Positions 1 through 43,548 of a stretch of DNA of 43,548 bases are shown here, piece after piece (the first letter of the stretch is position 1; every line of letters begins with the position of its first letter). The notes under the pieces were generated by a model, which had not been told where the DNA came from, did not search any database, and saw only the letters and a list, made by a program, of their open reading frames with translations. The stretch is from Bacteroidota bacterium (lineage in GTDB: Bacteria; Bacteroidota; Bacteroidia; Bacteroidales; JABHKC01), in NCBI GenBank assembly GCA_018692315.1, contig JABHKC010000074.1:1-43548 (forward strand), written 5' to 3'. Position numbers and translations under genes: made by a program.

Positions 1-205
1 AAGATTGAATAACCAGGGTTTAAGCTTTCATTCTACTAAAGATATCATCAATGCTGTCGAAAGAGGAAAACTCCCTAATAAGATTATGATGACTTTCCAT
101 CCGCAACGTTGGCACGATTCATTTTTTCCATGGACAAAAGAGTTTGTACTTCAAAATATTAAGAATATTGTTAAACGATTCTTTTTTGTGAAATATATTA
201 CATAA
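1..205 (+). CDS. Polysaccharide deacetylase-like protein, C-terminal fragment (cut by window start)
   Basis: The reading frame is open from the first bases and ends at 205; the true start lies outside the window, so the TTG at 5 is not a real start. The visible ~67 residues contain 'GLSFHSTKDI', 'KIMMTFHPQRWHDSF' and 'WTKEFVLQNIKNIVKRF'. This TFHPQRW...W.KE..QN.KN pattern is the usual C-terminal end of polysaccharide-deacetylase-like proteins in Bacteroidota polysaccharide clusters (recognised from memory). The catalytic domain is not visible, so activity cannot be judged. A sugar transferase gene lies 1.7 kb downstream, consistent with the edge of a surface-polysaccharide cluster. Confidence 0.6.
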   Translation, partial: RLNNQGLSFHSTKDIINAVERGKLPNKIMMTFHPQRWHDSFFPWTKEFVLQNIKNIVKRFFFVKYIT

Positions 206-255
206 AGTTGTTTGAAAAAGTGTGTTGATATACATAATGTTGTTTGAAAAAATGT
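201..255 (+). repeat. Imperfect 23-bp direct repeat, 32-bp period
   Basis: Two copies (201-223 and 233-255) of CATAA(A/T)GTTGTTTGAAAAA(G/A)TGT lie just after the preceding stop codon and upstream of the DUF4143 ATPase start at 282. Each contains a TTTG word. It may be a local duplication of promoter-proximal DNA or an operator pair; function is unknown. Confidence 0.5.
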
Positions 256-258
256 TTG

Positions 259-266
259 TATATTTG
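259..266 (+). promoter_or_regulatory. Bacteroidota -7 box (TATATTTG)
   Basis: A perfect TAnnTTTG box lies 15 nt before the ATG at 282. The nearest TTTG (243-246) is only 12 nt upstream instead of about 19-21, so the -33 element is not convincing. Confidence 0.35.
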
Positions 267-281
267 TGCCAAAAATGAAAC

Positions 282-1595
282 ATGAAAAGGTTTGAGTTAC
301 AAAATTTAATAAACTGGAAGAATTCTTCTACACGTAAGCCATTGATAATAAAGGGTGCAAGACAGGTTGGTAAAACATGGCTTATGAAAGAGTTTGGAAA
401 TAAACACTACGCACAAACTGTTTATATCAACTTTGAAAAAAGCAATAGACTAAAACCTCTATTTATTGATGATTTTGATATTCGGAGAGTAATAGTTGCA
501 TTAGAAATAGAAACTGGATTAACAATAAAATCAAATAATACCCTGTTAATTTTTGATGAAATTCAAGCTTTACCTGAGGCAATAACTGCACTAAAATATT
601 TTTACGAAGAAGCTCCGCAATACCACATTCTTGCTGCCGGTTCATTGCTTGGCGTTGCCTTGCATACACATGTTTCCTTTCCTGTAGGTAAGGTTGATTT
701 TTTGTACCTCTTTCCTCTTAGTTTTATTGAATTTCTTGATGCACTCAACGAATCTGTCCTGATTAAAATATTACAAGAACAAGATTGGAAACTTATTACA
801 ACTTTTAAAAATAAGTATATTGAACGATTACGGCAATACTATTTTGTTGGAGGTATGCCGGAAGCTGTTTTAAGTTTTAGTAATAATAATAATTATTCGG
901 AAGTCAGATATATTCAAAAGCAAATTTTAACAGCTTATGAATACGACTTTTCAAAACATGCTCCAAATGAAATTGTACATCGAATACGTATGTTGTGGAA
1001 TTCTATACCCGCTCAGTTGGCAAAAGAAAATCGTAAATTTATTTATGGTATAATAAAAAGCGGAGCAAGAGCAAAAGATTATGAATTAGCACTTTCGTGG
1101 CTATCCGACTGTGGTTTGATACACAAAATATATCTTGCAAATAAACCTGCAATTCCCATTAAAGCTTATGAAGAAAGGAGTGCTTTCAAACTGTTCTTGG
1201 TTGACATCGGGCTTCTTGCAGCTATGGGAAATATTGATAAAAAAACACTTCTTGAAGGTAATACCATTTTTACCGAATTTAAGGGTGCAATAACCGAACA
1301 ATATGTATTACAACAACTTATTAGTAACGATTTTACAACTTACTATTGGTCAGCAAAACATGCTTCCTCTGAAATTGATTTTTTAATTCAATTTTCTGGC
1401 GAGATTTATCCTATTGAAGTAAAAGCCAATGAAAATTTGCAAGCAAAAAGTTTAAAAGTTTACAATAAAAAATTTGGTCCCTCTATTTGTATTCGTACTT
1501 CGCTATCAAATTACAGAGTGCAAGATTGGATGATAAATTTGCCTTTGTATGCTGTAAACGAATTGCAACGATTATTAGTTAGTATCTGCCCATAA
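282..1595 (+). CDS. AAA-type ATPase with C-terminal DUF4143 domain (copy A)
   Basis: A 437-residue protein of the ATP-binding/DUF4143 family common in Bacteroidota, whose biological role is not established. Visible features: Walker A 'GARQVGKT' near residues 25-32, Walker B 'LLIFDEIQ' near 88-95, sensor-like 'AAGSLLG', then a helical middle with 'SIPAQLAKENRKF' and 'SGARAKDYELALSWL'. The C-terminal part has 'SEIDFLI...YPIEVKA', a D-Xn-ExK arrangement like PD-(D/E)XK nuclease-fold cores. The start at 282 is preceded by a TAnnTTTG box; an ATG at 275 is out of frame. It is paralogous to the gene at 3880-5172. It stands alone between a deacetylase-like gene end and a sugar transferase, with no partner gene that would reveal a function. 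Confidence 0.85.
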   Translation: MKRFELQNLINWKNSSTRKPLIIKGARQVGKTWLMKEFGNKHYAQTVYINFEKSNRLKPLFIDDFDIRRVIVALEIETGLTIKSNNTLLIFDEIQALPEAITALKYFYEEAPQYHILAAGSLLGVALHTHVSFPVGKVDFLYLFPLSFIEFLDALNESVLIKILQEQDWKLITTFKNKYIERLRQYYFVGGMPEAVLSFSNNNNYSEVRYIQKQILTAYEYDFSKHAPNEIVHRIRMLWNSIPAQLAKENRKFIYGIIKSGARAKDYELALSWLSDCGLIHKIYLANKPAIPIKAYEERSAFKLFLVDIGLLAAMGNIDKKTLLEGNTIFTEFKGAITEQYVLQQLISNDFTTYYWSAKHASSEIDFLIQFSGEIYPIEVKANENLQAKSLKVYNKKFGPSICIRTSLSNYRVQDWMINLPLYAVNELQRLLVSICP

Positions 1596-1689
1596 AGTCA
1601 TATGTTTTGTTCATAATGAGATTAATTTTTTATTTGTGAAATAAATTGCAAAGAAATGTTCTGTTTCTGTAATTTGGATTAGCTTTTAA

Positions 1690-1800
1690 TACGGCATCTC
1701 CCTTTCAGGGCTTATTTGGTTTTGGTTGCTTACACAGGGTTTTGTTGCACTCCACCCTATGCTAATATATATCGGAGCTTTGCCCCTCAAAAACAAAATG
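1690..1800. repeat. Degenerate intergenic repeat of Bacteroidota type
   Basis: The 311-bp gap 1596-1906 holds no gene. Its centre contains GC-richer pieces, 'CCCTTTCAGGGC', 'ACACAGGGTT...CCACCCTATGC' and 'TAATATATATCGGAGC'. They resemble the palindromic CCCTTTCAGGGC / CCCTGTGCTAATATAT repeats scattered between genes in many Bacteroidota genomes (family recognised from memory, not searched). Confidence 0.45.
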
Positions 1801-1844
1801 CCAGAATCTCAAAATATTTTTTAGCCAATTCCTGAAAGAAACAA

Positions 1845-1873
1845 TTGTTTATTCCATTTAATATATACTTTTG
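1845..1873 (+). promoter_or_regulatory. Probable promoter of the sugar transferase gene
   Basis: A perfect TAnnTTTG box (TACTTTTG, 1866-1873) lies 33 nt before the ATG at 1907. A partial -33 element (TTG, 1845-1847) is 18 nt upstream. Confidence 0.5.
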
Positions 1874-1906
1874 TGCAGTTTATTGTTTTAATAATTTAAA
1901 AATTAA

Positions 1907-2941
1907 ATGAGAGAAACAATAATTAAAGAAGTAGGTGAGGAGGTTTTTGATTATTTATCAAAATTCACTAAAGTTGTTGATGGTGAGACTCTTGTGGTTT
2001 TTACAAGTTCAGTTTTTAATATAGAGAATCAAGAATTTAATAAATATAAAAACATTGTTAATCTACGAAGGATTAATGATATTATCAGAATTAATAAATT
2101 TTTTGAAGCTGTAAATGTTAAAATTCCAAACAATGGAGTTTTTATTGGGCATGTAGAAACTAAAAATCAGAGGCGAGAAAGATATTTTAGAAAATTTCCG
2201 GCAGTAATAAATCACTTTTTCTATTTTCTTGATTTTATCATTAAAAGAATTTTCCCAAAATTTTTATTAACAAAAAAAATATATTTTTACATTACCGGTG
2301 GAAAAAATCGTGTAATAACTAAAACAGAAACTCTTGGTCGTTTGTTTTCCTGTGGGTTCGAGGTTATCAATGAAAAAGAAATAAACAATCATTTATATTT
2401 TGTTGCCAAAAAAGTAAAAGAACCGGTTTTCGACAATAACCCAACCTACGGACCATTAGTTCGATTGAAAAGGGTGGCAAAAGACGGAAAAATAATTAAT
2501 GTGTATAAGATGAGGACAATGCACCCTTATGCTGAATATTTGCAGGCTTACCTTTTTGATACGAATAATTTAAAACCCGGTGGAAAGTTTAAGGATGATT
2601 ATCGTGTTTCAACAATTGGTAAAATTATGCGAAAATTTTGGATTGACGAACTTCCAATGTTAATAAATCTACTTAAAGGAAATATGAAATTGGTTGGTGT
2701 TCGGCCGCTTAGTAAACATTATTTTAGTTTGTATAGTAAAGAACTACAAGATAGAAGAATAAAATATAAACCCGGATTAGTACCTCCATTTTATGTTGAT
2801 TTGCCAGAAACTTTAGATGAAATTATGGCTTCGGAGAAAAAGTATTTAGATGCTTATGAGAAAAATCCTTTTTTGACAGATGTAAAATACTTTTTTGCAG
2901 CTTTTTATAATATCATGATTAAAAGAGCCCGTAGCAATTAA
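1907..2941 (+). CDS. Bacterial sugar transferase (undecaprenyl-phosphate sugar-1-phosphate transferase family)
   Basis: A 344-residue protein whose C-terminal half is a bacterial sugar transferase domain (PF02397 type). These enzymes move a sugar-1-phosphate from a nucleotide sugar to a membrane lipid carrier, starting polysaccharide or glycan assembly. Seen: 'VYKMRTMHPYAEYLQ' near residues 199-213, 'KDDYRVSTIGKIMRK', the catalytic Asp-Glu dyad in 'WIDELPMLINLLKGNMK', then 'LVGVRPLS' and 'KYKPGLVPP'. The first ~170 residues are less typical and contain a hydrophobic stretch near residues 98-125 instead of the multi-span N-terminus of large WbaP-type enzymes. It has its own probable promoter and a hairpin terminator. 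Sugar specificity cannot be told. Confidence 0.85.
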   Translation: MRETIIKEVGEEVFDYLSKFTKVVDGETLVVFTSSVFNIENQEFNKYKNIVNLRRINDIIRINKFFEAVNVKIPNNGVFIGHVETKNQRRERYFRKFPAVINHFFYFLDFIIKRIFPKFLLTKKIYFYITGGKNRVITKTETLGRLFSCGFEVINEKEINNHLYFVAKKVKEPVFDNNPTYGPLVRLKRVAKDGKIINVYKMRTMHPYAEYLQAYLFDTNNLKPGGKFKDDYRVSTIGKIMRKFWIDELPMLINLLKGNMKLVGVRPLSKHYFSLYSKELQDRRIKYKPGLVPPFYVDLPETLDEIMASEKKYLDAYEKNPFLTDVKYFFAAFYNIMIKRARSN

Positions 2942-2969
2942 TCATATTTTCTAAAGAATATAAACAAAG

Positions 2970-2996
2970 AATCCCTCCCAACAAGAGGGATTTTTT
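2970..2996 (+). terminator. Rho-independent terminator after the sugar transferase
   Basis: An 8-bp stem AATCCCTC / GAGGGATT (2970-2977 and 2985-2992) with a 7-nt loop runs into a T tract on the plus strand. It lies between convergent genes. The minus-strand T tract is poor, so it probably serves mainly the plus-strand gene. Confidence 0.85.
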
Positions 2997-2999
2997 GTT

Positions 3000-3731
3000 T
3001 TATACGATTAGATGATCTATACCGAAAACCTGAACAAATTTTTCGATAAGAACTTTTTGCACCTCCTTTATAGGAACTTCTTCGCCTAAATATTCCTTCA
3101 TTGATGTAACTCCTTTGTCTGTGAAGCCACATGGATTTATATAATTGTAATAATTTAAATCAGTATTCACATTAAATGCCAATCCGTGCATTGTAATATA
3201 TCTGCTTGAACGAACACCTATTGCACATATTTTTCTTGGCTTGGTAATATTTCCGTGAAAAACCCAAACACCAGTAGCTTCATCAATTCGCTGAGCTTCG
3301 ATTCCATAGTTTGCCAAAGTAAGAATAACCACTTCTTCTAAAAGAATAATGTATTTTTTTAAACCTATGCCGAAATTCTCTAAATCGAAAATGGGATATA
3401 TTACAATTTGTCCAAGTCCATGATAGGTAATATCTCCTCCTCTATTTATCTTATAAAAGTTAGCACCAATTTTAGTAAGGTATTCTTCATTAATAAGGAG
3501 ATTTTGAACTTTCCCACTTTTACCAAGAGTGTAAACATGCGAATGCTCACAAATCAATAAATGATTTTTTGTGGAATCAACTTCTTTATTCTTTGATTTA
3601 TTTTTGATTTCAATATTTCTATTGAATAATTCTTCCTGAATATCCCATGCTTTTTTAAAATCAATTCTTCCAAGATCTTTATAAAATACTGTCTTTGACA
3701 CTCTATTTTTTATTAATTCAATTTGCTGCAA
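3000..3731 (-). CDS. lipB: Lipoyl(octanoyl) transferase LipB
   Basis: LipB transfers octanoate from octanoyl-ACP to a lysine of lipoyl domains of 2-oxoacid dehydrogenases and GcvH, the first step of lipoate synthesis. Diagnostic motifs are present: 'HVYTLGKSG', 'RGGDITYHGLGQIVIYP', 'KICAIGVRSSRYITMHGLAFN' with the conserved lysine, and 'YINPCG', whose cysteine is the thioester nucleophile in the family. Length (243) fits family size plus a short N-terminal tail. The upstream start is TTG; a GTG at 3701 would give 'MSKTVFYKDLG', a more typical LipB N-terminus, so the real start may be 10 codons inside. Convergent with the sugar transferase. Confidence 0.95.
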   Translation of the reverse strand: MQQIELIKNRVSKTVFYKDLGRIDFKKAWDIQEELFNRNIEIKNKSKNKEVDSTKNHLLICEHSHVYTLGKSGKVQNLLINEEYLTKIGANFYKINRGGDITYHGLGQIVIYPIFDLENFGIGLKKYIILLEEVVILTLANYGIEAQRIDEATGVWVFHGNITKPRKICAIGVRSSRYITMHGLAFNVNTDLNYYNYINPCGFTDKGVTSMKEYLGEEVPIKEVQKVLIEKFVQVFGIDHLIV

Positions 3732-3879
3732 AACTCCGATTTTTTTTAAAATAATATCCAGTTTTGTGTATTTTTTTTGGAATGTGTTTGAATAAATTTT
3801 GATACTAATTGCGTAACTTCTGAATAATGTATTATCTTTACATTATTTAGAACTTATTAATGTACTGATACAACATTAT

Positions 3880-5172
3880 ATGGAACGTAAAATTGAAAAG
3901 AATTTGTTAGAATGGAAAGATTCTCCAAATTCATTGCCATTAATTATTCATGGAGCAAGGCAAGTTGGCAAAACTTATTCGATATTGGAATTTGGCAAAA
4001 AGTACTTCAAAAATGTGCTGTATTTCAATTTTGAAAGCAACAGCGAACTAACAAAAATATTCGACAAAGACTTGAAACCTGAGCGCATTCTAAACGAACT
4101 GTCTGTTTTTAGCGGAAAGTCGATCTTAGAACATGAAAGTCTAATTTTCTTTGATGAGATACAAGCATCGGAAAAAACACTTACATCTTTAAAATATTTT
4201 GCAGAACAATCTTCTCAATTTCATATAATTGCCGCAGGAAGTCTTCTTGGCGTGGCGATTAATCACGAAAATTATTCATTTCCTGTCGGGAAAGTTGAGA
4301 TGCAAACTTTGTATCCAATGGATTTTGAGGAGTTTCTGTGGGCAATACAGGAAAAAAATGCAGTAGAAATAATTAGAGAATCTTATCGCAACAATTCTGA
4401 ATGCTCTCTTCATCAGCACTTTATTGATCTTTACAAAATATATCTCTGTACGGGTGGATTGCCACAAGTCGTGAAAGAGTATATGGATAAAGGAGATTTT
4501 GATTTTGTATCTATAATTCAAAAAAATATAAACGATGCGTATATTGCTGATATGACAAAGTATGTTTCTCCTACCGAAACAATCAGAATAATGGCTGCTT
4601 ACAATAGCATTCCTGCACAATTGGCAAAAATTAACAAAAAGTTTCAATACAAAATAATTAAATCCGGAGCGAGAGCAAATCAATATGAGCTTTCATTGCA
4701 CTGGTTGAATGCTTCCGGAATAGTTGTTAAATGCTTGAAAACTACCGCAGGGAAATTCCCGTTGAGTCTGCATGCCGAAAACAACTCGTTTAAAATATAT
4801 ATGAACGACAGTGGTCTTCTGTTGTCGAAATTTGGAGTTTCTGCAAATGCAATAATGTCAGGAAATGAAGGATTTAATAACATAAAAGGAATATTGGCAG
4901 AAAATTATGTTGCCAATTCATTAGTAATAAATGGATATGTGCCACATTATTGGGAATCTAAAGGAAAGGCAGAGCTCGACTTTGTTATCCAAACTAAAAA
5001 TGGAGAAGTAATTCCTATTGAAGTAAAATCTTCTGAGAATGTACGTTCAAAAAGCTTGCAGCAATTTGTACTGCAGTATAAACCTCTCTTTTCGATAAGA
5101 ATCTCATTAAGGAACTTTGGGTTTGAAAACAATATTAAATCGATTCCACTTTACGCATGTTTCTGTATTTGA
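3880..5172 (+). CDS. AAA-type ATPase with C-terminal DUF4143 domain (copy B)
   Basis: A 430-residue paralogue of the protein at 282-1595, matching it along its whole length. Shared pieces include Walker A 'GARQVGKT', Walker B 'LIFFDEIQ', 'AAGSLLGVAI', 'SFPVGKVE', 'NSIPAQLAKINKKFQYKIIKSGARA' (split here only by small changes) and a C-terminal 'AELDFVIQ...IPIEVKSSENV' with the same D-Xn-ExK pattern. The copies differ too much to be a recent duplication. The preceding ~148 bp contain a near-consensus TATCTTTA word and no other gene. Function unknown; families of this kind have been suggested to act in defence or toxin-antitoxin settings, but nothing next to it supports that here. Confidence 0.85.
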   Translation: MERKIEKNLLEWKDSPNSLPLIIHGARQVGKTYSILEFGKKYFKNVLYFNFESNSELTKIFDKDLKPERILNELSVFSGKSILEHESLIFFDEIQASEKTLTSLKYFAEQSSQFHIIAAGSLLGVAINHENYSFPVGKVEMQTLYPMDFEEFLWAIQEKNAVEIIRESYRNNSECSLHQHFIDLYKIYLCTGGLPQVVKEYMDKGDFDFVSIIQKNINDAYIADMTKYVSPTETIRIMAAYNSIPAQLAKINKKFQYKIIKSGARANQYELSLHWLNASGIVVKCLKTTAGKFPLSLHAENNSFKIYMNDSGLLLSKFGVSANAIMSGNEGFNNIKGILAENYVANSLVINGYVPHYWESKGKAELDFVIQTKNGEVIPIEVKSSENVRSKSLQQFVLQYKPLFSIRISLRNFGFENNIKSIPLYACFCI

Positions 5173-5216
5173 CAAGTAACTAAGAATTATTTATTAACTC
5201 AAAGTCTAAGCAAACA

Positions 5217-5247
5217 TTTGAAAAATGCCATTTATTTCCTAATTTTG
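5217..5247 (+). promoter_or_regulatory. Promoter of the hybrid histidine kinase (TTTG-N19-TAATTTTG)
   Basis: A complete Bacteroidota sigma-type promoter: -33 box TTTG at 5217-5220, 19-nt spacer, -7 box TAATTTTG at 5240-5247. The ATG follows at 5274. Confidence 0.75.
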
Positions 5248-5273
5248 AATAAATTAAAATACTGACAAAACAG

Positions 5274-8123
5274 ATGCGATTATTACTGGCTTTTTTGATA
5301 TTTCCTTGCTTTTTGTTTTCACAGAATAGGGCAGAAAGCCTTATTGATGAATACAACAAAATTCCTGTAGAAGACCGAACATCAAAATCGGCAATAGACT
5401 TATTGAATGAAATTTCGAAAGCTTACTTGAAAATTGATAGCAAACAGTCACTTGAGTTTGGAAAAAGTGCCCTTAAATACTCAAACAGCATTAGTTATAA
5501 AAAAGGTTGTGCTGCTGCAGAAAAACAAATTGGTTCTGCCTATTATTATCAAGGAAATTATAACAATGCTTTAAAATACTTTCAGCAAGCGATTGAAAAA
5601 TTTGAAATGCTTGAAAATAAGGATGGTATAAAGCATGCTTCAAACTTGCTGGGGAATTCTTGTTTGAATTTAGGAAAATATAACAAAGCATTAAACTATT
5701 ATTTGAAGGTTTTAAAACTAAATAAAGAAGAAAACAATCATTCAGGAGTTGCAAAAACTTTAAGCAATATTGGTAATGTATATAATTATTCGGGCAATTT
5801 ATCAGGAGCATTAGAATATTACAACAATGCACTTGAAATTGCAGAGGAGATAGAGGAAAAACTTTTGATAGCGAATTTACTTAACAATATTGGGGCTATT
5901 TACGATTCAGACAAAAATTACAAATTAGCATTAGAAACCCATCAAAAATCATTGAAAATTCAGGAAGAAATTGGTGATAAAAGCAGTACATCAAAATCTT
6001 TGCACAATATTGGAAGTGCCTATGAAAGTCTTGGTGATAAGAAAAAAGCTGAAGAATATTATTTAAAATCACTTGAAATTGAGAAATTGCTTAATAATAA
6101 ATTGGAAATAGCTACTTCATTAATTCGTATAGGTAGTTTTTATACAGAAATTGGAAGCTATAAAAATGCCGAGCAGTTTTTAAACGAAGGCTTGAAGCTT
6201 GCTCAAGAAATGGGCAATAAATATTTAGTGAATTCTGCTAGTCTATCATTGTCAAATCTGTATGTTAAAATAGGAAACTACAAATCTGCTTTGGTTTTCA
6301 ATCAGTTATATCATGCTGTAAAAGACACTATGTTTAACGAAAGGAGTGTAGCTGAGATGGCAGAAATGAATGCAAAATATCAAGTTGAAAAAGAAGAAAA
6401 AAAGAACGAGATTCTTACTAAAAATAATGAAATCAATAATTTAATAATTAGCCGAAAAAAAACGGTTCAAAAATATTTATACATATCTCTCGGATTGGTA
6501 ATAGTTTTACTATTAGTGATTTTCAGCAGATATTATTCAAAACAAAAAGCAAATGTTGCATTAGAAGAAAAAAATGCTCAAATAGAAAAACAAAAAGCTA
6601 AACTTTCAGAAACTTTGGAAAAACTTAAGTTAGCTAAAGAGCAGGCAGAGAAAGCAAATAAAACTAAAAGCGAGTTTCTGGCAAACATGAGTCATGAAAT
6701 TCGGACTCCTTTAAATGCGATTCTTGGGTTTACCGATTTGCTTAATTCTCTTATTACAAGTAAAAAACAAAAATCGTATCTCGAATCGATAAAAGCAGGC
6801 GGAAAAAATCTTTTGACTTTAATAAACGACATTTTAGATTTATCTAAAGTTGAAGCAGGGAAAATGGAAATCAATTATTCGCATGTAAATCCCTTAAATA
6901 TTTTCAAAGAAATTGAGCAAATATTTTCGCTTAAAATATCACAAAAGAAAATTGATTTTATTATTGAATATGTTGGAAATATCCCAAAAGGAATGATGCT
7001 TAGCGAGACACGATTGCGTCAGGTTTTATTCAATTTGATTGGCAATGCAATTAAATTTACAAGCGAAGGATTTATTAAAGTGATTGTGAGTACAAAGAAT
7101 TTCGAAAAAGATAAAAATACATTGACCTTAGTTATTTCTATAGAAGATACAGGGATAGGAATTCCTGTTGAACAACAAGAGCTTATCTTTTTCGCTTTCA
7201 AGCAAATGAAAGGACAAAATATGAAGGAGTATGGTGGTACAGGTTTAGGCTTAACCATTTCGAAACGTTTGGTGGAAATGATGGATGGAAATATCATGCT
7301 TGAAAGTGAGGTGAATAAAGGCTCAATCTTTACAGTAAATTTGAATAATGTTGAAATCGTTCTTCCTGATGAAATGGAAGAAAGTATTTTAGATGAAAAA
7401 TTCCAGGCAATTGAATTTGAAAATGCTAAAATTCTTGTCGTTGATGATGTAGAATCGAATAGAAATTTAATTCGTGAAATATTTGAAAATGCAAATATTA
7501 CGGTTTTTGAAGCAAAAAATGGAAAAGAGGCAGTTGAAATTGCAAAATCTGAAATGCCAGAATTGATTATTATGGATATTAGAATGCCTGTAATGGATGG
7601 TTTTCAAGCGAATAAAATTATTAAGTCGGATGAAAAAATTGGGCATATCCCAATAATTGCTTTCACGGCTTCTGTTATGAAAGAAGATATAAAGAATATT
7701 TTTGATGGAAAATTCGATGGTTTCCTTATGAAGCCAATTCAAATTGAAACTCTTTTTCAGGAAGTGTCAAAATTTCTGAAACACAAAAAAACTAAAGAAT
7801 CAAAATCAGTTTTGGTTTCGCAAGATGCAGAAATTCTGGAAAGTGTTAAAAGTTTGAATAAAGACAGCCTTGAAAAAGTAATTTATATATTTGAAAATGA
7901 ATTGATACCAGTTTGGAAAAATGTTCATAAAAATCACTTTATTCACGAAGTAATTAGTTTTGCTGAAAATATAAAGCGCATTGGCATTGAAAATGAATTT
8001 AAAATTGTTGAGAGATATGGAGACGATTTGATTTTTTACGCCAACAGTTTCGATATTGAAAATATGGCTGCCACATTAAATCAGTTTCCCGATTTTGTGG
8101 AAAGCATCAAACAAATTGTGTAG
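5274..8123 (+). CDS. TPR-containing hybrid sensor histidine kinase/response regulator
   Basis: A 949-residue membrane signalling protein. Order: signal peptide (residues 1-17, ending 'FLFSQ'); about eight tetratricopeptide units (~40-370, repeated 'LNNIGAIY', '[11 protein letters not shown]' patterns), probably periplasmic; one membrane span ~401-421; a charged coiled coil ~425-465; HisKA with '[15 protein letters not shown]' and phospho-acceptor His474; HATPase with '[10 protein letters not shown]', 'DTGIGIP' and 'GGTGLGL'; a receiver domain with 'ILVVDD' and '[12 protein letters not shown]' (phospho-acceptor Asp768). The last ~110 residues look like a degenerate Hpt-type helical bundle, although no canonical phosphotransfer His motif is seen. 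It has its own promoter and no adjacent response regulator or anti-sigma gene, so the target of signalling is unknown. Ligand probably sensed through the TPR domain (inference). Confidence 0.92.
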
Positions 8124-8204
8124 CTGCAGGATATCAAAACTGGATAGAGAATTCTATATTGATTTGCTATTTCTCCTTTTTATAATTGGGCAAATATTTG
8201 TAAA

Positions 8205-8325
8205 GGGAACATCTAAAAATGCAAATTTCTTCGTTGTTTCAAAATTTTAAAATCCTCATTTACAATGGTAAACTGCGTTTTTAAAATCTCTTACGTCTTG
8301 AAATTTGCTATTTTTAGAAGTCCCC
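8205..8325. mobile_element. MITE-like element, family 1, copy A (121 bp)
   Basis: Non-coding element bounded by imperfect terminal inverted repeats of about 26 bp (GGGAACATCTAAAAATGCAA at the left; the right end is the complement of GGGGACTTCTAAAAATAGCA). TAAA flanks both sides (8201-8204 and 8326-8329), consistent with a 4-bp target duplication. Its reverse complement matches 41268-41387 over the full length at roughly 80%. It sits between the convergent kinase and hisS genes and may fold into a long hairpin. No transposase inside. Confidence 0.8.
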
Positions 8326-8341
8326 TAAAAAAACCCTGTTT

Positions 8342-9706
8342 TTATTTTTGCAAAATATTTAATAAATCTTCAAAATTAACTTTATGTTGATCACCGGTTT
8401 TCATATTTTTAAGAGAAATTAAATTGTTTGCAATTTCATCTTGTCCAAGCATAGCAATGTACTCAACATTTCGTTTGTTTGCGTAATTTAGTTGCTTCTT
8501 TACTTTTATAGAATCCGGATATAATTCTGCTTTTATATTTTCCTTCCTTAATTTTTCTAATAGTTGCAAAGAATTCAACAACACCTCATCCCCAAAATTC
8601 ACAATCATTAATTTGATGTTCTTTTCTAAATATTTCGGATAAAGTTCCAATTGATTCAGAACATCAAAAATTCTATCTGCACCGAAAGATATTCCCACTC
8701 CGGAAACATTTGGCAATCCAAATATCGAAGTCAAATCGTCGTATCTTCCTCCACCACAAATACTTCCAATATTCATGTCTGTCGCTACGATTTCGAATAT
8801 TGCTCCGGTATAATAGTTCAATCCACGAGCTAAAGTAAGATCCAAAACTACTTCAGAATTCATTGAGAAAGATTGAATTAAAGTCAGAATCTGTTCAACT
8901 TCAATTATTCCTTGATTTCCAATTTCAGAATTCTTAAGTATATTTTTTAGTTGAATAATTCTTTCTGAATTTGTACCGGAAAGTTTTAAAATCGGAATAA
9001 GTTTTTCGATGGAAGTTTCAGAAATACCTTTCTCGGAAAGTTCGGAAATTACTTTGTCAAGACCAATTTTTTCTATTTTATCAATAGCAATAGTTATGTC
9101 GATAATTTTTTCGGATTCACCAATATGCTCGGCAATTCCACTTAATATTTTTCTGTTGTTTAATTTTATGATACAGCCTATTTTTAAATTTGCAAAAATT
9201 TCATCGGCAATTTGAATTAGTTCTATTTCATTCAATAAAGAATTGCTCCCGATTACATCAACATCGCATTGAAAAAATTCTCTGTATCTGCCTCTTTGTG
9301 GCCGGTCTGCCCTCCATACAGTTTGGATTTGATATCTTTTGAATGGAAAGTTTATATCATTTCTATTTTGGGAAACATATCTTGCAAAGGGTACTGTTAG
9401 GTCGTACCTAAGACCTTTTTCAGAAATTTTTAAAGCCAGAGCGTTCAGATTTTTTTCGTCAATATCTTCAGTGTTTACTTGTTTAAGGAAATTTCCTGAG
9501 TTCAGTATTTTAAATAAAAGTTTATCGCCTTCAGCTCCATATTTTCCCAGAAGTGTAGTTAAATTTTCCATTGCTGGAGTTTCAATTGGCAAATAGCAAT
9601 ATTTTTCAAATACTCTTTTTATTGTATCAAAGAGATAGTTCCTTTTCAGCATTTCACTTTGAGAAAAGTCCCTTGTTCCTTTCGGAATTTGTGTTTTTTG
9701 TGCCAT
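8342..9706 (-). CDS. hisS: Histidine--tRNA ligase
   Basis: Class II aminoacyl-tRNA synthetase charging tRNA-His. From the chosen start '[14 protein letters not shown]' it is 454 residues, the normal length. Visible motifs: '[10 protein letters not shown]' at the N-terminus, '[12 protein letters not shown]', motif 2 '[21 protein letters not shown]', the histidine-specific '[10 protein letters not shown]' and 'GGGRYDDL', and motif 3 '[12 protein letters not shown]', followed by an anticodon-binding domain ('[18 protein letters not shown]'). An in-frame ATG 13 codons further upstream exists but lies beside the terminator hairpin and adds an atypical hydrophobic tail, so it was not chosen. Separated from the giant gene upstream by a strong terminator, so it must have its own promoter; none matching the consensus is evident. 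Confidence 0.95.
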
Positions 9707-9729
9707 TAAATAATTTAAATATTTAAAAA

Positions 9730-9765
9730 TAAAAAAAACCCGCAAATCATAAAGAATTGCGGGTT
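9730..9765 (-). terminator. Terminator of the giant SprB-repeat gene
   Basis: On the minus strand a 9-bp stem AACCCGCAA / TTGCGGGTT (9757-9765 and 9737-9745) is followed by a run of eight T. It lies 23 nt after the stop of the giant gene and just upstream of hisS. Confidence 0.9.
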
Positions 9766-9787
9766 AGAATAAAAAAATCAATTACTA

Positions 9788-12700
9788 CTATTTAATAATG
9801 TTCATAGCTTTAGTCGCTACGAACGCATCTGTTGAAATTTTATAATAATATGTTCCTGCAGAAAGATTTTTACCATCAATTTTAATTTTGTGGTTTCCTG
9901 CTTCGAAATCATTATTAACAACTTCTTCTAATTTATCTCCAATTAGATTGTATATTGAAATTGTAACAAATTTACTTTCAGGTAAATAAAATTCAATTTC
10001 TGAATAATCTGAAAATGGGTTTGGAACATTTTGGCTTATAGAGAAATGACTATTTCCTACAAGTGAAACTTTTTCGGCAATGCTAATGCCATTTGTTGAA
10101 TAAGTTTCTTCTCCTTTTTCCCATGATTCCACAAAAAATACTTCTTCAATATTTGTAGAGCTATTCCACAATTTGAATGTCATATTTTCATTGTCCATTA
10201 ATCCTTCTATAGATTCGGTTGTTTCGTCGTTTCCCCAAACGGAAACCGCTAAGTTAGTATTTGAAAATACTGTAGATCCAACCAAAACCCCATTAGCGTT
10301 GAAAACACCTAATTCATCTCCGCTATTTGGAACAACATTCCATGCAGATTTTGGAAAACCTATTGTCATATTCGTACCAGTGTTTTTAACATTTTTAAAA
10401 TGAACTGGTACTTGGTTAATTATTGTTGATTTAGACAAATAACCATTAGGAGGATAAGAGAAATTGACGGCACCGCCAAGTGTATTAATCTTAATTTGAT
10501 ATCCTTGACCAGGAACCATATTTCCAATTAGGTTTAGGTTAATTTCTGGCCAATATACTTGACCCATAGAGTTTTTAACCAGTGAAATACGATTTGTTAC
10601 GTTGTTCATTCCTCCATTATAAGTATCCATAAAGATATAATCTATTGAAGCTTCAGAGAATCGTAGATATCCTAACATACTCCAACCGACTGGTACTGAA
10701 AGTACTATATTTTCAGGGATAATTTCTTGACCTACTACGGCGAGAGTTGCAGTATTAGCCATTTTAACTTGATATCCTTCTCCTATAGCAATTGTTCCAA
10801 TTCCGTCAATAATAAATGGTCCGAATAATCCATATGGTGCAAAAATATTTCCATATCCATCTTTAATTATTATTAAATCGCTCATAATATTTGCAAATAC
10901 GTTAACAACGCTATCACTTGGAGCAAGAACATCAATATATGTTGATATAATATTCCAATTTTGATTTAATGCGATGTATTGAGTATCAACACTTGATGGG
11001 TCGAAACCAATTGATAATAAGCCGCTAATACCATTTTCTTCATATGCATCTATGTTTTGGTAGCTTACATCGTAAGTAGCAACAGCTGGATATGTATATC
11101 CATTTGTAACATCCCAAATTCTCCAAGTAAATGTTTCAAGATCGTCAAAACCATCTTTCTCAATAGTTAATCCATCGTCTCCCCATGCACTTAGGGCTGT
11201 GTTGCTTCCTTCCCATCGAACATATCCTCCACAAGCTGGAACACCTGATGAATCGTAAAATACTCCTAAATAATCTCCAATTCCTATATCTAATCCAACT
11301 GCATTTATTGGAATATGTATAGTATGATTATTACCAGTAAATGGAGCATACCAATGAGGAGCTTCTAATGAGTAAATTGAATATGAAGAGCTAACTTGAC
11401 ATCCATTGTTATCTGTAACAGTAACTGTGTAAGTTCCAGATCCGATATTAGCTAAATCTTCAGTAACATCATTTGTGTTCCACAAGTATATGTAAGGATA
11501 GGTACCACAACATACATAATTGTCAATCATTCCTGAAATGCCTGTAATAGAATCAGTTCCATAAAGGGTAGATGATAATTCACATGGTTGGTTCAGCACA
11601 ATAGATGTAGTTTCAAAACAACCAAGGCTATCTTCAATTATAACACTGTACATACCGGCAGTAATATTTGTCAAATCTTCTAAGTTTGAAGAGAATCCAT
11701 TATCACCGGTCCAGGTAGCATTGAATGGGAATACTCCACCACTAATAAATAAATTTATAGAACCATTAGCATCACCATAACAAAGAGGTTCGCTTATTTG
11801 AGAATTTATCAATATTTCATCATGTCCGTGAATAGTAAGTGAGAATATTAATTGACAAGAATTAATATCTGTAACAGTAACAGTATAATCACCTTGTACT
11901 AAATCGCTTCGAGGATTAATTAAAGATCCATCCATCCATTGGTATGTATAAGGTGCTGCTCCTCCGAAAGGATCAATATCAACATAGCCTGTTGCATCAC
12001 CAGCACATAATACATTAAATACTGATGTTGAATCGAAAGAATATGTCATTGGTGCAGGATCAATCAATGTTATTGGCAATTGAGCTGATGAGGAAACATT
12101 ACATCCGTTTGCATCAGTAACAGTAACATCATATACGAAATTTCCAGGAATTCCTACAAGGTCTTGAGTTACTGCTCCATTTGTCCATAAATAAGAATAT
12201 GGGCTAGTTCCGCCACCTACACTAATATCAATTGCTCCATCGCTTGAATTATTACAAGAAATTTGGGTTTCATCTATAACTAATACAGACATTGGATTAG
12301 GTTGATCTACTGTAAAGCTACCTGTTGTCGTACAGCCTCTTGCATCACTTGTGATAGTTACGCTATATATTCCTGCACCTACTGTTACATCTTGAGTTGT
12401 CATTAAATTCGACCAAGTGTATGAGTATGTCTGAATTGCATCAAATCCTGGGTAGAAACCTCCGGCAACATTTGATAAATCAATTATTCCATCTGTAAAT
12501 GTAAAACAACTAACATTAAAAATGTTACTGTTAAAAGACATTTGGTCCGGTTCATAAATAGTAATACTATAAACTGAAGCACAGCCATTTGCATCCCACA
12601 TTGACAATGGATATACACCGGCTGAAATATTGGCATATTGTGCTACATTAGCTGTGTAATTAGTTGTGTCATAATCGAATGAGTACATATATGGCGGAGT

Positions 12701-15700
12701 TCCACCCATTGCTTCGATTGATACAGTTGAGGATTCACCAAAACATTGGATAATATCTCCTGTTAAGTTTCCTAATGTAATTGGGTCTGGTGGAGGACTG
12801 ATTTGAGCACTTGCACTGTTTGTACATCCCCAGCTATCTTCTATAGATATTGTATAGGTTCCATAGTTCAAATTGAAAATAGAATCAACAGTACCAGTAC
12901 CTGATACAAATGTCCCACCTGAAGTTTGTCCTGTTGACCAAGTAATAAGGTATGGACTTTCGCCTCCGTTTAAAATTAATGAAATTTCGCCGGTTGTATT
13001 TAATATACATGGAGGATCGAAAGCTGTAAGTATTGGAGTAATTGCATTGGCTGATTGTATAATTCCTTGTGAACTCACTTTTTCGCAACCAAGAGCATCA
13101 GTAACAGTAATTAAATATGTTCCTGCACCAATATTTGTTACATTTACATCGGTAGAACCATCAAACCAAAGGTAAGTATATGGCGCAGTACCACCCATAC
13201 CTTGTGCTATTAAATTACCATTTGTTTCACCGAAGCAGACATAATATTCGAAATTAGTTGTTATTGGAAGTGCAGAATTAAATGATACATTTACTGCAGA
13301 AGGTTCTGATAAGGTTGCACTAATTGTAGCAGTACAAAGATTATCATCAGTAACAGTAACAGTGTATGTATCGGCAGTTAATAATATTAAATCCTCAAAA
13401 CTTGATATGTAGGTTCCATTAGAGGTTTCCCAGTGATATGTGAAAGGGCTTGTTCCACCAGATACACCAAGATTTATTGCTCCTGTACTTTCACCATTAC
13501 AACTAACATTCGTTGTGTTCTGAATTAGTAAAGCTAATGTATTTGGCTGATCAATCGTATAATTAGCTGTAATAGAACAACCGTATAAGTCAGAAACTAC
13601 TACACTATAGTTTCCAGCAGGGAGATTTGATATATCTTGATCTGTACTACTGTTATTCCATAGATATGTATATTGGTTCCAACCGCCGAATGGAGTAATA
13701 TCAATAGCTCCATTACTTTCACCGTAGCATTGAACATCTACTGTAGCTGAGTTTGTGATAATTAAATCGTTTGCAGGTTGAAGTATTGTTGCTGATTCAA
13801 TATCAGTACAAGCATTGTCGTCAAATACAGTAACTGTATATGTTCCTGCAATCAAAGCATTATTGATAAAGGATGTTTCACCATCTGACCAAGTATATGT
13901 ATAATCTGAAGGAATACCTGTTCCTGAAATTGTACCACCAATTGGAATAGCTGTGATACTTCCCGTGTTTGCTCCATAACATATATTTGGAATCAAATTT
14001 AACTGAACCGATACACTTGTTGCAGGTTCTGTTAAAGTTCCATTAACTGAGGTAACACAATTATTGTTATCCGTTACGGTAACTTCATAGGCATTTGCAA
14101 TTAAATTATTTATATCCTCTGTTGTTTCTCCATTTGACCATAAATAAGAATATGGAGTTGTTCCACCAATAACTCCTAAATTTATTTCTCCTGTGTTGTC
14201 TCCATGACAAAGGATATCAGTAATAGAAACAAAATTTGCTTCTAATAAATTTGGTTCATCAACAATAAATGAACCGGAAACGGTACAACCATATAAATCT
14301 GAAACAACAACATCATAAGTATTTGCATTTAATCCTGAAATATTCTGAGTAGTTGATGAATTACTCCATAAATAAGTGTATGCTCCCCAACCACCATCTA
14401 CTGTGATATTAATAGCACCATTGCTTTCTCCAAAACAATTTGCATTAGTAACAAAGTCGTTCAAAATCATTAAATCACTTGCAGGTTCTTGTATTGTTGC
14501 ACTTTGAGTAACAGTACAAGCATTATCGTCTGAAACAGTTACAGAGTAAGTATTTGCAGGTAATCCGAGAATTTGGAAATCGGTACTACCATTTGACCAT
14601 GCATAAGTATAATTTCCTACAACTGTTCCGCCATTAGGTAATGCAGTGATTTGACCTGAATTAGCATTGTAGCAAATATATGGGAAGTAATTTAGTTGAA
14701 GTGATATTGATGTTGTAGGTTCGGTTAAAGCCGTTGTGCTGATATCAGTACAACCATGTGAATCGGTTACTGTTACAGAATAATTCCCGGCAGGTACAGA
14801 ACTTAGGTCTTCAGTTATTTCAAAGTTTGACCAAAAGAAGGTGTAGCCTGGAGAACCTCCAGTTACGCTATGCTCAATTTCGCCTGTGTTTTCTCCATTA
14901 CAAAGAATATCAGTTACAGAAGTAATGCTTGATACTAATTCTGTAGGTTCATCTACAAAATAAGTTCCAGTTGCAAAACATCCTATTAATCCATCAGAAA
15001 CTGTTACTAAATAAGTCCCTGTAGTTAGATTTATTAAATCTTCTGCATTAGAACCATTATCCCATACGAAAACATTTGATCCCCAACCACCATTAGTTGA
15101 GATATTGATTGATCCAGTATTTTCGCCAAAACAGTTTGCATCAATAACTGTTGAATTACTTATTTCCAATAGAGCCAAAGGTTGATTAATTGTTGCTTGT
15201 TGCGTAACACTACAACCATTATCGTCAGAAACAGTTACCTCATATGTTCCAGCAACTAAACCTGAAATTTGGAATGTATTGCTGCCATTAGACCAAATAT
15301 AGTTATAATCTGTTGGAGTCCCAGCTCCTGGAACAGTACCACCGGATGGAATTGCAGTAATACTTCCGGTATTCGCACCATAACAAATATTTGCCATATA
15401 ATTTAGTTGTACTGAAATAGCGGCAGCAGGCTCAGTAATAGATGTACTAATAATATCTGAACATCCATGTGAATCAGAGACTGTTACACTGTAGTTTCCA
15501 GCAGGGAGAGTATTGATATCTTCTGTTATTTCGCCGTTCGACCATAAATAACTATAGTTTGGAGAACCTCCATTAACTCCCAAATCAATTGAACCTGTAT
15601 TATTTCCATTACAAAGAATATTTGTTGTTGAATTAAAATTCAATTGTAAATCTGTTGGTTCATCAACGAAATAGCTTCCAACTACAAAACATCCTACTAT

Positions 15701-18700
15701 ATCTGTAACAGTAACAGAGTAATTTCCAGTAGGAATATTAATTAGGTCTTCAGTTGTTGCAGCATTACTCCATAAATAGGAATTTAATCCCCAACCACCA
15801 AAGCTCGTTATATTTATTGAGCCATTGCTTTCTCCAAAACAGTTTGCATCAGTTACTGATTGGTTATTTATTACTAATAAATCTGTAGGTTGATTAATTG
15901 TTGCTTGTTGGGTAACAGTACATCCATTATCATCAGAAACTGTTACTTCATAAGTTCCTGCAGTTAAACCAGAAATTTGGAAAGTATTTCCACCATTAGA
16001 CCAAATATAGCTATAATCCAATGGGATTCCAGTTCCTGAAATTGTTCCACCTGAAGGAATTGCAGTAATACTTCCAGAGCTTGCACCATAGCAAATATTT
16101 GCTACATAGTTCAACTGAACAGATACCTCAGATGCAGGCTCTGTTAGAGTTGTGCTAATTGTTTCACTACAACCATTTGCATCTGAAACAGTTACTTCGT
16201 AAGTATCAGCAATCAGATTAGTAATATCTTCTGTTGTTGAGTTATTTGACCATAAATAATTATATGGAAATGTTCCTCCTGCAACGCCAATATAAATATC
16301 ACCACTGTTATCGCCATTACAAAGAATATCTGTTGAAGAATCTATATTCAAATTCAAAACTGAAGGTTGACCAACAGTATAAGTTGCAATAGCAGTACAT
16401 CCTATTACACCATCGGTAATAGTTACTGTATAATTGCCTGAAATTAAGTTTATTAAATCTTCAGAAACAGCACCATTACTCCACAAAAATGAATATGAAC
16501 CCCAACCACCAAAAGGTGTAATGTCAATTGCTCCGTCAGAATTACCAAAACAATCTGCATCATCAATTGTTGAACTACTTATTTGTAATAAATCTGTAGG
16601 CTGATTAATTGTTGCTTGCTGAGAAACAGTACATCCATTATCATCAGAAACTGTTACTTCATATGTGCCGGCAGTTAAGCTAGAAATTTGAAATGTATTT
16701 CCACCATTAGACCATAAATAATTATAATCGGTAGGTGTACCTGAACCGGAATATGTTCCACCAGTAGGAATTGCAGTAACATTTCCTGTACTTGCCCCAA
16801 AACAAATATTTGGAAAATAATTTAATTGAACTGATACTGCACTTGCAGGTTCAGATAAAGTTGCATTTATAGTTGAACTACAACCATGGGCATCTGTAAC
16901 AGTAACATCATAAGTATTAGCAATTAGATTTGCAATATTTTGTGTCGTTTCAGTATTCGACCATAGATAATCGTAAGGCGTTGTTCCTCCAACAACACTA
17001 AGATCAATTGCTCCTGTATTTTCCCCGAAACATAAAATATTCGTTGTGGATGGTATGCCAAGAGTTAAGGCATTTGGCTGATCAACAAAATAACTTGATG
17101 TTGCAATGCAATTATTAGCATCTGTTATGGTTACACTGTAGGTTCCGCTTTGCAAATTTTGAATATCTTCTACAATTTGTCCATTGCTCCATAAGTAAGT
17201 ATAAGATCCCCAACCTCCTTGAGGAGTAATATCTAATGCTCCATTACTTTCACCAAAACAATTTACATCAGTAGTTATTGTTCCATTAATATATAAAGTG
17301 TCTAATGGTTGAACAATTGTTGCCGATTGGCTAACTTCGCAACCATTATCGTCAGAAACAGTAACTCCATATGTGCCGGCAGTTAATCCAAGATTTTGGA
17401 AAGTATTGTTACCATTTGACCATTGATATGTGTATGCCGTAGTTCCACTACCGGCTACTGTTCCTCCTGAAGCTACAGCTGTTATTTGTCCTGTATTTAC
17501 TCCATAACAAATATTTGGGAAATAGTTTAATTGTACAGCTGTTGAAGTTGCAGGCTCTGTAATTGTCAAAGAAACTGTATCAGTACAATTTTGAGAATCT
17601 GAAATAATTACAGTAAAAGTTCCAGCATTAAGATTACTGTTTGTTGAGCTTGTTACTGCATTGTTCCATAAGTATGAATATGGTGGTGTTCCACTAACTA
17701 CTGAAGTAGTTATTTCACCTGTTGGAATATTTTTACATAACAAGTCTGTTCCAGACAAAGAGGCAACAGGCATAACAGGTGGATTAATAGTAGCTGAAGC
17801 AGTTGCCTGACATCCGTTAAAATCGGTTACAGTAACAGAATAAGTACCTACAGAAAGTCCGCCAACATAAGCAGATATTGGATTTCCCGGAGCATCCCAA
17901 AAATATGAATATGCCGGAGTACCACCGCTTGGGATTGCATTTACTGAGCCAACAAAATTTATACAATCTTCATCTGTTTTATTAATTACAGTTGATAGAA
18001 CATCTGGTTCATTTACAATAAAACTTTCACTTTCCTGGCATCCCGAAGTATTATGAGTTACATTCAAAGTATAGGTTCCGGCTACTAAGCCAGAAATATC
18101 TTCAGAAACTCCTCCATTTGACCAAAAATACATAAAGTTTGTTGAGGGACCGAAGTTAATATTTACTGTAGGATTAATTGCACCATCTGAAAGACCATTA
18201 CATGAAACACCTGTTATAATTGAACTAAAGGTAATCTCAGAATTTTCTTCTATTACAGTAACGCTTTCAGTATGTGTACATGAATTTGCATCAGAAATCG
18301 TTACAGTATATGTTCCGGCAGATAAGCCTGGTACAGAATATGTTGTGGGATTTCCAGGGGCATTCCAGCTGTAAGTATATAGTGGAGTACCGCCATTAGC
18401 AACTATGGAAACTTCACCATTTGAACCTTGAAAACAAGTAACATCAGTTTTAGAAATCGTTCCTGCAAGCTCAGTTGGTTGAGTTATCTCAAAGGTTGAA
18501 TCTTTTAAACAACCATTTCCGTCAATAATTTGAACTGAATATTGACCTGCACTTTGATTTGATATAAATTCTACTGTTGAAATAGTTGTGCCACCTGAAG
18601 TCCATGTACCACCTTCTTGCCAATCATATGTAAATGGAGTGGTTCCGTTAAGTATTAATTGTAATCCTCCATTGCTTCCTCCAAAGCAGCTAACTTCTGT

Positions 18701-19279
18701 TTCTGAGACTGTAATATTAAATGTTGCTTGCTGAACCATATCCGAAGTTACCGCATTACACATATTTGCATCAGTAACAAGTACAGTATAGACTTGTCCT
18801 CCTACAAGGTTGCTAATGTCTTCTGTTGTCGCTCCATTGTTCCAGAAATAAAAATATGGAGGTGTTCCTCCTGAAACTGTCAAATCAATACTACCTGATG
18901 AATTACATGTTTCATCAGTAATATTAAGCTGTAATTGCAAACTAGGTGGTTGCGAAATGCTTACAGTACTCATGGCAGTACTACCTCCTTGGCCTGTAAC
19001 AGTTACTGAATAAGTTGTGGGATATAGAAATGAAATATCCTCAGTTGCATATGTAAAACCATAACCACTTTGCCAGAAATATGAATATGGACCTGGAAAT
19101 GCGACTTGATCAACTGTAAGGTTTATTGCACCTTGAGGTTCATAGGCACAGGCCGCATTAGTAATAGCAAAGGTTAATGGTCCGTCAATAATCGTTGTAT
19201 CCTGAGCCAAAGTAGTTGAGCTATGTAGTAAAAAGCTCAGGAATACACTGAAAATTAAAAAGTAATAGATTTTTTTCAT
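9788..19279 (-). CDS. Giant SprB-repeat surface protein with T9SS type A sorting domain
   Basis: A 3163-residue exported protein. Signal peptide 1-26 (ends 'TTLAQ'). Residues ~27-2640 are about 33 consecutive SprB-like units of 72-86 residues with the pattern C-[FYN]-G...G.I.....GG..PY.Y.WSNG..T..I..L.AGTY.VTV.D..GC; nearly every unit has two cysteines. Units 8-25 (residues 586-2002) form six A-B-C triplets. Then: a 'GDYLGVFYDSSG...WGDDG' module (~2645-2775), a paired 'GW...YW/GYQ(V/I)K' module (~2776-2945), a second 'GDELGVFNANG...WGNDE' module (~2955-3075) and the sorting domain ~3078-3163 ('NVPNPFSDYSEIEFYLP', 'LSAGTYYYKI', 'ATKAMNIIK'). SprB of Flavobacterium is a T9SS-delivered gliding adhesin; an adhesin or surface-filament role is inferred here. 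Cleavage of the tail and attachment through A-LPS is the usual fate of such proteins. Monocistronic, with a terminator behind it. Confidence 0.93.
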   Translation of the reverse strand: MKKIYYFLIFSVFLSFLLHSSTTLAQDTTIIDGPLTFAITNAACAYEPQGAINLTVDQVAFPGPYSYFWQSGYGFTYATEDISFLYPTTYSVTVTGQGGSTAMSTVSISQPPSLQLQLNITDETCNSSGSIDLTVSGGTPPYFYFWNNGATTEDISNLVGGQVYTVLVTDANMCNAVTSDMVQQATFNITVSETEVSCFGGSNGGLQLILNGTTPFTYDWQEGGTWTSGGTTISTVEFISNQSAGQYSVQIIDGNGCLKDSTFEITQPTELAGTISKTDVTCFQGSNGEVSIVANGGTPLYTYSWNAPGNPTTYSVPGLSAGTYTVTISDANSCTHTESVTVIEENSEITFSSIITGVSCNGLSDGAINPTVNINFGPSTNFMYFWSNGGVSEDISGLVAGTYTLNVTHNTSGCQESESFIVNEPDVLSTVINKTDEDCINFVGSVNAIPSGGTPAYSYFWDAPGNPISAYVGGLSVGTYSVTVTDFNGCQATASATINPPVMPVASLSGTDLLCKNIPTGEITTSVVSGTPPYSYLWNNAVTSSTNSNLNAGTFTVIISDSQNCTDTVSLTITEPATSTAVQLNYFPNICYGVNTGQITAVASGGTVAGSGTTAYTYQWSNGNNTFQNLGLTAGTYGVTVSDDNGCEVSQSATIVQPLDTLYINGTITTDVNCFGESNGALDITPQGGWGSYTYLWSNGQIVEDIQNLQSGTYSVTITDANNCIATSSYFVDQPNALTLGIPSTTNILCFGENTGAIDLSVVGGTTPYDYLWSNTETTQNIANLIANTYDVTVTDAHGCSSTINATLSEPASAVSVQLNYFPNICFGASTGNVTAIPTGGTYSGSGTPTDYNYLWSNGGNTFQISSLTAGTYEVTVSDDNGCTVSQQATINQPTDLLQISSSTIDDADCFGNSDGAIDITPFGGWGSYSFLWSNGAVSEDLINLISGNYTVTITDGVIGCTAIATYTVGQPSVLNLNIDSSTDILCNGDNSGDIYIGVAGGTFPYNYLWSNNSTTEDITNLIADTYEVTVSDANGCSETISTTLTEPASEVSVQLNYVANICYGASSGSITAIPSGGTISGTGIPLDYSYIWSNGGNTFQISGLTAGTYEVTVSDDNGCTVTQQATINQPTDLLVINNQSVTDANCFGESNGSINITSFGGWGLNSYLWSNAATTEDLINIPTGNYSVTVTDIVGCFVVGSYFVDEPTDLQLNFNSTTNILCNGNNTGSIDLGVNGGSPNYSYLWSNGEITEDINTLPAGNYSVTVSDSHGCSDIISTSITEPAAAISVQLNYMANICYGANTGSITAIPSGGTVPGAGTPTDYNYIWSNGSNTFQISGLVAGTYEVTVSDDNGCSVTQQATINQPLALLEISNSTVIDANCFGENTGSINISTNGGWGSNVFVWDNGSNAEDLINLTTGTYLVTVSDGLIGCFATGTYFVDEPTELVSSITSVTDILCNGENTGEIEHSVTGGSPGYTFFWSNFEITEDLSSVPAGNYSVTVTDSHGCTDISTTALTEPTTSISLQLNYFPYICYNANSGQITALPNGGTVVGNYTYAWSNGSTDFQILGLPANTYSVTVSDDNACTVTQSATIQEPASDLMILNDFVTNANCFGESNGAINITVDGGWGAYTYLWSNSSTTQNISGLNANTYDVVVSDLYGCTVSGSFIVDEPNLLEANFVSITDILCHGDNTGEINLGVIGGTTPYSYLWSNGETTEDINNLIANAYEVTVTDNNNCVTSVNGTLTEPATSVSVQLNLIPNICYGANTGSITAIPIGGTISGTGIPSDYTYTWSDGETSFINNALIAGTYTVTVFDDNACTDIESATILQPANDLIITNSATVDVQCYGESNGAIDITPFGGWNQYTYLWNNSSTDQDISNLPAGNYSVVVSDLYGCSITANYTIDQPNTLALLIQNTTNVSCNGESTGAINLGVSGGTSPFTYHWETSNGTYISSFEDLILLTADTYTVTVTDDNLCTATISATLSEPSAVNVSFNSALPITTNFEYYVCFGETNGNLIAQGMGGTAPYTYLWFDGSTDVNVTNIGAGTYLITVTDALGCEKVSSQGIIQSANAITPILTAFDPPCILNTTGEISLILNGGESPYLITWSTGQTSGGTFVSGTGTVDSIFNLNYGTYTISIEDSWGCTNSASAQISPPPDPITLGNLTGDIIQCFGESSTVSIEAMGGTPPYMYSFDYDTTNYTANVAQYANISAGVYPLSMWDANGCASVYSITIYEPDQMSFNSNIFNVSCFTFTDGIIDLSNVAGGFYPGFDAIQTYSYTWSNLMTTQDVTVGAGIYSVTITSDARGCTTTGSFTVDQPNPMSVLVIDETQISCNNSSDGAIDISVGGGTSPYSYLWTNGAVTQDLVGIPGNFVYDVTVTDANGCNVSSSAQLPITLIDPAPMTYSFDSTSVFNVLCAGDATGYVDIDPFGGAAPYTYQWMDGSLINPRSDLVQGDYTVTVTDINSCQLIFSLTIHGHDEILINSQISEPLCYGDANGSINLFISGGVFPFNATWTGDNGFSSNLEDLTNITAGMYSVIIEDSLGCFETTSIVLNQPCELSSTLYGTDSITGISGMIDNYVCCGTYPYIYLWNTNDVTEDLANIGSGTYTVTVTDNNGCQVSSSYSIYSLEAPHWYAPFTGNNHTIHIPINAVGLDIGIGDYLGVFYDSSGVPACGGYVRWEGSNTALSAWGDDGLTIEKDGFDDLETFTWRIWDVTNGYTYPAVATYDVSYQNIDAYEENGISGLLSIGFDPSSVDTQYIALNQNWNIISTYIDVLAPSDSVVNVFANIMSDLIIIKDGYGNIFAPYGLFGPFIIDGIGTIAIGEGYQVKMANTATLAVVGQEIIPENIVLSVPVGWSMLGYLRFSEASIDYIFMDTYNGGMNNVTNRISLVKNSMGQVYWPEINLNLIGNMVPGQGYQIKINTLGGAVNFSYPPNGYLSKSTIINQVPVHFKNVKNTGTNMTIGFPKSAWNVVPNSGDELGVFNANGVLVGSTVFSNTNLAVSVWGNDETTESIEGLMDNENMTFKLWNSSTNIEEVFFVESWEKGEETYSTNGISIAEKVSLVGNSHFSISQNVPNPFSDYSEIEFYLPESKFVTISIYNLIGDKLEEVVNNDFEAGNHKIKIDGKNLSAGTYYYKISTDAFVATKAMNIIK
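13274..17524 (-). repeat. Higher-order tandem repeat: six ~708-bp A-B-C triplets of SprB units
   Basis: Within the giant gene, units recur with a period of three. A units begin (Y/L)xPNICYG-like and contain 'NTFQISGLTAGTYEVTVSDDNGC'-type text; B units begin with 'CFGESNGAINIT' and 'GGWG'; C units begin 'TTNILCNG' and end 'EPA..VSVQLN'. Triplet starts on the minus strand are at 17524, 16819, 16108, 15400, 14689 and 13996, giving lengths of 235, 237, 236, 237, 231 and 241 codons. Total 4251 bp, exactly in frame. This indicates amplification of a three-unit block. Confidence 0.9.
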
Positions 19280-19788
19280 AATTTTAAAATTTAGTTCATT
19301 ATTAAACAGTATATATTAATTAATATTTATTTAAAAGAATTCAAAACACTACATATCAAAATATAATAAATTACACAGAATAACTAATTTTTCACATTCC
19401 ATACAACTTCTTCTTACTGCCAATTTTTTTAAAAAAAACAATAGAGAGCAAATGTATAATTTAATGTAGAAATAACAAAAACAATTTTGCTTTTTCATAA
19501 ACATATTTTTTTTTGAAGTGAATTTGTTTGTAGTACAATAAGATAGATGGAAATATTTATTTTAAGTAAAAATTAACAAAATTATTTATGGAATAAAAAT
19601 ATTAAATATTTTCAGTTTGCATTTTCTATAGATTATTCTGGATGAAGATTTAGAAGAACTTTAGAGGAAAAGACAATATGAAGGCAACTCCTGTTTTTTA
19701 AGTCATTAGTTGTCATTGTTATATATGATATTTAAACAACAAAATGAACTAAGAAAAAAAAATGAGCTAAATCAAAATCAAAAATTCC
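19280..19788. other. Long AT-rich intergenic region between divergent genes
   Basis: About 510 bp between the start of the giant gene (minus) and the ABC-F promoter box (plus). Very AT-rich, with homopolymeric A and T runs, and no ORF, hairpin terminator or repeat that I can support. It must hold the promoter of the giant gene, but I see no exact TAnnTTTG box close to its ATG. Confidence 0.5.
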
Positions 19789-19796
19789 TATTTTTG
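19789..19796 (+). promoter_or_regulatory. Bacteroidota -7 box before the ABC-F gene (TATTTTTG)
   Basis: A perfect TAnnTTTG box 23 nt upstream of the TTG start at 19819. No TTTG lies at the expected -33 distance. It implies a very short leader and supports a start near 19819. Confidence 0.4.
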
Positions 19797-19818
19797 AACA
19801 AAATTAATATAAGTAAAG

Positions 19819-21690
19819 TTGAACACAGTAATTAGTTATTTGCAGATTGAAAATATTTCTAAATCATATGGCGATTTATTGCTATTCGAAAACGTGTCAT
19901 TAGGAATAAATAAAGACGATAAAATTGCTCTTATTGCAAAAAATGGAGCAGGAAAAACCTCATTGCTTAATGTTATTGCTGGAATTGAAAGTGCTGATTC
20001 TGGCAATATTTCTATTCGCAATAATGTAAATATTGAATATCTTGATCAAGATCCATTGCTTGACGAAAATTGTACAATCATTGAACAAGTTTATAATTCA
20101 TCAAATGAAATTGCTGCAACAGTTAAGGAATACGAAGAAGCAATAGTTTCAACAAACAAAAAGTTGATACAATCGGCAATGGAAAAGATGGATGCCCTAA
20201 ATGCCTGGCAATACGAAGTTAAGGTAAAACAAATTCTTAGCCGACTGAAAATTGACAATTTTTATCAACCCATAAAAGAACTTTCTGGAGGACAGCGAAA
20301 AAGGCTTGCATTAGCTAAAGTTTTGATAAATGAACCAGATTTTCTAATTCTTGATGAGCCTACAAATCATCTTGATCTTGATATGATTGAATGGTTGGAA
20401 TCCTATTTAAAAAAGTCTAAAAGTACTTTATTGATGGTTACTCACGACAGGTATTTCTTAGATAGAGTTTGTACAGAAATTGTTGAATTAGACGAAAAGC
20501 AAATTTTCTTATATAAAGGGAATTATTCATATTTTCTTGAAAAAAGAGAGCAAAGAGTAAAAAATACAAATGCCAATATAGAAAAAGCCAGAAATCTACT
20601 TCGGACAGAATTAGATTGGATGAGACGTTCGCCTCAGGCAAGAACCACAAAATCTAAATCGAGAATTGAAGCATTCTATGATCTTCAGGATGTTGCATCT
20701 CAAAAGACGAACGACAAGCAAATAAAAATTGATATTAAAACTTCGAGATTAGGAAAAAAAATAATAGACATATATTATTTGAACAAAAATTTTGGAGACA
20801 TAGAAATCCTAAAAGATTTCTCATATAAATTTGTAAAAGGCGAAAAAATTGGAATAATTGGAAAAAATGGTTCCGGGAAAACAACTTTTGTGAATTTGAT
20901 TACAGGAAATGAAAAAGCAAGTTCCGGAAAAATTGACATTGGTGAAACCGTAAAATTTGGTTATTTCAAGCAAGATGGAATTAAATTCAAAGAAAGCCAA
21001 CGAGTAATTGATATAGTTCGAGAAATAGCAGAGCTTGTAAGTTTCGGTGTAGGAAAAAAAATGTCGGTAACTCAGTTCCTAAATTATTTTCTTTTCCCAT
21101 CAGAAATGCACTACAATCGAGTATCGAAACTCAGTGGGGGCGAAAAACGGCGATTATACCTTCTCACTGTTTTGATGAAAAATCCTAATTTTTTGATACT
21201 CGATGAACCAACCAACGATTTGGATATTTTAACTTTAAATGTCCTTGAAGAATATTTGCAAAACTTTCCGGGCTGCGTACTAATTGTTTCGCACGACAGA
21301 TATTTTATGGATAAAATAATAGATAGAATGTTTGTTTTCGAAGGCAATGGGGCACTGAAAGATTTTCCCGGAGACTATTCAAACTATCTTGACTATAAAA
21401 TTGCAAAAGAAAAACGAGAAAAAAAGTCGATACCAAAAACTACAAAAGAAAAAGTTAAGAAGCAAAATCCTAACAAACTGTCCTACAATGAGCAGAGAGA
21501 ATTAGGAACACTCGAAAAAGAAATTCAAGAACTTGAAACCGAAAAATCGGAGCTGGAAATTGCTCTGAATGCTGGAAATCTTAATGCCAATCAATTGAAT
21601 GAAAATTCAAAACGATTAAACAAAATAATTGAATTGATTGATAAAAAGGATAATAGGTGGTTAGAGCTTAGTATGATTGAAGAATCATAA
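19819..21690 (+). CDS. ABC-F family ATPase, Uup-like
   Basis: A 623-residue soluble protein with two ABC ATPase domains and no membrane segment. Domain 1: Walker A 'AKNGAGKTS' (~40-48), signature 'LSGGQRKRLALAKVL', Walker B 'FLILDEPTNHLD'. Linker with 'RRSPQARTTKSKSRIEAFY', typical of Uup. Domain 2: 'GKNGSGKTT', 'LSGGEKRRLYLL', 'FLILDEPTNDLD'. The C-terminus is a charged coiled coil ('LGTLEKEIQELETEKSELE') like the DNA-binding tail of Uup. ABC-F proteins act on the ribosome; Uup also affects transposon precise excision and ribosome function. The start is TTG at 19819; a second TTG at 19840 would give 'MQIENISKSYG', so the first seven residues are uncertain. Confidence 0.9.
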   Translation: MNTVISYLQIENISKSYGDLLLFENVSLGINKDDKIALIAKNGAGKTSLLNVIAGIESADSGNISIRNNVNIEYLDQDPLLDENCTIIEQVYNSSNEIAATVKEYEEAIVSTNKKLIQSAMEKMDALNAWQYEVKVKQILSRLKIDNFYQPIKELSGGQRKRLALAKVLINEPDFLILDEPTNHLDLDMIEWLESYLKKSKSTLLMVTHDRYFLDRVCTEIVELDEKQIFLYKGNYSYFLEKREQRVKNTNANIEKARNLLRTELDWMRRSPQARTTKSKSRIEAFYDLQDVASQKTNDKQIKIDIKTSRLGKKIIDIYYLNKNFGDIEILKDFSYKFVKGEKIGIIGKNGSGKTTFVNLITGNEKASSGKIDIGETVKFGYFKQDGIKFKESQRVIDIVREIAELVSFGVGKKMSVTQFLNYFLFPSEMHYNRVSKLSGGEKRRLYLLTVLMKNPNFLILDEPTNDLDILTLNVLEEYLQNFPGCVLIVSHDRYFMDKIIDRMFVFEGNGALKDFPGDYSNYLDYKIAKEKREKKSIPKTTKEKVKKQNPNKLSYNEQRELGTLEKEIQELETEKSELEIALNAGNLNANQLNENSKRLNKIIELIDKKDNRWLELSMIEES

Positions 21691-21739
21691 ATTTTGAGTA
21701 TAAATTTGAAAGCACTGCAACATTTGTTTTGAAATATGA

Positions 21740-23809
<2,070 letters not shown>

Positions 23810-23837
23810 TTTCTAATTTTCTAAGTAATATTGTAAA

Positions 23838-24374
23838 GTGAAATATTTCGAAAAAATAAGACAATTTGTTGCCGAAATTTTAATGAAAAAGCAAATTTCT
23901 AAACAAGGCAGAAAAAAAAGTACCTCTAATTTCGATCTGTCGAAAAATATTGGTGTAGTTTTTAATTCTACCAAAAATGAGAATCTTATTTCATCCAAAA
24001 AATTTATTGATTCTTTGGTTGATATGAATATTGAAGTTACGGGATTAGCTTTATATGAATCAAAAAAAATACCTGATCATTTAGTTCAAGACGAAAAATG
24101 TATTTTTTTCAATAATCAAGATTTTAACTTTTTTTATCAAGCAAAGACAAATGAAATAAAATCTTTTATCAAAAAAGATTTCGATATTTTAATTGACCTT
24201 TGCATTGAAGATAATTTTTTAATAAATTGTGTAGTCGAATTGTCGGCTTCGAAATTTAAAGTCGGCAAATATGACAAAAAGAAAAATTATGATTTTATGA
24301 TTAATATTAAAGATGGAGATTTAGATTTTTACATCGAACAAATTATTCTGTATGTATCCAGTTTAAAAGTTTAG
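23838..24374 (+). CDS. DUF6913 family protein
   Basis: A 178-residue protein of unknown function, recognised as the Bacteroidota-restricted DUF6913 type. It has a basic N-terminus (~1-28, 'KKQISKQGRKKSTS'), 'NIGVVFNST' near residue 37, an alpha/beta-like middle ('FDILIDLCIEDNF') and 'SASKFKVGKYDKKKNYDFMI'. No signal peptide, membrane span or catalytic motif is visible. The start codon is GTG at 23838; the first ATG is 15 codons later. Its place between ligA and dapA, with gaps of 28 and 82 bp, suggests a shared transcript with housekeeping genes. Confidence 0.75.
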   Translation: MKYFEKIRQFVAEILMKKQISKQGRKKSTSNFDLSKNIGVVFNSTKNENLISSKKFIDSLVDMNIEVTGLALYESKKIPDHLVQDEKCIFFNNQDFNFFYQAKTNEIKSFIKKDFDILIDLCIEDNFLINCVVELSASKFKVGKYDKKKNYDFMINIKDGDLDFYIEQIILYVSSLKV

Positions 24375-24456
24375 TTTATGTAAGTGATTGAAATATCAAA
24401 ATTCAAGTTCTTAAAAATTAATAATTTCGTGTTATAAATTTTATAAAAAATGTATT

Positions 24457-25362
24457 ATGGACACTGCAAAATTTAAAGGTACTGGCGTTGCACTTGTAAC
24501 TCCTTTCGATTTCAATAAAAATATTGATTTCGATTCGCTCGGAAAACTTATTGACTATCAGCTATTGAATAATATCGACTATTTTGTGGTGCTTGGCACA
24601 ACTGGCGAATCTGTTACATTGTCGAAGGAAGAGAAAAAATTGCTTGTGGAATTTGTTATTGAAAAAGTAGATGGTCGAAAGCCAATAGTTGTAGGAATCG
24701 GAGGCAATAATACGGACGAAGTACTCAAAAATATTTATGAATTTGATTTTCAGGGAATTGATACAATTTTGTCTGTTGCACCTTATTATAATAAACCTAA
24801 TCAGAAAGGATTATACGAACATTATTCGAAAATAGCAGAAATATGTCCTGTTCCAATTATTTTATATAATGTTCCGGGTAGGACAGGAGCAAATATGGAT
24901 TATCGGACATGCCTGAGACTTGCAAGAGATTTTGAAAATATTATTGCTGTTAAGGAAGCTTCCGGAGATATTTTGCAAATAATGAATATTATAAAAGAAA
25001 AACCAAGAGATTTTATGGTAATCTCTGGCGATGATGCACTTACCTTGCCTTTAATTGTTATAGGTGTAGAAGGAGTAATTTCGGTAACAGCAAATGCTTT
25101 TCCACAGGTTTTTGTTAAAATGATGGAGAACAGTTTAAAGGGCAATTTTTATACGGCCAGAAAATGCCATTACGATATGATAAATATTATTGATACTTTG
25201 TTCTCAGAAGGTAGTCCTGCAGGAATAAAGGCTACATTGTCGATTTTGGAAATCTCTCAAAATTATCTTCGATTACCATTAACTCCTGTTTCACGAACTA
25301 CTTATTTAAAATTGCAAGAACAGGTTGAAAGATTGAAACAACGGCAAGCGGTTGTGTTTTAA
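24457..25362 (+). CDS. dapA: 4-hydroxy-tetrahydrodipicolinate synthase
   Basis: Condenses pyruvate with aspartate semialdehyde, the first committed step to diaminopimelate and lysine. A 301-residue TIM-barrel aldolase. Seen: 'GTTGESVTLSKEEK' (the TT pair and substrate loop, ~47-60), 'VAPYYNKPNQKGLYEHY', catalytic Tyr137 in 'ILYNVPGRTG', Schiff-base Lys166 in 'IIAVKEASGD', and 'ISGDDALTLPL'. The final ~70 residues are the usual C-terminal helices. It ends 25 bp before a MITE-like element and shares a bidirectional terminator with the facing gene. Confidence 0.95.
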   Translation: MDTAKFKGTGVALVTPFDFNKNIDFDSLGKLIDYQLLNNIDYFVVLGTTGESVTLSKEEKKLLVEFVIEKVDGRKPIVVGIGGNNTDEVLKNIYEFDFQGIDTILSVAPYYNKPNQKGLYEHYSKIAEICPVPIILYNVPGRTGANMDYRTCLRLARDFENIIAVKEASGDILQIMNIIKEKPRDFMVISGDDALTLPLIVIGVEGVISVTANAFPQVFVKMMENSLKGNFYTARKCHYDMINIIDTLFSEGSPAGIKATLSILEISQNYLRLPLTPVSRTTYLKLQEQVERLKQRQAVVF

Positions 25363-25387
25363 TTTTAATAAACATAAATACTAAATA

Positions 25388-25544
25388 GTGTCTCTAAGAA
25401 AACAGTTCAAAATTAAAAACATCTCTTTTGCGATATTTCTATTTTTCATTTGTTTAATACAAAAGCATTTACTGCATGAAAGAAAATAGAAATATCATCA
25501 AAAATAAATTATTTTATAAAAATTACCTGTTTTCTTAGAAACAC
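25388..25544. mobile_element. MITE-like element, family 2, copy A (157 bp)
   Basis: Non-coding hairpin element with terminal inverted repeats (GTGTCTCTAAGAAAACAG at the left, complement of GTGTTTCTAAGAAAACAG at the right) and a TA dinucleotide on each side (25386-25387 and 25545-25546). An inner perfect inverted repeat GATATTTCTATTTT lies at 25432-25445 and 25483-25496. The reverse complement of 35631-35790 matches it with about six substitutions and three inserted bases. TA at both borders suggests mobilisation by an IS630/Tc1-mariner-type transposase (inference); none is present here. Confidence 0.85.
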
Positions 25545-25589
25545 TATACATTTGATAGACCTCTGTATATTCACTGATGCAGAAATCTT

Positions 25590-25632
25590 AAAAACAAAAA
25601 AACCCTCAAAGAATTCTTTGAGGGTTTTTTTA
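25590..25632. terminator. Bidirectional terminator between dapA and the 1998-residue protein gene
   Basis: A perfect 11-bp palindromic stem CCCTCAAAGAA / TTCTTTGAGGG (25603-25624) with T tracts on both strands (TTTTTTTATT on plus, TTTTTTTG on minus). It serves the two convergent genes. Confidence 0.9.
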
Positions 25633-25648
25633 TTATAGGAAGATGAGT

Positions 25649-28600
25649 TTATTTAGAAATGCTCATCTGTTTAGTTGCAACAAAATTGTCAGTAACAATT
25701 TTATAGAAATAACTACCGGCTGCATGATCATTAGCAAAAAATTCTACTGAATGACTACCTGCACTATAATTATTTGAAACAACATTTTCTAACAATTCTC
25801 CAAGAACATTATATACATTAATTTGAACGTATGTGTCTTCAGGAAGATAAAAGTCAATTTTTGTTGATTTTGCAAAAGGATTTGGAATATTCTGATTTAG
25901 TGCGTAACTAACATTTTCTGATAAAGCAAGTTTGCCAACAACACTAATTCCATTGCTTTCGAAGTTTTCACTACCTTCAATCCAATAGATTACTTCAATA
26001 TTTTGCTCATCATTTGAATTATTGCTCCAAAGTTTGATTGTATATTTTTCACCATCCGAAATAGCTTCAGTATTTTCAGTTGTGAAATCGTCTCCCCAAA
26101 CTGCAATTGCAATATTTTCACCTGTATAAACAGTGCTACCAATAAGCTCATTTGAAGAGTTAAAAACTCCAATTTCATCTCCTAAAACAGGAAGATTAGT
26201 CCATGATTCTACAGGAATACCGAGAATCATACTGTTTCCTGTATTCAAAACATTTGAGTATTTTACAGGAGCTGTATTAATAATACCACTTTTCGCTGCA
26301 TTTGCTGTGTTTGCAGGATATGTAAGTATTGTAGCAGCAGTTGTTTTAATTTGATATCCTTGACCTGGCATAATATCTCCAATTGCATTAAGTCCGTAAA
26401 GTGGCCAGTAAACTAAACCAATTCCGTTTTTAACAATTGTGATATCTGAAACTATTGGTGCTAACATAGTTGCTATGTTTGCAGGACTTTGACGTAGATA
26501 TCCAAGGTAACTCCAACCATTAGGTATTGAAATTGGTGCAAGTTCAGGAACAACAGGTGTACCTGTAACTTCAAGCATTTGATAAGTATTCATTTTTACT
26601 TGATAACCTTCTCCAATTGTCAAAGAACCTATTGTATTTAGCAAATATTGTGGCCAATATACCATACCCGAACCGTTTTTAACAATAACTACATCTGAAA
26701 TTACTGGTGCAAAAACAGCTTCTAAGCTAGGATCGGCAGGATTCATAAATGTTGATATAATACTCCATCCTTGTGCTAATTCTACAAATTGAGATAAAGC
26801 TGGAGAAACAGCAGTTAGTGATCCAATTCCACTCATTCCGTTACTAAAGAATAGGTCGGTATTTGGGAAGAATCCTACCAGATAAGTTGCAGTTGCATCA
26901 AACTCTTCACCAGTTGAAGTTTTGTATAATTTCCATGTAAATACTTCATTTTGAATGAAACCATCAACAATATTTGCAGTGTCTAAACCGTCATATCCGA
27001 ATGCTGCAATTGATGTTGTTACACCTGTCCATTCAGCCAAACCTCCACATGCAAGGTCTCCATTATCATTTGTATAGAAAACTCCAATGAAATCTCCAAT
27101 CTCAATTGGTTGTCCGTCAATAGTAATATCAGCTACCATCATAGGTGGTTGATTTGGTATAAGTATAGTATGATTTGTTCCTGAAATATTTACTGGCCAT
27201 GGTGCCAATAAATCACCGGTAATACTTAAATTATAAGTTCCGAAGCTATTATAATATCCATATACTTTTGCATAATAGGTTCCTGTTGACAGTTCTGGAA
27301 TAGTAATTTGAGAATTATTCCCAATTCCACAAGCTACAAAATCGTCGTCGTTGAAAGCAATGTATTGCATAGCTCCACAATTGTCCCAAACTTCGAGTAT
27401 AGTATTGAAACCTGATCCACAAAGCGATACTACAACATTTACATAATTATCATCTAAAGTAAAACTCCACCATGCAACATCATTAGGACCTGTTGTAACG
27501 CCAGTAACAGCAGGGCTATTGATAATTCCATAATAGGTGGCATCTACACATTCCTGAGGAAATACACATGTACCATCATCGGTGTTAGCCAATGGATTAT
27601 AGTTTAATGACAATGTATCAAGACAACCATAAACAACAGCTACACAAGAACCGTCGTCGGTGTTAGCAAGTGGATCGAAATTGAATGAAGTTGGGTCTGT
27701 ACAGCCATAAATAAATGGAACACATGAACCATCGTCCATATTCGCAAGTGGATCATAATTTAACATCATGGTATCAGTACAACCATACACAATAGGAATA
27801 CAAGAACCATCATCGATAGTTGCAAGTGGATCATAATTTATTGAATTAATATCTGTACAACCATAGACTGGTATTGTTTCAGTAATAATAAAATCAAATG
27901 CACCTGGTCCCCAGTAGTCATCCCAGAAAAGGTAATATGTTTCTCCTAAAGTAACAGAGAAGTTTAGATCTGAGGCGTAATTATATTCAGTACAGTATGC
28001 ATCGTCATTGAAATACATATAGGTTCCTCCACAACTTGCATAAACTTCAAGTCTTGTATCTTCTAATTGTCCCGAAATACATGTAGTAATGTTTACATCT
28101 CCTGTTAATGTTGGATTATAAACAAACCATTGATTAACTCCTGTTGCTGCATTTGTTCCAGGATAAGCAGGAATTGGATTTGCACAATCGCTACCAGGTA
28201 GAATTGAAGCTGTTATTGTATAAGTAACCGCATCAAAACATGTTGTATCATTTGGATCAGAAACGGTACAGGTAACATCATAAGTTCCAGGTGCTACATA
28301 GGTATAAGTATATGAATCAACATTGCTTGTTGTTCCTCCATCTCCAAAGTCCCAATCGATTGTATATCCGGCACTGGCATAAAGATTATTTAAAACAAAA
28401 TCGAATGACAGGTCTCCATTATCACTGTATGTAAAGTCTGCATCAAGCATACAGCCAGCTCCACAAGAAACTGTTACAGATCCACCGGCAGGCTCAACTC
28501 CTCCAACTCCATCAGAGAATATGGTAACTCCATTTCCGTCGGTTACTGTATATGCATTTTCATATCCCCAACTTCCTGGGGTATAAGCAAATGATAATAA

Positions 28601-31600
28601 ATCTCCATCAAAAGCAGAAACAATATAAGTCTCAGGACCTGCGCCACTTGCTAATGTAATTCCAGTAAGACTAACACTTCCGTTTACACTGACATCTAAT
28701 GCTCCGCCATTCCATCCATCGCCATAATCATCAGTTAAGGAAATTGTATAATCGCAAGGTGTTGGGCAAACTGCAGAGAACGAACCACCAGTAGGTACTA
28801 CTCCTCCAATACCATCAGAAAATGCCAGAATACCATCGGCATCATAAAAATTATAGCTATTTTCATATCCCCAACTACCTTCAGTATAAGTAACAGAAAC
28901 AGCATCGCCATTATTTACCATCAATGAAACTAATTCCGGGCCAGCGCCTGAAGCTAAAGTAACTCCACTTAAAACAACTGAACCGTTTAAACTTATATCT
29001 AAAGTTCCGCCATTCCAGCCATCGCCATAATCATCCAGTAGCTCAATTGTGTACATACATCCACCGAAAGGCATTTGAGTTGTGAACATCCACTGATCGC
29101 AAGCACTTGCAGTTCCAAATGCATTGTAAGGTTCTACAGACCAAGTATATGTCATTGAATAATCAAGGAAAACTGGTATATATGAAGTAACATTTCCAAC
29201 ATCAACGCTGGTTCCGTTTAGTGTAAAATAATATCCATCGGCACCTGAGGCAGCATTCCAGCTAAATGTTGGATATCCTGCATCTAGATTAATGTCTGCA
29301 CTATCCAAAGGTAAAGTATATGTTACACAAGCTGGTGCCTGTACTAAAGCTTCTCCAATTGAAATGTTATCTAAGGACATATCTGAAGTGTAACCATTAC
29401 CTCTTAAACCTCTGAATCGAAGTTTAACAGTCATATTTGCATAGGTAGAAAGACTAACTCCATATTCAGACCATGCATCACCACCGGCAGTATGTTGCTG
29501 ACCAATAATGGCAGGAGCTACATCTAATACCCAACCTGAGCCGGCATCAATATCTATATGAAGTTCTCCCATATCTATACCGTACATATGATAGTAAAAA
29601 GTAAGATATGGATTAGTTAAAGCTGACAAATTAATTGGAGGACTAATCATATGACCTGCATCACCAAGTACTCCACCAGAAGTTTCAAGGAATACATAAA
29701 TTCCGCCTGATACTCCATAGTTTGTATGATCGTAAAAAGGTCCTGTGCTACTTGAGTTTTCATTTGCTCCTGTAGCATCTTCAGTTTCCCATTTAGGATT
29801 TACAGTGCCTTCAAGTGTCCAGCCATTTGTAAGCATACCTCCATATTGAGCCGCGGATTCTCCTTCAAAATCAGCAAGATATGGGAATGTAGAAATGGTT
29901 GGGTCATTCATTGTTGTAAAAGAATAGGTTGAACAACCGGTAGCAGAGCCATTTGTGTTGTATGAAACTATAGACCAATAATATGTAGTTGCATAAGCAA
30001 GTCCGGTTGGCATATAGCTTGTAACACTTCCTACATCAATACCATTAGAAACATTAGTAGGTGGATTATCAGTTCCTAAGAAAAGATAATATCCATCAGC
30101 ACCGGCTGCGCTACTCCATGTAAGGCCTTCGTTAAGGTCCAGACCAACTGCAGCATCAGCAGGGAATGTTAAATTCGCACATGATGGCGGTTGAACATTT
30201 TCAGCTACTGAAATATCATCAAGATATAAATAGTTAGTAGCATATTTATTAAAATGGTAGAAACGAATAGTAACAACATTTCCTATGTAAGAAGCAAGAC
30301 CTTCAATTCGTTCTGTATGCGGAGTAGCTGCTCCTGCTGTTTGAGTCGCAAACAATTCTGTCCAGGTACCTGATCCATCATTAATAAATACCCAGAAGTT
30401 ATTGTAATTATTATTATACTGATATCCTAAAGCATAAAAGTACTTTAAAGCTGGATTTGTAGCAGTTGTTAAGTCAACAACCACATCAAGATATTGGGAC
30501 CATGCTTCATGCGATCCACCTGGTTGTCCTTTTACCCAAGCATCAGCCTGACCACTTGGAGTTGTAAATCCGGAGCTTAAATCAGCAAAAGCTTCTAAAC
30601 CAAATGATCCGGTATTTGCAGCAGTTGCAGAAGTTTGCATAGTTCCATTTGATGCTCCTACCGTAGTTAACCAGTATCCGGGAATGAATCCTAGTTCCCA
30701 ATCTTCGGTGAAAGGTAAGGTTTGAGTTGGATTGCCCATAGTTGTAAATGACCATATAGTGCATCCTGTAGCATTTCCACTTGTATTATATGGCACTATG
30801 CTCCAATAATAGGTTGTGTTATAAGTTAATCCTGAATATGCATAAGTTTGTGCTGTTAGCATATCTGTTCCATTTACAATATTTGTTGGATTTGCAGTTC
30901 CGCCACCGTCAGTTCCAAAATATAAATAATATCCATCGCAAAAAGCCAGGTCCCATGTTAAGTTCCCAAATACATTGATACTAATTGCAGCATCTATTGG
31001 GAAACTTGGAGTAGTACATGTGGGAGGTCCTGAAGCAGCAGTGCCATCAAACTGCATATTTGGACGTTGCATAAAAGTCCCTGAGCTTAATGTATTTGCA
31101 CAAATTCCGGCTGCGTCAGCTCGATAATGCAAAGTAGAACTAAATGTTGTTGCTGACTGGTTTACAATGGCATTATTATTATAAGCAGTATTATTAAAAC
31201 AAGTCTCAATAATCAGATTACTTGTTCCGTCCCAAGATATTGGGTTTGAAAAAGTATGAGTATTCCAACCCGTAACCTCTATATATGCAACATTTAGATA
31301 TACACTTGTTAATCCTGTTTCCCATGTTGATAAAGCTGAAGTTGAGGTAAATCCGGCTTTAATTTCAAAATTAGTTAGTGGACTACCATCAACAGTTACA
31401 ACATCAAAGGCGACTGAATTGATTGGACCAGCAACCATTCCGGCAGCACTCAACTCAGAGGCTAAAATCAGAAATTGATGTTTAGCACCATACCAAAAAT
31501 TACCATATGGAGCAGGATAACCAGTGCTGGTATTATTTATTGTTCCAGTTCCCACAGTAATAGTCGTAGCAAACATTGCCAGACTATAGAAGGTTAAGAA

Positions 31601-31645
31601 ACTAAAAAGAGCCAGTCTTTTTAAAAAATTGTACTTAGCTTTCAT
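25649..31645 (-). CDS. Multidomain secreted protein with T9SS type A sorting domain
   Basis: A 1998-residue exported protein. Signal peptide ~1-26 ('LAMFAT'). Then: an N-terminal 'ASELSAAGMVAGPINSVAF...ISWDGTSNLIIETCFN' module (~27-205); three fibronectin III-like domains (~206-300, 489-579, 772-855) with 'GYYLYFGTD' and 'TTYYWSIVPYN'; two MAM/jelly-roll-like domains between them; two ~100-residue repeats with 'DDYGDGWNGG' (~860-1060); a PKD domain with 'WDFGDGG' (~1080-1140); a PPC-like domain; four 'YGCTD....NYDPLAN.DDGSC' repeats (~1258-1360); a second PPC-like domain; then the C-terminal set shared with the giant SprB protein: a 'GDFIGVFYTNDNG' module, paired 'GW...YWP...GYQ(V/I)K' lobes, a 'GDEIGVFNSSN' module and the sorting domain (~1915-1998, 'NIPNPFAKSTKIDFYLPED', 'ATKQMSISK'). 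No catalytic domain is recognised; a surface adhesin or glycan-binding role is inferred. Confidence 0.9.
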   Translation of the reverse strand: MKAKYNFLKRLALFSFLTFYSLAMFATTITVGTGTINNTSTGYPAPYGNFWYGAKHQFLILASELSAAGMVAGPINSVAFDVVTVDGSPLTNFEIKAGFTSTSALSTWETGLTSVYLNVAYIEVTGWNTHTFSNPISWDGTSNLIIETCFNNTAYNNNAIVNQSATTFSSTLHYRADAAGICANTLSSGTFMQRPNMQFDGTAASGPPTCTTPSFPIDAAISINVFGNLTWDLAFCDGYYLYFGTDGGGTANPTNIVNGTDMLTAQTYAYSGLTYNTTYYWSIVPYNTSGNATGCTIWSFTTMGNPTQTLPFTEDWELGFIPGYWLTTVGASNGTMQTSATAANTGSFGLEAFADLSSGFTTPSGQADAWVKGQPGGSHEAWSQYLDVVVDLTTATNPALKYFYALGYQYNNNYNNFWVFINDGSGTWTELFATQTAGAATPHTERIEGLASYIGNVVTIRFYHFNKYATNYLYLDDISVAENVQPPSCANLTFPADAAVGLDLNEGLTWSSAAGADGYYLFLGTDNPPTNVSNGIDVGSVTSYMPTGLAYATTYYWSIVSYNTNGSATGCSTYSFTTMNDPTISTFPYLADFEGESAAQYGGMLTNGWTLEGTVNPKWETEDATGANENSSSTGPFYDHTNYGVSGGIYVFLETSGGVLGDAGHMISPPINLSALTNPYLTFYYHMYGIDMGELHIDIDAGSGWVLDVAPAIIGQQHTAGGDAWSEYGVSLSTYANMTVKLRFRGLRGNGYTSDMSLDNISIGEALVQAPACVTYTLPLDSADINLDAGYPTFSWNAASGADGYYFTLNGTSVDVGNVTSYIPVFLDYSMTYTWSVEPYNAFGTASACDQWMFTTQMPFGGCMYTIELLDDYGDGWNGGTLDISLNGSVVLSGVTLASGAGPELVSLMVNNGDAVSVTYTEGSWGYENSYNFYDADGILAFSDGIGGVVPTGGSFSAVCPTPCDYTISLTDDYGDGWNGGALDVSVNGSVSLTGITLASGAGPETYIVSAFDGDLLSFAYTPGSWGYENAYTVTDGNGVTIFSDGVGGVEPAGGSVTVSCGAGCMLDADFTYSDNGDLSFDFVLNNLYASAGYTIDWDFGDGGTTSNVDSYTYTYVAPGTYDVTCTVSDPNDTTCFDAVTYTITASILPGSDCANPIPAYPGTNAATGVNQWFVYNPTLTGDVNITTCISGQLEDTRLEVYASCGGTYMYFNDDAYCTEYNYASDLNFSVTLGETYYLFWDDYWGPGAFDFIITETIPVYGCTDINSINYDPLATIDDGSCIPIVYGCTDTMMLNYDPLANMDDGSCVPFIYGCTDPTSFNFDPLANTDDGSCVAVVYGCLDTLSLNYNPLANTDDGTCVFPQECVDATYYGIINSPAVTGVTTGPNDVAWWSFTLDDNYVNVVVSLCGSGFNTILEVWDNCGAMQYIAFNDDDFVACGIGNNSQITIPELSTGTYYAKVYGYYNSFGTYNLSITGDLLAPWPVNISGTNHTILIPNQPPMMVADITIDGQPIEIGDFIGVFYTNDNGDLACGGLAEWTGVTTSIAAFGYDGLDTANIVDGFIQNEVFTWKLYKTSTGEEFDATATYLVGFFPNTDLFFSNGMSGIGSLTAVSPALSQFVELAQGWSIISTFMNPADPSLEAVFAPVISDVVIVKNGSGMVYWPQYLLNTIGSLTIGEGYQVKMNTYQMLEVTGTPVVPELAPISIPNGWSYLGYLRQSPANIATMLAPIVSDITIVKNGIGLVYWPLYGLNAIGDIMPGQGYQIKTTAATILTYPANTANAAKSGIINTAPVKYSNVLNTGNSMILGIPVESWTNLPVLGDEIGVFNSSNELIGSTVYTGENIAIAVWGDDFTTENTEAISDGEKYTIKLWSNNSNDEQNIEVIYWIEGSENFESNGISVVGKLALSENVSYALNQNIPNPFAKSTKIDFYLPEDTYVQINVYNVLGELLENVVSNNYSAGSHSVEFFANDHAAGSYFYKIVTDNFVATKQMSISK
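27564..27870 (-). repeat. Four tandem ~76-bp repeats encoding GCTD...DDGSC units
   Basis: Four consecutive 25-26-residue units of the form (V/I)YGC(T/L)D...(N/F)(Y/F)(D/N)PLA...DDG(S/T)C, each with a pair of cysteines and an acidic DDG. The boundaries are approximate. This short unit is common in exported Bacteroidota and marine proteins and may bind calcium or be disulfide-linked (inference). Confidence 0.8.
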
Positions 31646-31898
31646 AAAATTAAGTTTTTAGTTAGTAAAAAAGATTAATAGTTAATTATATTTATTTTAG
31701 GGATTATTCCATAGAATATATGAATAATTTGCTTCTAATATTTAAACACTTTTTCGTCATATTTCAAAAAATTACAGTTAGCTAAAATACAGTTTCATTT
31801 TAAATACAGCAAATAATATAATTAAAAAAAAACAATTAATAGGTTTTCGATAGATAATGCTTTGTTTTTCATTATGATATGCATGGTATTTTTTTATA
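31646..31898. other. AT-rich leader/intergenic region
   Basis: About 250 bp upstream of the 1998-residue protein gene, with no ORF or repeat that I can support and no exact TAnnTTTG box. Probably holds that gene's promoter. Confidence 0.4.
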
Positions 31899-31935
31899 AA
31901 AAAAAGAACCATTTTCAACTGAAAATGGTTCTTTT
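31899..31935 (-). terminator. Terminator of the FKBP lipoprotein gene
   Basis: A near-perfect 16-bp stem AAAAGAACCATTTTCA / TGAAAATGGTTCTTTT (31902-31917 and 31920-31935) with a 2-nt loop. On the minus strand it runs into a long T tract, 45 bp after the FKBP stop codon. Confidence 0.9.
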
Positions 31936-31979
31936 GATAAATATCTTAACAATTATTGAAATTATCCAAAATTTAGATA

Positions 31980-32999
31980 TTATTTTTCAATAGATAATAA
32001 TTCAACTTCAAAAATAAGTGCCATATTTGGTTCTATTGGTCCTCCCGGTCGAGGATTTTCTCCGTAAGCTATATCAGATGGTAAGTAAATTATCCATTTA
32101 GACCCGACTGGCATCAATTGGAATGCTTCGTCCCAGCCTTTGATTACCTGTCCTTGTCCTAATGTAAATGAAAATGGTTGCCCTTTTTCTACTGAGCTAT
32201 CGAATACAGTCCCATCTGTTAAAGTTCCATGGTAATGTGCGTTTATTTTTTCTCCTACTTTTGGAATAGCTCCTGTACCTTCTTTTACAATCTTGTATTG
32301 CAATCCGCTTTCTAAAGAAGTAATTCCGGGTTTTGTTTTATTTTCTGCGAGAAATGCTTCACTTGCTTCTTTGTTTTTAACTAACTTTTGTTGACGCGTT
32401 TTCTCTGATGCTTTTTGCAGAATCATATTAGCTGTTTGAGCATCAACTAAAAGTGTTTTTGCATTTAATACATCATCCAATGATTTTAAAATATAGGATA
32501 TATTAATGTCGTCGTATCCTTGTTTTCTGAAAAAACTCCCAAGATTGATACCCCAACAATAACTTATGGTGTCGAGTTCATTGTTTAAGTTCGTGCTATT
32601 ACTATGAGTAGTTTTGTCGATTTTTGCACTTCCGGGATTGTTTTTTTCGTCTTGCAGTGCTTTAGTATAAGTTTGCAAATAAGTTTGTGCTTGTTGTTCG
32701 TCTAATAATAACTGCTTGGAATTGTAAGAGTCAAGAAAGGAATGGGCAAGAGCTTTCATATTTATACCAATATATCCCTGATTTTTCAGATAGTTGCCAA
32801 TATTTATTCCCCAACTGTAGTCAATTGAATCGTTTTCAGTTGATAGACTAATGTTTTCAGGAATTGATATGTCTTGCTCAACCGATTTTTCTGTTTTTTT
32901 ATCAGTCTTAGTATCTGTGTCGGTTTCGTTTGCATTGTTGCATGAACTAAAAGCGAATAATCCGACACTTAGGATTAATCCTAAAAATTTTAATTTCAT
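31980..32999 (-). CDS. FKBP-type peptidyl-prolyl isomerase lipoprotein with duplicated N-terminal domain
   Basis: A 339-residue lipoprotein. The signal ends in lipobox 'FSSC' (Cys20). Two copies of an FKBP_N-type dimerisation/chaperone segment follow: 'DSIDYSWGINIGNYLKNQGY' (~58-77) and 'LDTISYCWGINLGSFFRKQG' (~141-160), each with a helical tail. The C-terminal ~115 residues are a complete FKBP domain ('GLQYKIVKEGTGAIPKVGEK', 'VFDSSVEKGQPFSFTLGQGQVIKGWDEA', 'IAYGE', 'LIFEVELLSI'). Such Mip/FkpA-like proteins assist folding in the envelope. Usually one FKBP_N segment is present, so the doubling is unusual. A TATCTTTG box lies 48 nt upstream. A shorter FKBP paralogue is encoded immediately upstream on the same strand. 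Confidence 0.92.
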   Translation of the reverse strand: MKLKFLGLILSVGLFAFSSCNNANETDTDTKTDKKTEKSVEQDISIPENISLSTENDSIDYSWGINIGNYLKNQGYIGINMKALAHSFLDSYNSKQLLLDEQQAQTYLQTYTKALQDEKNNPGSAKIDKTTHSNSTNLNNELDTISYCWGINLGSFFRKQGYDDINISYILKSLDDVLNAKTLLVDAQTANMILQKASEKTRQQKLVKNKEASEAFLAENKTKPGITSLESGLQYKIVKEGTGAIPKVGEKINAHYHGTLTDGTVFDSSVEKGQPFSFTLGQGQVIKGWDEAFQLMPVGSKWIIYLPSDIAYGENPRPGGPIEPNMALIFEVELLSIEK

Positions 33000-33046
33000 A
33001 ATTTTTTTACTTTTTAATTTAACATTTATAACAAAATTTTCGGCGG

Positions 33047-33054
33047 CAAAGATA
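33047..33054 (-). promoter_or_regulatory. Bacteroidota -7 box before the FKBP lipoprotein gene (TATCTTTG)
   Basis: A perfect TAnnTTTG on the minus strand, 47 nt before the ATG at 32999. No clear -33 TTTG at the expected distance. Confidence 0.4.
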
Positions 33055-33112
33055 GGTATTTAATTTGTGGAAGGAATTTTATTTTTTTTCATGAAAAGTG
33101 CCCTCGCAGCAA

Positions 33113-33610
33113 TTATTTATCAATAGATAATAATTCAACCTCAAAAATTAGCACCATATTTGGCTGAATTATTTCACTAGGAGTCTGAACTTCACCATAT
33201 GCCAATTCCGGAGGAAGGTAGATTATCCATTTCGATCCAACAGGCATCATTTGAAATGCTTCATCCCAACCTTTTATAACCTCAGCTCGTCCTAATGTGA
33301 AAGAAAATGGTTGGTTTTTATCTACCGAACTATGGAAAATAGTACCGTCAATCAAGGTTCCATGATAATGTGTTTTTATCTTTTGTCCAATTTTAGGAAT
33401 TTCTCCTGTTCCCGCTTTAATTATTTTATATTGTAAGCCGCTTTCTAAAACTATAACACCTGGCTTCTTTTTATTTTCAGCCAGAAACTCTTCACTTATC
33501 TTTCTGTTTTTTTCTAATAATGTCAGGTTTTTTTTTGGAAATATACTTTTACAAGATTGAAATACAAACAAACATACAAAAAAGAATAATCCTATATGAT
33601 TTAACTTCAT
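33113..33610 (-). CDS. Short FKBP-type peptidyl-prolyl isomerase lipoprotein
   Basis: A 165-residue lipoprotein with lipobox 'FQSC' (Cys20) and a single FKBP domain ('GLQYKIIKAGTGEIPKIGQK', 'PFSFTLGRAEVIKGWDEAFQMMPVG', 'LAYGE', 'LIFEVELLSIDK'). Its FKBP domain is very similar to that of the neighbouring 339-residue protein, and both end in the same residues, so the pair arose by tandem duplication. This copy lacks the FKBP_N segments and keeps only a short linker ('KISEEFLAENKKKPG'). Prolyl isomerase activity in the periplasm or on the outer membrane is expected; it is probably monomeric (inference). Confidence 0.9.
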   Translation of the reverse strand: MKLNHIGLFFFVCLFVFQSCKSIFPKKNLTLLEKNRKISEEFLAENKKKPGVIVLESGLQYKIIKAGTGEIPKIGQKIKTHYHGTLIDGTIFHSSVDKNQPFSFTLGRAEVIKGWDEAFQMMPVGSKWIIYLPPELAYGEVQTPSEIIQPNMVLIFEVELLSIDK

Positions 33611-33726
33611 AATTATGATTTAATTAGTGTAACATTAAAAATTTTGATATAAAGATAGAAGTACATTTTTAGAAGGATTTTTCTTCCTGGCTTTTATCCT
33701 TTCGCTTTTGGCAAATTGCCAATAAG

Positions 33727-34665
33727 CTATTTCCGATAAACAAATTTCAAAATATTTCCTTTTCCTTTTTTGCCTTCGTTCGAAATATACATTGTGCCTT
33801 TGGGATCGAAACAAATTCCTTCAGGTTTTTTAAAAATGCTTTTATTGAGATGCTCCACAACAATTATTTTTCCGGATAGGTCTGATACGATTAATATTTT
33901 CCCAACAGAAGCGAGGATGTATAAATTTTTTGAAATAGGATGTATTGCTATTGCTGATGGTTTAAATTTCAATTTTCCGGTTTCTTTGTCAATTTTCTTT
34001 GATAGCTCTTCAGGTGTCGATAATGATTTAGTTTTTTTTAGTTTTACTAAAACCGAATCCGGGTTTAATGAAATTATAGGTTCGTGATCAATTTTATTAT
34101 CCTGTAAACTATACGAATAAATTGTTCTGTAAAATTCCGATTTCACTTTTGAAATATAGGCTTCGTCTTTACATGCAAACAATAATTCGTTTTTGTCGGT
34201 GTTGTATGCAAGTCCTTCTGTATTGTTTTTTTTATCTAATGCAGTATTATAAATATTCAATACGTATTTTTTATCTTCAAAACGAACAATTTCATAAATC
34301 GTTCCATCACTTCTCAACAGATAGGCTGTCTGACCAATAATTTCTAAATCTTCAAAATCTCCATCTTTTCCATAATCAATCTCTTCTGTCACAGTTCCTG
34401 ATTCCAAATCGAAAATATAGATAGCTAATCGTTCGTCTTGTATGCAGGCAAGACTTGTTTTATCATAGATAGAAATTCCAGAGATTTCTTTCAAAGATAT
34501 CGGAAGAACAAATACCTCATCGGGAGAATTTAATTTATATGCAATTGTTTCGTTTTTGGGACTGATCGTATCCTGATTTTCCAAATCTAAATTAGATTGA
34601 CCGAATATAGTAGGTATGGCTGAAATAATTAGAATTGAAATAAGAATAGTTTTTATGTATTTCAT
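33727..34665 (-). CDS. SdiA-regulated-like beta-propeller protein, exported
   Basis: A 312-residue protein with a signal peptide (1-22, ends 'TIFGQ') and repeated propeller-like strands: 'LKEISGISIYDKTSLACIQDE', 'DYGKDGDFEDLEIIGQTAYLL', 'NNTEGLAYNTDKNELLFACKD', 'KPSAIAIHPISKNLYILAS' and 'FKKPEGICFDPKGTMYISNEG' (each up to about 20 residues as cited). The E-G-(I/L) motifs and strand spacing match the SdiA-regulated (PF06977)/esterase-like-phytase propeller group. The actual activity is unknown; 'SdiA-regulated' reflects the family name only and no quorum-sensing gene is nearby. It lies between the FKBP pair and a DUF2797 gene, all on the minus strand with separate gaps. Confidence 0.75.
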   Translation of the reverse strand: MKYIKTILISILIISAIPTIFGQSNLDLENQDTISPKNETIAYKLNSPDEVFVLPISLKEISGISIYDKTSLACIQDERLAIYIFDLESGTVTEEIDYGKDGDFEDLEIIGQTAYLLRSDGTIYEIVRFEDKKYVLNIYNTALDKKNNTEGLAYNTDKNELLFACKDEAYISKVKSEFYRTIYSYSLQDNKIDHEPIISLNPDSVLVKLKKTKSLSTPEELSKKIDKETGKLKFKPSAIAIHPISKNLYILASVGKILIVSDLSGKIIVVEHLNKSIFKKPEGICFDPKGTMYISNEGKKGKGNILKFVYRK

Positions 34666-34739
34666 TTTTAAAAATTTACTTGTGAGAATTTACAAATTAT
34701 ACCGGTTTTAAATATCAGTTTCTTTTTTTGGATAAGGTT

Positions 34740-35537
34740 TTATGAACTTAACGAAATATAATATCCTCCATACTTTCTCATATTTATAACAAAATCATTA
34801 TCGAAAATAAGGTATTGCCCTTTTATACCTACAAGTTTAGCTGAGAATGAATTTGTTTTTTCCAGATTTATCGACTTTACTTTTTTCGGATATTGATTGA
34901 CTGGGAAATTTATTTCAGTAATTTCATCCATAGACGAGAAAAATTCAGTTGCAATTTCGGGGATAAACTCTTTCAATTTTTCTTTTTCTTCTATAAGGTT
35001 AACATTATTCAGAAAATCGTTTGTTAACATTTTTCTCCAGTTTGTTTTGTCAGCAATGTGTTTTTTTATTGCAATTTCAATGATTCCGGCAAGATATCTG
35101 TTCGGAGTTTTTGCAAATTTTATTGCTTTTGTAGCACCCTGATCAATCCATCGGGTAGGAATTTGAGTTTCGCGAGTAACACCAACTTTCAGATTGCTTG
35201 TTAAAGATAAATATACAAAATGGTTTTGAAGGCAATTGTTTTCAGCCCATTCCATATCTCGCGAAATTCCTAAATGTGCTTTGCATAGTTCGGGTTTTAG
35301 AATGCACTCGTCAGTTTCAGGCAAACTAATAAAGCATGGATAGCAATATCCTTGCGAAAACGATTTTTTGATTTTCTTATTACATGAAATACAGTTAATT
35401 ACACCCGCATAATTTAGCTCAATTTCGTTATTTAGAAATTGGTTCATGTGAATCAATTCGTTGCCAATTGGCAAATAATACTCAACACTAGAAGCCAATT
35501 TTGTTTTCATTTTCAAGATGTTACCTTCTGCTATCAT
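34740..35537 (-). CDS. DUF2797 family zinc-binding protein
   Basis: A 265-residue cytoplasmic protein of the DUF2797 family; function not established. The N-terminal half has cysteine pairs suited to zinc binding: 'INCISCNKK', 'GYCYPCF' and 'CILKPELCKAHLG'. These are followed by a GIY-YIG-like segment ('HFVYLSLTSNLKVGVTRETQ', 'RWIDQGA'), near residues 120-150. There is no signal peptide. The start at 35537 is preceded at a short distance by a TACTTTTG box; a second ATG ten codons in ('MKTKLASSVEYYLPIG') is possible. A family-2 MITE lies 94 bp upstream. Confidence 0.8.
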   Translation of the reverse strand: MIAEGNILKMKTKLASSVEYYLPIGNELIHMNQFLNNEIELNYAGVINCISCNKKIKKSFSQGYCYPCFISLPETDECILKPELCKAHLGISRDMEWAENNCLQNHFVYLSLTSNLKVGVTRETQIPTRWIDQGATKAIKFAKTPNRYLAGIIEIAIKKHIADKTNWRKMLTNDFLNNVNLIEEKEKLKEFIPEIATEFFSSMDEITEINFPVNQYPKKVKSINLEKTNSFSAKLVGIKGQYLIFDNDFVINMRKYGGYYISLSS

Positions 35538-35556
35538 ATTTATATGAATAAATTCT

Positions 35557-35564
35557 CAAAAGTA
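35557..35564 (-). promoter_or_regulatory. Bacteroidota -7 box before the DUF2797 gene (TACTTTTG)
   Basis: A perfect TAnnTTTG on the minus strand, 19 nt before the ATG at 35537. The -33 element is not clear. Confidence 0.4.
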
Positions 35565-35630
35565 ACAATTTAATAGTAAATGTTGATTTTTCAAGTTATT
35601 ATGAAAATTGAAATAGAATATTTGTAGTTA

Positions 35631-35790
35631 GTGGTTCTAAGAAAACAAGCAATTTTTATAAAACAATTTATTTTTGATGATATTTCTATTTTCTTTCATG
35701 CAGTAAATGCTTTTGTATTAGACAAATGAAAAAAATAGAAATATCGCAAAAAGAGATGTTTTTAATTTTGAACTGTTTTCTTAGAGGCAC
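35631..35790. mobile_element. MITE-like element, family 2, copy B (160 bp), inverted relative to copy A
   Basis: Reverse-complement near-duplicate of 25388-25544, with the same terminal inverted repeats, inner GATATTTCTATTTT arms and a TA on each side (35629-35630 and 35791-35792). It fills most of the 427-bp gap between the DUF2797 and PNGase F-like genes. Confidence 0.85.
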
Positions 35791-35834
35791 TAGTTACTCA
35801 GTTTCAGAAATTCGAAGTCAATGATATTCTTTCT

Positions 35835-35884
35835 CTGTGAAACTCAGCCGTGATAGCTATCGGGACACAAAGTAACTCAAAGAT
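35835..35884. other. Short repeat-like intergenic remnant with GATAGCTATC palindrome
   Basis: After the MITE, 'CTGTGAAACTCAGCCGTGAT' runs into 'AGCTATCGGGACACAAAGTA'. The palindrome GATAGCTATC and the CTGTGAAACT/ACAAAGTAACTC words resemble dispersed intergenic sequence in this phylum. The rest of the gap 35793-35964 shows nothing else. Confidence 0.3.
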
Positions 35885-35964
35885 TAAATAGGAATTATTA
35901 AAACCCTGTATGATTTTTACTTAAAACAACTTTATTTCCAAATATTAATCTTGCATGGTAGCTA

Positions 35965-38900
35965 TTATTCAATAATGATTTTTTCAGTAATAGTTGTTCT
36001 ACCCCGTTTTATTGATACAAAATATAAACCTTTTGGTGCATTTGTGGTATTAAATTCAATATGTCCGGCTTTGACACTAAAGATTATGAATACTTCCTGC
36101 CCAATGCTATTAAAGATGTGAATTTCTGCTTCCTCAATAAAGTCACCTTCTACAACAAAATAATCTTTTGCCGGATTAGGATAGAGATTTATATCGCTTT
36201 TAGGATATAGTTCTTCATAGGTCAATGGGAAATCAACTGTAAAGTTGAATATTATAGATCCACCAAAATCAGGCTCAAGTTGGTGAACGATACCTCCGCC
36301 AATCTGGCGGAAATACATATAACCGCTACCATCGTTGTTTGCCCAGAAGTTGATACCATCATCATCCAGGTCGCTTACAATTAGGGAGTAACAACCTACT
36401 CCCAGATTAAATGTATCCTTATAAATAGTATTCGCTGACATTCCTGATCTACTGAAAATTAGGTTTCCGGCATCGTCGAATAATTCATACTTACTTTCCA
36501 GTGGTTGGCTATTTGTTTTAAACTGGAAATAAGAGTTTGAAGGAATTACTTTAGGAATACTGAAATCTGTAGAGCTGGAGTTATTATAGCTGTATTCATC
36601 GCTTCCACCATTAGGATTACTGATTTCTACATGGAAGTAGTTGTCCGTAGTTGATATTGTACTCCACAAACTTGATGGAGAAGGAAGTGTTACTTCCTCA
36701 TCTGCCAGGAAGTCAAGGCTACCGTTCCATGTGTAAGTTTCTTTAGAAGTGGCACCGTTTACCCAGTAATCAAAGGTTAAAGAAGTAAGACTTGTAGCAC
36801 CTGTATTCCGGATTAGCACTTTCGGATTAGCACAAATCGAATTGGTTCTGAAGTATTCAACCTGATTTGTAGGTGCGGTAATGGCAACAACAGAAGCATC
36901 CAGAGTGAAATTAGGATTGCCATAGGTCACCATTTGATTATTCACAATATAGTTTGAACTTCCTGTGGCAGTATAAAGTCCATAATCGATAGTTATGCTA
37001 TCTCCTGGAGTAACATATGGTGTTGCATCAAATTCAGCTGGATCAGAAGGCATCCCCGGACACCATCCTGCACGGTCATAAATCCATGTTCCTCCCTGTG
37101 GGTAAATAGGATTCTCTGCACATTCCGTCCACTCTGTCCATACAAATTCATGATTTCCTCCATCAATATCCAAATAATGACTTCTAGGGATGAACTCACC
37201 CTCCTGCCCGTGCCCGGTAATAACTGATCGAAGTTTAACATAGCTTGCCACTGGATCGATATACATTTTACGTGGCTCAAAATACTGATCGTCCAGAATA
37301 CTATGGTAGGATCTTCCTCCACTGGGCGGACGCCAGATTTGCCTGAAATCAATCACATCATGTGGAGGAGTGCCGACTATGAAAAGGAAACTGATATTCA
37401 TGTCTTCCTGCCATGCTCCATATTGAACCACAATGCGCTTGGAACCTCTCAAAACCGGAGTAAAATCAGTAACATCAAAAGTCCAGGTCTTTCCTTCCAT
37501 TCCTAAATCAAGATTGATACCATAAGGTGTAACAAAGGACATTAATTCCAATCGTCCAACATATCTGTTGTAATACCTAAGATCAATTATATGAATAGTA
37601 TCAAATGCTGTTACAGGTATAGAGTCTATGAGAACACCACTTTCAACATCGTAAATATATTCGGGAACTGTTTCCCAGTAGAAATTAGTACTTGCAATAT
37701 TAATGCTGTCAGACAGACCTGTTCCAAGCCTTGGTATAATCTGGTATTCAGTAATGGTATTTGGTGTTTTAGGAATAGAATCCAGCAGAGTATCATTCAC
37801 AACTAAAAGGTTATAACTTCCCTGCAGGAATGTAACTATAGGTCTTTCCATTGTTTCTGCGAAGAATCTGTTCAAATCTATACCTCTGTCATATTTCCAG
37901 ATCGGTTGGTTGTTAAAAGTGCCTGTCATTGCATTTCCTGATGCATCAGCTGAAGTTGTCCCAATTCCTTCATCCAGTTGATAATAGGCTACAAGATTAC
38001 TGTATTTCGGATGTGTACTATCAATGCTTGAATACATCCAGTTCTGAATTTCTGTTTGGCTAAGTTCTGTATCCCAAATTCTTAACTCATCAAGATTTCC
38101 GGTATAAGCATAACTGTAGTTAGAAACTTCAGAACCCAATATCATTGAATCAAGGTTGATTGTTTTTATTTTTCCGGTCCCTGAATGCCAAAGATTGCCG
38201 TTTAGATAAGCTTTCATATCTCCTGTCACCGCATTTTTTGTAAAGGCCCAGTGATTCCATTGTCCCTCTACATCAGAAGGATTTATGCTTGTATAAATTC
38301 GATCATAACCGGTTCCGTCATTTCCACAATCAAAATAAACATTGCCATTGTTCCATGGATTATGCACATTTAATTGTCTGTTAAAATTGGTATCTCTCGC
38401 TGCTATAGAAGATGTTGTATTATTAGTAATCCCTATGTCCCCTTTAGTCCATAGGGACACTGTTATTTCATTATAGATACTACCCATTGCATCTGTTGGA
38501 ATATCAACATTGCCGGTGGCGGTATTAATGCAGTATCCATTTTGGACATAGAGACCGTTGTTTCCGGAAGTTAAATCACCATTAATTGCCAATGCAGTTG
38601 ATGGAATAGTATTAGTAAAAGAAAATTCAATAATAACATTGGAAATTCCATCCCAGTTAAAAGGAGTATGGAACTGTAAACGATTGTTTCCAGTCACAAA
38701 TGAGGTGTTGGCAAAATAACACTCGTTGAATCCAGAAGTGTCAATGCTTGCAGCTGCTAATACTGTAAGACTTGTATGCTTGATACGTACTCTTAAGAAA
38801 TTTGCAGTGCCTACGCTCAATGCGTTCAGAATAATTCCGTCAAGATCTCCTGCTATTACTCCTGCTGTTGTTAATTCTGCCTGAGTAAATAAATACTTTG

Positions 38901-39402
38901 ATTTTCCTGAATTCTGATCTGTTGGTAACACATGGCTAAGACTCGTTCCTGTATTTCCTACTGGTGATTGAGTTTCTGATACAACTGTTGTTCCTGATGT
39001 ATTTTGCTGAATATAGCGATAGAAATCATAGGTGGTTTGCGTGGTAAAAGGATAAGTCGTACCTGAATAATTAGTGATAGTATGTGATTTTTGTATTGAA
39101 ATGGAAGAATCCACACGCGATGAATCTATCACAAATGTATTGCAAGAGTAATCCCACTCTCCGCAACCAATGTTTGTCTGTCCGGTGTATGGCTGGGATA
39201 CTAAACCATCTGTACAACGAATATTATATAACATCAAAATCTTCTCATATCTAACCCCTGAAATATCTGGAAAATCTATCAAAGTATCACGTGTTGTTGA
39301 GGAATGAATAAAGCTTTGTACTTTAATGGTGTCTCCGGGAGTTTGTGCTAACAAACTTAATGATAGAAATACTGCTAATACTGTAACCAAAAATTTTCTC
39401 AT
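35965..39402 (-). CDS. PNGase F-like peptide:N-glycosidase with LamG insertion and T9SS sorting domain
   Basis: A 1145-residue exported protein. Signal peptide 1-19 ('SLSLLAQ'). A PNGase F N-domain start (~22-95) contains 'IGCGEWDYSC', with Asp84 in the place of catalytic Asp60 of Elizabethkingia PNGase F. Then ~500 inserted residues: an 'AELTTAGVIAGDLDGI...FNWDGISNVIIEFSF' module and a LamG-like lectin domain (~315-475, 'LNGNLWHSGTG', 'LDELRIWDTELS'). The glycosidase fold resumes with 'FVTPYGINLD' (~622), 'FDVTDFTPVLRG', 'ITGHGQEGEFIPRSH' (Glu736 at the Glu206 position) and 'YDRAGWCPGM' (~775-784). A T9SS sorting domain ends the protein ('INLYPNPAKDYFVVEG'). It would release N-glycans from glycoproteins outside the cell (inference). 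The frame stays open for 67 more codons upstream, but a promoter lies inside that stretch and the signal peptide starts at 39402. Confidence 0.88.
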   Translation of the reverse strand: MRKFLVTVLAVFLSLSLLAQTPGDTIKVQSFIHSSTTRDTLIDFPDISGVRYEKILMLYNIRCTDGLVSQPYTGQTNIGCGEWDYSCNTFVIDSSRVDSSISIQKSHTITNYSGTTYPFTTQTTYDFYRYIQQNTSGTTVVSETQSPVGNTGTSLSHVLPTDQNSGKSKYLFTQAELTTAGVIAGDLDGIILNALSVGTANFLRVRIKHTSLTVLAAASIDTSGFNECYFANTSFVTGNNRLQFHTPFNWDGISNVIIEFSFTNTIPSTALAINGDLTSGNNGLYVQNGYCINTATGNVDIPTDAMGSIYNEITVSLWTKGDIGITNNTTSSIAARDTNFNRQLNVHNPWNNGNVYFDCGNDGTGYDRIYTSINPSDVEGQWNHWAFTKNAVTGDMKAYLNGNLWHSGTGKIKTINLDSMILGSEVSNYSYAYTGNLDELRIWDTELSQTEIQNWMYSSIDSTHPKYSNLVAYYQLDEGIGTTSADASGNAMTGTFNNQPIWKYDRGIDLNRFFAETMERPIVTFLQGSYNLLVVNDTLLDSIPKTPNTITEYQIIPRLGTGLSDSINIASTNFYWETVPEYIYDVESGVLIDSIPVTAFDTIHIIDLRYYNRYVGRLELMSFVTPYGINLDLGMEGKTWTFDVTDFTPVLRGSKRIVVQYGAWQEDMNISFLFIVGTPPHDVIDFRQIWRPPSGGRSYHSILDDQYFEPRKMYIDPVASYVKLRSVITGHGQEGEFIPRSHYLDIDGGNHEFVWTEWTECAENPIYPQGGTWIYDRAGWCPGMPSDPAEFDATPYVTPGDSITIDYGLYTATGSSNYIVNNQMVTYGNPNFTLDASVVAITAPTNQVEYFRTNSICANPKVLIRNTGATSLTSLTFDYWVNGATSKETYTWNGSLDFLADEEVTLPSPSSLWSTISTTDNYFHVEISNPNGGSDEYSYNNSSSTDFSIPKVIPSNSYFQFKTNSQPLESKYELFDDAGNLIFSRSGMSANTIYKDTFNLGVGCYSLIVSDLDDDGINFWANNDGSGYMYFRQIGGGIVHQLEPDFGGSIIFNFTVDFPLTYEELYPKSDINLYPNPAKDYFVVEGDFIEEAEIHIFNSIGQEVFIIFSVKAGHIEFNTTNAPKGLYFVSIKRGRTTITEKIIIE

Positions 39403-39439
39403 ATTATATATGTAAGTGGCTGTCTTTTTTGACAGTTTG

Positions 39440-39471
39440 CAAATATAGTTTTCATATATGATTTTTGCAAA
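39440..39471 (-). promoter_or_regulatory. Promoter of the PNGase F-like gene (TTTG-N20-TATATTTG)
   Basis: Complete Bacteroidota promoter on the minus strand: TTTG at 39468-39471, 20-nt spacer, TATATTTG at 39440-39447. The ATG is at 39402. A small hairpin CTGTC/GACAG (39420-39435) lies around the expected transcription start. Confidence 0.8.
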
Positions 39472-39646
39472 TGATGATTGGAAACGGAAACAAACTCTGC
39501 TGGGGAGCAACTTGTATGGTATAGAATCATCCCTACAAAGTATAACACTGAAACGGATTTCATTTCCCTTTCCTTTTTTGAAGGTATAATTAGTTTCTTT
39601 CAAGAAAATGTATTATTTTGCTAACTTTTAAATAAAATATTAAGTA

Positions 39647-41167
39647 ATGAAGTACAATATGCAATTAAACTTTCAATATTTGTCTAAAAAGTTGTTTTTG
39701 AGCTTTTTAGTCATCTTATTCGTTTTTTCAAATTTATTTGGGCAAGGAAATTATGACATTGTTATAAATGAATTTTTAGCGAGCAATAGCACTGATGCCA
39801 CCGATAATTATGGCGAATACGAAGATTGGATTGAAATATATAACTATGGAAACACAACAATAGACATTGGTGGTTTGTATATCACAGACGATTTGACAGA
39901 TTTGTTGTTGTGGCAAATTCCTGATAATCAGCCCGATTCTACAAGTATTTTACCCGGTGAATTTTTGGTTCTTTGGGCAGATAAAGACACGGAACAAGGA
40001 GTTTTACACATTAATCTGAAGCTTAGTACAAATGGCGAAGAGATTGCTATTGTAGAACATACATTAACAAATGACTATATTATCGACTCAAAAGTTTTTG
40101 GACTACAAGTAGTCGATGTTTCTTACGGCAGATTTCCTGATGGCTCTACCAACTGGGAAAGTTTTAATACAACTACTTTTGGCTTGTCAAATATTTCGAA
40201 TTTAGGACCTCCACCGACAATTATTTCCGGAATTTATATAAACGAATTTCTTACAATCAACGACTCCAATATTGTTGATAATTATGGCGAACACGAAGAT
40301 TGGATAGAGTTTTACAATGCTAGTTCTGATACTGTTGATTTGGGTGGTTTGTTTGTTACCGACAATTTGAGTGTTCTTAATTTATGGCAAATCCCGGATA
40401 ATCAAAGCGATTCAACAACTATATTGCCCGGAGAATTTCTACTATTTTGGGCAGATAATAATATTGAGCAGGGAGTTTTGCATCTTAATTTTAAGCTTAG
40501 CGGAAATGGCGAGCAGATAGGTCTGATACAAATTATCAATAGTGATATTAACTATATCGACACATTAAGTTACGGAATTCAATATTCAGATTCGTCCTAT
40601 GGAAGAACGCCCGATGGAGGTGCCAGTATGCAATATTTTGAAGAACCTACACCAAATTTCAGCAATATTATTGAAGTTATTCAAAATGTAGATTTACCTG
40701 CCGGCTGGAGTATTTTTTCAATTTACATGAATCCGGTTGAAGCTTCATTCGATTCTGTGTTTTCATCTATAGTTCAGAATGTTATTTTGGCGAAAAGTGA
40801 GACTGGATTGATTTATTGGCCCCTATATGGTATAAATGGAATTGGAGATTTCTCCCTTGGTCGTGGCTATCAAATTAACATGACAAATCAAGCAACTTTA
40901 AGTGTTTCCGGAGATTTGATAATTCCTGAAAACACAGTTGTATCTTTGAACTTTGGATGGAATATCATTGGATATTTGCGAACCAGTCCAATGTCGATAG
41001 AAACAATTTTTAATGGAATTACTAACAATGTGATTATCGTCAAAAGTGGAAGTGGTAGCATTTATTGGCCTCAATATAATGTGAATAGCATTGGAGATAT
41101 GCACCCTGGACAAGGATATCAATTAAAAACACTTAATGCTGAAACTTTGATTTTTCCAGCTAATTGA
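39647..41167 (+). CDS. Exported protein with two lamin-tail (LTD) domains and a GW/GYQ module, no sorting tail
   Basis: A 506-residue protein. N-terminal signal peptide (~1-33, 'FSNLFGQ'); ATGs at 39647 and 39659 are both possible starts. Two lamin-tail-like domains follow: 'IVINEFLASNSTDATDNYGE', 'YEDWIEIYNYG', 'LWQIPDNQPDSTSILPGEFL', then 'YINEFLTINDSNIVDNYGEH', 'EDWIEFYNASSD', 'LWQIPDNQSDSTTILPGEFL', each ending near a 'SYGR.PDG' strand. The last ~155 residues are the paired 'GWSIFSIYMNP...YWPLYGINGIG...GYQINM' / 'GWNIIGYLRTSP...YWPQYNVNSIG...GYQLK' lobes also seen in the two giant proteins. It stops right after the second lobe, without a T9SS sorting domain. The role is unknown; divergent from the PNGase F-like gene with a 244-bp gap. 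Confidence 0.85.
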   Translation: MKYNMQLNFQYLSKKLFLSFLVILFVFSNLFGQGNYDIVINEFLASNSTDATDNYGEYEDWIEIYNYGNTTIDIGGLYITDDLTDLLLWQIPDNQPDSTSILPGEFLVLWADKDTEQGVLHINLKLSTNGEEIAIVEHTLTNDYIIDSKVFGLQVVDVSYGRFPDGSTNWESFNTTTFGLSNISNLGPPPTIISGIYINEFLTINDSNIVDNYGEHEDWIEFYNASSDTVDLGGLFVTDNLSVLNLWQIPDNQSDSTTILPGEFLLFWADNNIEQGVLHLNFKLSGNGEQIGLIQIINSDINYIDTLSYGIQYSDSSYGRTPDGGASMQYFEEPTPNFSNIIEVIQNVDLPAGWSIFSIYMNPVEASFDSVFSSIVQNVILAKSETGLIYWPLYGINGIGDFSLGRGYQINMTNQATLSVSGDLIIPENTVVSLNFGWNIIGYLRTSPMSIETIFNGITNNVIIVKSGSGSIYWPQYNVNSIGDMHPGQGYQLKTLNAETLIFPAN

Positions 41168-41182
41168 TTTTATAAGAATTAT

Positions 41183-41226
41183 AAAAAAAATGCTGATTAT
41201 TTGAATAATAATCAGCATTTTTTGTA
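41183..41226. terminator. Bidirectional terminator between the LTD gene and gap
   Basis: A 14-bp stem AAATGCTGATTATT / AATAATCAGCATTT (41188-41201 and 41207-41220) with a 5-nt loop; T tracts follow on plus (TTTTTTGT) and on minus (eight T). On the minus strand, gap transcripts would first run through the family-1 MITE. Confidence 0.9.
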
Positions 41227-41267
41227 AATGTCCAATATGAGATTAGCTATATTCCTCTAATATTTAA

Positions 41268-41387
41268 GGGGAGTTCTAAAAATAGTAAAATTCAAGCGTA
41301 AAAAATTTTAATAGCAGAGTTTACTTTTGTAAATGAGCATCTTAAAATTTTGAAGCAACGCAGGAGTTTGCATTTTTAGAAGTACCC
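41268..41387. mobile_element. MITE-like element, family 1, copy B (120 bp), at the gap stop codon
   Basis: Reverse-complement relative of 8205-8325 (about 80% identical). Ends GGGGAGTTCTAAAAATAG and the complement of GGGTACTTCTAAAAATGC. TTAA flanks both sides (41264-41267 and 41388-41391), consistent with a 4-bp target duplication. The right-hand TTAA contains the gap stop codon. Confidence 0.82.
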
Positions 41388-42389
41388 TTAAAAAAGTTTC
41401 TCAGCCAAATCAACAACTCTGCAAGAATATCCCCATTCGTTATCGTACCAAGAAAGTATTTTTACTGTTTTCCCAACAACCATAGTTGATTGTGCATCAA
41501 AAATAGAGGAGTTTGTGTTGTGAATTATATCAACAGAAACAATTGGATCTTCAGTATATTCCAAAATTCCTTTCATTGGTCCTTCAGCAGCTTCTTTTAT
41601 TGCGGCATTAATTTCTTCTACTGTAGTTTCAACTTTTAGGTTTGCAACCAAATCGACAAGCGAACCGGTAGGTGTTGGAATTCTAATTGCCATCCCGTCT
41701 AATTTTCCATTAAGTTCGGGAATAACTTTTCCAACTGCTTTTGCAGCACCTGTAGTTGTAGGAATTTGAGAAACAGCACAAGAACGAGCTCTTCTTAAAT
41801 CGGAATGTGGCATGTCAAGAATTGCCTGATCGTTAGTATAGGCATGAATTGTAGTCATTAATCCGTTCTCAATTCCGAATTTGTCGTTCAACACTTTTGC
41901 AACAGGTGCCAAACAGTTTGTTGTGCAAGATGCGTTCGAAACACATTGGTCTTCTGGACGCAAGCTTTCGTCGTTCACTCCGAGAACAATCATATTATCA
42001 ATTTTGTCTTTCGAAGGAACTGTTAAGATTACCTTTTTTGCTCCATTTTTCAGGTGATCGCCATATCCGCCTTTTGGACTTTCTTTCTCTCTAAAAATAC
42101 CGGTCGATTCAACAACTACATCAGGTTTTTCGCCCCATGGAATGTTTATCGGACTTCTTTCAGCACTTACAATTATTTTCTTTCCATTTACAATAATGCC
42201 TTCATCATCAAAGGTAACCGTGCCTTCAAATTTACCTTGAGTAGAATCATATTTTAGCAAATGAGCTAAGGTTTTTGTGTTTGTAAGATCATTAATTCCT
42301 ACTATATCAATGTTTGAACGTTCTAAAGCAATTTTAAAAACATTTCTTCCAATTCTTCCGAATCCATTTATTGCTAATTTAATCGCCAT
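41388..42389 (-). CDS. gap: Type I glyceraldehyde-3-phosphate dehydrogenase
   Basis: Central glycolytic/gluconeogenic enzyme converting glyceraldehyde-3-phosphate, NAD+ and phosphate to 1,3-bisphosphoglycerate. From 'MAIKLAINGFGRIGRNVF' it is 333 residues, the family's length. Seen: the NAD-binding 'NGFGRIGR' (~8-15), 'SNASCTTNCLAPV' with nucleophile Cys155, 'IHAYTNDQ' with the catalytic histidine (~182), 'RRARSC', 'VGKVIPELNGKLDGMAIRIP' and 'SWYDNEWGYSCRVVDLAEKLF'. The frame is open for 28 codons upstream, but a complete promoter lies there, so the internal ATG at 42389 is the start. The stop codon falls in the target duplication of a MITE-like element. Confidence 0.96.
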   Translation of the reverse strand: MAIKLAINGFGRIGRNVFKIALERSNIDIVGINDLTNTKTLAHLLKYDSTQGKFEGTVTFDDEGIIVNGKKIIVSAERSPINIPWGEKPDVVVESTGIFREKESPKGGYGDHLKNGAKKVILTVPSKDKIDNMIVLGVNDESLRPEDQCVSNASCTTNCLAPVAKVLNDKFGIENGLMTTIHAYTNDQAILDMPHSDLRRARSCAVSQIPTTTGAAKAVGKVIPELNGKLDGMAIRIPTPTGSLVDLVANLKVETTVEEINAAIKEAAEGPMKGILEYTEDPIVSVDIIHNTNSSIFDAQSTMVVGKTVKILSWYDNEWGYSCRVVDLAEKLF

Positions 42390-42431
42390 AATTTTTACTT
42401 TATTTGTTAAATAATCATTTTTAATCGGCTG

Positions 42432-42465
42432 CAAAATTATATAATTTTTTAAATTTTTTGGCAAA
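42432..42465 (-). promoter_or_regulatory. Promoter of gap (TTTG-N22-TAATTTTG)
   Basis: On the minus strand: TTTG at 42462-42465, 22-nt spacer, TAATTTTG at 42432-42439, 43 nt before the ATG. Complete Bacteroidota consensus, matching a highly expressed gene. Confidence 0.75.
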
Positions 42466-42630
42466 AACCTCAAAAGAAGGTTGTAAATTTTTACTGTGGA
42501 GTTGTTTTTAAAATGAAAACATATTGTTAAGTTTGCAGAAACCTAATAATATAGACTAAAATGTAATAGTATTTCTCATTTCAATTTATTTTGATAATTG
42601 ACTATTGAAGTATTTTTAATATTAAACATT

Positions 42631-43248
42631 ATGAATTTTATAAAACTATTAGTTTCCTTATTTATATTGATTTCAATTCAACAAAACTCTAATGGTCAAA
42701 TGATTCTTCCTTCTTACTCTATTAGAATTCATTTAAGTCCAGAATGTTCAGATAGTATTAATGTTGAGTATTATAATGAAGAGTTTTTTATTGTTGATCA
42801 CAGTAATGGTATTTTATTCAGAAGTAAAAAAACTGACACTATTTTTAAATCTATTAATTACAAATGGTACACTGATTCCTTTCGGCAACCCCCGTATAAA
42901 AAAGGTATTGTTTTAAAGAGCGACTCCATTGGTTTAATTGATTATTGGGCAAGCGAAATAGCTTACTTCTCGGATGTAGGAGAGTTTCTTGAGCGTTTTC
43001 GTTTCAAAACTAAATTTGGTCTTTTTGCAAGATATGTTGATTCTTGGTCTCTTAATTTTTATCAAAATCAAATTTTAAAATTTCCGCTTTTTCTGCCATT
43101 AGGAGTTTATGCCAGATTTCCTCTACGGTCGGGCAAATTTGGTAAGAAAATCTTCAATTATTACTCGAAAAGGAAACTGATGGGACGCTTCAACTATAAT
43201 GGGGAATTGGAAAATTCTTTTGGTTATTATGAAGATATATATATATAA
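42631..43248 (+). CDS. Exported protein, likely six-bladed beta-propeller-like, frameshifted at a (TA)n tract
   Basis: A 205-residue reading frame from ATG 42631 (an upstream TTG at 42598 merely extends it). Signal peptide ~1-23 ('NSNGQ'). The body resembles 6-bladed beta-propeller/DUF4221-like proteins of Bacteroidota: 'FFIVDHSNGILFRSKKTDTI' and 'LPLGVYARFPLRSGKFGKK', then 'KLMGRFNYNGELENSFGYYE' (family assignment tentative). The frame ends in TAA inside an alternating TA run at 43235-43247. Propeller-like sequence continues straight after it in another frame (to 43415). Loss of one TA unit would join the two parts into a ~260-residue protein. Even joined it is shorter than related ~350-400-residue proteins, and an insertion-sequence end follows, so it may be decaying. 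Confidence 0.6.
   Translation: MNFIKLLVSLFILISIQQNSNGQMILPSYSIRIHLSPECSDSINVEYYNEEFFIVDHSNGILFRSKKTDTIFKSINYKWYTDSFRQPPYKKGIVLKSDSIGLIDYWASEIAYFSDVGEFLERFRFKTKFGLFARYVDSWSLNFYQNQILKFPLFLPLGVYARFPLRSGKFGKKIFNYYSKRKLMGRFNYNGELENSFGYYEDIYI
43235..43247 (+). repeat. (AT)6A dinucleotide tract inside an exported-protein gene
   Basis: Thirteen bases of alternating AT, reading ATATATATATATA. It carries the frame break between the two halves of the propeller-like gene; a change of one unit (minus 2 bp) or two units (plus 4 bp) would restore the frame. Confidence 0.9.
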
Positions 43249-43415
43249 ACAAAAAGGTTTTAGCCTATATTGATAAAGTTTCTTATTATACTGATTATAA
43301 AAATAAGAGAGTTTTTGTTGGCCAAGAAGCCTCTCCAATAATTCAGGTTTACGATTTCGATGGAAATTTTATCACAAAATTTGGGGAATCTCCACCTGAA
43401 ATTAGTACTTGGTAA
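43248..43415 (+). pseudogene. Out-of-frame continuation of the propeller-like gene
   Basis: 55 codons in the frame two bases off the upstream part: 'NKKVLAYIDKVSYYTDYKNK', 'RVFVGQEASPIIQVYDFDGN', 'FITKFGESPPEISTW', then TAA at 43413-43415. The 'IIQVYDFDGNFITKFGE' strand is typical of 6-bladed propeller proteins and echoes 'GRFNYNGELENSFG' upstream, showing that the two parts belong together. Confidence 0.6.
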
Positions 43416-43442
43416 TTGTAAATATATTATTGCTACAACTAC

Positions 43443-43548
43443 TTATAATGGTTTGATAGTATAATTCCAATCTTCTCCATGAAATTCATGTTTATATATG
43501 TTAATTTTTTCGAAATCTGATTTAGATATTTTAATCCCTGTTTCATAG
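43443..43548 (-). CDS. ISAzo13-like transposase, C-terminal end (cut by window end)
   Basis: On the minus strand the last 34 codons of a gene read 'YETGIKISKSDFEKINIYKH' followed by 'EFHGEDWNYTIKPL' and a TAA at 43443. The 'GIK.S...F..I.I....FHGE-WNYTI.P' ending is that of ISAzo13-family transposases (recognised from memory). The catalytic part lies outside the window. The insertion-sequence end should lie in the ~28 bp between 43415 and 43443. Confidence 0.6.
   Translation of the reverse strand, partial: YETGIKISKSDFEKINIYKHEFHGEDWNYTIKPL

Follow-up and report, generated by a model that had tools for sequence, protein, structure and literature searches.

The window, that is, the whole stretch of 43,548 nucleotides that was analyzed, carries on its minus strand the gene C74 (9788..19279), which encodes a giant protein of 3,163 amino acids composed of 33 SprB units, a C-terminal module, and a T9SS type A sorting tail (Table 1). 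Unit boundaries were set from the end strand and the linker of each unit. The SprB repeat family PF13573 scores the protein at 679.9 bits against a curated cut-off of 28, and 25 stretches exceed this cut-off individually. The sorting domain is recognized by PF18962 (48.0 bits) and by TIGR04183 (35.8 bits, cut-off 23), which identifies the tail as type A, and the genome encodes the T9SS translocon SprA (TIGR04189, 2746 bits, on C149). The C-terminal module has 153 matches, whole or partial, in the same genome. Judged from its sequence, the product of C74 is probably a long surface fibre that is exported by the T9SS and built of Ig-like SprB domains, in which the units may serve as fibre or spacer. 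SprB repeats and T9SS are what it has in common with SprB, the gliding adhesin of Flavobacterium johnsoniae. The C-terminal tail of SprB is of type B, unlike the type A tail found here, and the C74 product thus lacks this mark of the gliding adhesin.

Table 1. Features of gene C74 in the window, with the basis of each assignment.
Feature	Position	Strand	Basis
Candidate signal peptide, residues 1–26	19202..19279	-	by eye from translation
Units 1–3, D-E-F cassette as in gene C17, single copy	18476..19198	-	unit tree and collinear run
Units 4–7, outside the ABC pattern; unit 7 mildly C-like	17552..18475	-	segmentation, unit identity, class scoring
Triplet 1, units 8A 9B 10C, 705 bp	16847..17551	-	segmentation and identity
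Triplet 2, units 11A 12B 13C, 711 bp	16136..16846	-	segmentation and identity
Triplet 3, units 14A 15B 16C, 708 bp; modelled with AlphaFold2	15428..16135	-	segmentation and identity
Triplet 4, units 17A 18B 19C, 711 bp	14717..15427	-	segmentation and identity
Triplet 5, units 20A 21B 22C, 693 bp	14024..14716	-	segmentation and identity
Triplet 6, units 23A 24B 25C, 723 bp; unit 25C with 5-residue insert	13301..14023	-	segmentation and identity
Units 26–33, diverged SprB units outside the ABC pattern	11369..13300	-	segmentation, identity, tree
C-terminal module (query)	9791..11380	-	search of the genome
T9SS type A sorting domain, residues 3086–3155	9815..10024	-	PF18962 and TIGR04183

The middle of the array shows a higher-order pattern: Units 8–25 constitute six A-B-C triplets (17551–13301) of 231–241 amino acids each. 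The initial annotation had described six in-frame triplets with a period of three, which our segmentation confirms; its starts denote the same units, set about 9 residues further on. In self-comparison, the offsets 708, 1419, and 711 are top-ranked among DNA offsets of 50–3999, in keeping with the ~708-bp diagonal it had predicted, and the offsets 236 and 473 among protein offsets of 20–1499; TRF, with a longest period of 500, does not have the array among its listed repeats. The mean protein identity within units 8–25 amounts to 0.38, 0.36, 0.60, 0.38, 0.36, and 0.56 at lags 1–6, so that the autocorrelation peak above lag one, which characterizes domain repeats that expand by blocks, lies at lag 3. 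Units of the same class share on average 0.569 of their residues, compared with 0.374 for units of different classes and 0.305 for flank pairs, and none of 20,000 unit-order shuffles reached the same-class value (best shuffle 0.528), which rules out a chance order of the units. Counting as class-specific those positions that are present in at least five of the six units of a class and in at most two of the 12 units of the other classes, we found 22 in A, nine in B, and five in C; the A-class units additionally have an insert.

In trees of the 33 units, class A forms a clade at both the protein (99/98) and the DNA level (100/100), and class B does so in the DNA tree (97/95), flank unit 29 being nested within it in the protein tree. 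Class C has weak support in the DNA tree (66/74) and does not hold together as a clade in the protein tree, where units 7 and 31 are mixed in and unit 25 falls outside. In a 72-row tree to which further genes of the same genome contribute units and whose bootstraps are rough, A (100/98), B (99/95), and C (96/89) each form a clade of six. The three clades expected of a per-unit tree are hence all supported there, with the 33-row trees giving a weaker C. Amplification of single units within 8–25 is ruled out by the lag and class identities together with the 72-row tree, and the earlier proposal that amplification worked on three-unit blocks of ~708 bp, not on single SprB units, finds support in the offsets, the shuffles, and the unit trees. 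The flanking units had been regarded as off-pattern, which holds for the ABC pattern but overlooks that units 1–3 belong to another block: In the 72-row tree they group with a cassette of C17 (D 100/99, E 92/84, F 82/84), which is present once in C74 as DEF and about fourfold in C17 as DEFG. A collinear-run test across 190 gene pairs, of such low power that even the C108–C7 pair was not reported, found the C74–C17 run alone (0/300 shuffles).

The block duplications in C74 are old. The triplets are 60–73% identical in DNA (neighbouring triplets 61–73%), with dS of 0.86–1.72 and dN of 0.20–0.42, triplets 2–4 being the most alike of the six. The silent codons are nearly randomized: At same-residue sites, codon identity at lag 3 is 0.565 compared with 0.498 expected from codon usage. 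The amino acids changed more slowly than the silent sites, and slowest in class A (mean pN 0.22, compared with 0.33 in B and 0.31 in C). Exact repeats of at least 20 bp within the array measure 39, 24, 23, 20, 20, and 20 bp; because some synonymous-codon shuffles give as many (up to 6, mean 1.56, longest up to 43 bp), they do not suffice to demonstrate identity at the DNA level. These values do not support the view of the array as a natural substrate for recombinational length variation; it would rather be a poor one, and present-day recombination within it appears unlikely. That misaligned recombination between the C74 triplets alters their number today could be argued from the 39-bp repeat, which lies at a spacing of 711 bp, from a younger block duplication in the related C108/C7 array, and from the triplets being tandem in-frame copies, because of which a gain or loss of three units keeps the frame. 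In view of the divergence at DNA level and the shuffle-range repeats, we nevertheless consider a length switch operating in C74 today very unlikely. The same divergence speaks against triplets mis-assembled from reads of several giant genes, a concern raised by the 248-contig draft with its many SprB genes and its contigs that end inside SprB arrays: Since the triplets differ by 27–40% in DNA and share at most 39 bp exactly, compared with a 141-bp overlap at the contig join described below, an assembler would have had no reason to confuse them. Moreover, the reading frame is open across the whole array. We consider such an artefact extremely improbable.

The ABC block is also present in at least two other genes of the same genome. 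When 45 units of the family and 24 generic ones are placed in one tree, a single clade takes up 11 of the 14 A rows (98/76; inner clades 98/87 and 100/96) and three lie outside, 10 of 16 B rows form the main clade (97/89) with six outside, and nine of 15 C rows form a main clade that also contains one generic unit (94/84), again with six outside. Two rows of C135, class-labelled one unit out of phase, were nevertheless placed in A and B. Cross-gene label shuffles reached the observed value in 0/5,000 cases for C74 versus C108+C7, in 27/5,000 for C108+C7 versus C9, and in 81/5,000 for C74 versus C9; with C135 or C53, whose two units each leave the comparison without power, the observed value was reached in about half of the shuffles where computable. 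We joined C108 and C7 through an end of 141 bp that both share, the array running from C108 into C7, and it is here that a single three-unit block of 699 bp has recently been duplicated: C108 alone has an offset of 699 bp with 280 bp at 93.2% identity, and across the join with C7 this match covers 822 bp at 89.5% identity (dS 0.28, dN 0.071). The period of three in C108+C7 rests largely on this recent duplicate, as its excess is reached by 32/5,000 shuffles with the duplicate and by 562/5,000 without it.

More widely, 16 of 77 SprB arrays, sampled from loci chosen by motif, have a significant best lag, which in 13 of the 16 is 2–6 units. Other species have arrays with periods of 2, 4, 5, and 6 units, the same genome has a four-unit one, and two arrays elsewhere contain fresh blocks of 915 bp and 441 bp with exact repeats of 1,389 and 788 bp; the 441-bp block is that of L154, from the isolate Phaeodactylibacter luteus KCTC 42180. 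A match to the A-class unit was found neither in 392 other genomes of the order at E ≤ 1e-24 (at most 14 candidates scored per genome) nor in 394 other, partly overlapping genomes of the class sample at E ≤ 1e-18 (at most 13 scored per genome), cut-offs strict enough for a diverged A to escape. Of 95 confirmed loci, 80 were retained, and none of their units fits the A or B model better than the generic one; a better fit to C is not distinctive, as it is shown by one unit each in L096 and L103, both from other species.

The order of the classes might also be kept by selection, whatever its origin, if A, B, and C act together as a super-domain in structure or function, based for instance on contacts specific to A or on a site for a ligand. 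Such selection would fit the persistence of class identity despite near-randomized silent sites, the 22 class-specific positions, insert, and lowest pN of class A, and the recurrence of the ABC order in other genes. However, the period is not fixed, as the arrays with other periods demonstrate, and slow protein change alone would preserve class identity for a time after silent saturation. AlphaFold2 modelled triplet 3 with a pLDDT of 97.3 and a pTM of 0.84, but the underlying alignment consists mostly of generic triples, 105 of its 111 rows not being triplets of the window, so that this model cannot show A-specific contacts; five units modelled from 7 rows gave a pLDDT of 44.3. Overall, we regard selection for groups of three as an unlikely explanation.

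The solved chain nearest to the modelled triplet is Grappling hook protein A (GhpA) of Aureispira sp. CCB-QB1 (PDB 9flw, 9flp, 9flu, and others). Its Ig-like units are homologous, a profile of the 111 SprB triples matching at E 2.2e-21, and its fold is matched at best with VIA Z 11.1 (rmsd 4.4, 217/236 residues) and by Foldseek with E 5.2e-10 and TMq 0.58, at ~24% identity. The margin of the fold match alone is modest, because the next chain, the unrelated NCAM, reaches Z 9.8. GhpA-like fibres form hooks used on other cells; the likeness to C74 covers the Ig-like units and the fold, not the hook. The four-unit array L120 from Aureispira is not tied to GhpA, because phmmer found nothing in the PDB at 1e-5 for a 2,000-residue part of it.

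Domain repeats can lengthen by duplications that span more than one domain (Bjorklund, Ekman and Elofsson 2006, PMC1553488). As far as the consulted text of that study goes, its repeats and C74 have in common an autocorrelation peak at a multi-domain lag, the most similar copies in mid-array, and an array-specific block size; C74 differs in being an SprB/T9SS giant with related cassettes in several genes of one genome. To our knowledge, none of the seven bacterial proteomes named in that text belongs to the Bacteroidota. Periscope Proteins, as portrayed in the accessible part of their description, are like the C74 product bacterial surface proteins of tandem folded domains (stalks in Periscope), and their length variation is tied to high DNA identity of the repeats, which the C74 triplets lack (PMC8201768). 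Among the matches listed by a literature search that covered few subscription papers, none was an account of higher-order repetition in SprB giants.

We therefore conclude, with a probability of roughly 0.8, that the middle of C74 arose by repeated tandem duplication of one A-B-C block into six blocks long ago and, given the related blocks in other giant genes, that multi-domain cassettes are what the giants of this lineage are built from. An ancestral three-domain block would have been duplicated in tandem, after which the best partner for misaligned recombination or slippage would have lain three units away, so that later events would have kept the three-unit period; the silent sites would then have become near-randomized while the amino acids changed more slowly. 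As the C74 copies are old and worn, and as comparable block copying, sometimes fresh, is seen in related giants, this process looks less like a length switch proven to operate in C74 than like a recurrent way of building SprB giants.

Duplication of multi-domain blocks is already known for domain repeats; how SprB giants grow to thousands of residues has apparently not been described. Their growth step is often a block of several domains, and a series from fresh to worn blocks can be seen. L100, L154, and C108 are arrays in which length variation at the strain level could be sought, and the case of C108/C7 hints that the youngest blocks may be places where short-read assemblies break. More tentatively, and with considerable doubt on our part, Bacteroidota SprB giants might in general be mosaics of multi-domain cassettes: Groups of two to six Ig-like units would be duplicated, and would pass from gene to gene, as a whole, the period would be particular to each array, and the block number would, in fresh cases, be a heritable and fast-changing setting of the length of a T9SS surface fibre.

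The giant gene of the window (C74) encodes SprB repeats (PF13573 at 679.9 bits) and a C-terminal T9SS type A sorting tail, and its product was segmented into 33 units by the end strand and linker of each. The initial annotation had proposed that units 8–25 recur with a period of three, as six triplets of the unit classes A, B, and C, and self-comparison bears this out: Offsets of 708, 1419, and 711 bp rank highest in the DNA of the gene, and offsets of 236 and 473 residues rank highest in the protein. The mean identity of units 8–25 at lags of 1–6 units is 0.38, 0.36, 0.60, 0.38, 0.36, and 0.56, and the same-class mean of 0.569 was reached by none of 20,000 unit-order shuffles, the best of which gave 0.528.

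Positions of the giant gene, its triplets, and further features in the window
Feature	Position (nt)	Strand	Description
Giant gene (C74)	9788–19279	minus	3,163 residues
Six A-B-C triplets (units 8–25)	17551 to 13301	minus	unit segmentation
C-terminal module of the giant	9791–11380		
Second giant	25649–31645		1,998 aa; MAM, PKD, T9SS tail
Tandem repeat in second giant	27564–27865		78-bp unit x 3.9
AAA_14/DUF4143 ATPase	282–1595		flanks sugar transferase gene
AAA_14/DUF4143 ATPase	3880–5172		flanks the same sugar transferase gene
T9SS-tailed protein	35965–39603		laminin-G-like domain and PNGase F C-terminal domain

In trees of the 33 units, class A forms a clade at the level of both protein (99/98) and DNA (100/100), class B forms a clade in DNA (97/95) with the protein tree placing unit 29 within it, and class C has weak support in DNA (66/74) and does not hold together in protein. 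A 72-row tree, which adds 19 units of the giant gene on contig C17 and 20 generic ones from this genome to the window units, resolves each class as a supported clade of six units (A 100/98, B 99/95, C 96/89; bootstraps not yet settled). The period-three pattern thus passes the unit-tree check set in the initial annotation, with C the weakest class. Codon identity at same-residue sites is 0.565 at lag 3, where codon usage predicts 0.498, and 0.503 between classes, where it predicts 0.495. Across the 15 triplet pairs, dS ranges from 0.86 to 1.72 and dN from 0.20 to 0.42: The smallest dS values belong to pairs 2-3 (0.86), 2-4 (1.00), 2-5 (1.04), and 3-4 (1.05), the smallest dN values to pairs 3-4, 2-3, and 2-4. 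Exact repeats of at least 20 bp number six in the array and reach 39 bp at most. Because of this pattern of dS and dN, the codon identity, and the shortness of the exact repeats, the array is seen to have been built by block duplication, with the latest events in the middle and divergence afterwards, in line with the amplification by three-unit blocks suggested in the initial annotation. Of the three classes, A evolves at the slowest pace (mean pN 0.22; B 0.33, C 0.31) and has the most class-specific positions (22; 9 in B, 5 in C), which fits, without proving, constraint on this class.

The A-B-C block extends to other giant genes of the genome, named here by contig. Beyond the window gene, the A-unit profile finds its best matches in C135 and C9, followed by C7. 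When 45 family rows (14 A, 16 B, 15 C) and 24 generic units were placed in one tree, 11 of the 14 A rows group together (C74, C135, C9, C7; 98/76, inner 98/87 and 100/96), as do ten of the 16 B rows (C74, C53, C135, C108, C7; 97/89) and nine of the 15 C rows (C74, C53, C7; 94/84), the latter with one generic unit within. A second A version and a second B version are common to C9 and C108/C7 (three rows each; 99/82 and 100/93), the other three B rows and six C rows are scattered, and two C135 rows that had been labelled one step out of phase nonetheless joined A and B. The shared class order of C74 and C108+C7 was reached by 0/5,000 label shuffles, that of C108+C7 and C9 by 27/5,000, and that of C74 and C9, more weakly supported, by 81/5,000; for pairs including C135 or C53, too few units make the test unsuitable. 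On these sequence comparisons, the block is shown for C108/C7 and for C9, and it is likely in C135. C53 starts within a B unit at the contig start and may continue C135 or another gene. Elsewhere in this genome, SprB units lie at G000:C35:43867-44181 within an 11,871-residue open frame.

C108 and C7 share an identical 141 bp at the end of the former and the start of the latter. Within C108 alone, 280 bp are repeated at an offset of 699 bp, that is, three units, with 93.2% identity; across the C108-C7 join, the repeat covers 822 bp at 89.5% (dS 0.28, dN 0.071). The period of three in this array leans on the recent duplicate: Its excess was reached by 32/5,000 shuffles with the duplicate and by 562/5,000 without. 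Since the two visible copies share exact matches of 90 bp at most, they are not enough on their own to account for a contig break with a 141-bp overlap, for which we would guess at a third copy hidden from view or at a variant strain. A search of the genome for further copies of the block (E ≤ 1e-10) returned only an 88-bp match (77%) on C178.

The units preceding the triplets point to a second cassette. In C17, where the best lag is four, the units fall into classes D, E, F, and G, and window units 1, 2, and 3 were placed in D (100/99), E (92/84), and F (82/84). Moreover, the C17 and window arrays both open with this run of three in collinear order (mean identity 0.60, 0/300 shuffles), the sole run at ≤1/300 among 190 gene pairs in a test of little power. 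Because of this class placement and collinearity, the N-terminal flank in the window gene is read as one copy of a block present about four times in its sister gene. The fourth class, G, forms no clade in the 72-row tree, and window unit 4 is as similar to G (0.33) as to generic units (0.33).

For a wider view of array periods, 1,816 units were collected; their sources are the window, 20 genome regions, and 80 genome_contigs loci, the latter picked by A-unit motifs and thus not a random sample; 77 arrays with at least eight units entered the period tests. In a maximised test of periods 2–6, 12 of the 77 stood at 0/200 shuffles, with periods 2, 3, 4, 5, and 6 all represented. The best single lag was significant (≤5/1,000 shuffles) in 16 of the 77: lag 1 in three, lag 2 in one, lag 3 in two, lag 4 in six, lag 5 in three (two of them pieces of one reading frame), and lag 6 in one; the source genome contributes two of its nine arrays (C74, C17). 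Some periods look nested, e.g., 2 within 4 in L120 (Aureispira) and 3 within 6 in locus L094. Selection for threes is a possible source of the period, but as the same genome has three- and four-unit blocks and other species have blocks of two, four, five, and six, the period of each array looks like a frozen accident. The arrays also form an apparent age series: At its fresh end stand L100, from a Flavobacteriales MAG (offset 915 bp, exact repeats of up to 1,389 bp), and L154, from Phaeodactylibacter luteus KCTC 42180 (441 bp; 788 bp), followed by L120 (942 bp; 230 bp) and C108 (699 bp; 90 bp), then by the worn C74 (711 bp; 39 bp), and finally by locus L122 and C17, which have no exact repeats of at least 20 bp. 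With multi-unit blocks that share such long exact repeats, L100 and L154 are arrays in which length may well still be varying.

That domain repeats can expand in steps of several domains, often mid-array, is established (PMC1553488), and PMC8201768 ties length variation in Periscope Proteins to high DNA identity between repeats, a feature that C74 lacks. Literature searches turned up no description of SprB giants with higher-order repeats; the most interesting extension of the known block growth would be a cassette mosaic in these giants. The C-terminal module of the window giant has 153 whole or partial matches in the genome (E ≤ 0.001), some with an internal stop, and these make up an extensive family of surface proteins related to one another; the second giant has a C-terminal module of the same kind.

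A structure model of one ABC triplet (111 triples) consists of three all-beta domains (pLDDT 97.3, pTM 0.84). Its nearest solved chain is the Aureispira grappling hook protein A (GhpA; VIA Z 11.1, rmsd 4.4, 217/236 residues, 24% identity), ahead of NCAM Ig domains (VIA Z 9.8); GhpA was also matched by Foldseek and, in sequence, matches the SprB triple profile (E 2.2e-21). SprA, the translocon protein of the T9SS, is present in the genome. Given this fold and the sorting tail, the window giant is most likely a T9SS-exported fibre, whose stalk would lengthen by whole blocks, probably via recombination since the copies are in tandem and in frame.
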